From: Whalleya microplaca | Lineage: Eukaryota > Ascomycota > Sordariomycetes > Xylariales > Xylariaceae | Length of the DNA stretch: 64,000 nucleotides | Assembly: GCA_022497155.1 (NCBI GenBank) | Contig: MU385711.1 | Coordinates: 1,178,001 to 1,242,000 of the forward strand | Reading direction: 5' to 3' | In this document: positions 1 to 64,000 of the stretch, piece by piece | How positions within the stretch are numbered: position 1 is the stretch's first letter | Layout: every line of letters begins with the position of its first letter | The notes under the pieces: generated by a model | What the model was told of the DNA's origin: nothing | Databases searched by the model: none | What the model saw: the letters and a program-made list of their open reading frames with translations, nothing else | Translations under genes and position numbers: made by a program

Positions 1-329
1 AAAAGTGACATCTTACACTCCATTGCCAGTGTTGTAAGATACATTATCATTTGACGACAACGTGTAACTTCTTAGTAAGTGAAAAGTTTTCATCCGATTC
101 TCATATATGTTTAGTTGGTATATGAATTTAAGTTGCTGCAATGCGTTCTTCACATAAGGAACGCGGATCCTAATCAATATCGAGCATCTATGTATAATAA
201 TACTTGAAAAGGCTATGAAAAACCGTCCTGCTAACTAACCAATCATCTGAGCATTATCATAACTCCATACAACCGAACCTCATTCATATACGTATCATGG
301 TCCCAACACGGGACAAGGGCCTAATGGAT
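1..329. other. Intergenic, left edge
   Basis: AT-rich sequence downstream of the methyltransferase gene. No open frame with recognisable protein sequence and no repeat was seen. Confidence 0.5.
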
Positions 330-1254
330 CTATTTTGTATATACACCCATTATATGAGGCAGGCATTTATGCCACGGCTCAGCTTGGGGTTGCCCGACGT
401 CAATATCTGCCCAAGGGCCTGCTTCTGCCAACGTCTTCCCCGTCTGACGGCAGAGCAGACAGCCTCCGATGAAGTGCGGCCAGAACAAATTGACGAAGCC
501 TGTACAGCACTTAGTTAGCAATCACCCTGGAGATCTTCACCTTAAGACTGGAACACCTACGTTGATACGCCCTCATATACCAGCTATACTCGCACCTCAC
601 ATGCTCATACACATACCACCGCCCCCCCTTCTTCAGGTATCCATAAAGCTCACGGATATTCCTCTCGGGCTCGGGGATACTGCACAGACACAGCACGGAA
701 ACAATACAATCCACACTCCCCTTCTCCACCCGCCCATCCCACTTCTTCCCATCCTCCAGGTCCTCCACCCCCACGGGCACAATCGTATACACGTCCGCCA
801 ACCCGGCCCCCTCGACCGCGCGCCGCAGCTTCGCGGCCGACTCCGCGTTCGGCTCGACGCCGAACACGCGCTCGACGCCCCGCCCCGCGAGGAAGCGCAC
901 CCACATCCCGGACCCCGGCCCCGTCTCGAGCACGACGCCGCCGATCCCCGGGTGCGCGGGCGCGTCGACGAGGGCGCCGGCGGACGTGCGCCCCTCGAGG
1001 AGCGCCGAGATCGTGGCGGCGCCGCCGCCGTCGTCCGCGGTCATGCGCGGGGAGACCGCGTCCCAGAACGCGCCGAACCAGGCGTCCTGCAGCTTGCGGG
1101 GCGAGAGGAGCACGTCGAGGCGGCGGGCGCGTAGGAGGGTGATGATGGTGCGGGGGAGGTAGGAGGCGGAGGTTGCGAGGAAGAGCCAGGGGTCTAGGAG
1201 GCCCCAGAGGGCGTCGGTGGTGCGGTTGAGGAGGGAGGGGGAGGAGGAGGACAT
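330..1254 (-). CDS. METTL7-like SAM-dependent methyltransferase
   Basis: Class I S-adenosylmethionine-dependent methyltransferase of 287 residues in two exons (561-1254 and 330-499). The 61-nt intron starts GTAGGT, carries the branch sequence TGCTAAC and ends TACAG; joining restores the conserved stretch YQRFVNLFWPHF. A hydrophobic N-terminal segment (about residues 15-40) suggests membrane association, as in the METTL7 family. Motif I is seen as VLETGPGSGMW, with an acidic residue after FGVEPN, and the post-motif region is GGRWYVYEHV. The C-terminus, with paired cysteines (GGCLLC) and PWADIDVG, matches the family pattern. Substrate unknown; METTL7 proteins of animals act on thiols or lipids. 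Exon 1 is very GC-rich compared with the flanks. The ATG at 1254 gives a normal family length. Confidence 0.85.
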
Positions 1255-2264
1255 GGTGGTGGTGGGAATGGGGATGGGGATGAGGATGTTGGTGGGGAAA
1301 GGGGGAAGGGGGAAGTTGCTTGGGGAGAAGAGTTTTGGGGTTTGGTGGTGCTGGGGATTAGGGTATTTATGCGACTAGCCCCTTATCGTGACTAACCAGC
1401 AGTAGGCAGCAACTCGACGTCCACGGGGGGAAGATATGTAAAGGAGGGTTGCCAAAAAGGGGCTGTGAGCAATTTTTTCTGATATCTCCGGGAAATCTAG
1501 CTAACGGCGATATCGGCAATGGGGCCGGCACAGCTGAAGGAGTACAGAGATAGAGAGGAGAGAAGGAGAGAGAGAGACGGGGAAGAGATCCGGCTCGCTC
1601 GAGGGGGGGGGGGTGCTCGATATAAGTAGTAGTACGGCCGGGACGCGCGCGTATACAGCGAGGTCAGCACATATAATCCCGACGTGGTCCATACAAGTCC
1701 CTGCGTGTCCAACGCCGGTCCCCACTTAATATAGGAGCATCTGGCTTAGGGACTATGACCCGGCAATGCCTTGCCACGTGAAATATATGAAGGTATGAGC
1801 TACGCCCGTATTGAAACGAATTGAAATTACATATGATTGGAATCTTCATACAAGTATTTTGTCATGTAATTCAAAGAGCGTTCAGGTGCAGGAATATCAG
1901 CTTTCGTGGAGGTATATGAGTTGATCGGAGACTAAGGTTTTGGAAGGGTCCCGCGTTAACCTACTGTAGTAGTAAGTTAAAGAGAGCTGAGGGACTATCA
2001 GGCTTGATCACAAATCATGATTATGCAGCTATTATCTAAGAAGTCCCCGAGCATTATGTTTCCCATGATCTCCCGGTGACTATAGCTCTACACAGGATAA
2101 AGTACATATTATACACACCAGACCTTTTCGACGCAACCGAGTTTCCAGCCTGGACACTCCGATGTTCAGAACGACAATTCAGTTTAGAACCTAACTGATG
2201 GCGATCCCTGGATAATGCTCGTGTCTCTATATTTCATCTATTCCCACTCGTCTATAATATATCG
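1255..2264. other. Intergenic with GA-rich tract and poly-G run
   Basis: Spacer between two minus-strand genes; it should contain the methyltransferase promoter (right next to 1254) and the 3' region of the J-protein gene. It contains a purine-rich (GA)n tract at about 1546-1582 and a run of 11 G at 1603-1613. Short open frames on the minus strand around 1497-1849 are low-complexity and not supported as genes. Confidence 0.5.
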
Positions 2265-3665
2265 TTATAGCTCATCCTTTACGGATATGATGACGGGTTC
2301 GTCTGGTTTCCCGCTGTCCTTATGCAGGTCCACCCCGATCTTCCCCCTCCATTTCTGCCAGAGGGCCCAGAACTCCTTTTCCATGCCCGACTCCATCTGG
2401 TCGGGTAATATAACGACGTATTCGACGTATAGTTTGCCGAACTTGAAGTCGTGATATACGGAATCTCCATGCTCATCCCAGATAGGCATTCCTTCACCTT
2501 CCACCGTCTCTACTTCGTTAGGCTGCACAACCTCTCCTCGCCGCCGCCATAATCTCACGATGTGGCCGTCCAGATGAGTGATATTGCGGGACCAATCGCC
2601 GAGCCAGGCCTCCCGGAGAGACAGTACTTCTCTCCAGATCAGATCGTCGCCTCTGCGGCGGAAGAAGGTCCCGTCCACGCGATCGGGGTTGTCCGCCTCA
2701 AAGTCCGGCTCCTTCTCGACGAGGGTGACGATGAGGTCGCCGGCCACGTAGTCGGGGTGCGCATCGGCCTCGTTCTCGAACACGAGCCGGGTGTCGCGCG
2801 CCACGCCCCGGTCGATCTTGAGCGCCACCGTCGTCGGCTCGCGCACGACCCTGTTGCCGTGGCAGACCGGACACACGTGCTTGATGCTCTTGCCGCGACC
2901 GCCGCAGGCGTCGCACGCAGTCTGGATCTGCTGGAACATGCCCGGTGCTAACTGGTGCTTTATGATGCGCCGGCCGTGCCCGCCGCACACTTTACAGGTG
3001 TCCACGACGCGGTCCGCGGCGCCTGTGCCGTCGCACTCTTCGCATACTTGTTGTTTGTCCCACGAGAACTCGGTGTTGCGGCCGTTGTAGAAGTCGCGCA
3101 AGGAGATACCGACTTTGACCTCGACACTTTGCCCGCGAGGCTGTCCGCCTTCGTAGTGGCCATCGCCGCCGAAGAATTGGCTGAACAGGTGGAAGGGATC
3201 CTGGTGATGGTGGGTGGCCTGGCCGCCCTTTTTCAGGCCAGCGTGTCCGAACCGGTTGTATAGGTTTCGCGACTCCGGGTCTATCAGCACCTCGTAGGCC
3301 TCGGCCACTTCGACGAACTTGTCTTTAACCGATTCGTCGCCCCTGCGCCTCGAATTAGCATGGACGGAGACAGCATTGAAACGTCTGCCTCTCCCTATGT
3401 TCCCCCATGGGTAGGTAGGCTTACGGGTTCTTGTCCGGGTGGTATTTCTTGCTCAGCTGTCGATATGCGGTCTTGATCTGCTTGTCGGTCGCATCGCGCT
3501 CTATTCCGAGGACCTACGGGATGCCGTCAGTAACTGGGAATGGAACAATGGTATTGTATTGTCAACCCAAGATCGCAGGGAACACACTTTGTAATAGTCT
3601 GCAGCGCATAATGCTAGCCCAGCAAAAACAAATAGCAACAACAATGTTGCCCCACGGAGAAGCAT
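2265..3665 (-). CDS. SCJ1: ER lumenal J-protein (Hsp40) Scj1/DNAJB11 type
   Basis: Type I J-domain co-chaperone of the ER lumen, partner of Kar2/BiP in folding and ER-associated degradation. Three exons (3588-3665, 3425-3513, 2265-3342) give 414 residues with frame kept at both junctions. Exon 1 encodes a signal peptide ([20 protein letters not shown]) and the first J-domain residues. Exon 2 carries helix II and the HPD motif (KKYHPDKNP). A Gly/His-rich linker follows, then four zinc-binding repeats ([31 protein letters not shown]) and the C-terminal substrate-binding region. The protein ends in KDEL, a textbook ER-retrieval signal. The start at 3665 is fixed by the signal peptide. Length fits the family, and nothing looks broken. 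Confidence 0.95.
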
Positions 3666-4475
3666 CTTGCCAATCGATGGCAGCTAGCCCGGCATATATA
3701 TATATATAGAGAATATGTAGCTCGTACACAGTCCGTATATAGCTGATCAATTACAAGTAATAAGAGATATAAGTAGAAAATAGGCGGTCCGTCGAGATAC
3801 GCTAACGAATGGACTACCTAGGCAGTTAAGCAGTAGGTACGGAATATGTTATGCGCAGACCCAAAGGACACCTCAGCTTTCCCCGGAAGACAGTGCAGAA
3901 ATGCAGGAAAGAATGGCATTGGATGTTGGCCTCAGTTGTGAAGGTTATAGTGTGTAGAACTAACTGGATACGTCGTGGAATCGAAGACAATGAACAGGTG
4001 CTGCTGCACTGCACTATTGAGTTAAGCAGTGGATGCTTCCGGCAACACCAGCTAAAAGCCACAAGAATACCCTTGAAATGCAAAGATGTCAGCGTGTCAA
4101 CGTGTCAACGTGTTTAAAACGGTGAAATAATCAAAACTGACCGAGCTAGATCCCGATAAGATAAGCCCTGCAACTTTAAATACTGGGTCCGAAGAGCTGA
4201 GCCGTGATTGGTTCTAGCTGCAGTAGGTAATGAAAAATAACAATGACTGATCATCGCCTAGGCAGCTGCTACCTACATACAGTAGGTACTTACAACTGCC
4301 TCTTTTATTTTACATCTCCAGCATTGAGCCTCGCCCGTCTTTTCGATTTACTACCGCCGGTCCTTCAGTCCCCCTTGACTGCTGCTCTGGAAGTCCTTGG
4401 GAAAGGCTGAATTGGGTATTGCCATTTTAATACTGGTTGGGTTGTGCTTGCGTTGCCCGGGACAGAAAACGGACC
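3666..4475. other. Divergent promoter region SCJ1 / PRP2
   Basis: Spacer of about 810 bp between divergent SCJ1 and PRP2. It holds a TA dinucleotide run at about 3696-3708 and three near-copies of a short GTGTCAAC repeat at about 4088-4113. No supported gene. Confidence 0.5.
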
Positions 4476-7400
4476 ATGAGCGGCAAACGATATGCCTTCG
4501 TCCCTATGGACGAGGAAGAAGTCGGCCCCCAGAAAGTCGAGAAGAAGTCGAAGCATCGGCGCCGGGACGAAAATGGACGATCCGCCTCCCACCGCGACTC
4601 CCACGCCAAATCGCATCGCACCCGGAGTCGAAGCCGCAGCGGCTCCCCCCGTCGAGAGTCGCACAAACACAAGTCCAAGTCGATGAGGAAGCACGGCAAG
4701 GGCGATTACGAGGACAGATGGGGCGACGAGGAGCCCGGCACCGATCCCGAGGCGTCGGCCGACGGCCGTGACGACGAACCCGAGTTCCAGGAGTCGGCGT
4801 CGAAGCGTGTAAAGCTAAGCCATGACGAGCGCGAGGAAGATAGGGGTGCTGAATCTGACACAGCCCGCGACGTCGCTGAAAGGGAAGAGTTTGCAAAACG
4901 ACTGAGGGAACGCGACGAGGGGAAGTCCAAGAAAACGGAGGGCAGAGCGGAGAGGGAGCGGCAGCGTCTGGCCGAGGATGTAGCCGCCAGTCGCGCTGCT
5001 TTGCCAGACCTGCGCGAGCGCTCCAGGCAAGACTACTTGAAAAAGAGGGAAATGGAACGGCTGGCACTGTTACGGAAACAGGTTGCGGAAGAGACAGAAG
5101 AGCTACGCAGCGGTGTACGATTATCAGAGCGGGAAAAGGCCGAATTTACGAAGAATCGAGAAATCCTGCGACTTGCCGAGGAACGATTACGGATAGACGA
5201 TCATCGTGATGGTTATTACATGCCAGAAGATTATATCACAGAGAAGGGCAAAATTGATAAGAAGCGGAAGGAGGACGCGCTGTATAAGCGGTACGTCGAA
5301 AGAGACGAGTACGGCCAGGAGAAGTTCGTCACCGAGCACGAAGAATGGGAGAGAGAACAAACGCAAAAGGCAAAAGCGCAGATCAACCGCGCAGAGAGGG
5401 AGTACGAGGGCGACTATGCTCCTGTTCTCGACCCCGAGCAGTATATCCAATGGAATCTCGGTTCGACATTAGCAGGCGAGGGCAAACAGTTGACACAGGA
5501 GCAACGGTTTTTCGAGGCGCAGATTGAGGCTGCTGAGAAGAAGGCACTGTCAATCCAAGAAACTCGGAAGAGTCTACCCATCTACAAATACCGCGATGAA
5601 TTCATTGCGGCTATCGAGCAATACCAGATCCTTGTTCTGGTAGGTGAAACCGGCAGCGGAAAAACTACACAGCTGCCTCAATATCTACATGAGGCCGGTT
5701 ATACCAAAAATGGCCAGAAAGTTGGCTGTACGCAACCGCGAAGGGTAGCAGCTATGAGTGTAGCAGCTCGAGTAGCTGAGGAAATGGGAGTCAAGGTTGG
5801 CAATGAAGTCGGTTATTCTATCCGGTTCGAGGATTCCACCAGCGACAAGACAATACTGAAGTACATGACTGACGGCATGTTGCTCCGAGAATTCATGACC
5901 GAGCCCGATCTCGCTGGCTATTCGGCTATCATGATCGACGAGGCTCACGAAAGGACTGTCCATACAGATATCTTATTAGCCTTAGTCAAGGATCTGGCCA
6001 GAGAACGGCCAGATCTAAAACTCCTTATCTCGTCGGCTACGATGAATGCTGAGAAGTTCGCTAAATATTTCGACGATGCTCCGATTTTTAACATCCCAGG
6101 CCGAAGATACCCTGTTGATATCTACTACACTCCGGCACCAGAAGCAAATTACTTGACTGCCGCTATTACTACTATCTTCCAGATCCACACGAGTCAAGGA
6201 CAAGGCGATATATTGGTATTTCTGACGGGACAAGACGAGATTGAGGCCGCGGAACTGCAACTTACCGAGACAGCAAGGAAACTTGGTAATCGCGTTAAAG
6301 AGTTGATCATCTGCCCCATCTATGCCAACGTAAGTGAATACTAGCCCGTGACAAACTAAGAAACTTGCTAACATGACTGTCAACAGTTACCCTCAGAGCT
6401 TCAGTCCAAAATTTTCGAGCCTACGCCCAACGGCGCACGAAAGGTTGTCCTGGCTACCAACATCGCTGAAACCAGTTTGACGATCGATGGCATCACTTAC
6501 GTTATCGACCCAGGCTATGTGAAAGAAAATGTATATAATCCAGCGACGGGCATGTCGAACCTCGTCGTTGTCCCCTGCTCCCGAGCCTCCGCAAATCAAC
6601 GCAGTGGACGTGCCGGACGAGTTGGCCCCGGTAAATGCTTTCGGCTATACACCAGATATGCCTACATGAACGAGATGGACGAATCGACCACGCCGGAGAT
6701 CCAACGAACCAACCTCAACAGCGTCACCCTGCTCTTAAAATCTCTTGGTATCAACCAGCTCCTGGAATTCGAGTTCATGGACCCGCCGCCAACCGAATCC
6801 CTGATCGGGGCGTTGAACCAATTATTTGCCTTGCAAGCCCTAAACCACAAGGGCGAGCTCACGAAGCTCGGGAGGCAACTCGCGGAATTTCCCACGGACC
6901 CGATGCTCGCGAAAGCCGTGATCGCGGCTGCCCAGTTTAAATGCGTCGACGAGGTCCTGTCTATTGTGTCGATGTTGGGCGAGGCCTCGGCTTTGTTCTT
7001 TAGGCCCAAGGACAAGAAGATTCATGCTGATAGCGCGCGCAACCGGTTCACTGTCAAGGAGGGAGGTGATCATGTATCTCTCCTCAATGTTTGGAATCAG
7101 GTACGTTTCCAAAGTTTTTTTGTCTTCCTATTCAGTCGCATTTTAAGGGCATGGCACACAACATGGCTTTGGAGTTATATATCTATGCTCTTCCCCTACA
7201 CCCCCTTTCCCCTATATGCCCTCGACAGCTCTCCCCTATATCACTACAATCGCTAACATCATAATCAGTGGGTTGACAGCGACTTCTCACCCGTCTGGGC
7301 GCGCGAGAACTTCCTGCAACAGCGCTCTCTAACCCGCGCGCGCGACGTGCGCGACCAGCTCGTCAAGCTGTGCGACCGCGTGGAGGTCGCCCCGTCCTCC

Positions 7401-7730
7401 TGCGGCGCGTCCAACATCGAGCCGATCAAGAAGGCGCTGACGGCGGGCTTCTTCCCGAACGCGGCGCGCCTGCAGCGCAGCGGCGACAGCTACCGGACCG
7501 TGAAAAACAACACCACGGTGTTCGTGCACCCGAGCTCCGTGCTCATGGGCGCCGACCCCCCCGCCAAGATGGTGATTTATTTCGAGCTGGTCCTGACGAA
7601 TAAGGAGTACATGCGCAGCGTCATGCCCATCGATCCGAAGTGGTTGAACGAGGTCGCGCCGCATTTCCATAAGAAGAAGGATTTGGAGGAGTTGGAGGCG
7701 AGGAAGATGCCGAAGGGTACTGGGAGGTAG
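4476..7730 (+). CDS. PRP2: Spliceosomal DEAH-box RNA helicase Prp2/DHX16
   Basis: ATP-dependent RNA helicase that remodels the activated spliceosome before the first transesterification (yeast Prp2, fission-yeast Cdc28, human DHX16). Three exons: 4476-6329, 6387-7100 and 7269-7730, giving 1009 residues; the introns (57 and 168 nt) are in phase 0. The N-terminal third is charged and RS/KE-rich. The DEAH core shows motif [16 protein letters not shown], motif II DEAH, motif III SATM, then [20 protein letters not shown] and QRSGRAGR. Winged-helix, HA2 and OB-fold regions follow to the end. The pre-helicase region with the stretch [10 protein letters not shown] is the pattern of Prp2/DHX16 rather than Prp16, Prp22 or Prp43. 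The ATG at 4476 ([15 protein letters not shown]) is preferred; the open frame upstream lacks another ATG. Confidence 0.93.
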
Positions 7731-8987
7731 GGAGTGGATGGGGGGATGGTGAGTGGGGGAGGGAGAGTACATAAATAGTTGGAAATATAATTCGGACTTC
7801 GAAGCGAGCTTCTTGTGTTTGTTTATGATTTGAGTGACTGTTTCCAGTGATTCTGAAGGGGTTGATGTCCGTGCTGGGCCATCTATTTGGCTTTGAGTGC
7901 TTCTACGTAAAGCGCAACGTCCAAAGAGTGTAGTATGCCATGACAAGCGAGCGTCGACGAGCCTTATAAGGATATAAGGTTCGTATTCGTCCACTTTCAA
8001 TCCACAGCAATGACAGCGCGGTAGGGTACGTTAATGTTTATATTCCGGGGCTGTTCTTTGAGGGAAAGAACTATACGAAAAGAATATAATTAATACTAGT
8101 CACCTTCTACTCCTAGACTAAGTACGAGTTTAAACTACTATGTTAAAACTATCAAGTTATGAATCGACACTTCATATGCTATTAAGTATCAGTGATGTCT
8201 GAAAACTAATGTGAAAATTCTTTATTTCCGTAATGCACATACTTGTTGCCTGCTGATTATGACAAAGGATAATAGGCGTTGGAGTTTATCGAGTAGTTAT
8301 ATAGTTTCACTTCACACCTTTATCTAACTGGGACACGCCAATATATCTATGCCGACCTCCCTTACTGTGTAAAGTCTTCGCATAATTAAGCCCACTTTCG
8401 ATGACTATAATCTTCCTGTCCTTGCTATGAAGTAATCCTGCAGTGCGGTAGAAATATTGCCACATGCATTAGGCATAGGCTTGCAAATTCGCCTAACAAA
8501 TTCAATTGTAGACAATGCCATTTTTTATAAGATGGCAAAAGTCAACTCTAACAATAAGTTCCATGGAATTTATATAAACTTATTGATATGACTCCTATAC
8601 CTATAGACGCGATACAAATCTAAGTCTTAAAGCGAAATTCTTGAATCATGTAGGTACTAATTACGAAGCTGTTACATATGGAACACCAGTCTCATGACAT
8701 TGTACGATAATCACTCGTGATACTATTATTCAATATCCAACTAGTGTTAACTAATTACAACCCAGCAACTGCTAGTTTGAACTATAAATCAGGTACCCGC
8801 ATATTGGGGCACAACTTCGTCAGATCGGCCGTGAGCGGAGGTAAGACGGGGAGCCGCAAACCTGTTTTAATCCACCTCCACCGACATCTTTAAATTCTCT
8901 CCAGCACCAACAATAAAACCACTTATATCATCATCGTCTCAATACATACCCACGCAATTCAAATATTAACCTCAGTTCTCTATCAAT
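7731..8987. other. Intergenic, no gene seen
   Basis: About 1.26 kb of AT-rich sequence after the helicase. The right end should contain the promoter of the small monooxygenase gene. The minus-strand open frame overlapping the helicase 3' end is a mirror of its GC-rich last exon. Confidence 0.5.
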
Positions 8988-9609
8988 ATGGTTTACACAA
9001 TCGTCGTCCACCTCCGAGCCAAGGAGGGCCAGGAAAATGTTGACAAGCTCCATGCTAAGCTCAACGAAGCATCCGCAATCTACTCTAAAGAGTACGTAAT
9101 CTCGAATTATCCCTCATCTAGGACTATCTTAGGATATGTCTACCTATATCAATTATGTGCAGAGTTAAATCTCTAGAGATGAAACTTTCAATAACCTATA
9201 TATATACTCACGATACTAACGTCGGTTCGCGTATAGCAAGGAAACGCTATCTTGGTTTGTCAGTAAGTTAAATCTCAGTATTAAAACCAACTCCTGTTCA
9301 CGGGAAACTGGCCTTTTTGAGATTTCATGCCAATTTTATGGGATTGCTGTGTATTTTCAACTTCCGATTTACTCCTCTGACGATGAGGGATTATTGACCA
9401 CGGCCTTCGCAGTGCAATCGATCCACGACAAGCGGGACTTCACCATCGTAGAAAGATACGAGAATGAAGGAAGTCAGAAGTATCACCTTGAGAACCCTTA
9501 CTGGAAGACTTTTGATCCGTTTGTCGTGCCCCTATTGGAGAAGCCGATGGATTTAAGACGCTTCGAGGAGTTGGTGCCGGTGGCAGGCGAAGAGGCTCTG
9601 CTGAAGTGA
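8988..9609 (+). CDS. ABM-domain (dimeric alpha/beta barrel) monooxygenase-like protein
   Basis: Small protein of 108 residues with the antibiotic-biosynthesis-monooxygenase (ABM) ferredoxin-like fold, a family of cofactor-free oxygenases and heme- or quinone-acting proteins. Three exons: 8988-9091, 9237-9262 and 9413-9609. The middle exon is only 26 nt, but both junctions keep frame and rebuild the conserved core KDKETLSWFVMQSIHD. A typical start (MVYTIVVHLRAKEGQE) is followed by ERYENE, NPYWKTFDP and the C-terminal PLLEKPMDLRRFEEL. Introns are 145 and 150 nt, the first with a TACTAAC branch site. It stands alone, so no pathway can be read from neighbours, and the substrate is unknown. Confidence 0.85.
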
Positions 9610-10408
9610 ACGTGCGGATGAGGAAGAGAGCTATCCGTGGAAATTCACGCCGTTATCGTCAGATAACTTCTGTTCTACCTATTTAAGTCCATGGCTCTGT
9701 CACTCTCTAGTTAGGTACGAATTCAACAGAACTATCAAATTACTATTCTCTAGCCTTGTACATGCTATGAAGTTGTCTCGTACTATGCCGCTAGCACGCC
9801 GATCCTGTAAGTGGCAATCGTGATACTGTAATCTATAACCGGTACATAGACCGTTCTCACTGTCGTTGCCCTAGGAACCAACCCTGGAATCGGATAGTCT
9901 CGTGGGTTTTATCCTAGGTACTTACAATGGTAACGGAGACGACTAATGACGAGATAAAATCTAGACCTCAATCCAAAGAGAGCTCTTGTAATATGGGAGT
10001 GTAGTGTTGTAGAAAGAATGACTTCTTCCCTGCCACTAGCGGTCCTGATTTCTCCGTTATGGATGACTCTATACTAGATTCTAATATTTCGAGCGACATA
10101 ACTTTGATATGTATGAGATTCTATAGAAGCAGTGTTAGTATATGCTCCGATGACTTTTCCGGAAAAGGGGTTGCCAGTGGCATTGTGAACTAGCGCATGC
10201 AACTCGATCCATGCTTTCGGGAGTGGTTTGTCTGCATCATTTGGAAAGCTGGCTTCAATCAGTCTATCGCTACTACTCACATTGACTTGGTGAGTCTAAA
10301 CGGAGATGGTCATACATAGCAGTATCTGGGGATGAATAAGCTAAGGTGTGAATCCTCTTGAATCACGGAGCGAGACATCGCAGAAGGGATGCCTTATCAT
10401 CTAATAAT
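9610..10408. other. Intergenic with an unconfirmed minus-strand frame
   Basis: About 800 bp. A 68-codon minus-strand open frame at 10074-10280 has protein-like composition but no ATG start and no family I recognise. It may be an exon remnant or chance. Confidence 0.35.
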
Positions 10409-11773
10409 TCAAGCTACACCCCCGTATGGTTTTACTTCCACTGATTGAATCTTCACGTGGCTAAGTACCTCTTTCTTCGATCTATTTGTTAGTCCCTTAC
10501 TCCAAGTCGCAAAGTCTTTCATGAAGCCGTCAACCGACGCTTGATCTGACGGATCGAACGGCTCCTGGTTGAGACCCATCTGGCGCATATGTGCGCCCGA
10601 CAGCACGGCGCCGAATCCAAAGGACTCCTCGCCTGCAATAACCTTGGTGTCACCTATCAGGGGCTTAATACAAGCCTTGCTCCCCTTCACTAGCAGCTCC
10701 TTTGGTAGTCTTGGCTCTGTGGTGCTCGGCCTCCCTAATCCGACACCATCGAGCCCACTCTGTAACGCATCGACCATGGCTCCCACGGTGCGGATGCCGC
10801 CTGTGATGAAACACCGCGTTCGAGTGACGTGCGGCACGATAAGCTCAGCGAATTCGAGAAAGAACGCCTCCCGCCTCAGCGTGCTCTCCTTTCGGTGATA
10901 CATCCCCATCGCCTCGTACGTCCCGCCACTCAGCTCCACGAGATCGAACCCATGCGCCTCCAGCAGCTCCACCAGCGCCGCCGCGTCCGCCGTCGTGAAC
11001 CCGGCATCCTGAAACTCGACGCTATTGATCTTGATCGCGACCACGAAGTCCGGTCCCGTCGCCGCGCGGATCTCGTCCCCAAGCTCCGTGACCAGGCGAG
11101 CGCGGTTCTCCAGCGCCCCGCCGTACCGATCCGTCCGCCGGTTCGTCGTCGGCGACAGGAACTGCGCGAGCAGGTACCCGTGCGCGCCGTGCAGCTGCAC
11201 GCCGTCGAAGCCGGCGGCCTCCAGATACGCTGCGGCGTGCACGAACGCGGCCTTGATGTCTCGGATCTCGTCTAGACTTGCGGCGTGCGGCTGCGCGAAC
11301 CGCATGTCCGCGAAGGCGCTCCGCGTCAGCGGCACGTCCGATGCCGACACCGGGTCCGCTTGCAGTTCCATGTCCGTCTGGCGCCCCGGGTGGTTCAGCT
11401 GGCCTAGGAAGATCGAGCCGCCTGCTTTGGCCGCGCGCGCGAGCTGCTGGAATGCCTCGAAGCGTGGACCTGAGGGCGGGGCGTCGATGGAGACGATCAT
11501 GTTTCCCGGCGCTTCCAGGTGAGTCACGTCGATCAGGATGTTGCCCGTGATGATGATGCCCCAGCCGCCCTGCCCCCAGTGTCCGTACAAGTTGAACAGG
11601 TCCTGGGTTGGGATGCCACTTGCGGACATATCACCGGCGTCCCAGCTGGCCAGGCGTTCTGTCATGGCGACTTTCATGAGGCGGTTTGGCGCCACGAGGC
11701 GGGAGAACGGGAAGGGGAGAGGCTCTCCTAGGGGCGCTGCGTCGACGTCGCGGCCCTCGTAGCGAGTAGACAT
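10409..11773 (-). CDS. Old Yellow Enzyme-type NADH:flavin oxidoreductase
   Basis: FMN-dependent ene-reductase-type TIM barrel, 454 residues, in one exon. The first ATG is at 11773; the open frame upstream has no ATG. Seen motifs: an N-terminal NRLMKVAMTERLA (FMN-binding strand), GHWGQGGWGIIITGNI, LGQLNHPGRQ, the substrate/FMN signature HGAHGYLLAQFLSPTTN followed by RRTDRYGG, the Arg/Lys site VAIKINS, and a phosphate-binding C-terminal part with FITGGIRT and GLGRPS. This is the longer fungal OYE class (class III-like) used in secondary metabolism and xenobiotic reduction; the substrate cannot be read. The gene stands alone. The last 60 residues are a charged extension. Confidence 0.9.
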   Translation of the reverse strand: MSTRYEGRDVDAAPLGEPLPFPFSRLVAPNRLMKVAMTERLASWDAGDMSASGIPTQDLFNLYGHWGQGGWGIIITGNILIDVTHLEAPGNMIVSIDAPPSGPRFEAFQQLARAAKAGGSIFLGQLNHPGRQTDMELQADPVSASDVPLTRSAFADMRFAQPHAASLDEIRDIKAAFVHAAAYLEAAGFDGVQLHGAHGYLLAQFLSPTTNRRTDRYGGALENRARLVTELGDEIRAATGPDFVVAIKINSVEFQDAGFTTADAAALVELLEAHGFDLVELSGGTYEAMGMYHRKESTLRREAFFLEFAELIVPHVTRTRCFITGGIRTVGAMVDALQSGLDGVGLGRPSTTEPRLPKELLVKGSKACIKPLIGDTKVIAGEESFGFGAVLSGAHMRQMGLNQEPFDPSDQASVDGFMKDFATWSKGLTNRSKKEVLSHVKIQSVEVKPYGGVA

Positions 11774-13572
11774 TGCGGCAGCCTGGGTGTGCTGGACCAA
11801 ACAACTGACTATATAAGCAGCAAGGAGCGTCCTGTTAATACGTAGCTATCCTATGAGATATCAGATAGCCGATCTATCTACCAGCATTGGAATAATCTTG
11901 AAATGGCGATTGCAAACGGTGTGTAGGCAGCGCAAATGCGCCGATATCATAATCCATCGGTAGTTTTGCCATGCCGCGCTGTCCGGCTGAATTGCTAAGC
12001 AGATTAGAAATACGTTCTACTGCACATCTATATTGCAGAAGCATTTACACCATGAGGTTGTAGTCTCTGCGGGGTTCAGGTCTCTGTCGCGAATTGCCTG
12101 AATGGACGTACCGTCTCAACTAGGCCCCTTTTCAATACGAGCCTGGATACTCTAGAGTCTGGTGTACAGGGGACCGCCAAGTGTAGGTTTTTGACACACA
12201 GGGTGAACCTAGTTAGATATTCTGTTTTCTGGTTAACGATTAATAGCTCACACCAAATATCAGTGGTCAGCCCAGACTAGATTTCTAGTTGTTCGAGATG
12301 TTTAGGTCTATGCACCTAGAGATCCACGATGATGGTCAATGCAACAGCGGCAATCCATGGAATCAGTTCACCTAGGCCGGGACGCTGCCTTGAATTTTAT
12401 TATATTGACTTGCAATATCAGTCATACTTAGCTATCCCGCCATAGACATACCATCCAGCTCAATATATGTTGATGATACTTGTAACTCATAGAAAATAGA
12501 CCTACTAATAACAGAAGTTATTCAACATAAGATACCTTTGGCATCAAAGGCGTGGAATACATAATATGTGAGGTTAAAACAGGCTCAGAACCAATCGCTA
12601 GAATAGTACGATTGAGACCCTAGCTTACCTAGCCTTATATCGTTCAACTATTATCTCAACGTGGGCAAATGGAGACTTTCCAATTGAAGGAATGTTTCAA
12701 CCCCGGCCGTGGGTCAGGGGTATACTTCTCGCTTAGTTCAACACTAGACCGTCTTTGGGTTCCCCCCTGAGCTAGTGCATATGGGGCAGGGAATCCTGCA
12801 TGTCAGCATGTTTGTCTGGACTCACGCCGCAGTAGTATCAACTGGACTTCAACCACCATACATATAAGCAAGCATTGAGGAATATGAACTAACAGAATTA
12901 AGAGTTGCACTATGACAATGCCCAACGATCAAGTAGAACCAGCGGTGGGGGATAAGCTCACGACTGAACTCACTTCAGAGAGCGAAATCTATTATCTAAA
13001 AGCTCTCTCTTCGACATAGTACTATAAAGCTTGGCGCTGTCTGAATCTCACGGCTCAATGCGGTACCTACATAAGCGTACATACGGCCCCTCGTAAGCCA
13101 GGATGTTGATGGAACGGGACTCCGAAAAGAGACCCTGTGATGTAACATCGTCATCGAGGCCGGGTGGTGGTGGTTAACGAGAGGGGACCTGCCTGACTCG
13201 TTCAACTCATACGCTAGACATGGTTATCTTCATCCTTAGGCAATCAAGCAGTCAAGGTCATGGGTATCGTGACAGGGCTACCTAGACCCAACAACCCCGA
13301 GCTTGGGGAAGTTGACAGGCCTGACAGGTCGGGGCCACTTGAGATCAAACGGGCATGTTAGAGCTAGTTCTCGCTCAGCCATTGTGATGTACATTCCTAT
13401 ATATGTAACGGTATTTCCACTTGCCTGTATATGTAGTCCTCTGATCTATTTGTGCCTTTCTGTGATACATATTACCGACCTTGTCTATCCTTAACCACCC
13501 GTCGCCGGCCGAAGAAACGGAAAATAGTATATATATATACACTCCTTTTACCACGAGAATAGATATTCCAAG
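11774..13572. other. Intergenic between the oxidoreductase and CFEM genes
   Basis: About 1.8 kb of AT-rich divergent promoter space. No supported gene. A short TA-rich run ends at about 13540, roughly 30 bp before the CFEM start codon, and may act as a TATA-like element; this is a guess. Confidence 0.45.
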
Positions 13573-14124
13573 ATGCAGTTCAAGACCCTCGCCCTCTCGC
13601 TCTTCGTGGCTGTCGCCGCCGCCGACAGCGTCTCGGAGCTCATCTCGCAGATCCCCTCGTGCGCGAAACCGTGCCTGGACGATGCCTCTACCAAAGTCGG
13701 CTGCTCGACGACCGACAACAAGTGCCAATGCAGCAAGATGGACGACCTGACCAAGCAGGCCATCACCTGCGTCTCGACCTCATGCGCGGCCAGCGACCTG
13801 ACCAGTACGTGATCGATTACCGGCGGCGAATCCGCCTGGGAAAAAGGATACTTGACGGTTCGATTTTTGACTGACATGATGTGAACAGAGGTCTCCGAGC
13901 TCTCGGCCAAGATCTGCACCGCTGTTGCGGCCGGCGCCGGAAGCGACACCGCTTCCTCGCTCGTCGCGAGCGCCAGCGGCGCTCTCACTTCTGCTGCCGG
14001 CTCGCTGACTGGTGCTTCCGCTTCCGCGACCGCAACTTCGACCCCGACTGCGAGCCCCGGCGCTGGCAGCCGTGCTGGTGTGGGTATGGGTCTCGCCGCC
14101 GCTATGGCCGCCTTGGCTCTGTGA
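13573..14124 (+). CDS. CFEM-domain GPI-anchored cell-surface protein
   Basis: Secreted fungal CFEM protein of 155 residues in two exons (13573-13804, 13889-14124; 84-nt intron, frame kept). Signal peptide about residues 1-17 (MQFKTLALSLFVAVAAAD). The CFEM domain (about 20-95) has the canonical eight cysteines in order: SCAKPC, VGC, NKCQC, ITC, TSC, ICT. The Asp in the turn before CQC (TTDNKCQC) is at the usual place of the heme-coordinating Asp of Csa2/Rbt5-type proteins. A Ser/Thr/Ala-rich stalk follows, then a short hydrophobic C-terminus after SPGAGSRAG, as expected for GPI anchoring. CFEM proteins act in heme uptake, adhesion, appressorium formation or effector function; this one cannot be assigned to one of these roles. 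Confidence 0.92.
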
Positions 14125-14391
14125 GGCGATGATGGGAACGGGGGGAAGAGGAAAAGAGGGACACGTTCGGCCATGTATTTAATAACGAGTTTTTGGAACG
14201 CAATGATGCCTGAAAGCGTTGCACAATTTTAGTTACTGATTGGGGAGCTCAAAAGTTTGTTGGTCGATGTAAAATTTACCTTCGATCTATATTCTACATT
14301 AAATCGGAACTCTATACGAGTAATAAATATATCGTAATATCCGTGGTGAACTTGCATTCCAGCAGCAGCTATATATGTCCCATCTAGTATA

Positions 14392-15505
14392 TTAGCCAAG
14401 ACCAAACCTTCCCAGTGCCCCGTCCTCACCGCCGTCAAACTGACCTTGCAGCCCGTCAAGTGCAGCAAAATGTACGATGAATTCTTGGCCCTTCTGCCGT
14501 TGCGCTTCCGTCCTTTTCCAGTCCCATTCTGACGGCTCGGCGTCGGCCTGCTCATCCGATACCGCACCGCCGTTGACAGCGTGAGACGGCTGAGCTGCGC
14601 CATTTTCCACAGTGACCCAGCCTCCAGGCCGCTCTGGCAGTAAACCGCTCGCGTCGATCAGGACCGCCGGGTGGACTGTCAGCCGTCCGATCTTGAACAC
14701 GTACTTGCTGATAGCGGTGGCAAAAATCTTCTTCTCCCATTCCTCGGGCTTGCCCTCGGTCTTCCTCGTGGCGCCATAATTGGTCGCGTCCCATGACCGC
14801 GGCTTCACGGCGCCCTTCTGCACGAAGTGCGTGACGATGTACATCCACTTCCGGTCCCAGCTGAGGACGCGCGACCACATCTCGTAGCCCTGGTATGGCT
14901 GGATTTCCTTCTTGAAGCTGCACTGCACGGCGCCGAGCATGACGCTGAACTTCCCCTTCGCCGGACGCAAGGGGTCCGAGGGATCCATCACCAGCTTCGT
15001 CGTAGCGTTGTGTGCGAGTTCGTGACAGCCTCGGGCGAGCAGGTGGCTTACGAGATGGGAACGGCTCACGTCTAGGTCGGAGAAGTACGTCGAGTTCGAC
15101 TTGTGGATATTGTAATCGATTTCGAGCAGCGAAACGCGCGACTCGCTGATCACGGGATGGAAGAGCTTGTCGGGTGTGTGGGTGTGGAATCTGCGGACGA
15201 GGATGTGCGAGATCATGGCGCCCCATACGCGAACCTATATCCGGATCTTCTTAGCAACGTTCCCCAGGTAGCGATGAAGAAGGCCAGGGAGCGGGGGTTC
15301 GTACAGTCCATGCGAACGGCAAGCTCTTCCAGTTAACCAGCACAACGACCAGCGCAACGATGCGGCTCGTCCGGCCGGGGCCCGTGAAGAAGGCTTCAAG
15401 CGCCCCCAACGCGTTGCCCTTGTAGGCACCGTAAGCTATAGCCGGTAGAAGCACTGGTCCGGCGACGCGCACGAGTCTATGCGCTGCGCCTGCGGAGGAT
15501 GCCAT
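14392..15505 (-). CDS. Membrane-anchored thioesterase-fold protein (THEM6-like)
   Basis: Protein of 347 residues from two exons (15305-15505, 14392-15234) split by a 70-nt intron with TTGCTAAG branch site; the join is in phase 0. The N-terminus has two hydrophobic segments (about residues 10-28 and 47-60), so it is probably membrane-anchored. The body has the hot-dog pattern of the fungal thioesterase-like family related to THEM6: LEIDYNIHKSNSTYFSDLD, RSHLVSHLLARG, LGAVQCSFKKEIQPYQGYEM and HFVQKGAVKP. Acyl-CoA thioesterase activity is inferred from fold only; the human relative has no firmly known substrate. The C-terminal 80 residues are less conserved. It lies tail to tail with the CFEM gene (267-bp gap). 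Confidence 0.83.
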
Positions 15506-16488
15506 GATCTACGCTGTCGACTTATACGGAGTTGATGTCGAGGATGACGGCTTACGACCGAAGGCAGTCGTTGTAAGTTGCGCCCAAAGGAAGCCCACAG
15601 CGAATACAAGCAGGGCAACTCCCCACAGTGGGACGAAGCGAAGGTGACACAGCACTGTGCTCGTACACTTTCCGAGGAGGTTGCTGTTCGGCGCAAACGG
15701 CATTCGAGATAACGACGGTAATAACACGAAACGGGGATATCAACAGCTCTTATATTCTCACAAATGAATGAACGTATTGTTTCTATATTATTCTGAGTAA
15801 CAAGAGAAGAGAAGGGAAGAGGCTGCTCAAACCACAGAAGTACTCATGGTTGAGTGAATGGTTAGAGGAAAAGGTATAATTCTAACTCGTTTACGTCCGT
15901 ACCGGTAAGCGGATTGTACATGTACCTAGGCTCTCAACACTGCCGAGGCTTGAACTATTTTTAGATTAGATAAAGGAACGAGCTAAAAATGTCTGGCAAC
16001 TAATCTAAGTCACCTGACCTGATCACGTGCTAGTCCTAGAGTCCCCAGGACTCTGCTGTGACAATGCCGTTTAGAAACAACAGTAATCAACAGTGGGAGC
16101 GTGGATATAACAAAGAGGGGCCTAGACAGAAAATCGGTTTAGGTACTATTAGATGACTCCTCTCTCAGATTAGGATTATATCACAATACATCTCCTTCTC
16201 ACCTAATACCTAGGTAATCGTTCTTTGACACACAACAATCCCACGGTACCTTTCCTTACATCCTTCATACGTGAGCTCTTTCATATCTACGTAAGGAGGC
16301 AACCACACATTCAATACTTTATATCAACTCCTCATATTGGCGGTAACCCCCGGCTACCTTGTGTCCATTGTTATACATACAAGGAAGACCTGGAGCAACT
16401 GAGCAACAAGGCTTGTGTCATTGGCCCTGTGCTGTTTTAGCAGTGTTGTTTTGAACCAAGAATTCCCTGACTGCTAACACAACCTGGA
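15506..16488. other. Intergenic, no confident gene
   Basis: Several short open frames but no recognisable domain. One exact copy of the palindrome TACCTAGGTA lies at 16207-16216. Confidence 0.45.
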
Positions 16489-16596
16489 TATGGGGAGTAC
16501 CACGAGGCAGTATTGAGGCAGAAGTACAATGACCCGGCAAAACTCAAGATCTTGTTGGATAGTGTATGTGGCTAGGGAAAGTATAAAGTGAAGGTA
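16489..16596 (+). pseudogene. Possible relic of a short coding exon
   Basis: A plus-strand frame reads YGEYHEAVLRQKYND followed by PAKLKILLDS, ends at a TAG (16573-16575), and then continues in the same frame as GKYKVK. The stop inside an otherwise protein-like stretch, with a CTAAC sequence just upstream at 16473, looks like a decayed exon of a small fungal protein. The family is not recognised. Low confidence; chance is possible. Confidence 0.2.
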
Positions 16597-17054
16597 AACA
16601 CCATATTTTCTGAGGTGTTAGTTTCGACTACTATCTACTACCTATATAGAATAAAGCCAGCCGGTACATCATGCAATTACCAGGACCATTGAATAGGGCA
16701 AATGGAGCTTGTGTTATTTCCGTGATTAATACTAAGAATATCTAACCCCTTAGGGCCAAATATCCGAGATGGAGAGCCGGATTCGCTGTCATTACAACAA
16801 TTGAGATTGCCCAAACGAACTAAATAGAAAACCGAGTCATCGATAAGTTCAGAATCAAGTTGTATAGCTGTGAGAGTTGGCACAGATTCTAAGATCAGGA
16901 AGTGTCAAATGGACATACCACCAACATATATACTTGTCGGACGTTAGGGAAATGAAACTATCAAAGGAATCAAGACCTTAATGTCGCATGCTGCAAAGTC
17001 CCGACATTGATGTTATTAAATGCCGAATACCACCACGAAAGTCTTCAAGGAACC
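16597..17054. other. Intergenic, no gene seen
   Basis: AT-rich spacer at the 3' end of the zinc-finger/kinase gene. Confidence 0.45.
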
Positions 17055-20000
17055 TCAGGGATCCCCCTTCGCCGTTAAGTAGAAGCTTTCATCCATTTCA
17101 CATGCGTCTCGAAGTGTGGCCATCTTCCTGATGAGTTGTAGTATATGGATTCTTTTGACACGATCTGGTTCAAGCATATCGTCTCTTATTATCTCAAGGA
17201 GTTGGTGCAGGTACCAGCTGCAGTCTTTGTGCCGCTGAAGCTTATTTATCCATGCTGTCACGCTAGGTTTCAGTGATGGTAGCTGTTTCTTACTACCTGT
17301 GTCTGGAGTTATGGTGAAGAAAGTGTCCGCGCGAAAATCGTGAATGTCTTGGGCGAACCTCTTCTCTGGAAAGGTGTCCAAGACGCTCTCGCGGCCTTCC
17401 AAGAACCAGGTAACGTATTCGAGGAATACGCACCCAAGACTGAAGATATCCGATGCACGTGAGATCATGCCATCAGATAAGTCGAACTCTGGAGCTCTAT
17501 AAGTCGCTGTCCAGGTGAGACTTTTTGGGTCCTGCTTTGATCGGGACACCTGGGTGTGTAGTCTTCCCAATCCAAAATCTGACAGGGCTAGGACACCCAA
17601 ATCATTCAAACTTGAAGATTGATTTGGTTGGAACCACAGGAAGTTATCTGGCTTTATGTCTCCATGCCGCCCATACAGATCCTGAACATCAATTTTATGG
17701 CCATGTAGCTCCCTTTCGAGCATACTCTGATCCATGGATTTCAAAGTTTCCAGGCGCTCGTTGTGTACGCACTGGAGCGCTGAACTGATCTTATGAAATT
17801 GCTGGGACATCCATCTGCAATGACTTTTCTGCCCAACTAAGTGTTGGTTTCTCCTCCAGAAATCGGCAAGACTTCCTTCTGGCCAATCGAAAAGGAGATA
17901 GTAAGTCGAACCCTGGACCGCAGGAGCTGGCACTTCAAAAGTCGCTAGAAGTTGAATCACGTGCTTTTCCGCTTCCTTGCCAGAGGAGTTATCCATAGTG
18001 AATAACAGGGATGAGATCTCCATGTTGAAGTTATCGCGGTTGTGGGAGGTAAGTCTCTTCAATGCGAAAAACCCGTCCGGATGAGAAATCTATGAAAGTC
18101 TCCCGTCAGCTTCAATGCCATGAAATGAAGTCGAGAACGTACCTTGCGGCCTCCAAAATCGTAATGGCTTCTGTCTATTTTGATCTTATAAACCTCACTA
18201 TAACCTCCGTATGGGATATAATTCATCTGAGACGTTTCATGCTTTTTTGTTTTCTCACTGGACTGCATTGGAAAGACATCACCGAGGTCCAGAAGGTAGT
18301 GTGGGTGTATCTTCGTGTTGAACTTGACGTACAGAGCAACCAAACTATAGGACCACGAAGTGAATTGCTGTCGGTAAGCAGGTCGTCGAGAAACCCCATT
18401 GATGATGCGGTGGTGAACCCCATGATACCGGCAATACAGCCTATAGCCAGGGGGGCCTGATATATGCAGTGGAAGACATCGATCATCCATTCCATCATCC
18501 ATGATTTCCGGAAGATCTTCTAAACACCCCATTGCAATAAGGACGGCCAATAATTTTCGACGTGGAGATGGCCCAAAACATATCTCTTCTGTCAATCTAT
18601 CCTTGTCTGAAAATTCTCGGAACCATGGACCGCTCACAATAATTCGAACCCTCTCGGGCGTGATAATTCTTGGGAGTTTATTTCTCGGTACGTATCCCTT
18701 GGTTGAATCTAGAGCACTAGCGACTTTTGCATAATCAAGCTCTAGTTCTATGGTTTTCACAAGGGCGGAAGCATCAAACGATATTGAGTTGTATGTCTTG
18801 GATTGAAGACGTTGTTGGGAGGCATAATCATTAGTAGGATCAAACTCCTCACCTCGGGATGAGATCTGTCGAACCCTTTCTGGATCGTCTAACCCAAGCC
18901 GTAGGCGGTATAGAGGGTGAGCACGATAGGAATAGGATCTCCGATTAGATGAACTGACCTGTAGAGAAACATCCCCCGTATCATCTGAGTGGGAAGGATA
19001 GGTGATGTCGACATCACGTTGCGCGGTAGAAGAGGCTGCATTAGAAGCATTAGGCGGAGGGGACAAGAGTTGTCTTAAAGACTCGATATTGTCTACGTGG
19101 TATTGAGCAAAAGCAAGTGCTTTGAGATTCTTATCCTCAAGTTGTGTGAGCCCTTCGAGTGGCTCAAAATGAGTTTCGATATACCCAGTTTCTCTGTCTA
19201 AGTTCAATCGATCTTCTGGCGTAGGCATGGATAGTTCGTGGTTTACCGTCACCTCGTCAAAAATAGGAGGTGGTAACGAGTCTCTTGACACTTGACTGTT
19301 GACCTGTGACTCGTCTTCTGGAAAGTCGTTTATTGACGATACATCTGGATCGTCTGGCCACGGCAACGAGCGCCAAGCAAAAACTCGTAGGTGGTGACCG
19401 ACGTGTTCTTCAAGATTCTCGACTGTTTCCAAAGAACACAATGGACAATATGTGAGAGGAGTGGCAGGCTGAGCACTAATTTTGATAATGGAAGAAAGCT
19501 GGTCCTCTGAGAAGGTACCGGCATGATCGATCTTCATATGTTCTTCAAGCTTTTCAGGTTCGTCGTACACTAGTGGCTCTTCATGGTTTATATCGAGGCA
19601 TTGCCATTCTGTTCGATGTTGAGTTGTCATATGCGATAACCATTCCTTGCTCGACGAATAAATCTGACATGATCTATTGCAATGCTCATGGACGCAGATA
19701 TACGGGTTTAGGTCCTGCTTGACATGTTTCCTATTGCTAAGTCAGACGTGGATGTGTATGCGTATGTACGAGTTATGGTAAAGCGCAAAGCGAACCCGGT
19801 AATCAAGATGTGATAACACTTACGCCCAAGTCTCGTTATTGGATGCTACGCTCTCCGGCAGGATCAAATAACAGTAAGGACACGTAACATCTTTTGTCTC
19901 GCTCTTCGACATGGGACGAGGGGGGACAAGATCTTGTTCTTCCATGTTCCGGGGAGTACATATCGCTGTAGAAAGGGGCTGCCCTGCCTTTTGGTAAGTA

Positions 20001-20916
20001 CTTTGGCGCACTGTAGTTGCAATCCTGTTATGTTGAGGTGTCATAGTCTGTTCTGGGGGAGCTAAGCTTTTTGATACTTGTAAAGGATATGTTTTCTTTG
20101 ATGAGGATGGTTTTGAGGATTTTCTAAGTGTTTCTGCTGAGTTGGCGGTATACTGAACTGGTGGTATATCCCATTTCTCGTGGCGTGATCTCCTATACAA
20201 AACTTGGAAGTGGCGTGTGATCATTGTCTCGATTAGCCTATTGGTCATAAAATCTTCTCTACCTTTGAGATCACGGTTGATAAGGAATTCGAAGTATGTC
20301 TTTAGGTTTTCACGATAAGCCTCTGTGGCTGCTTCTGATTCTTGACCTTTAGAATCCGGTAATAGGAAGTCCTTGGCTCGTTTGTTCTGATTCACGAGGC
20401 TGGCTTTTCTGACCAAGTTCGAAAGTCTATGCAACCAGTCAATGCTCTCGTGGATAGACTGCAAGATCCTAGTCAAAGTCCAATTTTCGAAGTAGTCTTT
20501 TTCCGAAGTCAAATCAATGTTACGTTCACCGTCGTCTGCCATGACGTCGCTCGTAGTCCGTCCTTCGCGAACTTGTAAATAAGCCTCTGTTAGTTTTGAA
20601 AATTACTCAGATATCGCCGATCGTGTATGAATCACATACGTTGACAAAGTCGGCGCTCAATTTTATCTAACTGAATTGAAAACAGTTCTTGGACGTCGGC
20701 GAGATATCTGATTCGGAAGTCCAACGACATTTGGTAGTCTGCGAATACGCCAATGTTGAAGGCCCACAGCTTGAAGCGAGAAAGACCGTCTTGAAGACTG
20801 TTTCCCATACGATTGGCCTCGCTAGGTTTTAAATCCCAGCTTGTGTCGATGTTATGGTGGAAAAGATCGAGGCATCGCTTTGAGCGCTTGCCAATGGTCG
20901 TTAATTTTGCCGCCAT
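17055..20916 (-). CDS. C2H2 zinc-finger / protein-kinase fusion, NLR-like fungal protein
   Basis: Large four-exon gene (about 20640-20916, 19824-20586, 18143-19730, 17055-18089), about 1220 residues. The 5' edge of exon 2 could be 15 nt further in. Order of parts: an N-terminal helical domain (about 1-90, with FKLWAFNIGVFADYQMSLDF) of the type heading many fungal STAND proteins; a long linker; a fungal-specific C2H2 block (about 330-470) with CPYC, then YICVHEHC, EWLSHM, WQC, CPLC and HVGHHL; a second linker; and a C-terminal protein kinase (about 850-1190). Kinase motifs: glycine loop YGGYSEVY, FALKRL (VAIK lysine), HGDIKPDN (catalytic loop), DFG in SDFGLGR, and YRAPEF. All catalytic residues are present, but HRD is HGD, so it is a non-RD kinase. 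It is divergent from the protease gene. A signalling role in allorecognition or defence is inferred from architecture and neighbours. Confidence 0.8.
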
Positions 20917-21338
20917 AGCGATTATTGAAAGCTTGGATACGTCTATATTTACGTAGTTGGGGAACTAATCTAACGCCTTATGAAAGATTGGAATAGTGTG
21001 TGATGAGTACACCCGGTCGAAGCTCGGCTTATGGTTATATGTATGGATAACTATGGGAAATGCTGTGTATTGGTAGACGTGTTCTCCGCGCGGAGACTTG
21101 CTCGGAGAAACTGAAGTCCGACTTACTGCAATTGTGTACCTATGCACGACAGTCTGGTAGGACTTTTGATACTGGCCTGTTATTGTAGCATGTTTCCCTT
21201 GGACATACTTTTTCGTTTGCACTCTGTTGTTCAGCCTTGAATCATCTCGTCCCAGCAAGAGCACTGTTTAGTGCAAATCAACTTGTCGCAAGGTCCATTT
21301 CTACGGACTGTATCTGTTTAGGTTATGGTATTATCCCG
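20917..21338. promoter_or_regulatory. Shared divergent promoter region
   Basis: The only spacer, about 420 bp, between the kinase gene (minus) and the S8 protease gene (plus). Both transcripts must start within or close to it, so co-regulation is plausible. No specific binding site was recognised. The protease frame stays open upstream of its first ATG to 21237 without another ATG. Confidence 0.5.
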
Positions 21339-24300
21339 ATGGGAACCGTATTTAGTAACTTAGTGACCACGAGCGCTCCAGAGACAATCAACCGTCTCAA
21401 TCTAGTGACCAGGAGCGCTTCAGAGACAACCAACCACCTCAATCTAGTATTAGTCGTTCTCCCCCTAGTGAGAAAATTAACCAGAAAGCTGGAAATGATT
21501 AGTAATAAGGACGATCTGAGACGCGACTACTTGGTCGATTTCCAAACTTCGGCTGGTGTTCTTCAACATCACCTTGAAATGATCGAGGAGGATAGCGTCA
21601 AGGAGGATGGCGTCATCGAGTCATACAATCACCAGATAACTCAACTAGCTGCCTGCCTTGAGGAGGTTTTCAGCATTCGGATTATCAATCCCAGTCAAGA
21701 GGTCGATGTCGCGGAATTCGAATAACTAATAATTGCCACTAACGAGATTGTAGATGTCCGAGTACCCCCGACTTAAGCTGATCGCCTCGACTCCAAACGT
21801 TTTAGACCTTGGCATAGAGTATCTGTTTCATCCCGCAGCTTGGGAGGATTGGCAATGTTGGGATAAACTACGATGCCGCCTCGAGGAGCTTACCGACGAT
21901 CTACAGCGACACGGAAATAACGTAGACGAGACGATAGAGATCAAGTTATTTCCAATTCTTCGAGAACCAGATGACGACGTATATGCTTTGATTGGTGGGG
22001 TGGTTGGTGCAATAATGCCTTGCAAATGCCATCCGGGGTCTGAGCAAGCCCTCAGGGTCCGTATGGGGACGTACAAGGAAGGAAAGCCCAAGCCCAAGCC
22101 CAAGTCCTTATGTGTCTTGCTCGCAGAAGACGAATCGCTGAGGCAGTGGCATGAAATTGTCATCCATGGCGAGTCGAGGTATCATTACACTTCATGTTTT
22201 CATCGTTATTATTGTTAGCCACTCCTGCTGATGTAATTGTCTAGACGAACAGCCGAACTCTCAATGGGCGGTATGGAACATTGCAATCCAGACAGATCAG
22301 GATATATTCCGTGCCTGCACAGTGCCTTAGGGGCATATACCACACCGCAACTCTTGCACATAGACCTTCATGATGATGCCCTATACCGTTCTGGCGAGTT
22401 TCAATCCTATATAAGCCCGGTTCAACCGGAATTCTTAAAGGAACATATCAGCCTAAAGGATTTCCTGTCCGGAGAAAAAGAATGGCTCCCAGAATCTAAA
22501 TGGGCTCTTGCCGTAATTCTTGCTTATAGTCTTCTCTACCTCTGCGCTGAGCATCCGCCAAAAGGGTGGCGGAAGCAGGAAAACATCTTTTTCGAGAACA
22601 TCCTTCTCTTCAAGAATGAGACCGATATCCTCCTGCAACCATTTATTAAACCATCACAACTGAAACAATACAAACCGGCAACTGACAAGGTGTTTAGGAG
22701 TTACGAACATCCAGAGATACTGGAGTTTGGAGTCATTCTCCTACAAATTCAACTAGGAGAGAAGCTCCAATTTCGAGATATTGTGGACAGTAACGATCTT
22801 CTCTCACGTGCTTCACAGTCCTTTAATGATAAAAAGTATCAAATTGAGTCGCTCCCGTACCGCAAAGTGATTGAAACATGCCTGTCGCCAAATATCTTTA
22901 ATAGAACAGGGAGTGACGATCGAAAGCTGCGATCCCTGCTGTACCAGAAGATCATTCGACCGCTCGAGAAAAACCTGGCAGTGCTTTATGACCACCTGAA
23001 AATCAATGATCTAGATAGAGAAGCAGCAAAGCGGTGTATAATTTCGATACCTTCGTCGTACTCTGTATCACCTCTTACAGATAGCAATCACTCTGTGCAA
23101 CACCGAAAGAACGGCCCACACATTACACATCATAACTACGATACAATTACTCCACTACAGCTTGCAAGTTGCACCGAAGCTAGCCTAGCAACAACGAGGG
23201 ATATTTCGTGCGAATCACCTAGCCCTTTCGCGATGCTATTTGATGCGAGGAAAGCTACTGAGGTTGAGATGTAGGCATTGTCAATTCCCTGAATAGTAGA
23301 GATCAACTCTTGACTAATAATTCTAGCAGCATTAAATGGGATGAGTGGCTTAAGGAATTCAAGCACTTTCGACAACGCATCCTTCCAGATGCGGTAGACC
23401 CGAAGAATCAACAACGAGTCCCGGTTACAGTTATCGACACCGGTATTGACGGATCTCACCCCTTTATCCAGTCGAAGGGGTGGAAAAGTTACGATAAGAA
23501 TGCCGTCAATAACCATCTCTTTTGCGATTTTGCTGAGCCAGATCTACTCCACGATAAACACGCTCCCATTGACGAAGATGGCCACGGCACATTCATTGCC
23601 GGTCTTTTGCTTCAATTGGCGCCAGATATCGAATTATCTGTTGCAAGAATCGGCAAAACCCGATCGACAATACAGAATGACGCTCAAATAGATGAGAAGG
23701 TTGCACGTGTAAGAACCCCCGATCCTTTCATGACTACCAAATGTTAATCGTTAGGTATGCTTTCCTCGACGCACAGGCTATTGAACATGCCGTTACTACG
23801 TGGAGGACCCACATAATTTCATTATCGTTTGGTTGCGAGGATATATCATACAAGATTCGCGACGCTATCGAGGAAGCCCTGAAAAACGACGTCATCATCT
23901 TAGCGGCTACTGGCAACTCGGGCAATCTTAAAGACATAGCGTATCCGGCAAGAGAGCCAGGTGTTTTCCAAATATATGCTACCGATGGATTCGGAAATAA
24001 GACTAACTTTAGCGCCCATTCCGATGGCCGCGATGACCAATACTTTATCATGGGCTCCGGCGTTTTGTCAACGTGGCCATCAAGCCTTCGGGCGCAAGCT
24101 GAATCCGCCGGTACAGTCGTAGGCTGCAATAATCGTAGTAATGGGCACAATCACTCGGAAAATGGATGTGGTGTATGGACGGCGATGTCCGGGACGTCGT
24201 TTGCCACCCCTATCGCCGCGGCCCTGGTGGCTACTATCTACCAGTTCTATGAAGCGAACAAGGCAATTGCCTCAAAAGTTGTACTCAGTGCTGAAAGTGA

Positions 24301-24535
24301 GAGCAGATTTAAGACTCCCAAGGCTATGAAAATCATCCTTCTGCAAATGAGCATAAAAACATCCGCGGATCGATACAACGTTCTTCAGCCAGCGAGGGGA
24401 GAAGGCAATCTTTTCAAGTTTAAACCGCACCAAAATCAAGGACCGACTGATGCACCCGCCCGAAACATGGCCGGTGAAACAGCAATCCAGTTCTTTTCAT
24501 CTCGACTTTCTCAAATTCTCGTGGACAAGCTATGA
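21339..24535 (+). CDS. DUF7580 - subtilisin-like (S8) serine protease
   Basis: Five exons: 21339-21701 (donor uncertain), 21754-22178, 22245-23270, 23327-23708 and 23777-24535; about 984 residues, in frame throughout. Residues about 30-560 match the fungal DUF7580 pattern: a helical N-terminus and a core with KWALAVILAYSLLYL, ENIFFENILLF and EILEFGVILLQIQLGEKL. Residues about 625-984 form a peptidase S8 domain with an intact catalytic set: Asp in TVIDTGIDG, His in EDGHGTFIAG, oxyanion Asn in AATGNSG, Ser in MSGTSFATP. There is no signal peptide, so it should act in the cytosol. S8 domains on such N-termini occur in fungal NLR-like and allorecognition proteins, and in Podospora the protease HET-Q2 cleaves the gasdermin HET-Q1. 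Here the convergent next gene resembles a gasdermin, 135 bp away. Weak points: the first intron uses a poor GTCGAT donor, and the start is unproven. Confidence 0.82.
21360..21443 (+). repeat. Tandem 42-bp repeat inside protease exon 1
   Basis: Two adjacent 42-bp units (21360-21401 and 21402-21443) encode 14-residue repeats LVTTSAPETINRLN and LVTRSASETTNHLN, near the start of the predicted protease. Recent duplication is suggested by high nucleotide identity. Confidence 0.8.
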
Positions 24536-24670
24536 ATACTATTTCTGCTAGCTATAGATTCAGGGTGTCAAGCAACTGTACATGCCAGGTCAATGCCAGA
24601 TCATTATGAAACTCATTGGTTCATATACTCCCTATATAGGATATAGCTTGTACTGCTGTCAAAGCATCTA

Positions 24671-25564
24671 TCATCCATCGATTTTCTTAGCCGCAACTTG
24701 AATGATCAAGCAAGAGCAACTATCCTCTTCGTCTACGGCCTCAAATTTTTTGTCCTTTGCAGGCAACAGTTGCCCGAAATCTTCCTGCTCATATGCGACG
24801 CTATCGATTTCAAACGCAGAATACTCATCTTCGTCGTCTCTATTCATCTGGATCTTGACCCCCCTATCCCCGACACTATATAAGTCACCGCCCTTCTTAT
24901 AGTCTCCCAGCTTGAATTTGTTACGCCATGTAACTCTCAGTTTGCGCAGGCGGTAGGCAAATAAGAAGGATGCCTCTGGTTTCGCTTCAAAGGTTACCCC
25001 ATTCGATCTCTGTTTGCTAGCCTCACCGCCAGCTTGGAGGATGCCTTTAGGACCTATTGTCGCCTTGAGATTAGCAGCGAGACTCAAGGTATCGGAATCA
25101 TCGTATGCGATTTTCCCAGGGTTCTTGACAATCTTCAGCCCTGTGATCATGTAGAGTGTTTTCCCCAAGTGACGATGCTCCTTGAGCCATTCCTCCACCG
25201 TCTCAACCTTGGCAGTCCGCTCGACATAAGTCGGGTCTTCACTAATTTCCAAGAATTGCGTCTCCAGAAAAGCCTTTTCCCAAGTTTGAACCTCATGTTG
25301 ATACTGGGCGCTCAATATTCCGGCTCTTATCATGTTGACGAAGTGGGTGAAGATGTCGACCGATGATCCACCCGTCTTTGTATCAGTAGCACTCCATTCG
25401 TAGTCTTGTGAGATGCGCGGTTTGAGTATGCCGTCAAAAGGGAGAGGCTTGGTCAGCCGTTCAAAAGGCTTTCTAGGGTCAGTGATAACCTGGCCGAGTT
25501 GGATTAAATCGTCAGGCTTGTAAATGGTCGTCGGGAGAATGAAATACGTCTTGTCATGCTTCAT
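24671..25564 (-). CDS. Gasdermin-like pore-forming protein (candidate)
   Basis: Intronless gene of 297 residues, convergent with the S8 protease. Residues 1-235 follow the pattern of fungal gasdermin-like proteins: an N-terminal strand with LIQLGQVITDP (20-30), a central segment with TLYMITGLKIVK (137-148), a glycine-rich stretch and SFLFAYRLRKLRV (199-211). The last two parallel the animal gasdermin strands around LYVVTE and AFRVRQL. Residues about 236-297 form an acidic tail (DDEDEY, AYEQEDF, VDEEDS) that could be an inhibitory segment removed by proteolysis, as in HET-Q1, itself about 280 residues. Gasdermin-like proteins insert into membranes and cause regulated cell death. The family call is by eye and needs a profile search. 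No signal peptide. The ATG at 25564 is the only good start. Confidence 0.6.
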   Translation of the reverse strand: MKHDKTYFILPTTIYKPDDLIQLGQVITDPRKPFERLTKPLPFDGILKPRISQDYEWSATDTKTGGSSVDIFTHFVNMIRAGILSAQYQHEVQTWEKAFLETQFLEISEDPTYVERTAKVETVEEWLKEHRHLGKTLYMITGLKIVKNPGKIAYDDSDTLSLAANLKATIGPKGILQAGGEASKQRSNGVTFEAKPEASFLFAYRLRKLRVTWRNKFKLGDYKKGGDLYSVGDRGVKIQMNRDDEDEYSAFEIDSVAYEQEDFGQLLPAKDKKFEAVDEEDSCSCLIIQVAAKKIDG

Positions 25565-26451
25565 CGTAGCAATTTTCTGGGCTTTTTTTCAGATTAGATG
25601 CCCTCGGGATGGATTGAATGCATATGTGCGATCGCCGCGCGAAGGTTTTGAGTTCCAATGAAGATGAGTGGCTTTGGTAACTCTCAAATAAGTAGCCCTC
25701 GGTGTGACCGGACCTTTTGCAAGCAGCGAATACCGAAATCTTTGTGCAATCGCATTAAGATGTATAAAATTGAGATTCATCATTTAATATTCATCATGCT
25801 GAGCCTCATCTTCACGGTACAAATGTAGATTATTCTCAAGAGCCTGGTTGACTACCTGCCACCCTGCTATGCTCGGGCAGCACTTCGCCACTCTTGAGTG
25901 TGTGTTAAGAAATGGTGTCCACGACAGCGTTCCTATCAAACGCTCGGTTAGAAGCTCAATACAACGATAAAGCTGACATAGAATCCCGGAGGCCTCTTCA
26001 CATCCATCCATCCAGTCATCCTTTAAATTCGGGCTTGCCTTTCCAATTTATTGGTTGCATACTACATGTCAAGGGACCAATAAAAGAAGTGCCGAATATT
26101 GAACTGCATGTAGGTGTGTAAGACGAAACCTACATGATATCGTAAATGATAGGGCGCCATCGAGTTCGGCTCCTGCAGCCTCTCGTTGGCTTTGATCAAG
26201 TTTCTTCAAACAGGTTTGCGGCCCATGTTGACGTCCGTGGCGCCTTCAATGATGCCTGTCTCTGCTGTCAGATATAGGATGAGAAAAGACAGAGCCCTAT
26301 CTAAGTGGACAGATGCATATAGAGTTGATAGAGCTAGGGCAAATTCTGCCTTACCAATATGATCGCCCAGAGGAACAGTCAGAACAACCGGAATGAGCTC
26401 TTGACCCATCAGGTAAGGATGCTTATCACAGTTACAGTGTGTGCAATGATC

Positions 26452-26634
26452 ATTTAGGTGCTGCCGTGATCACTGAAGTTGACTAAATAGAATAATGTAA
26501 GGTTCTAAGATCTAAAGGATTCCTAACAGCTTAGAAGATCCCTTGTAAGCTTATGGATCTCGGAACAATTATTGCTCCAAGATCTATAAGCTTAAGGCAC
26601 TATAATTAATACCCCTATTATCGTGACAATACTA
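26452..26634 (+). repeat. Dispersed repeat, copy 1
   Basis: Diverged direct copy of the sequence at 27546-27726. Shared landmarks in the same order are ATTTAGGTGCT, CTCGGAACAA, a TATTGCTC-like block and a terminal CATAA/CTATAA. The right end (26608-26629) also matches 22 bp exactly at 33370-33391. No coding capacity; element class unknown. Confidence 0.45.
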
Positions 26635-27545
26635 CATATGGCTGCTTGGGAGATAGCATGAGGCGGGGTAATTTGTTCCTGGGGCGACGGATGTCTTCAG
26701 CGATCCATTAATGTCATGTTATTCTATACTTCATTATTGCATCTCATTACTATATGCTGTTGAGAAATAAAACAATTCAACTACTATGGAAGTCAGTGAA
26801 CTGAGTAGGATTCACTCAGATGAATACAAGTAAAATACTGTGTATTTTTTATGAAAAAGCCAAGTTGGGAAAGACTTTAATTGGTGAAGGCTTGGAACCG
26901 ACCTTGCCCAACTTGATATCAGAGCGTGAGGTACTCCAGCTATTGATTTATATAACAAGACTTAGAGCTGGATAGAGCGAGTTGGGTTTTGTTTCTAACA
27001 GCACGTTTGGTATTCAATCTATTAGCATAATTGTGAAATATTGCCTTAAAGGTTGCCACATTCATTTGTGGCTTGAGGTGACACGAGAGGGGAGTAGAAG
27101 AGTATCCATGGTCAGGTAAGTTTGATCTCGCCAACCAATCAACCAATAAGTTCCTAACACCCAATTAACGAGTTGCTGAGACAGGATATCTTCTAGAGTC
27201 AAATAGAGTTACAGGACAACCGCATCTTAACTTAGGTAAAGGTTTGAAGTAACCGGACGGCCAATCATCCCTTTCCCGATAAACGTAGGTCACTTCCCAT
27301 AGACATTTTCCTTAACTATATCACCATTCAAAGTGCTGCTGACTTTACACAACTGCCAAGGTATTACAGTTTCTTCAAATCTCTAACACTCAGACTAAGT
27401 GTCGGTTCAAATATCACTTCTTAACAACATCTTAGACGGCTTGAATATATCATACTTTTACGAAGCTTCAAGTATTGTTGTTTAGGGTTCGGGTCTATCA
27501 TAATTGTATATATATTCTATTACAGTTGCAGGTTTTAAAATGGTT

Positions 27546-27726
27546 ATTTAGGTGCTACCGTCATGACTTCAGTGGTTGCCAATTATGATTGTATTTTATA
27601 GAGCCTAAGCGACCTCCTTTACAGCAGCTCGGGAGGTTTCTGTTAAGCAAATGGCCCTCGGAACAACTACTGTTCTGAGCTCCAATTGCCTAAGCAACCA
27701 TAACGATGTGCCCTTCTGTGATACTT
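27546..27726 (+). repeat. Dispersed repeat, copy 2
   Basis: Diverged second copy of the repeat at 26452-26634, in the same orientation and 1.1 kb away. Similarity is patchy; boundaries were set by eye. Possibly solo-LTR or MITE remnants. Confidence 0.4.
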
Positions 27727-28359
27727 CTCTATACAACAGAGGAGCAAATAGGACAAAGGTTAAATACTAACGTAGGGCCTAGCATAAACTACTCAGGACA
27801 GGAGAGGATAAACACTTGAGGCTATGTTCTTCAAACTCCACGCAGAGATAGTATTTAGCAAGCCTTAATTACTCTATACGAAGCTAACTGATGTGTAAAG
27901 GTGATAGAAAGCCAAACTGATACATAAGACTGGGGGGGGAGGAATAGTGAGAACCAAGAGAGCATCCATCATTAGCAGACCCTATTAATATATGTCACGT
28001 ACTATAGGGTTTGCTTGAGAAATCCTCTAGCTCTAGTGTGCGACTTAAGTGGAACATGTCAGATAATAGGATAGCTGGTACGTAAGTGAGGCGGCTGCTT
28101 AATGTACGTCATGAAACCTGTGACTGTATAGTTCAGGGCGACTCTAAAAATGATACTTCCTTAATAATTACTATTATGACAGTCATAAACTGCGTGTACC
28201 AAATCTCTACAAATTGATATAGAATGATTTCATATGTCAAATTTTCATAGCCGTAATTCAGTCTAGGTATCTAAAAGCTGCCTAGGTCATTAATATAGTG
28301 GCAGACCTTCGCTGACCCTCTTAACTACCACATTGATCTATCAGACTAGATCAACATCC

Positions 28360-28911
28360 TCACAGTATCTTCGCCATAACTAGTTCTTCTTCGAACTCCC
28401 CGATTGTCGTAAAGCCTTTCTTTTTATATAGCTGTTCCGCCGGCTTATTGATTTTCAATACAGCTAACCAAGCCAGCTCAAATCCCTCATCCTTGGCCAT
28501 CTTGATGGCAGCCTCGAGAAGTTCGCTCCTAACTCCTTCTCGGTGCTTAGACGGTTCGACATAGAGCATATCAATAGCTACATGTTTCTTATCCTCCCAG
28601 AATTGTATGCCCGCTGGGTCGGGCCCACACGGGGACGGATCTCCACGGGACAGCAGGGTGAAGCCAACGATTTGCTGAGCCTGATCCTCAGCCACGAGCA
28701 TTGTCTTCTTCTCGTTATTCATCTGATCCGAAATCATTCTCGGGATGAACATGTCACGAAAATATTGCTCAGGGGGGGTTTCTGGTGAACCGGCGTATTG
28801 CAAGGGGGCAGCTCTAGCTCCCAATTGTGCAATAGTGGTCGCTTCAGAAGAGGTGGCTGATCGAATTGTAACATTCGTATTTCCTGATGAATTACCAGCG
28901 AGGTCTGCCAT
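28360..28911 (-). CDS. GNAT-family N-acetyltransferase
   Basis: Acetyl-CoA-dependent acyltransferase of 183 residues, one exon, start at ATG 28911 (MADLAGNSSG). The frame stays open upstream to 29052 without an ATG, so a further 5' exon is possible but not supported. Recognisable GNAT parts: an N-terminal strand TIRSATSSEA, beta-4 with IVGFTLLSR, motif A around AIDMLYVEPSKHREGVRSEL, and the motif B/C end with PAEQLYKKKGFTTIGEFEEE. In motif A the second glycine of R/Q-x-x-G-x-G/A is an Arg (REGVRS), which is unusual and may weaken acetyl-CoA binding. The proline-rich loop DPSPCGPDPAG is atypical. Substrate unknown. Confidence 0.8.
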   Translation of the reverse strand: MADLAGNSSGNTNVTIRSATSSEATTIAQLGARAAPLQYAGSPETPPEQYFRDMFIPRMISDQMNNEKKTMLVAEDQAQQIVGFTLLSRGDPSPCGPDPAGIQFWEDKKHVAIDMLYVEPSKHREGVRSELLEAAIKMAKDEGFELAWLAVLKINKPAEQLYKKKGFTTIGEFEEELVMAKIL

Positions 28912-31046
28912 TCTATTGTTGATTCCCTTTGGCGATCGACTCCTGGTTTCCTTAGACAGTCTAGGGAAAGGTATGAGTGAATGTTGAAATGAATAATATG
29001 GCTCCGGTGAAGTTGTGTTATCTATAGTATCCTTTGCGATAGGCTCTTGCAAAATTGTCAGATTAGCCTTCAGAACGAGTAGACAAATGCTACTTACGTA
29101 TAGTCCTCTAGTCGCCGGTAGTCTGCGCTTCTGAAAGGCGTTTCTCTCTTCTTGTGTATAGAGTATATCTCGGGGCCAAGCCAGATTTTGGTAAATGAAA
29201 ATAGGAATGTCTGTGAGTGAATATTTAGAGGGAATCCAGGGTGATGTTGTTGGCTATATATGTGTGGTGGAAAGAGAGTGTATCCATTATTCGAGGACAT
29301 TGTTTGGGTATTGTTAAGATCGTTTGTTAGGATCATGTATATAAGAGGCTGTTCGAAGAACAGCCTTTTAGTTAGTTCTTCGTGCAACAACTGTGTTGTT
29401 TTGCTACCTTATAGGTTCGCCGTGTGATAGGTATGGTGTGTGATGCAGTCCCTCGAAACCATTGTCCAAACATGTAGCTCGAAGCTGAGTGGACGTAACC
29501 TGTCCACTGCTCATTTGGGTAAATGCAATCAAGGTTGAATGGAAAAGTTTTGATGTGGATGATGTGACTATTCTCTCAAAGCGGAGTGGGCTGGTCGTGT
29601 TTATATAGTAGTTTTGCTGCACGCGTTTTGGATTTGGATGGGGAGAATTTAAGGTGGCAATCATCTCAATGGGGGAAGGGGCCAAGATGAGCTGATATGT
29701 AGCAGCCAAACATTGACCAGAACATATCCACAATATGAAATCAAAATGATATGGCATGAGATCACCAGACACACAGAATATCTGGAGTACATTCTATCTC
29801 TGAGTGCCTACTTAACCACACAAACGACCTCCTTACAAACTTCTCTATAACATTGATTATTGTTCAATGGGCAGGTGTATTTGTTCTCCCCGTGCTTTAC
29901 TTTATGGTTCGAAGTAGTTGCTGATAGCAAAGTCTTGTTAAGTTTGGACAATTTTAGTGCAGCCATGTGGACATACAAGTTTGTATGTTTAGCTTAAGAT
30001 CACCTGGTTTAAGGGGCGTTTGTAATTATGAAATCTCTTCACAATCCTACCTTACAGCGTAAATTACGGAGGTACATTAACATACAAATTGCTGTTGTCC
30101 AAGCCACGATGGCTTATTGAGTGCACAGTGAACCTAGAATGGAAAGAGCCCCTTACGTATATGTACAGGAGGCGGCTATATGTATGCCCGGTCAGCAATC
30201 AGCCTCAGCCGATAGCTCTATCTCGATAAGGTAGTTCCATATGTGCAAAGTGAGTGGGAAAATGAATTATGCAAATACAGGTCAAATCTCCTGATAAAAC
30301 CGAGTTGTATTTATCAACGGCGATCGAATACGTACGATACGGATTGATGGAGTTAGCTGGCAGATAGAAATATTGGCATGCACGTCTGACATTTATGTAT
30401 GGCGTCAAAAATATGCTTTTCCATTGTCTAGAATACCACTGCATGGCCACATTCTCGCCTTCTTCACTCCTAAACTTTATCCACGTCTCGATGACTTACT
30501 CGTCTGCTTTCGTCCCTTTAAGACTCACAGTGCTAGGTATTCTGCGTATTATCAGAAGCTGAAAGTCACTTGATATTCCTAACTTGAAAGTGTTACACCT
30601 CCTCTAGCTAAGATGATTGGCTCGTCGCAGGTAACGTAGATCAAATCCCACCCACCAAATATGTTATCGCCGCGTAGATTTACTATCACCGACAAATGAA
30701 ATGCCAGTTGTAGCAGCACATATTCATGAAGATCTTAGCTCTCTTAGCCTTCCACCAAACGAAGCTATTAGCACAGCTGCATATTGAAGAGAGCCTAGCT
30801 ATCCTGTGCTGGTGGGATTTGAACCCAAAAAGTAATGTGGTTGCTTAAGGCATCCCCCAACCCTTTCATGCAAGTCACATCAATATGCCTTGCATACTTA
30901 CACATATATTATTCCGTAAATTCTACTTAAATTTCTTATGTAGACGTCGTATTTACCTTCTTGTTAATGCCAAGGTAGTGTTCGAAAGTTTATGACGAGA
31001 GGATGTCTTAGGTACATATGCCTAAGATCCGGATAGGCCTCCATGT
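28912..31046. other. Intergenic, about 2.1 kb, no confident gene
   Basis: AT-rich; minus-strand open frames at 29094-29390 and 29404-29772 have no recognisable domain. It contains a short perfect hairpin (29346-29366). Two mutually inverse short blocks near 30638-30655 and 30810-30826 (GTGGGATTTG-like) are too weak to call an element. Confidence 0.45.
29346..29366. repeat. Short perfect hairpin
   Basis: Inverted repeat with 9-bp arms AGGCTGTTC / GAACAGCCT and a 3-nt loop, followed by TTTTAG. It may form a structured RNA end or be chance; no function is assigned. Confidence 0.5.
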
Positions 31047-33855
31047 CTAAGATATCATAGTTGCTGTAAGTGACGAAAACGTCACAATCGATATGATATC
31101 TGGATCACTGGCCTCGGAAGACGTCACAATAGTCGATATTGTGGTGAGTACCAGAGAAGAAGTCTTCGTTTGAGACGGCGCAACCGAAGTGATTGATTTC
31201 TCAGGAATTATGGCCGGGGAAGTCGTCATCGTCTCGGATACCACCATCTTCGAGTTGGTGGTAGTCTGGGAAGAAGATGCTGTCTGAGATGTCACGGTCG
31301 CGCGATCGCTCCCTGAAATCGGACATGAGTCGTCTCGCTTCTGGTTCGGCGCATTTCCTCCCTGACAACTACTGGCAACCCAGTCCCGTTGATATGGCGA
31401 GGACTCCAGCCACACGCGATATGCTGCGTGTTTTGGGTCGTAGGGTCGGAATTCGTGTGTGAACTGATTGGGGTCGTATTGTACGACAACTATTGCCATA
31501 AACCCAGTCAGCTAGCCATCTAAAAACGGCACACAACCCACTATCCTAAAAGGGCTCAGATTAGAACTGACCTTTGCCTCTCGCAGAAGTATCTGCTAGT
31601 GAATCGACCTCGTCTCTGTCAACTGGCTTGATATAGCCTCTCTTGGTTATGGTGACTCCTTCAAACGGCGTCCCGGGGCCGAACAATGTATTCAGCAATG
31701 TGTTAATCCTGTCATACTCCCAAGTTGGCACATCATCTGCTCCGTGACAGGCTTTGTTTCCACTCTCGTCTGTCGTGTAAGTGCACGGGCCTAAGACGTA
31801 GTCCTGCACGTTCTGAGAGCTTTTGTTGAGGTCGCCTCCATTACCAGCAAGATCTGAGGGCTTGATATAGTTACCATTACCGTTCTGGACGGCGTCGTTT
31901 AGTGAACTCCTCTCCGTCTGTCGTCCTTCATCGTCCATGAAGCCAGTCTCCATGAAATGCGACACCCACACACCCTTCTCGGATATAATCATAATCGAGG
32001 TGCACCTTGACAAAATTTCGTTTTAGTCTGGATGGTTGGGGAATAAGAGCAGGACAGATGGTAACGATGCCAAGCGGATGGCGCTTTTAAAGCCTCAAGG
32101 GTGTATATGCAGGAAAATTGAGATCAGAGTAGGCGACACTTACCCAGTTACACCGGTAACATATCTGATAATCGCCTTGCTCAAGAACTGATAGTACTTG
32201 GAAACGGCTATGCCCCTAGTCCAGTCTAGCCCTTCTGCAATGGAGTCCGAGATGGCATCTATGATATAAGAGTCGATATTACCAATCATACTAGTAGGCT
32301 TTAAGTTTCGTTTCTCAAGGCCGTGAGTATCTAAGCCTGAATCTGACGTAGCCGTGGGTTGTGTGGCCCTTCTGTTAATTGCGCAGCCTCCGGCGGCGCA
32401 CGTTGAATCGCATATCCAGCCCGTACCCGAAGAAGTCGTCGCCGTAGAGACGGTAGTCGTCGCAGTGGTCGCTCGAGCCGAACATCCTGAGATAGTAGCA
32501 CATACCATGGTGGTGATGGTCTTCACCTCTGAAGTAGTAGTTGTGCTGTCAGCGTGCCATAATGTTGAGAGCGTTACCGTCTCGGCGCAACTTGCCACTG
32601 CCGTGGTATATACCAGTGCTAGTTGGCTTGTCGCTGGTGGTCGGATTGTCGTCCTGGCTCTTTTCCAGCTCGTTCCCTATATCTTGTAGAGTGTTCGTTA
32701 AGGTCTCAACTATAGAGATGACTAGATCGACTGCATTAACTGCATTGACTAAGTTGCCGACAACCTTCGCGGCACAACTAATAAGCTTAGCAGGTGTAGT
32801 TAACACATTTTTTATACCAGAGATTAGACTTCTGCCCCCACTAGTGTTAGAACATTCAGCAGGAGGATCCGACTTGTCCGCCAAGTTGTTGTAAAGAGTT
32901 TCAAGCTGTTGTATTTTGTTAGCTCGAGAAGTAGTAGATTGTAAGTTTTAGCAACGCGCTCTAAGATCATCTCCCCTTTTGCTTATGACTCTTGTCTCTC
33001 CCTAGAATACTCGCAATACATCGTACTAAAGAGATGCGGTTCTCATGCCGGATTATTGACAGAGAGGACTTTGAGGAAGTGGCCTTGGACTTCCTTCATG
33101 GACATACCTGGTTCTTGGTGTTGGTCACATCTTCGATATACTGTTCCTTCGTTTTAGGATCCAAGAGATTTCCCCTATTTTTCCACACAGTTGTGAATAG
33201 GGGAGCGATGGCAATAACACTAGATGTTTCGGCATCTCCTGTGATAGTTGTGGTTGGCGCCGAATAGTCTGGGAAACTCGTGACAGCTGTAAGCGAGAAT
33301 GCTTCTGTAGTGGATTGTGTCATGATCGTTTGGCCCGCTGGTCCGCCTATGCAACACGAAAGAGATCTTTAATACCCCTATTATCGTGACACAACCATGA
33401 GATTTAGTGCTCGTGGAAGATGAAGTAGTCAGCGAGAATGGAATACTTGGCGAGGGTGAATGACTTTTGGACGATGAAAGGCTTGAAGATGATGAGAGCG
33501 ATGCGGAAAATGAGGAAGTTGATAATAATGAAGATGATGAGGATGACGGAGTTGATAAGGACACCGAGGAACTCGAGGAATGCCGAAGGCTTTTAGATAA
33601 TGATAGACTTGTGGACGATGATATCGGGGCTCTCAAAATTCCAGAAGGCTGTTCTCGTAGTTGTCGGTTAGAATGGAAGATATTTCAGGGTAACCAGGAA
33701 GAGAGACTGACCACGGCAGAGACGCTGGTGTTCCAACCACTAGATGGTAGTTTCAAATTCCCACGAGCCACTGGGTTCACATATAATGATGCTTGGACCG
33801 TACAAGGTACCAAGAGCAGCGCCAAAGCCTTCCAATTTATCGTTTCGCAGTACAT
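31047..33855 (-). CDS. Secreted chitinase-tail-like protein without GH18 domain, frame-disrupted
   Basis: Multi-exon gene: 33712-33855, 33393-33648, 33108-33346, about 32650-32905, a block ending at 32144, 31572-32005 and 31047-31489. Exon 1 encodes a possible signal peptide (WKALALLLVPCTVQAS). Next come a long Ser-rich region (about residues 49-135), a helical part (SLISGIKNVLTTPAKLISC), a Cys/Thr block (TVTLSTLWHADSTTTT, TITTMVCATISGC), the module CTSIMIISEKGVWVSHF, and a C-terminal VVVQYDPNQF with AYRVWLES and a Ser/Thr tail. This order is the C-terminal half of large fungal GH18/LysM chitinases (killer-toxin-like family), but the catalytic domain and LysM modules are absent. Between about 32610 and 32700 the reading frame must shift without a usable intron, so the gene may be decaying or misread. 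Other junctions are canonical and in frame. Confidence 0.55.
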
Positions 33856-34639
33856 AACTGAGCTTTTTGATAAAGAAATGTAAACAGAAATGGAAACCGT
33901 AGATTCAGAATAGCTAAAACACTGCAAACTGGCTACAGATGGGCTTTGTTACAACTTCATACTAATGAGTGAATGATACATGCGGTAATCCTGGCCTCCA
34001 GATTATGTGATGTCCTTTAGGGGCTCATTTTATTTTCATCTTTGTAACACATAGTAAAATTACATGTAGACCCCTAGCAAAATAGAGTCAGCCTGGATAC
34101 TTCACGAGGCAACTCAGCTGAAGTCTATGCTCGAACAGTTGAGACTTGCCTGTGGGCTATCGTAAGTGTCGTCCGATCGCCCCCACCTCCTTTTACACTC
34201 CAACCCCTTAATAGCAGCCTTGCGTATGCAGGGTGGTAACCTTTGTTGCAGGAAGGCGAGTACTACTACTCCGTACTTCGTAGATATTAGTGCCGAAGCC
34301 CGAATGTGGGAGTTGTCTAAGGTCTTATAAGTACTTAGGTTAACCTTATTAAATGCAGCTGGGATTGGTTGGGCGATTGGACACCCTCGGCTTAGGCTCA
34401 GCCACCACCCATCCTTCAAAGATCGCCGCCTTCAATTTGAAACACCCGAATCCCGACCCCAATGCGTACACGAGCTGACGAGCTGTACATCTGCAAAACT
34501 CCTGCGTACGTTGTAATATCGTTCATCAGCTCGTTTATGGCGTCACGGTACCTACGGCCCTTCTGTGTGACTGTATACCATCACCTCAGAATTGCACGAC
34601 TTGCTATATCATATCACCAGGCTTTACATAACCGGATAA
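33856..34639. other. Intergenic, divergent promoters
   Basis: Lies between the chitinase-tail gene (minus) and the ankyrin gene (plus). No supported gene. The plus-strand acidic open frame ending at 33883 mirrors the Ser-rich exon and was discounted. Confidence 0.5.
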
Positions 34640-35659
34640 ATGCCAAACACTATGGATGACGATGTGCAAGACGGCAAGTCTACAGACACGGCCGAACTAT
34701 CATCACCTCTCACCTGGACCCCGGAACACAATGCCTACACGCTCAGTGCATCTGCAGTTGAGAATAGCTCCATCCCCGACCTCAAAGAGTCGCTAGCTCT
34801 CGCTCGGATATTTCTCCCTAAATTTGATACCGACTACGTTCAATTCCGCAATGAGGTGGTCCGCCACGTCCTCAGCCACCGTTCAATAGCCTTGCTTATC
34901 TACATGCTAGACCATGAAGGGGTACCCGTTTCGCTAGTGACTCCCAATATCATCTTCGCTTGGGCGTCGAGGCCTCTCATCGAGGCGCTTGTTGCGCGTG
35001 GATGGGATGTCAACGTGCAAGACGTCGCTGCTTTTAGTAGGAAGCGCCTGATTGACTACCTCGTTCGGGAGCGGTATGGCAAGGAGGATATGGCTCGGTG
35101 GCTAGTCGAGGAGAAAGGGGCGGTAGTTAACAGCGAGCAATCCGACACTGACGGCGACAATGCGAGAGCGCAACCACCGCCCTTGCTCGCGACTTGCGCA
35201 GCCTTTGGCACGGTTGCCATGTTCAAGTTTCTCGAAGAGAAAGGCGCTAGGCCCAGTCGACGTATCTTGCATGTGGCCGTGGAAACAGCCGCCGGCAGAG
35301 GCGCAGACCCCTGCTGCGAGGTCCCCGCGCAGAGCCCCGGTAGAAGGGCGAGAGATATCGGTATTGAGATGCTGCGCTATCTTGTGGAAGAACGCCAGCT
35401 GGATATCAACGCTATGGATGCTGATGAACCTTACCAAAATCCAACAAATAGCCACTGGGGTACACCAATATGCTACGCGGCGCGTTGCCGGAATGGAGCT
35501 CCTGTTGTGAGATGGTTACTTAAGAAAGGGGCCGATCCTACTTTCAAGATCCCTTATTCCGGCTTGGATGCTCTCGCATATGCTAGAGAGGCCAAATGTG
35601 ATGAGATTCTCAGTGTGTTAGAAGAGTGGCAGTGGACAAGGAACCAAGGCAATGATTAG
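34640..35659 (+). CDS. Ankyrin-repeat protein
   Basis: Single-exon protein of 339 residues. Degenerate ankyrin-like units are seen: SRPLIEALVARGWDVNVQD, PPLLATCAAFGTVAMFKFLE with KGARPSRRILHVAVE, MLRYLVEERQLDINAMD, then GTPICYAARCRNGAPVVRWL with KKGADPTF. The layout (helix-turn-helix units ending in D-x-N or ADP turns) is typical of fungal ankyrin proteins that bind other proteins. There is no other domain, signal peptide or membrane segment. Starts at 34640 and 34652 are both possible. It stands alone, so function cannot be inferred; such proteins are highly duplicated in filamentous fungi. Confidence 0.8.
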   Translation: MPNTMDDDVQDGKSTDTAELSSPLTWTPEHNAYTLSASAVENSSIPDLKESLALARIFLPKFDTDYVQFRNEVVRHVLSHRSIALLIYMLDHEGVPVSLVTPNIIFAWASRPLIEALVARGWDVNVQDVAAFSRKRLIDYLVRERYGKEDMARWLVEEKGAVVNSEQSDTDGDNARAQPPPLLATCAAFGTVAMFKFLEEKGARPSRRILHVAVETAAGRGADPCCEVPAQSPGRRARDIGIEMLRYLVEERQLDINAMDADEPYQNPTNSHWGTPICYAARCRNGAPVVRWLLKKGADPTFKIPYSGLDALAYAREAKCDEILSVLEEWQWTRNQGND

Positions 35660-37135
35660 AAAGCTCCAGATGCTTCATATAAAGAAAAACTTAGTACATA
35701 AGTTGCATAGGCTAAGCGTTTTACATGCTTCTATAAGTACAGGCCTCCCTCGAAGGTCTCCGGCAGTCGTGGGCTACTTCAGTACAATGGATATCAATTC
35801 GATTTTGGACAAAGCCGACTAGGCGACTTAGACGCTTATTCAATACGGCACTTCTTCTAAATGCTATCCGCATTTTGGCTTTCTAGTAGTTTCGGTATGC
35901 TTAAGGTTAATTTGAAGTATTTGATAGCTGATAATGATGCATCGAGGTCTGGGCCGAGTTTGATGCCATTATGATAAATATGGCTTCGCATAATGTTGCG
36001 GATTCCGCTGGTTTCTTGAAAAGGCTGAAGGAGCGCGTTAATAGCCGGGGTTTTGTTATCGTATTAGACTTCTTCAGACAGTCGCAGTCACCGAAGACGG
36101 CCCATGCCGACAAGTGTGGGAGAGAACGGGGGTACGCCGAAGCAGAGATGACTCAGCTTTCTGAAGAGGCGAAGGTTTGGCCTAGTTTTATAGTAGAGGA
36201 TATTCATGCTCATCTGACTGCGGCTAGCTGTTCCTATGTCGAAGTGAAGATGTAGGTATAAAGAGTCCGTCGATGTATCGCAGGAGATGGACGGTTACAA
36301 CAGAATGTCCACCGCCAAAGCCAAGGTTACATAGGGCTCTGGGCGGCTACCTGGGCCTGATAACGAGGGTCTTCCAGATCGGTGTTGGTTCATCGGTGGC
36401 TTGCTCCTAGCGCAGGCTGCTGGGCGGTAAAGCCAGGGCGACAATCCAGGTGGGGAAGAGTGCGGAAAGAGAGAGGGGTGAATAAGCAAGCACGGCACCG
36501 TCTGGAGCAGGATGAGATGTCTCGGGTCTTCGACGGTTCCATTTCTTCTGAAATGGGTGCCCCGCCCCGGCACCGAAACGAAGGGTGGAGGTTGGGGTTG
36601 GCAAAGCGCGGGGAGGAGAGAGGGCCGGGCACGGCCGCGACGAGTCGGCAGACACACTCGTGCCGCATGTTTCATATAGCTCAGAGTCCAATAATTACCT
36701 AGGTAATTGTATCCCTGATTTTGAAGAGTGACTGAATAGGTAAGTAAAGCTCCGTAGATAAGGTTCCATGCGAGTCATTATAGTCATGATCAACGATAAG
36801 CAACGTGAGAAAGCAACTAGATTAGGAGAGAGATGTAAGTCTGCTGGGTTACATTGCATGCTGACTACTAGCAAAGCCTCGTGGCTTGAAGTTGCCCAAT
36901 GACAATGCCCATCGCACCATGAGGTGCCAACTCGTACACCTTCAGTTTTCAGCTCTGATGGTTACGTCGGGAACGTTGAGGTTAGACAAATTATATAAAT
37001 AGACTCTATAAATAATCTGGCTACGCTGTTATGAGTGAAGTTTGATGAAATACAATAACCGGACGCTTGAAGATATATAATTAACGTGTGCGTACTTAGA
37101 TTATTTGTTGTTCGATCTTAAGATAGGATATAGTC
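35660..37135. other. Intergenic, no confident gene
   Basis: About 1.5 kb. A plus-strand frame at 35971-36255 (94 codons, ATG) and a GC-rich patch with overlapping frames on both strands at 36295-36702 show no known domain. An exact TACCTAGGTA palindrome lies at 36696-36705. Confidence 0.4.
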
Positions 37136-38250
37136 ATGTCTAGTGTCCGAAATATCACAGTGCCGTGGGTTCCACTTGCGGAGTTCGACTGGTCCTTCGG
37201 GCGCAGTGGTCCATTGCCCTGGAACCTAACAGTTTGGTAAGGTTTCCTAGGCCTGCATTCCATTAAGCCTTCGTAGGCTCTACACAGTCACTAACAGAGC
37301 ATAGGTCTATCCTTGCCGTCTTCACCGCGCTCCCCATCTGGACGACTGTCGAGCTCACCGTCTGGGTACTTCACACCTTCGAGCGCTGGCGCGGAATATA
37401 CTTTTGGTCCGTCCTCGTTACAACATGGGGCGTGTCGATCCACGCCGTCGGTTTCGTTCTCAAGTTCTGCGTACCGGAAGCAAATTGGATCTTGGCAACC
37501 GTACTCGCTGAGATCGGCTGGGTTGCCATGGTCAGCGGCTTCAGCATCGTCATGTGGTCACGATTGCACCTTGTTATCAGGTCGAGCCCGCGGACCTTAC
37601 GTCTGGTACTTGCAATGATCATTCTTAATGCGTTCTTGTTCCATATACCGACAATTATCTTTCAATTTCTGCTCTCGAACCAGGCAACTCACGCCCGATT
37701 TCTCCCGTTCATGAACATCACAGAGAAGGTGCAGATTGTATGCTTCTCGATCCAGGAGATCGTTATCTCGGTGATCTATGTCTGGGGCACCCTGAATCTG
37801 CTTAAGTGTTCGCTTAACGACAAGGCCAAGAACACTATGACATTTCTGATTATCGTGCAAGTCATTGTTATACTCATTGATGTGCTGGTCATCGTGCTCG
37901 ACTACCTCGGGTATTTCACGCTCAAAGCCGTCTTGCACTCGTTCAACTATGCCTTTAAACTGCAGATAGAGTTCGTGGTCCTCAATGAATTTAAACACAA
38001 GATAGCCAAGGGTGGGATCACAGGTAATGGTGGGTTTGGTGGATCGTTGTCGTTCGACAATAAGCTTCTTGGTTTGCCCAACGATAATAACACTGTAGAT
38101 AATAACTCAGGCGTCACAGTGGTTGTGGCTGCGGGTGATTCTTCACTGAGGACTACCCAGTCGGACTTGCTCGGGGCCCAGCACGGGCATGCGGAGGAGC
38201 AGGATGCTTTTGAAATGCAATATCTGGGCAGGTATGGGAGAGCTCTCTGA
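37136..38250 (+). CDS. Fungal multi-pass integral membrane protein
   Basis: 348 residues from two exons (37136-37236, 37305-38250); the 68-nt intron splits a Trp codon and keeps frame. After a short extracellular-type N-terminus (with an NIT and an NLT glycosylation sequon) there are about seven hydrophobic helices between residues 33 and 245. The first includes ILAVFTALPIWTTVELTVWV, followed by a loop FERWRGIYFWSVLVTTWG. The C-terminal 90 residues are cytosolic, Gly/Asn-rich and acidic. The pattern is that of a Pezizomycotina-specific seven-helix membrane family (possibly DUF7703; name not certain). A receptor-like role is possible but unproven. Confidence 0.8.
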
Positions 38251-39374
38251 CTTGTATCACGCTTCTCGCTAGTTACAAGTTCGACATTCCCCACACAGCA
38301 GGATGCTCCCAAACATTAGCTTAGCTCCAGCTCAAATCAATGTAGTTCCATGTCATTAGACATTTTCTTTGGCTTTAAGACGTTACAGCCCGCTCATCTC
38401 CTTAACAGGACGCCGATAGTTCGTGACATCAATATAGAACGATTGGTGAACTCACTTTTTTCTGCGTACTACTCAGTGACCAATATAAAGGCCGGAAGGA
38501 AATAGGAACGTTGGATAACATTGATTTCTTAGGTTGGAGAAGTTGAAGCGGAAAATTGTAAAGAACTCACTAGTAAAAGGATGGATTCGCTAGTATTGCG
38601 AATTATAATTTACTGGGGTCTCTTTCTAATTGAAGAGCAACGTCCTTTGAGCGCATTGTGGTGTAACAGCCAACGCCAGTACATAGGCTATCTCGAAGGA
38701 GGTACATATGTGTATCGTCATTCGTAGTCAAGCAAGGTATACAATCCCCCCGAGAGTCTCGTCCCCCATAACTTTAGCCATGAGATTGGAAACTCACATT
38801 AGTCTGAGGTATGATGGGTGCCGAGCCATCCGAGTATAGAGTAGATAGCCTATAGGCAGGTAAAGCAGTGATTGGAAACTACCTATATAACTCTACAGGT
38901 TGCCGATCTTAATGAGACTTAAACGAGTCATGCCATGGCCCAGGATATCGACCTATTGGCATTCTGAGTTATCACGACATACCATGTCAATCCGGTTCAA
39001 TATTTCAATCTGCCATACGGAAACTAACATCATCATACTGACCTCAGAGATGAGACTTGGCTAGACCCACAACTTTGTCACCTTCAATTATAATTACTAA
39101 TGATACAATAAGCAGGGAGAGGAGATCGCAGTAGCATCAAACGCAATGCGGGGAAGATGTTCTCTCGGCCTCTGTATGAGAGCGAGATCCGAGATGTAGA
39201 TAGGTATCTGGGCTTTCACCAACATCATCGACAGTTGATATCCATTATCCCGCCATAGCCAGCAAACACTCTTCTCCAACCCGTTAAGATAGGGAACCGC
39301 ATTCATCACTCACATCCAATCGGATTTCATCGCCATATCAAAGCACCACCCTCACCTCCCGTCCATACCCAGCA
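38251..39374. other. Intergenic, no gene seen
   Basis: About 1.1 kb of AT-rich spacer; no repeats or domains recognised. Confidence 0.5.
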
Positions 39375-39788
39375 ATGGCCGCGCCCGCCCCGCAGCAGCA
39401 GCGCCCGGTCCTCATGATCGGGCTGACGTTCAACATCCCGCTGCCGCCGTGGGTGCTGGAGGCGTTCGGGGACGGGCCGCAGATCGAGGCGGGCGTGAAG
39501 GCGGACGTGGCGCGCGCCGAGGCGGCCGGCTTCCCGATCACGCCGCTGCTGGTGGACCCGCAGGATGTCGAGCCGGGGCTGCGCGCGTTCGAGGCGCAGC
39601 TGCGGTCCGGCGTGTTCCGGGCCGTGCTCATCGGCGCCGGCGTGCGCATCCTCCCCGAGTACTCCGTCCTGTTCGAGAAGCTCGTCGACCTGTCGCGCAC
39701 CATCGTCCCCGACGTCCCCATCTTGTTCCCCGCGGCCCCGGGGACTACGGGCGAGGCGCTGGGGCGCGTGTTTGGGATTACGGTGTAG
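39375..39788 (+). CDS. Conserved hypothetical protein, GC-rich intronless
   Basis: Single-exon protein of 137 residues, start MAAPAPQQQRPVLMIGLTFN. It has alternating strands and helices: VLMIGLTFN, GVKADVARAEAAGFPITPLL, a central FRAVLIGAGVRILPEYSVLF and a final VPILFPAAPGTTGEALGRVF, suggesting a small Rossmann-like or flavodoxin-like fold. I recognise it as a conserved fungal hypothetical family but know no function. The coding region is strikingly GC-rich (third positions nearly all G or C) against AT-rich flanks, so open frames also appear in the other phases; the frame chosen here is the one with protein-like composition. No neighbours within 1 kb. Confidence 0.78.
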   Translation: MAAPAPQQQRPVLMIGLTFNIPLPPWVLEAFGDGPQIEAGVKADVARAEAAGFPITPLLVDPQDVEPGLRAFEAQLRSGVFRAVLIGAGVRILPEYSVLFEKLVDLSRTIVPDVPILFPAAPGTTGEALGRVFGITV

Positions 39789-41257
39789 GTGGGGGGCGAG
39801 TTAGGGGGATGGGGAGGCGGGGAGGGAGGTTCATTCACGTGGGGGAAGGTTGGGCGCCTGGGAATTTGAGGTCTGCAAATGTCGACGGTATTAGACCTGT
39901 CGGTAGAGGCCTGTCTGCTACAATAGAACATAGGCAAGGGAAGACGCTTATAAAATTAGGTTTAAGGGGATTGTGTTACCGCGCTTCTCTAGTTTGAACC
40001 TTTTCCATACCCCTGGACGCTGGAATTGGTGGATTTGCTGATATCCATGATGAATCAGCACTTCTTCACTAACCATCTCAATTCATAGCAATTATGGCTT
40101 GTACACTACTTGTTGTGTATGATATGAAGTGAAAAAGTATCATCTGCACTCATCTGTAGAGACTGGATCCCATCAGGGGTCAATGGATCTCCTATTTGGC
40201 AGCTCGAACTGTCCTTCCATTACATAAAGCATACTTATACAACGATATAGTGCTCTAGTGTGTTTCTCTTCGAGTTTTCACCTAGTCACATAGAATCGCC
40301 AAGTGTTACACAGAAATAATGGCCATGGTATCGAATACAACTACCTGTAACATTTCTACCTATCTAGTTGTAATTTATAGTACCCAATTTTGAAGTATTA
40401 AGTAGGGTAAACTTGTAATTGAGAAGCTTAGTGAGTGCAAAACGAATGACCGGGGTATACACCTACTTTCTCTAGTTCTCCAGAGTCAGAACCCCTATTT
40501 GAGACTGTCTAGTGCTAGTTGGCTCATCATTACCGGTAGGTAGGTCGAAGTATTCGAAGTATTCAATACGTGATCTAGTAGGTGGGGTTGAGATCCTTAC
40601 CTGTATCGGTAACATTGACGGTGTGCAGTGACTTCTACACTTCTTACAGGGCCACATATGTTTCTAGATATGCGACGATATTATTATACAGCGTTGAGCG
40701 ATTTTGGAGGGATGAGTGGCATATATGTTGCAAACAAGTGTTCAGGTTAGCATCAACGAAGGCCCATAAATACAGTATATATAGAATGACTGTTTATGCC
40801 AGTTGAACTAATGTCATTGGTTTACGGCACTTTCAGCTTGTCTGAAGTCAGTACGTCATATTGGTGATACCTTCCTGTACCGTATACATTATCTAACTTA
40901 ACTACATTATAATCCAGACAAATATGATTATTTCGTACAAACTGAAAGTCTGTACCGCAATCATGGTATCGTGTTCCGGGTCAAAACCATAAGCTCGTGT
41001 AATCAAGATATACTAGACTTGTCTCCGTGATAACCCGCCATCAAACAAGGAAGGCATCAACGGCCGCATAAGACAAGTATTACGTCGGATATCTCGCCCC
41101 GTGGAATTCCAGCCTGACCAAGAACGCCTTATCCATCTTCCCACGTTTTCCTACACTGTTTTCCTACACTGGCAATGCGTACCCATTACTTCATGCCAAC
41201 CCATGACTTATACAAGCCCTGTTGAGACAGCTCTCGATCATTGGTGCGATCAGTAGC
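39789..41257. other. Intergenic, no gene seen
   Basis: About 1.5 kb. A 13-bp direct duplication (TTTTCCTACACTG) sits at 41135-41160, near the 3' side of the MARVEL gene. No other structure was recognised. Confidence 0.45.
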
Positions 41258-41839
41258 CTAGACACCGACCTGGGACATGTTGGGACCGCTTCGAAGGGAA
41301 CCGGGACCTCGGCGGAACTCGGTAACGATGAAGAAGAGGGTACCAACGAACGAGACCCACAGGAACCACAGGAAGACGGTGCTGGCTTGGATCTCGCGAC
41401 AACGTTTCTCGTCGTTGCTAGAGCCGTATGCGATGTAGTCGCTAGGATGTCCGTGCTATAAACACATCACAGGGGTTAGCTACGATACTTCGATGGATGC
41501 TTAAATCAGTAGTTGGATGAAAGGACAAATTCGTACCAAGTTGGAGCAGTTAACAGCCTTCAGCTTTGCGGAGAGCACTATGGCACCGATGAAAGTGAAG
41601 AGACTCGCAGCGGCATCAAGCGCAAGAGCAACGATGGGTATGGCTAGGACGGAGACAAACTGCGCGGCTAGACCGTAGAGAACGGCGACCCAAGACAATG
41701 CACAGACGAACATGATGAAGTTGATAGCGGACTCGGAGCCGCTGATGTTGCTCGCGATGACATTACCGATCAGGGCGGTGCTGAGCAGCACGAGAAGGAA
41801 CTGCACTATGCGCAGGATGGACGTAATGAGGGTCTGCAT
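41258..41839 (-). CDS. MARVEL-like four-helix membrane protein
   Basis: 166 residues from two exons (41537-41839, 41258-41455; 81-nt intron, phase 0). Four hydrophobic segments: LVLLSTALIGNVIA, FIMFVCALSWVAVLYGLAA, IPIVALALDAAASLFTFIGA and, in exon 2, VFLWFLWVSFVGTLFFIV. A cysteine pair flanks the last loop (NCSNL, KRCREIQA). The layout matches fungal MARVEL/Nce102-like plasma-membrane proteins that organise eisosomes and sphingolipid-rich domains. The start at 41839 is chosen because the helix-1 sequence begins directly after it; the open frame upstream is not hydrophobic and has other start options. The exact subfamily is not settled. Confidence 0.83.
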
Positions 41840-44549
41840 TGTGAGAAGAGCTTGATGGCGTTCTCTTGGTATCTCGTGGCAGAGTCGTAGATTTCGGTTC
41901 AGGTGTAGAAGCTGTAGTGGCAAAGCGCAGAGGTGGTTGATGGGATGTTGGTTGGTTTTGTTGAGTCGCAACAGCAGAGTTTAGCTATGACGGTATGCGA
42001 AGTTAAGGAATTTAGACGACGCTTTTGGGTTGGGCTGGCTGCTGGGTCTTTTTTGTTTCCTTGAGGAATAGTGTAGGATTGCTGATAGGTGGTAGTGTTC
42101 TAATTGTTCTCGAAGCTTGTATTGGTCAAGAGTGAGATGTGATGGGAAAGGTCTGAAAGGAAACAGTGGGATTGTGGACGAGGGATATCATTGGGCTTTT
42201 CTTTGTTCATCAGTCCGTCGCGGTTTCCATGTCAATGATGGCCGTCAACGTCGATAACCTGGTGATCGGCAGTTGCGGGACAACCATGTACATTGCATAT
42301 GTACATGGACTGATGTACCTTCTGCACGTAATTGCTGAATTATGACCTCATCGCTCTACCTGATAAGGCCCCGATACGGGGCGTGACGTTCAATCTATGT
42401 ACTCATTGCCTGCAATAAGTAATCAATTTTAATCAAATTGCTATATAAGCTTTCAGGAACTAGAACTAGCAAATTGTAAAAGTTCAGAGTTATTATGGAG
42501 GGCTTGACGTGAAGTTATCCATCTCTCAATACCTGTGGTACAGATCTGTGTACCTATTCTCTACATGATGGCGAAACTGCGAGAAACAAGATTCCGTTTT
42601 CATCACGGGCCAAGGAAACGCCCCGGCATTTGTGGTACGTGGTTGGCGGGACAGTCAGCCCACAGTCGTCAGCAAATCATCATGCAACCTCTTACATAAT
42701 CCCCAGTACGGAGTACATACGCAAGTACAAGTTTTCCATACATAGAACATTGAAGCTTTTGCACCCCTGCAGATACCTACGATAAGATCTGATGGATGCC
42801 CAGCATCCTCACCCTGCCTGTCCCATTGGTGGGTAGATTCGACCCAGCAACCGCCAGCCTTAAATGTCCCTACATACATATGTAAAGCATGAAGCGAATT
42901 GCCGCTAGCTGCGTAAGCTTCGTCTTGAAACAACTTTCATTTAGCCAGTCAAATCGACAAGTCTGAAGTGCTTGCGACACAATAGGCAGACCTAGATCTA
43001 AATAGACCTGATGAGAACTGCGCCCCTCCGATCCTGCTTGGCCCTTCCGACATCCGAGACTCATCATTATTCTTTAATACTATAGTTTCCCATCTTCATG
43101 CCTGCACGAGTGCTTGGATAGCATTCCAAACTTAAAGGGGAACAGGCAGCTGAACCTTCGTTCTAATAAACTTCTACATGCAATCTCTATGAGTTCATAC
43201 CGTACTTCTTAGACCTACTGAGGCTACATACCAAAACTGTCTGAACTCGGTTGTGACACGTATGACTCGAGAGAGGCCGTCAGTAAGTTTGGCTGTGAGA
43301 CAGCATGACTGACGATAACGTCACCACCCGATTATAGATATGCGCAAGAATGATGCTTGGAAGTATTAGTGGTTATAGGGCACTCTCGACGAAATAAACA
43401 CCCATAGTACACCAAGCACCCAGCTTGAAGCTGCTGCTCTTCATATCCAAGAAACCTTAGACGGCCACGAAGCTTACATCTACGTCTCGCTAAGCTGCAT
43501 TGTCGACTCCCACTAGCCTCACGATATGTCGCGTCTATGATGATGATGGCATGCAATATGCTGTTCAATGGATTTTACCTCTTCGTATTCCAGTGAAGTG
43601 TCTTCTGACATTGAATCGCTATACGTGAGTATGCGGAAAATCTTGCAATGGAGAACATATTCTGCTACTATCAGGAGGTTATATGGACTGATGGTGCATA
43701 TCATAGAGCAGCTCGAAGATATGCGACAGCAAGATAATATTGTATTAAAGGTAACGCGTCTGGTCGATAGTATTTATTAACCGTTATGCGTGTGAACACG
43801 GAATGAATACATCTTTACTCACGATGTCCTCTTAGGTGACATAATGATTATCAATTTCTATGAGAGTATGTATAATGAGTATCATGCTATCAATATTTCG
43901 AGAAGGAATCTCATTTAATAGATATTTAGAACTTGATGACTACAGTTAAGAGTTGCCAATTCAGTTAATCCAGAAAGCGGGGAACTCATATGTTTACCTA
44001 GTATCAAAGAAGGTCAACACAAATCGAGGCCCTCTTCTCAAGATAAATTTGGGCAAGAAGTTACCAGCTGGCTTTGAAAAGAGCCAATTTCATCAATAGC
44101 TCACAGAACTTGAGTCTCATTTTGGTAGCTTCGCTCATTACCTGTACCTAGGTAGAAGCATAAGGCCGTACCCTAGCGTAGCATTCCCCTTTTCGGCTGC
44201 AGATCATCAGTCATTATCTGCCGAGGATATTTATGACCATACCACCCGAGATTATTGACATATTAAGATCAATAGCTTTGATAGACAGGACGTTAGTAGC
44301 CAGTACTTCCGATTATAGGGACTCACGATGAGGGTCAACTGTATGTTGGAGAATGCAGCCGGGACGTATATGTAGCAGGCTATCGGCCCCTCCAGAATAG
44401 CTGAACCTCAAGTCAGTCTATGTCTCGTTGACTCTGTATTTTAACAACTACAGCCTTCCATCGTGATAGGTATTAATACAAGAGAGGTAAAGAGCATAGT
44501 TCAAGTCGCGAACAATTTTCTAATCTTCAGGTTGCTACGCAGTTGACTA
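41840..44549. other. Intergenic, weak small frames only
   Basis: About 2.7 kb. A 70-codon plus-strand frame at 43568-43780 starts with ATG (MDFTSSYSSEVSSDIE) and is acidic/helical, but no family is recognised. One TACCTAGGTA palindrome at 44145-44154. Confidence 0.35.
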
Positions 44550-44933
44550 ATGACAGAGTCCTACGGAAAAGTGAAACTGAGAAATCCCGCACCATCACAG
44601 ATACTATCGACCTTAGTTGACAGGAATTCGCCGTTGATGAACTTAAGAAATATTTTTCGAGTGATTGAAGCTGTCTGGGAGGAATGGATATTAACCAGCG
44701 TCATCGAAATCATTGAGCGCCCTTTGGTGGCCTTATTTCTTGAGCTGTCAAAAGTCCAAAGCTTTCCTTTAATTCATCAAGTGACGATCATTCTATCTGG
44801 CAGGAGCGTGAAGGCGGCATTAATCTTGTGCGTTGCCAGGGCTACTCTATCTCGTTACGTAGTGGGTGCTGAACGCCTTGAGGTGGTAAGTACAATTCAA
44901 GACCTTCATGGGCTAAGCACTTTCGGCCATTGA
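44550..44933 (+). CDS. Hypothetical small protein, unconfirmed
   Basis: 127-codon open frame with ATG start (MTESYGKVKLRNPAPSQ) and a hydrophobic, helical middle (IIERPLVALFLELSKV). A GGTAAG sequence near 44885 could be a splice donor, so it may be an exon of something larger. No family recognised; it is 150 bp left of a transposable element and may be spurious. Confidence 0.2.
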   Translation: MTESYGKVKLRNPAPSQILSTLVDRNSPLMNLRNIFRVIEAVWEEWILTSVIEIIERPLVALFLELSKVQSFPLIHQVTIILSGRSVKAALILCVARATLSRYVVGAERLEVVSTIQDLHGLSTFGH

Positions 44934-45089
44934 TGACCACTGGATGGCCTTATACCCAAGTTCCTGGGCAATAGGGTGACTGATAATTTGAGAGACCCCC
45001 TCGCCTCGAAATAACTTGTGATCTTCTATGTCAAACAATTGTGTTACTATCAACTACATCAATTTTCCTAGCTATTAGGGCTCTTCTGC

Positions 45090-45601
45090 CGAAACGGTTA
45101 AAATCACTGTGAAATTGGTTAAAACCACTGTATAATCTCAACCTAAACTCAATACAGTTAATAGACTAGGTACGTGCACCGTGGTACTTGTTTTTAACAA
45201 ACACAAGTAACTTTTCTAGCGGCCTGGCATTTGAATTTTCTTAACAACTCCCACGTAACAACAGTCATTAAAGCTATCATAATGGCTGAACTTAAAGACT
45301 TGAACCTCTTCGAGAATAATGACAGTTAGAGATAAGATAAGATAAGATAGGAAAGCGAGCGCGCTTAGATTTCATTGCAGTTTTAAAGGAATTGAGGCTT
45401 GTTGAGTGTTGTGTGTAGTTGAAGAGGTCTGCAGCAGCAAGGTTGAATGACTGTACGGGGTTTCAGAATGTAGCGTATGTACATTCATTTACTAGTATGT
45501 AAGTACTTCAAGGTAGGTAACTTGTCTATCTAACTTTGTTTGGTTTAGGTTGAGATTATACAGTGGTTTTAACCAATTTCACAGTGATTTTAACCGTTTC
45601 G
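45090..45601. mobile_element. Non-autonomous inverted-repeat element (Mutator-like MITE)
   Basis: A 512-bp element with perfect 59-bp terminal inverted repeats at 45090-45148 and 45543-45601 (outer end CGAAACGGTT). It is flanked by a 9-bp target-site duplication CTCTTCTGC at 45081-45089 and 45602-45610. The long TIRs and 9-bp duplication are hallmarks of Mutator-like elements. The interior has no protein-coding frame, so it must be moved by a transposase encoded elsewhere. The 100% arm identity and intact duplication indicate recent insertion. Confidence 0.88.
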
Positions 45602-45610
45602 CTCTTCTGC

Positions 45611-47912
45611 TAGAGTTGAAGTGGTTACCACCACAATATACCTGACTCTAAGCCAAATTCCGCATACGCTTAAAAACCCTAAGTGATTTCATCCTATGTG
45701 AAGATATCAGTCAGTGCATAGAGGGATACCTTCGTCTGGATACCTCTTCTAATTGTTGCGCCTGTCACACGGCGATTGGAGCCAAGACCTGTCGTCGACC
45801 TTCAGACTTAGATTGAAACTTAGAACCATAAGCACCCTCAGAGGCCCTAGAGAACTATTAGTCAAATTGATATATTCCAAACCCTGAATCACAGCCCTTG
45901 TCACAGCGCCATATCATGAGGAATGCGGGCGTTCGTTGATACTTCATAGATCTAGCCCTAGGTATGGTTCAAAGGGGGCTTTTATATATAAATTGTAACA
46001 GCGATATATTCATTTGCATTTTACCACACACTGTAATCTATTACTTCATATGAGTTCATTGTCTTTTGCAACTCTCACTGTAATAAATCTTTCCTGCCAG
46101 TCGTGTGACTGGATATCGCGTTGAAAGGCAATAAGGGGTTCTACATATTAATGTGGTTCTTTATTGGGTCATCCTCAGATCTGATCTAAGTCGATGGAAC
46201 ACGATCCAGATCTACCTATCCCCAATCGGTTCAAACACTCCACGGTCTGACCCGCTGCAGGCTCTGAAGTCATCTCAAGACCTAAACTGACAATTGTTCC
46301 CAGAAATCCTTCTTATGAAGACTGTCCCATTTTCCGATAGCTATTAGATCAGTTCATGTCTAGTATATGTTGCATTCCGTCACAAGAGGTTCCTGCGTCG
46401 TATTTACTTGACTCGTGAACAGATTCAGATCTTCTGTATTCAGGCTGTAGACCGTCAACTCCGAAGAAGAGACATGCCAAGGCATGTTGTCTTTGCCTCA
46501 ATGGCATGTCTGTTACATCATATCATGATGTAGCTTTTCCAGACCCTAAAACAGCCATCAAGATTCCATTGAAATCTCCTGTTTGAGGCAAATCTCAACG
46601 CAACTATTCATGTACTCACTGTAGTCGTGACTAAAGAGTCTAGACCTAAAATCATCACGTTACTACAAAATTTCTAGAAGGTTTCTAGCGCTTACTCAAT
46701 CATATATCATGCCACTAAACAATCTGATTCATGGAAGCAGACGAAAATGCGTCCTAGTTCTGCTGGTCGGACACATGAGACCTCAACGACTAGATCGTTT
46801 CATTCTAGCTTCTCCTCCACTGGCCTAAAGCTGAGAAATGGCCCGGCCCGCATAACATGAAGTAACCATACGCCTACAAACGAGCTGGGTTCATCGATGA
46901 TCTGAAGAGTACAGCGAACCCAACAGGTCCACACCAGGGAAAATGTAACAGATAAGAGCTGATGACGGAATTCTTCCAATTCAAAACTATGAGGTATCTA
47001 TAAATGAAATAAAGTACAGTTCGGGTCAAAGTACACATCGTGGCAGCGATGAAAGAATCACACTTGTCACTCGGTGTTTCACTGCGAGTAGGTAGGTATT
47101 CAGTGTACCTATACCGCATAGTAAATATCCATTTGCATTTTGCTAGGTTGAGCCTAACTATATATGCGAAGTACTTCGCGTTGCAGCTTCAACTACCCTA
47201 GTCCAGATGGTTGGTGATGTTTGAGTCTTCTCGGGATCCTGATATTGTCATATTGTCAAGTCGCTCTTCAAAAGTGGCTACCCGTTAAGCAGAAGTAAGG
47301 GTTAAAAGGAAGACTTCTTTCTTTCCGTGGAGGAAATGGGACAGTATACTAGTCTTTGCGAATAAGTACATGACGCCTGTTCAATACATGTACCTAGGTA
47401 TTCGGTGTATAGATTGAAATATCAACTCGAATATGGATGATGTGATAATGCTGCCGTCATTGACTTTGGTACGTCCTAGACGGAAAATCTAGAGTCCGTC
47501 GGCCCGAAGACGGAGATAGGTAGCTGCCGGATCTTCCGGACTTAACAATCGTAAGAAGGTCACCTGATTGGAAGTCGCATCACTACATCACCATGCATTC
47601 CCCACCAACGAAGCTCAGCTCTAGTTTTTTTTTCATGATTTGAGTATTCTAAACTTATTCATGGTCATGACATGAGCAGCAGCATGGTACTCTTTCAATT
47701 CACGGTCGACAATCGCTCGTGATTGCAAAGGACCTCTTATCAATTGGCTCTGCTCAAATTTTGCCAGCTGACAGTGCCATCTAGGGATCCGGATTTAAGC
47801 TTGCTGACAATACGCCGTAATCTTTTTGCCAGCTCGATCCGGCCTACAAACCACCGTCACATCCGAACAGTCCTGTGCCCGTCGGTTTACTCCCGCGTAC
47901 AAATTTTCAAAG
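45611..47912. other. Intergenic, no gene seen
   Basis: About 2.3 kb between the transposable element and the DUF1279 gene. One TACCTAGGTA palindrome at 47391-47400. No supported frames. Confidence 0.45.
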
Positions 47913-48782
47913 ATGTTACGAGCTTATTCAAGCCTTTTTCGATCGAATGTTAGGTCCGCATTGGAGCCTATGCTCCGTCACGGGACAGCCGGCTTGGAGA
48001 GTCAAGTAGGGAGGCGAACATTTGCCTCGAGGTCGCCATTGCGAGCCCCGAGACTTACCCATTACGCAACTCCACGGCCGACCATATCGACTCTTGTTAC
48101 TAAAAACAAGAAGTCCCCACTACGGGCAACCCACCGTTCCTTCCATAAGACATCAAGATCACGGGGTGCAAAGCCCTCAAAAAATGCCACACCACAAGAA
48201 CCTCAAGGCCTCACTGCCAGGTTAAAGAAGCTTTCGAGGGAGTACGGTTGGGCAGCTGTAGGAGTATATCTTGGTCTAAGTGTGCTGGACTTCCCATTAT
48301 GCTTCTTGCTAGTCCGAGTAGTGGGGACCGAGAGGATCGGTTAGTCCTAGTGGCTTGAGCATGAGAGGAAATCACTCACAATGTATAGGTGAATTTGAAC
48401 ACTTCTTAGTCTCGAACATCAAGAGGTTAATACCGCAGTCCGTCCAAGACTTCTGGCATGAATACCGGGCTGCCCTGAAGAGGGCTGAAAGAGAACAACT
48501 AGGGAACGACGAGATCAGTGAACATGTTGAGATGGCAGGATGGGGAGTTGAGGAGGCCGAGGCGAGGCACAAGGCAGAAGCCAGTGAGTGTCTTAAAGCA
48601 ATATACTCCCCGCACTACTCACAAGATTATTAGGCCTTGGGACTCAACTGGCGCTTGCCTACGCCATTCACAAGAGTTTTATCTTCATACGAGTGCCCCT
48701 GACTGCCGCTGTCACGCCCAAAGTGGTCAAAGTGCTCCGCTCGTGGGGCTGGAATATTGGCAAGCGGTCTACCAAACGGTGA
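47913..48782 (+). CDS. Mitochondrial DUF1279 (FAM210-like) protein
   Basis: 256 residues from three exons (47913-48339, 48389-48583, 48634-48782) with 49- and 50-nt introns, all in frame. A mitochondrial presequence rich in Arg/Ser is seen at about residues 1-60 (MLRAYSSLFRSNVRSALEP, VGRRTFASRS). The DUF1279 core starts at LTARLKKLSREYGWAAVGVY, with membrane segment one (GVYLGLSVLDFPLCFLLVRV), the acidic linker WGVEEAEARHKAEAS and a final segment LGTQLALAYAIHKSFIFIRV, then TPKVVKVLRSWGWNIGKRS. FAM210 proteins sit in the inner mitochondrial membrane and influence mitochondrial translation in animals; the fungal role is not defined. The ATG at 47913 is used since the frame upstream breaks the presequence pattern. 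Confidence 0.87.
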
Positions 48783-49875
48783 GAAACGGCCCTTTCAAAA
48801 GACAAGGAGCCGGATACGTTTACAGCTGGATATCTTCGAGTCATGGGAAAGGTCTGGTGTACGCAAGTACCCAGGCAGCATTGTACGATTTCTCTGTAAG
48901 AGCATGTGTAAGCAGTATAACTATTAGATCCACTCCGCATAGAAATACCCGACAGTAGCGATGTTGAGCCTTAGCGTCTATTTTCTACATGTCCTATCCA
49001 ATGGCTTTACATTAAGGCGGAAGCTGGAAGCCGAAGGCATGACGTAGCTAGGAACGAAAAGGGCAAGCCGAAGGAGAAGTGCATGCAGACAACAAACTGA
49101 AGATGTAACAAGATAGGAGCCACGACTGGGATTGGCCTAAGCACAGGTATCAGTACTCGTACGGAGGCGCTACCATAGACGAGCATAAACAAGACTTTAC
49201 TACATAGTAGAGCGAGAGCGAGCCATGCCATAGCAGCTGAACCAACGGCTAGGCTCCACGCACATTCGATCTTGCGATTTTAAACTCCATAAGCGCTGTC
49301 TTACTTATTAAGTTGGCAGTAAGCGCAGCAACCCCGGGATGTCTTTTGCCTAGTCAGGCCTACGGGAAGTGTTGAAACTCCGACCTTACTATTCGTCAAG
49401 CAGTCTAAACTCCGCCCATACACTCCGACAGGCAGTCTAGAACTGCTAGATTCGCCTGGCAGGGTGGGAACTAATCCGAAAGCAACGGGTGTATTTCCAT
49501 TCTTGGAAAAAACGACGTCAGTTGCACAGTTGGTCTACGCGATATGTATGGTCTGCTTTACGAAGGAAAGACCGCGATTGTGGTCTGGTACTTGCCATGC
49601 CGTGAAATTTATTATATAGGGCCTACGGTCTACAGCCGTCCTGTCCAAGTAGTCCTGTTCATTAAGGTTTGGCTAATTTGGTGATTCACATCTTCCTTGC
49701 CTAGGTCGGTGGATCGTTGTGCGTACACAGCCATTGGGCTTGTCTGCCGCGAGTCTTCGTGGGTCTTTAGATGGTAGATCAACCAACTCCAAGACGATTT
49801 TAACCCAATTTATTCCCCTAACCCCGCTTAGAAGCTGGTGCCGATTTTATGGAGTATCGTCGGCACCAACAAAAG
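48783..49875. other. Intergenic, no gene seen
   Basis: About 1.1 kb to the left arm of the next inverted-repeat element. No recognisable coding or structural features. Confidence 0.45.
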
Positions 49876-50344
49876 CGCCCCACCTACAATTCCCTTTATG
49901 ATTTCCTAGAATTCCCTTTACCCACTTAAGTACAGGGCTGTCATACGCTGACATAAATGTCCAGCCAGACTAGTACGGAGATTAATGTCTAGCCGTATCG
50001 ATCCGTGTAAATCCAATATATTAAATTACGATCCGTAAATATCTGGTTATATAGCTGTTTTATACTTTATTAAAACTATTCGCGTACGATCTTAAGGCAA
50101 ATAGGTAGCCTCTTTTCGATATTATCGCTTAATAGCTATTTAATCTTACGTTATTTAGAAAAAATCGAATATTTATATATAAAGAAATATTATATGCGGC
50201 CGGTCGGTTATAAAAATACGCGACAGGTGCCTTTAGCGCGTATATTATTAACATCTTATCTACATACCCTAAGCAGATACTAATTTGGAGGCTGTAGAAA
50301 CAAGGGAATTCTAGGAAATCATGAAGGGAATTGTAGGTGGGGCG
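49876..50344. mobile_element. Inverted-repeat element with AT-rich, RIP-like interior
   Basis: Ends are inverted 43-bp repeats (49876-49918 and 50302-50344; CGCCCCACCTACAATTCCCT outward end) with one mismatch. The 380-bp interior is very AT-rich: TpA is abundant, CpA and TpG are rare, and CpG is kept, which is the signature of repeat-induced point mutation. No open frame. Similarity of the flanks just outside the arms is imperfect, so the target-site duplication could not be fixed. Probably a MITE or a deleted DNA transposon. Confidence 0.7.
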
Positions 50345-50367
50345 AACAAAAGGTGTCAAGGAACATC

Positions 50368-50417
50368 AGAGATGTAATTCAGAGATGTAATTCAGAGATG
50401 TAATTCAGAGATGTAAT
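50368..50417. repeat. 13-bp tandem repeat
   Basis: Nearly four direct copies of AGAGATGTAATTC (50368-50380, 50381-50393, 50394-50406 and a partial copy), 24 bp from the right arm of the inverted-repeat element. Slippage-type minisatellite; no function suggested. Confidence 0.85.
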
Positions 50418-52221
50418 ACTCGACTACCCCCACAAGATGCCTAGAGATGCGGCATCTAAAAGCTCACAAAGGGGATGGTTTGTTATGCGTCTGTGGCTAT
50501 ACGTCTGTGCTGGTGCACACGGTGGTTCGAATCTCCTGCTATGTGATGTCGATATTTACAGACTGGTAGGCCAGGAGTTGCCCGAAAACCGCGCGAGCTA
50601 TGCGCAGATCACCGAAATGAGATGACTGAACCCGACTATGTGGGAGGAACAATTAAATAAAGTTTGATTGAAACCTTCGGCATGCAACGTGATCAGTCAA
50701 CTCCCCCACGCTGACCCTCTGTGGATCACATGAGATCGACGACATCGGATGAGATTTTGATTATTATTATCCTATCATTTGCAGGCGTCACCCTTACACA
50801 CATACGCAGTACAGGTTACCCCTGATATAATGTTCGATTCCGTTGTGGGGAGATACAACGGAAAACGACCCGTTACAAAGCAATTGATGTTTAATATTGA
50901 CAAGGTCAGCCAAAGTAGTTTAAGGCACAGATCTTATAGTAAAAAGCATATGTATATTGTTATTCGGGATTTGTGAACAAACGCCTAAATTTACTAGAAG
51001 CGGCTACTGACTATCATTACTACAGGGGGTAACCCGTATACCCATTCGTCTCAACAGGCTACCGCTAAGTCACAATACATTCATTCAGTAAGGTTTCGTA
51101 TTGAGTTTACCGCGAGTTTGGTCCATTTAGTTTAATTCTGTTGATAGCAAGCGACGGATTCTGCCCGCAGGTCACGCCACGTCTGTGATTGCTGAGTTTT
51201 GAGTATGGCCTTGAAGGCATACATACGAAGTATTGAGCAATCTAAAATAATCTGGAGGAATCTGGAGGGATCTGGAGGATCGACCGATTGAGAATATTCA
51301 AGCCTCACCGCAAAGTAAGGCTTGAAACAAGTGGCAGAGCAAGGGCTCCTACTTACGCACTAGTCCTATACACTTCAGACTAACAAGCACTAGGGACTTC
51401 CTCATTCAGCCCATTTCTGTGGCCACAGACAACTAACTCAGAAAGTCCAGCGAAATGACAGACGTGTCAAGGAAATCAGATTTGATTTACCTGACTCGTG
51501 AAATCTATGGCTTATTACATCAGTTACTCAAACAAAGCCGGCACACAGCCACATCTGACACGTTTTGACAAGGACTATTTCCAAAGGACTGGAATATCGA
51601 TACGATTCATGATGAGATCCCAATTCCAAGGGAATGGAAAGGGAGGGCCAGTGCCTAGATCCTTATCGCCTCGAAGTCACTCGCGACCTAAGAGCTACAC
51701 GAATTACGCAGATAGTTCCGTTCAAGTACTTTACTCGTTGTCATATATCAGCCGATACATAAGTCATTGCCCAAAGTTGCAAATAAAGTTTTACACGTAA
51801 AAGCTCATTTAGATTGTCAAAGTTAACCTTACCCACATGTACTTTCTCAACGAGGTACTCAGGAGCTATCCTTGCCTTAAATCATGGCATATGCATATAT
51901 ATGTTCAATCCTTCCCACTCGACGATATCCTCGTTTTTACTCATCCCGAAACCCCGAAGCACACCCGTTAAACCAGTCAACTCTCTATACTCCTCTACAG
52001 AAGGCTTTAGTTGATCAACATCACAGGACGTGTCTACCGAATAGCGTCAATCCATTTTATATATAGTAAGACGTTAGTGGCGTGGGCTGAACTGATCCCG
52101 GGCCTTTGACGATCGATCGTACGTCCCCTGAGCCGTTGCATGCTCCGTGTCACCCCTGCTAACCAGCTAGATAGCCACCTGTTTGATATATCGGTCCGAG
52201 AGTTGACTATTACTTATATCA
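50418..52221. other. Intergenic, no confident gene
   Basis: About 1.8 kb with only short frames. A triplet of GAATCTGGAGG-like units (51252-51281) forms a small degenerate tandem repeat. A GGTTCGAATC sequence at 50524 resembles a tRNA B box, but no cloverleaf can be folded. Confidence 0.4.
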
Positions 52222-52713
52222 ATGCACACCGCATCAACCGCAACCATGATCTCTGATGGTTATATCACGATCAATGGTCATCACTCGCCTAGCCATCTTC
52301 TACCGAGTTTGCAAGGTTTCTCTGTGTCACCCAATCAACCAACCTGGGCACCAACATCACATATTGAATCACATATTACATCACCAACGTTCAACCACTT
52401 TAGCATGAGTCCTTATCCTCAGAACGGCGGATCTTCTCCTCAAACCATCAACAGTGACGTGATCTATGCATTGGATATAGCAAGGGATAGCCCAGAAGGG
52501 GCAGAAAGTCCAGTGGTCATGAAGCTACTCAATGCGGCTCTTGATGAAATATGGTTGAAGGTTATGAGGCAACCTAATTATGTCATGACGAGGGATGAGT
52601 TCGCAGTGTTCAACTACTTCCAACACCGATTTGTGAACAACAAGTTAGCCATTGCTGCAAGGAGGAGGTATTGGGATAATACCACCGGAGACGAGGAACC
52701 AATCTACCACTGA
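52222..52713 (+). CDS. Conserved hypothetical fungal protein
   Basis: Single-exon protein of 163 residues. The N-terminal half is Ser/Pro/His-rich and probably disordered. The C-terminal half is helical with KLLNAALDEIWLKVMRQPNY, then VMTRDEFAVFNYFQHRF and AIAARRRYWDN, a pattern I recall from short uncharacterised filamentous-fungal proteins, some of which are nuclear. No catalytic or metal-binding residues stand out. An alternative start is at 52246. No neighbours close by. Confidence 0.68.
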   Translation: MHTASTATMISDGYITINGHHSPSHLLPSLQGFSVSPNQPTWAPTSHIESHITSPTFNHFSMSPYPQNGGSSPQTINSDVIYALDIARDSPEGAESPVVMKLLNAALDEIWLKVMRQPNYVMTRDEFAVFNYFQHRFVNNKLAIAARRRYWDNTTGDEEPIYH

Positions 52714-55162
52714 GAGAGACGTTGCAACGACGTATTAGTGCTACCTGTCAAGAGTACGCTGCTCCATTCTTGGTCAAATCTACCCTGTCTTACTAACTAT
52801 TTTACAGCCTATCCAGTATTCATCGGCTTAGTTAAATGGTTGCCATCTGTATAGATGGGCGGCACAGTTTTCATTGAGAACATTCCTGAGGATACAGCCA
52901 TGCACCGCACGAAATTCCCCATCAGTATCATCAACTCAATCTGAAAAAGAAGCATCCATGTCGAATTTTCGGCTTTGCTTAATACAACTAACATGATCGT
53001 CACACGTCATTGTCAATGAAATTCATATATCCGCTGGGCCTGGTATCCAACTATCCCTATCCTACATGCTGATGTTAGTCGGATTCGGTGTTATCTGAAG
53101 ATCATATTACGATTTCAGCACACTCGATCAAGGGACTGAAACTTGAAGTATCAGGCAGTTCTATAGACCGGTCTAGAGGCCCCTAGAACTGTGCAATACA
53201 CGAATATGCCGATGAAAACTTATCGCGATGGCACAGAATTCTTCTTTGAAAGAAGCTCTAGCTACGGGACGACAAATCAGGTTTTCCACTTTGACGAATC
53301 AAACGAAGAGCTGTCATTCGGGTACATGCCAGACGCCAGATTCTGGTTCCGGAATGCAATGGATGTCTCGGAACGTGATGGATGTGAGCAGCACTGCGGA
53401 GTTTAACTTTAAAAGAGTGGCGAACAAGGAGATAATCAAATTTGGTTCAGCTATCGGGTCTAAAAGTCTCTACGGACTTACTATTGAGCCTGTCGGCTTA
53501 TGTTGTTGCCACGGCCCCCAATCCGCAAGTGTTATTAGATAAGGGGCAACGTATACGTTTGAAAGAATGTCCCTGATATGTAGGGTCTCTACGGACCTAG
53601 ATACCCAATGAGTATTCTTATTTGAAAGAGTTTTATAAAACACCTATCTAATTCTATTAGCTCGTAGTTAGTGATCAACTTTATTCTCAGATCGTATGTT
53701 TTCACTCTTTAGAATCACTTCTTTTCTCTTTAGTCCCAACCTGTCAAAGAATTCTAACGTTGCGGGATTAGAGTTCAGCTATGGACGGACTAGGTCGGTG
53801 TCAAAACCAACACAGAGCATCAGATCCTTATACCGGCACCATTTACCTGCCGCGTATCGTGTGATGTATTACGTGTATAGGTTACCCCTTATATCTGAGA
53901 TAGTGTCAAATTCCGTCGTCCTCTCCACGGCGGAATCTAATATCATTTCAGGAAGTGATCTGTATAACGGCGCCGTAAGTTTTCACACGTCACGGAAGCG
54001 AGTCAGTTGACACAACAGCCCGTCCGGCGAACAAATTCGGTAGACAGACACGTGGCTACTGCATACTAATGCAAGTAAAGCCGGAAGTATGGGCCCCTCC
54101 AGCGAGATGTCGTAGATGTCGTACGATTAATCGACGGCTAGTCATATTAGGGGTCCAACTACGTACTATATTCTATGGCATATATATACCCCAAAGCCAT
54201 GAAACCTTATTCTAAGACTAGCTACGGAAGGCATTGACGAGTGGTGGCGGGGAAAGACACTACGGCATGATGCGTTCATACCTACCCTCCGCTGCTGTTT
54301 AGTCTTTAAGAGAGGTCGTGGCCTTCAACGTGGATGCCTGTGAATGGAGCTTCTAGATCGTTCTATAATGAGGCTCGACATATAAGGGTGCTAAGATCGT
54401 CGGTGGCTAGGAGTATTATTCTGTCGACGCCGAGTACGATAGCGAGATATATGGTGTGGTATACCGTATTATTGGCAACTGGCTTCTCTACAACGTTACG
54501 GTCAGTTAAAATAGGGAACTCCACAGAAGTCTGGGCTACTGCTCATTGGCCACGAATCTCAAGTTCTGTGAGGCGCAGTTCACGAACCGCAGAATGCCCA
54601 ATCATGAAGAGGAAAATGATGATAATTGATGTTAGCTAGTTGATGGCCGAAGGCTAGATATATAGATGTGCATTAACTGTAAAAGGTAGGTATTAAGGCC
54701 ACTATGAAGCTAATGTCAACCTAACCATCAACGGTTTCTCATCTAAGCCGTAGATTTTCCGTGTAGGGCCATAACCACAATCATGACTCGTTTGCGACTC
54801 TTTTAACTGATAAAATCAATCGGTATACACCACAGAGTTGATAACTGGTGCTCAAGAGCCAATGGGTTAGGAAAAAAGGTACAAAGTACACTAGGCTGAA
54901 CCCGCAAGCCACAGATTGACGTTGTTCCTGACGATCGCCAATGTGCCAAGAGGACAACTGCATGGCACTACCATCTGATCGGATCGCTCAATGCTACATT
55001 AATATGGTTGGGAAAGATCAATATATATTGATAAATATTGACTTCTCAAACTTCATTTTGTGTACCTTTCAAAATATTTTCAACCATCGTCGCCAACGGA
55101 CTGTTTCTATGCTTTAACGCCAAACGCCTCGCTCTCAGGGTATATTGTACAAAAAATTCAAA
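52714..55162. other. Intergenic, no confident gene
   Basis: About 2.4 kb. Plus-strand frames at 53191-53542, 53696-54010 and 54334-54639 have no recognisable domain and contain frame breaks between them; they may be remnants or chance. Confidence 0.4.
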
Positions 55163-56023
55163 TCATGCTTCACCATTGTCCGGAATCCCCGAGACGACCT
55201 CGGCCCTCTGCAGGAAACTTCTCGAATCCGCATCCCTGATGCCCTGAAGGAAGAGGTTCGCCATCTTTTGGTAGCCCGCGTCATTCGGGTGCGTGCCGTC
55301 GACCAATTCGTCGGCAGTAGGGCCCCCGGTGCCCTGCATATCGACGAGCACGAGCGCCTTGCCCGCGAGCTGCAGCTCCATCGTCAGCGACTTGAGCTGG
55401 GTGTTGAAGCTGGTAGTGCGGGTCTGAGCGTCAGCGTTCCCATTCACGAGCAACGTAGACAGGACAATGGCCGCGCGCGGCGACTTGTCGAACACGTCGT
55501 TCAGCAGGGTACGCATGCGGTTCCCGGCGTTGGGGATGTCGACATTTTGCAGGCAGTCGTTAGTGCCCACGTTGACGAGGACTAGGTTGGGCTTGAGGTT
55601 CGGCACGGAGGCATCCGCCTTCTCGCGCACTTGGTCCACGATGAAGCCCGGCCAGCCCTCCGTGTCGTTGTCCTTCATCGTGCCGTTCGGCTTTGAGCCG
55701 ACCATGTTCACGGTGTTGCCGGCGTTCACTAGGGCTGTGCGCAGGTCTGATCGGTATCCGTTCCCATCTGTGGAGCCTTCCCCGAAGGTGATAGAGGCGC
55801 CGAGCGCCATGATTCGCAGAGGCAAGCCTCCTGCAACGGAAGTCGTCGCCGCGTCATCTCTTGGAAGTATGCTCCCGCCATTTGGCTCTAGAGATCGAGG
55901 TATAACTAGTCCTGGGTGGTGTTAGGAAGGAAGTACAGCAAGATACTTCAGGAAGCTCTTACCATTGACTAAGCTTGAACTACACGACACTATGCACCAC
56001 AGAAGGTTCTTGTTGATAAACAT
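55163..56023 (-). CDS. Secreted SGNH/GDSL-type esterase (CE3-like)
   Basis: 269 residues from two exons (55963-56023, 55163-55911; 51-nt intron, CCTAAC branch site, frame kept). The N-terminus is a signal peptide (LLWCIVSCSSSLVNG). Blocks of the SGNH hydrolase family are seen in order: block I ALGASITFGEGS (catalytic Ser in GxS), a Gly in KPNGTMKDND, block III VNVGTNDCLQN (Asn) and block V DGTHPNDAGY (Asp and His). The GASITFG form of block I is common in fungal CE3-type acetyl-xylan esterases and cellulose-associated lipase/esterases. It probably removes acetyl groups from plant polysaccharides outside the cell. The exact substrate is unproven and no carbohydrate-binding module is present. 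Confidence 0.88.
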
Positions 56024-57988
56024 TTTTAAGTTGGTTGGGTCGATGTTGAAACAAGGATGAGTTCGGGTCTGTCCCAGAGCTCTCTGGTATGGCAAGTCTT
56101 GGCTTGTTATATACTATTACGGCAAGAGGCCTCGACCACTACCTAGAAGCTGATCAGACATTGACTCTGCGATCACGGAAAGCTTGGCACTCACTAATGG
56201 TCTTTTAGGTGCTTGGGCTGATGTCTCAGAGCCCATGTCCCTCCTGAATGGAGTGGGTCGGGCGACTACAGTTACAAGAGACCCCATGCCACACATCACC
56301 TGATAGCCTATTAATGGCTATAGTTTCCTGCCTTTGGGGATGAGCACAGGGTTCCGAGATCTAGAGGGTCATGGCGGTGCTTAGGCCCTCCGAGTTGCGA
56401 TGAACGCGGCCGAGATGCTGCGGCGTAGTTTAATTATTATGTCTCATCCTCTCCTCTCCTCGATAGCGCTCGTAGATCGTACTCTCTTGCGGCCTAGAGG
56501 AGTGGCTTTGACACGCAGCAATGGCGTGCGAGCGTGGTCCGAGAAGTCATTCTAGACTCGGCTGACAGGTTATTATCAATGTAGGTAACCGAGCTTCCCC
56601 ATGCGCATTATTACATGTTAGGAAACCTTAATACTGTTGTGAACGAAGTCTATCCTATCATTATAGCATACTACCTTCCAATTGACATACATAGAGCTGT
56701 TGTGCTCTACTTAGTCTAGTTCGGAAAGGCTAAATTTCTAGCTCCGTGACCATGGGAATGTTTTATAAGCTTTCTGAAACCTCGATTTGGTATTATGAGA
56801 TAGACGACAAAGCCATATTGACCATGGATCGAAGTTCCGAGACCCCCTTGAGCTTGTCTTCATGGGCCTGTTCTCGCAGGGATGTATGTGTATTACCATT
56901 TTAGGAAAATTACCCCCGTATCTGTCGCATGCATGTCGCAAGCCATCCCCCAGAGCTGGATCAGCATGATCTGATGATCTACGGCACGTATCTCGTTGAT
57001 TTGCCGATAAAAATCCACTCGGCTACAGTTACACGTAATATCTTTCTCATACCAACGATATAAACATTGTCAACAAGGAAAAACAAGCAAAATATCTTCT
57101 TGAGTATGGGAATATCAAGAACAACTCTTTCTCTTGAAACATCTGTCTTCGTGACCCTGGACTGTGTTTAATATCCCCCGGATGCTGCCGACGTCAGCAA
57201 TACGAACTCTTGCATGGGTGTCTTGCCGAAGTCTTCAAGAGACTAGACCGCCAATGGAGAGATCATGATCTTATGGACAAATTAGCAATCGCACTACTGC
57301 GTATGGTCACTCGTGGCTTGCACGCGTCTGCAAGCATGAGGACTTCATCTGACTTCTCGAGCGGCCGGCCATTGAGCCTCATCCTCCTTGGCAACCCTCT
57401 ATTAATAGAGATTAGTGCTTAGTCGTACAGACTTTACGTGCATAGATAATGCCGTGCGACGAGGAGACCAATTGAAGACGTCTCCGATCTACAGAGGAGG
57501 CTCCAGTGAGGACAACGAAAACAAAAAACCTGGTACAGCTTCGATTTACCCGAACCCGTTTCTGTGATCTAAATCTCACTTACAATGGTACTAGCAAATC
57601 CTAGCGCTCCCTAATAAACCTCCTAAAACACATGTATACTAGCACGGGATATTTTTTTCTACTAGTTTGAGATGCTATTCTTGTACTTATGTAAAGGCTC
57701 GTTTATAACTGCCCTTGTTATGGTCGGTTCGAACAGCTTTGCTGGGTCGCATTGTGGGAACAACATCAAAACGACCACTGTTTGAGGCATCCCATGAGCA
57801 AGTCACATTATATCTCTCTACTAGGTAGCACGTTCATCACATTACAGCATCGTTAATTGGTGACAAATATGCATGCGTGTGTAGCACTCGCATATGGAGA
57901 AACATCAACTGCCGGGGACCGTGCGACACGGTTATTTCTTTAGTGACACTATTTCCGGCTACTGTTGACACGATTCCACAGAGAAGCC
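56024..57988. other. Intergenic, no gene seen
   Basis: About 2 kb, including the esterase promoter at the left end. A C/T-rich stretch lies at about 56444-56462. No supported frame. Confidence 0.45.
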
Positions 57989-58461
57989 TCACTTCTTCTG
58001 GTCCCCCAGATTGTTCTGCACAGTACCGCCAATAGCCCCCTTGTCTGTAAACTGCTTGCCAATCGGGCCATTTTTGCTGAACGGTCCGCCAACCTTCTCC
58101 GCCGTGCCTCCGAGGGCACCTTGAGTCTGTCGTGAGGTATTACGTTAGCGCAGTCCGTCTCATTATACTCGTCCCAAGGCTCTGTGCGCATACCGTGAAT
58201 TGCTTGCCAATGGCGCCGGAAGAGTCGAAGGCTGAAGTCCCCGTGCCCGTCGTCTTCTCGCCGGCAGGCTCCTGTAATTGTGATGAGCGGTTGCGCCATA
58301 TGATGAGCTCAGTCTAAGGAATAGCCTACTTTCGATATTGCTTGCTCGTGGATGCCGCCGCTGAACTCGGTGTTGGGCATGGCGGAGGACGCGCCCTTCA
58401 AGGCGGCTTTGGCGGACTCATCGCCGTCGACTTGCCCTGGACGATATCCTGATGATGACAT
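57989..58461 (-). CDS. Small hydrophilic repeat protein, stress-type
   Basis: 115 residues from three exons (58330-58461, 58194-58271, 57989-58126; introns 58 and 67 nt, both phase 0). It starts MSSSGYRPGQVDGDESAKAA and has no hydrophobic segment or cysteine. The motif GAIGKQFT occurs at the end of exon 2 and PIGKQFT again in exon 3, followed by DKGAIGGTVQNN; GALGGTAEKVGGPF is a related unit. So it is built from repeated Gly/Gln/Phe-rich modules. The composition recalls LEA- or CsbD-like desiccation and conidial proteins of ascomycetes, but that is inference. All junctions are canonical (GTAGGC, GTATGC, CAG). Confidence 0.72.
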
Positions 58462-58950
58462 GATTGTGAGTTTTCCTTTGAATCTGTTTTGCTGCTGAAT
58501 CTTCACGCAATGATGAAAATTCTCGTGGATTAAGAGTTGAAATACCTCATTGATATATAAAAAACGAGAAGCGTAGTCAATTATAAGGCTTTTAGCTATT
58601 AACGTCATTCTTTAAGCTCATGATTCATTTGTCTTGCTTTGACTGTTGTAAGTTCTGAGCTACTTTGAAGTCAACTTTAAGATCTTATACGTCATGATGT
58701 CGATGACCGCTACACCAGCGGCTCGTCCCGCGAATTGACAGAACTTTATCAGGGCGCCTTCATATATTTAGATGCCCGCGGAGAGATCTCGCTGCTCTTG
58801 CGTCTGAATTTCCATGGTGAACTGCGATTGATCTATTGCTAGAAAGGATCGCTTGGTTCAGTCGGAGACAACGCACAATCTCAAAGCTCGACGGCCGTCC
58901 AATGTATCAGGCGTATATTACCATCTATCAAAGCAATCAACCGTTTACCG
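58462..58950. other. Intergenic
   Basis: Promoter space of the small repeat protein and 3' end of the GNAT gene; no other feature was recognised. Confidence 0.5.
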
Positions 58951-59843
58951 TCATATCGCCTTCGGTTCCCGAATCATAATCGAGAGCTTGTACTCCCCCT
59001 CGAAATCCGTCGTGAGCTTATCCAGATCGAACCTCAGTTCATCCACGACCTGGAAGCCCAACTTCTCGTACACCGGCTTGCCGCCCGGCGTCGCCTCCAG
59101 ATACACCCTCAAGCCGCGCGCATCCGCGAGCGCCAACATGGGCAGCAGCAACGCCTTCGCGGCGCCTCTCCGGTGGTACTTGGGCGATGTGCAGAGCAGC
59201 GAAAGCCCTGCGCAGACCCGATTAGCATACATCATCGGGATGTCGCAAGATGCATAAATGGATAGGTCTCCTATTGCGCGTCGAGGTGACGCGCATGAGG
59301 TTATGTATGTATGTACGCACCTAACATGGTCTCCTCGTGCCATTGCTTCGACGCGCCGGCCAGCGCGTCGAAGAACAGCCGACATAGGTCCGGGCGGGCG
59401 CCCTCGGGATACGGCACCGGGGCTGACGCGGCGGCGTCGTCAACGAGCGGGTCTGCATCGCCAACTTCACCAACTTCAATACCCCTATCCCTATCCCTAT
59501 TTCCATCCCCTCGCTCCTCCTCCTTCTTCCCCTCCTCGTCATATCCTCCTCCGACACCCTCACCATCCCACGCACCGAACATATCCTCGTGGCCCACGGG
59601 GACATCCCAGCGCGCGAAGGCGACGAGCTCACCACCGTCGACGACCTTGAAGTGGCGGACGGTGGGGTCGCGCATCTTGCGGCGCACGCGCTGGATCGTC
59701 CACGCCAGCATCGCGCCCGGGTCGCGCGGCCACCAGAAGGTATTCGCGCGGTCCGAAGCGAAGGAGGCGTGGTAGACCGCTGCTACCGCGTCGATGTCGG
59801 CGGGTGTACAGGGGGATAGGGTGAAAGATGAGGATAGCGCCAT
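58951..59843 (-). CDS. GNAT-family N-acetyltransferase
   Basis: 259 residues from two exons (59321-59843, 58951-59207; 113-nt intron, phase 1, frame kept). GNAT order: N-terminal FTLSPCTPADIDAVAAVY, strand LVAFARWDVPV, then motif A LSLLCTSPKYHRRGAAKALL, where RRGAAK is the acetyl-CoA loop, and the C-terminal LEATPGGKPVYEKLGFQVVD. Between strands 3 and 4 there is an insert of about 60 acidic and charged residues (EEGKKEEERGDGNRDRDRG), in part encoded by a CCCTAT-type microsatellite at about 59476-59504. Typical of fungal secondary-metabolism or stress-related GNATs. Substrate unknown. Confidence 0.87.
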
Positions 59844-60700
59844 TGTTTCGGGTGAGCTTGGGTGAGTAATGTGCTGTGCGTGTATATGTGTTGGTAGGTA
59901 AGTAAATGAGACTTATTAGAACGTGATTATCTTGCTAGGTAGGTCAAATTGGCAAGAGCTACCATGAATCCATTTGAAGCTATTCAGAGCCGAGATGATT
60001 AATTATAGATTGCCCAGAAGTGCGGAACTGAATAAAATATTCTGGAGAGAACGGCTTGGAAAATTTATCTGCTGGCCGTAGCGTTATACTCTGGTCGGCG
60101 ACCCCGAAGGCGGCTTCCGCGGGTTGCACCGCTAGTGCGCCTCCGGAGCCGATGACTCTACCGGCGAAGGGGAATATGCGACGTCTCATATACGGCATTG
60201 GATGATATAAGCCCGCCAAGCGTTGATGGCAATCGACTTTACACTTTGTGTACGGATTACTGGTAACCACTTCAGATACGACGTTAGTCCGTGATGTATA
60301 TTCATAATTCTCCAAGTTTAGAGACATTGTAGTGAGCGAATGATCAATCATCTGCACATGATGAATAGTCAACGCGTGGGTTGCGACTAAGAGCACGCAA
60401 TTTATGTACAGGCGTATGAAATGGTGAAGACATATCACACCTACGATGTGGACTGACCAATATTTACTGAACGGATATAGTACATTTATGACATTGGAGT
60501 TTTGGAAAAGTGTTCTCATCCGCGACTTAGTAATCTTACAAACGTACGAGGACGAGAGAAATAGGTTACCTGACTGTCAGCAGTAAGAGGCCGAATTCAT
60601 CCAATTCTAGTACCACTCACAGGGGTGAAAAATTGAAGACCGGCGAATATGTGTAAATACCGTCATAAGGCGATCAATAGGCTCAGCTTCAAGAGCCGCC
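59844..60700. other. Intergenic with an unsupported minus-strand frame
   Basis: A 179-codon minus-strand frame at 59980-60519 starts with ATG but shows no family pattern. Nothing else was recognised. Confidence 0.35.
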
Positions 60701-61526
60701 TTACACTCTTTCACTAACCCAGATCGCGCCTCGACATCCGGCCCTTATAACGCTAGTCAACAGCCAATGTGGTTCGGCCTTCTTCGCATCATGTTCAAGA
60801 GCATGGTCCAAATGCTCCAGCTCCTCATCTCGTATCCTTCTCAACGTCTTCGTCAGCTCTTGAAGGTCCTCGCCCGCCTCGTACCCTTCTGCTTCCCATT
60901 GTTCGAACATTTCCAGCAGCGTGCGTATCTGCTCATTGTAATGGCCTCCAATCTCGGTTTCCACCGCTTCCGTGCAAGCCATGGCGGCCTCCCGCCCCAT
61001 GATTGCTGTCGACCAGCCCAGACCCGTTGCCATGATGGACCATAGCGGGTATAGGGCCGTGGGGCGCACGCGATGCTTGGAGATCAGGGAATTGAAGGTG
61101 TTTAGATGACCTTCTTCTTGCGCATACATATGCGCCATCAAGGGTCGGAGGTGTGGTTGTGAGTTTACCACGAGGGGCGTCTGAGCCGCGTAGATCAGAA
61201 CGGCGGCTAATTCGCCTGCTTGGTTCACACGGAGCTTAAGGGTATTTCAGCATAATGACTAATTAAACTAAAAATTTGGTTGTTATAAGATTGGCTCTTA
61301 CAGCAGAGGATAGAAAGTCCCGTTGCTCCTTGGTCAATGGCTTACGCTTGGGTTTCGAAGACTCGGATGAGGGAGGCAGTGGACTTGTCACGGCCGTGGC
61401 CTTGGCCTTAGGACTGGTAGAGAACTGTCTCCGGCCTGGTTGGAAGAAAGCCGGAACCAGAAAGTCACGGCAATGCAACTGGGCATGTTGGCGCATTATG
61501 TGCGGGGGAATCCTTAACGAAGACAT
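60701..61526 (-). CDS. COQ7: 5-demethoxyubiquinone hydroxylase Coq7/Cat5, mitochondrial
   Basis: Di-iron monooxygenase of the penultimate step of ubiquinone synthesis, hydroxylating 5-demethoxyubiquinone at C5 (C6 in the older ring numbering) at the inner mitochondrial membrane. Two exons (61302-61526, 60701-61234; 67-nt intron, phase 0) give 252 residues. The first 75 carry a mitochondrial presequence with GRRQFSTSP. The ligands of the two irons are all visible: Glu in LRVNQAGELAAVLIY, EExH in AQEEGHLNTF, Glu in EAVETEIGGH, and ExxH in DEELEHLDHALEHD. Length and motif spacing match the family. The ATG at 61526 (MSSLRIPP) is used because the open frame upstream has no ATG. Confidence 0.94.
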
Positions 61527-62271
61527 ACTGAATGTGGCTATATATATATGTTTAAGGGCGGGTAACAACTTATTACATGCAGCTTTTGGCCAATTTGCGA
61601 ATCAACTTGATGATGCAGTGAATTGTGCACAGACCACCAGGGATCCGACTTACAGAAGAAGACCTCTGTTTAACTGTAGCAGCTGCCCAAACTGCTGAGG
61701 TAAAGCCTGAATGGTTCGACTGCCGGAAAGTAGTAACACCGAGCTCCGACCGCCCCTGCCACCTGCTTCTAACAGTTGTAGGCTCGGACCTAACAGGCCT
61801 CGGAGGATTACACTAGAACGCTTTCCAACCAATAGAAAGCGTGGCTGGGACAGACTGGTTATTCTGTAGCTGGAAACTCTCAACTTCCTGATTTCAACGT
61901 TTTGGCAAAGCCTTGTAGACAGGACCTCCTCTATCACTCCTCGTCATCTTCCTCTCCCTCTTCCTCTTCCTCTTCCATTTCCATTCTAACCCTCCTTCTG
62001 AATAGCCCCGTTTGGTTCTCTTTTGCACTTGTCCACGGAAATGTGCTACTGATCTATTTTGCAGCACCTCATCTAGCTCATCGTATCACCCTTGTTAATA
62101 TTTATCTTGCATCGCATCGCATCACATCGCATTCACAGCGCGTTCATTAGAGAAAGCCATACGCCCGTCTCGATAGAGTCGCCGCACACCTGAGGATATC
62201 ACCCCCTCACCCCTATCTCACACCGCCTCCGACTCCGACAGCCTCGTTATCATCTTCATCCTGCCCTCAAG
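61527..62271. promoter_or_regulatory. Divergent promoter region COQ7 / RTF1
   Basis: About 745 bp between divergent conserved genes. It contains a pyrimidine-rich TCTTCC repeat (about 61942-61980), typical of fungal promoters and 5' leaders. No specific site was identified. Confidence 0.45.
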
Positions 62272-64000
62272 ATGGCTGACGTAGATGATGAACTTCTCGC
62301 CCTTGTCGGCGGCGATGAGTCGTCCGACGAAGGGGATTTAGAGCAGGCTATGAATATCAGCCGCTCTGCCTCTGGTTCCCCTGATCCCGAATCTGAGGAA
62401 CAGAAAGCCGCCAAGGCTAAGAAATCGCAAACACCCGCCCAAAAAGACGATTCAGATGCGGAGGAAGGCGAAGCGTAGGTTCTTTTCTACCACTTGATTT
62501 TCACCCTCTCAACCTATGCAGCCTATGCAACCAATGCAATCAATCCGATGCCCCCCATTGTCGACCTGGTCATCGCGTCGATTCCTCTTTTGAAAGACCC
62601 CCACCTACCTCTCTACCTCTCTACTTTCCTTTGTCGCCTCGGTGCCCGCGAATACTTTGTAGCTTGTCATCCATTATTTCCTGCCTTGCACACACACAGA
62701 CACACACACGCACGCTCTCTCTCCCTCCTCCTAGCCATATCAGCTAACCATGGCTCCTGCTTCTGGTAGTTCTTCTGGTGGATCACCTGCCTCGCAACAA
62801 TCTGCACCCATGGACGAATCCGATTCTGACTCCGATGCCCTACAAACCTCTAACGTGAACGGCAAGGTGGACGATGATGAGATTAACAAGTATCCCGTCG
62901 ATGGGATCTACGCGAGCGAAAATGAGAAAGAGGAGATTCTGGCCATGCCTGAACTCGAACGAGAACAGCTGCTTGCCAAACGTCAGGAAGAAGTTGATCG
63001 TCAGCGACAGAACAGCCTGCTACGGCGACTGCTGAAACGGAGAGAAGATGGCAGCCAGGACAAGAAGCGCAAAGCGAGCACTGCCGAGCTAGACGAAGCA
63101 CAGCGCAAGACATCTCGACAGCGAACAAGAATCGGCGGCTCCAAAGTTGGCGAGACTAGCACTGGAATCGAATCGCTTCGCCGCGCACGAGCCGAGAAAA
63201 GCGACCGCTTGCGCCGTAGAGAAGAGGATCGAGAGCGCAACAAGGGCAAGCCGTTTTCATCTTCCCGCGATAGTCCTGACGATGATGCTGACAGCGACGT
63301 CGACTGGACGGGCGCATCCCGAAGCCGACTTTCCAAATCACGGACACCCGAAATCAAGGAAGTTCCCTTGGCGGATCTAAAAGACATCGAGCGAGTTCGA
63401 CTTGGTCGCAGTCGATTTGCTCAAGTGTGTTTCTATCCTGGTTTCAATGAAGCCATCATTGGTTGTTTTGTCCGTGTTGCTCTCGGCCCAGGTCCCGATG
63501 GCGTGCCAGTCTACCGAATGGCTGTGGTCAAAGGTACATACCCATGCATGCATGATACTTGCATCTCTTGCTAACTATACGTGCCAGGCTTTACCCAAGG
63601 GAAGCCCTATGCGATGGAGAAGCCAAATGGCCAGAGCTTTGTCACTGATCAATACGTGAAAGTGGCTCACGGTAAATCTGATCGAGATTGGCCTTTCATC
63701 AGTTGCTCCGACTCGTCGTTCACCGAGGTATGACATAGTGTTATCAACAGCGTGACTAAACTAACCAACTACAGGCCGAATTCAACCGCTACAAGAAGGT
63801 TTGCCAGGAAGAGAACGTTATCTTCCCAAAGAGACCAACTCTGGAGGCCAAGATTGATGACATCAATGCTCTCCGAGATCGTTCTTGGACTGATGCGGAG
63901 GTGAATGCGAAGATTGAACGTGAACAAAGCTTGCGCAACAAATATGCGCCCACTGAGAGAACACGGTTGTTAAATTCTATCGAGGAAGCCAAGCGACGAG
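62272..64000 (+). CDS. RTF1: Paf1-complex subunit Rtf1 (Plus3 domain), 5' part
   Basis: Transcription-elongation factor that binds phosphorylated Spt5 through its Plus3 domain and promotes H2B ubiquitination. Exons: 62272-62474, 62770-63533, 63588-63727 and 63775 to the window edge; the gene continues to the right. Frame is kept at all three junctions. The N-terminus is acidic (MADVDDELLALVGGDESSDE), followed by a charged, KR/DE-rich linker. The Plus3 domain begins around DLKDIERVRLGRSRFAQVCF with VARVALGPG-like VRVALGPGPDGVPVYRM and continues FTQGKPYAMEKPNGQSFVTD, then DWPFISCSDSSFTE and AEFNRYKKVCQEENVIFPKR. Intron 1 (295 nt) holds a CA/CT microsatellite near 62690-62730. Only the 3' end is missing. 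Confidence 0.93.

Follow-up and report, generated by a model that had tools for sequence, protein, structure and literature searches.

Whalleya microplaca (Xylariales) is a wood fungus. The window, that is the whole 64,000-nucleotide stretch of its contig MU385711.1 under analysis, holds three genes with open reading frames at the positions proposed by an earlier note on this DNA. The zinc-finger/kinase gene (17055..20916, minus strand), hereafter the third gene, has four exons (20916-20640, 20571-19824, 19730-18143 and 18089-17055) encoding 1215 amino acids, with a Pkinase match and a precomputed PF26082 domain entry; its splice sites were placed by hand from the deposited protein. The hand-made model is 99% identical to that protein. 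Comparison by hand puts the deposited acceptors 15 bases (exon 2) and 6 bases (exon 3) beyond those of the model; the deposited ones fit the Fusarium relatives better and were adopted. A divergent spacer of 422 bp (20917..21338) leads to a protease gene (21339..24535, plus strand) of five exons separated by GT-AG introns (21339-21701, 21754-22178, 22245-23270, 23327-23708 and 23777-24535), whose 984-residue model is 100% identical to the deposited protein over its full length. Across 135 bp (24536..24670) the protease gene converges on a single-exon gasdermin gene of 297 residues (24671..25564, minus strand). The shared spacer of about 420 bp and the 135-bp gap described by the earlier note are both borne out by these gene models.

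The gasdermin and its neighbouring protease

The 297-residue product matches no Pfam family at E ≤ 1, and its family was assigned through sequence and fold searches of the PDB. Queried alone, it has HET-Q1 as its sole PDB match at E ≤ 10 (E 0.001); the profile of its family has five PDB matches at E ≤ 1, each of them RCD-1 or HET-Q1 (best 6.6e-10), and the fold predicted for it, in a middling-confidence model (pLDDT 67), is identified by fold search as that of a gasdermin. Judged by the profile matches and the predicted fold, the gene encodes a true fungal gasdermin (fGSDM), in agreement with the gasdermin-type assignment of the earlier note. The family alignment delimits an acidic linker (residues 226-256) and a C-terminal tail (257-297), together at 24674..24889 on the minus strand. 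A net-negative linker and a D-F/Y-G tail motif are present in all 31 gasdermin rows, with the tail consensus reading DFGxSLPAKDKK. F251 in the linker is a candidate cleavage residue, and a cut there would free 46 residues. The position is aromatic in 20 of the 31 rows, and F251 is therefore not regarded as a universal cut site. Queries with P0001 and the distant P0031 found no gasdermin of this subfamily in the genome besides the gene itself, and the A1 scan of viral and genome contig collections (not fungal) returned no relatives.

The protease exceeds the Pfam cut-offs for both DUF7580 (86.4 bits against 27) and Peptidase_S8 (84.6 bits against 21.8). Its S8 domain (residues 636-902; 23418..24286, plus strand, spanning an intron) retains all the catalytic residues, Asp642, His691, Asn779 and Ser873, as the earlier note had read them, and inspection by eye likewise finds no signal peptide. 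In whole-model fold searches the PDB matches shown and the leading viral ones are subtilisins, a result that concerns the S8 part and not DUF7580. On sequence grounds, the neighbour of the gasdermin is a HET-Q2-like (Q2L) S8 protease with an intact active site. Its N-terminal MGTVFSN (21339..21359, plus strand) fits the N-myristoylation consensus, as a motif match only, to the PROSITE pattern. The motif is carried by six of the 37 listed proteases (query included), five of them among the first eight, and three of these five are near-identical Fusarium proteins; the Cephalotrichum protease lacks it. The protease models of T. asperellum and T. aggressivum seem, by eye, to begin downstream of the motif. 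The N-terminal helices have no Pfam match. At E ≤ 0.1, Pfam gives DUF7580 and Peptidase_S8 in the protease and two kinase families in the third gene, with neither NACHT nor NB-ARC in either protein, and identity as a fungal NLR was rejected.

The DUF7580 part (residues 225-508; 22063..22980, plus strand, spanning an intron; Pfam) may be a degenerate kinase fold, a suggestion that comes from several comparisons with no single significant library match. The PDB matches of a DUF7580 profile (7 of 23 members) at E ≤ 10 number 26 and are all IRAK4 kinase, the best reaching only E 0.2. In L021, a HeLo-DUF7580 protein encoded in the Whalleya genome, the kinase profile PF07714 overlaps DUF7580 at E 0.011, under the family cut-off, and one of seven DUF7580 members has a Pkinase match (E 0.17). 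DUF7580 matches the C-terminal DUF7580 part of L027 at E 4.7e-7 in a one-to-one profile comparison, which is not a library-scale value. Comparison with the third-gene kinases gave 11 columns (p 0.038) in a local hhalign alignment made without realignment, the realigned version having produced meaningless end matches; of the 10 DUF7580 stretches printed, 7 went into alignment A3. The genome holds six DUF7580 places, the other five have no listed S8 match nearby, and no second DUF7580-S8 pair occurs among the six.

The two halves of the third gene

The third gene encodes a helical and C2H2 zinc-finger N-terminal half followed by a kinase C-terminal half (Pkinase 50.4 bits, cut-off 31.7). The kinase region (BLAST segment, residues 850-1215; 17055..18208, minus strand, spanning an intron; family alignment and Pfam) retains the ALKRL lysine, the HGD catalytic loop and the DFG and APE motifs, and is 54-65% identical to Hypoxylaceae-type zinc-finger kinases. 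The front half shows 42-48% identity to Fusarium counterparts, and in segment BLAST its zinc-finger stretch is 61% and 42% identical to two Fusarium proteins, against 25-32% to the Hypoxylaceae-type genes. The Fusarium-like half meets the Hypoxylaceae-like kinase half in an exchange zone at about residues 575-620 (18896..19033, minus strand; segment BLAST), which is enclosed in a single unbroken reading frame that runs from stop to stop over 18059-19741. The kinase half has no counterpart in the Fusarium third-gene proteins; the F. kuroshium protein ends, in predicted gene models, in a partial HET domain covering 92 of 146 positions. By these comparisons the kinase half is lineage-specific and Hypoxylaceae-like.

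The same overall architecture is seen in Hypoxylon and Hypomontagnella, and the third gene could be conceived as native, a zinc-finger kinase of the Hypoxylaceae type that underwent no exchange and only evolved rapidly in its front half. The front-half tree was built from 10 of 12 rows, P0073 and P0078 being omitted for having a short front half or none. It places P0070 and P0076, two of the six Hypoxylaceae rows, as next neighbours of Whalleya and Fusarium (97/96, with a long-branch warning), as this reading would have it. The AU test, however, rejects a grouping of the Whalleya front half with all six Hypoxylaceae rows, and the opposite affinities of the zinc-finger stretch and the kinase also speak against a native kinase, which we consider very improbable. 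Since the N-terminal half is shared with the Fusarium pair and the kinase half is not, the conserved partner of the pair is, as far as the alignments tell, the zinc-finger front half, and the tail is exchanged.

Conservation of the gene neighbourhood

Relatives of both the gasdermin and the protease were found in six other species, and the pair is linked in all six, by neighbouring locus tags in five and by a shared contig in one, synteny being judged at this level and not at that of DNA. For 7 of the 13 named gasdermin relatives no protease partner was seen. The pairing is thus kept in other fungi, as the earlier note had supposed, and both a structural match to gasdermins and conserved synteny, on which it had let its reading depend, are present. 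Clave et al. are said to have described, in 2022, Q2L proteases clustered with fGSDM genes. Such clusters are described in PMC10197012 and PMC12881547, and a gasdermin paired with a HET-Q2-like protease is of an already known kind. Because Whalleya lies in open forks of the gasdermin tree (30 of 31 rows) and the protease tree (22 of 37 rows; alignment A2 holds 23 of the 37 proteins), neither horizontal transfer nor patchy loss is claimed as the origin.

New at the Whalleya locus, on present alignments, is the third gene with its shared front half and different tail. The front half is encoded adjoining the gasdermin-protease pair in F. kuroshium and adjoining the protease in F. oligoseptatum, with consecutive locus tags for front half and partner or partners in Fusarium (CDV36_001783-001785; CEP52_011907/011908). 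The three-gene order is known from Whalleya and one Fusarium group only. Chance is excluded as the source of the three-gene observation because of the homology and the conserved gene order. The earlier note had put forward a kinase-bearing gene as associate of the pair; the association stands for the N-terminal helical/zinc-finger half, but not for the kinase half, which varies with lineage.

Gasdermin and protease might instead make up the whole pathway, with the zinc-finger/kinase gene a neighbour that has a separate job, for example in transcriptional or stress signalling. PMC10197012 presents most of the published clusters as pairs of genes, and no third gene is listed for Trichoderma among proteins of at least about 670 residues (7991 candidates scored). 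Hypoxylon and its kin have zinc-finger kinases, yet none of them is among the 13 named gasdermin matches, and the zinc-finger-kinase architecture therefore need not serve gasdermins. A two-gene unit nevertheless sits poorly with the N-terminal half adjoining the pair, under consecutive tags, in another order, and with the closer affinity of the Whalleya N-terminal half to those Fusarium genes than to Hypoxylaceae-type zinc-finger halves; we regard it as rather unlikely. It is possible, and we advance it tentatively, that the zinc-finger gene is an obligate third member, whose front half docks as sensor or adaptor on the DUF7580 protease and whose output arm is swapped between lineages.

Proposed mechanism and known systems

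The locus is likely to be a pyroptosis-like cell-death module, in which a protease-activated gasdermin and the third gene form one unit. The adjacent protease probably switches on the gasdermin. The short C-terminal tail would keep the 297-residue gasdermin inactive, and the protease would serve as the sensor, combining N-terminal helices that are perhaps lipid-anchored via Met-Gly with an active subtilisin and, between the two, a DUF7580 part resembling a kinase fold that has lost its activity. Upon a presumed stimulus it would cleave the acidic linker (at about residues 229-256, candidate F251), and the released N-terminal domain would form membrane pores and kill the compartment. The helical/zinc-finger half of the third protein might cooperate with the pair, through physical contact or regulation, in the role of a sensor, an adaptor or a brake; the output domain at its C terminus appears exchangeable, a kinase in Whalleya and HET in Fusarium.

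The designation of a HET-Q-like pair in the earlier note is apt for a gasdermin beside a HET-Q2-like S8 protease, but not in the allorecognition sense. An allorecognition locus of the HET-Q kind would have strain-specific alleles or idiomorphs, and on fusion of unlike strains the gasdermin of one would meet the active protease of the other. The protein classes are the same as in het-Q1/het-Q2, which together with rcd-1 are gasdermin-based het loci (PMC12881547). However, het-Q1 and het-Q2 are idiomorphs (PMC12881547), whereas in this one genome both genes are intact and convergent, 135 bp apart on one contig. The allorecognition sense is therefore unsupported; the side-by-side layout is expected of a pathway and not of a split form, and we hold such a locus to be improbable. 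Immunity against a parasite (mycovirus, bacterium or mycoparasite), with the protease as receptor and allorecognition uninvolved, has somewhat less than an even chance of being the role of the locus. PMC12881547 interprets the multidomain proteases beside gasdermins as putative sensors, and relatives occur in several orders, both of which favour an anti-parasite role.

The triggers and regulation of fungal protease-gasdermin pairs are named an open question in a 2025 review, which also mentions kinase-like fusions and clusters of two or three genes (PMC12881547). A third gene whose front half is kept beside the pair across orders and whose output differs is a concrete candidate for the missing regulator, and a kinase or a HET end on the same platform amounts to a natural experiment. 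The DUF7580 part of the proteases, which may be a dead kinase fold, is a possible target of the neighbouring kinase. Were the third member indeed obligate, one receptor platform would drive gasdermin pores and phosphorylation or HET/TIR-like signalling, and a non-NLR receptor family would exchange its effector domains as fungal NLRs do.

The locus shares with HET-Q1/HET-Q2 of Podospora anserina a fungal gasdermin, an S8 subtilisin and, in the gasdermin, a linker with a short C-terminal piece behind it. Cleavage at F238 takes 40 residues off HET-Q1 (PMC10989679), against the 46 that the candidate F251 would free. HET-Q2 is a protease of 388 residues (PMC10989679), whereas that of Whalleya has 984, with N-terminal helices and DUF7580; and HET-Q2 is encoded by an idiomorph of het-Q1 (PMC12881547), whereas Whalleya has both genes and an accompanying third. 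With the published Q2L clusters the locus has in common a multidomain S8 protease adjoining a gasdermin gene; the accessible parts of PMC10197012 and PMC12881547 mention neither DUF7580 nor a zinc-finger third gene with an exchangeable kinase/HET end. A search of partly accessible literature, from which absence in print does not follow, returned no description of a zinc-finger third gene with a gasdermin-protease pair. RCD-1 of Neurospora crassa is activated by co-expression of two allelic variants and not via an adjacent protease (PMC10197012). In having helices at the N terminus and then what may be a dead kinase fold, the Whalleya protease recalls MLKL and the fungal HeLo-pseudokinases; it differs in its output, a protease domain, in helices outside Pfam and in a DUF7580 whose relation to kinases is suggestive only. 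The Hypoxylon-type zinc-finger kinases (P0070-P0076), finally, differ from the third gene in their front halves, which share only 25-32% identity with it over the zinc-finger stretch and, taken together, form no group with Whalleya, and resemble it in the kinase region, at 54-65% identity.

The three-gene locus and its surroundings

The Whalleya genome that holds the window belongs to an ascomycete of the order Xylariales and comprises 114 contigs and 48.1 Mb. The cluster consists of three intact genes: a zinc-finger/kinase gene, referred to below as the third gene, on the reverse strand (20916-17055), a DUF7580-S8 protease gene on the forward strand (21339-24535), and a gasdermin gene on the reverse strand (24671-25564). 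The spacers are short, 422 bp between the third gene and the protease and 135 bp between the protease and the gasdermin. Comparison of the gene models with deposited Whalleya microplaca proteins shows identity for the protease and 99% agreement for the kinase gene. Flanking genes that look ordinary by Pfam are an FMN oxidoreductase gene (10412-11845, reverse), a GNAT acetyltransferase (28363-29253, reverse), an ankyrin-repeat exon (34640-35656, forward), a DUF7703 gene (37267-38247, forward) and a COQ7 gene (60704-61246, reverse).

Several repeats are present in the same window. A dispersed repeat of about 205 bp (26423-26628), situated some 860 bp past the gasdermin start, recurs at 77-90% identity in at least about 40 further places of the genome, a lower bound obtained by scoring 40 of 299 candidates. 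One of its copies (C55:9766-9967) lies about 800 bp past a kinase paralogue on the same contig (C55:7980-8948). An element of about 510 bp (45090-45601), whose ends are inverted over about 85 bp and which has copies on contigs C58, C11, C20 and C34, looks like a small inverted-repeat transposon, and a repeat of about 120 bp (45784-45905) is found in more than 30 places of the genome at 85-95% identity.

Conservation of the gene neighbourhood

The pairing of gasdermin and protease genes outside Whalleya was judged from the locus tags and the sizes of the contigs carrying their relatives. The tags are consecutive and the contigs equal in size in Trichoderma asperellum, Fusarium kuroshium, T. aggressivum, T. 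simile and Mycothermus thermophilus; in Diaporthe sp. PMI_573 the two relatives each lie on a contig of 266089 bases. The search for protease relatives scored the 7994 candidates that had the most words in common with the query and listed matches at E <= 1e-10; within this scope, no protease partner was found for 7 of the 13 organism-named gasdermin relatives. An earlier note had proposed the synteny of all three genes in relatives as a check on the locus. The pairing of protease and gasdermin holds up, being seen by tags or contig size in all six species (Whalleya aside) where both relatives were found, while the third gene is retained by its front half only, beside the Fusarium genes, and its kinase half is not.

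In F. kuroshium, the relative of the third gene (CDV36_001785) adjoins both the protease (CDV36_001784) and the gasdermin (CDV36_001783), and in F. oligoseptatum the relative CEP52_011908 adjoins the protease CEP52_011907. The C-terminal end of CDV36_001785 is a partial HET domain, covering positions 1-92 of 146; the model of CEP52_011908, which ends just short of the HET part, has no HET match. The partial HET end and zinc-finger gap of the F. kuroshium protein, and the missing HET end of its F. oligoseptatum counterpart, are attributable to errors in the gene models or to decay.

Two halves of different affinity in the third gene

BLAST comparison of the kinase gene with its 11 listed relatives splits it into two halves. 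Residues 1-575 find their best matches, among these relatives, in the two Fusarium proteins: residues 1-300 are 47% identical to CEP52_011908 and CDV36_001785 alike, and the zinc-finger stretch is 61% identical to the former and 42% to the latter, the model of which lacks part of this stretch. The corresponding stretch reaches 37% in a Massarina protein (24% for the front half) and 25-32% in Hypoxylon and kin, members of the Hypoxylaceae. Residues 620-1215, on the other hand, match the kinases of Hypoxylon and kin, with 54-65% in the kinase region against 47% for Bombardia, and have no BLAST match in either Fusarium protein. In a tree of ten front halves, Whalleya and Fusarium come out together (100/100). 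A topology uniting Whalleya with all six Hypoxylaceae rows is rejected by the AU test (p 3.9e-9), the groups having been picked after the BLAST result was known. Two of these six rows (P0070 and P0076) are the next neighbours of the Whalleya and Fusarium group (97/96) in this tree, for which the program issued a long-branch warning.

The junction between the front and kinase parts lies within a single frame that stays open in the window from one stop to the next (18059-19741), and the Whalleya fusion is therefore not an annotation artefact. The kinase half keeps the lysine, the HGD loop, and the DFG and APE motifs; judged by these motifs, the kinase is probably active and of the non-RD type. 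Two divergent zinc-finger kinases of Hypoxylon texense (Hte_010780 and Hte_010782) carry near-consecutive tags on contigs of equal size, which suggests that such genes form a local array in that species.

Proposed mechanism and relation to known systems

The gasdermin and the protease very probably constitute a functional unit, and membership of the third gene in this unit is somewhat favoured. In the simplest reading, as published for such pairs, the sensor-protease would release the gasdermin from its tail. To this, the third gene would contribute a front half that is conserved and an output that differs: it may license the protease (its kinase targeting the DUF7580 part), supply a second output, or hold the pair in check.

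About 80% of fungal gasdermin genes adjoin a protease gene and about 63% adjoin an S8 gene, according to PMC10197012, and gasdermin-protease clusters as such are already known. For fungal gasdermin/protease systems, PMC12881547 mentions fusions to kinase-like domains as well as clusters of two or three genes; a third gene of the zinc-finger type whose ends are exchanged has no account in the literature searched, the reach of which stops short of the primary survey of Clave et al. 2022. The same paper describes het-Q1 and het-Q2 as idiomorphs. Because the HET-Q genes are idiomorphs, the Whalleya locus does not fit the definition of a HET-Q het locus, and the earlier reading of the pair in these terms is not supported as it stood. 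Elsewhere in the genome, a single open frame (2195-4468 of locus L027, reverse, contig C64) encodes an ordinary kinase domain followed by DUF7580, perhaps a kinase/dead-kinase tandem. At another locus (L021, 1147-3084, reverse, contig C41), a HeLo domain precedes a DUF7580 domain that coincides in part with a weak kinase match, so that Whalleya's own genome also holds an arrangement resembling that of MLKL.
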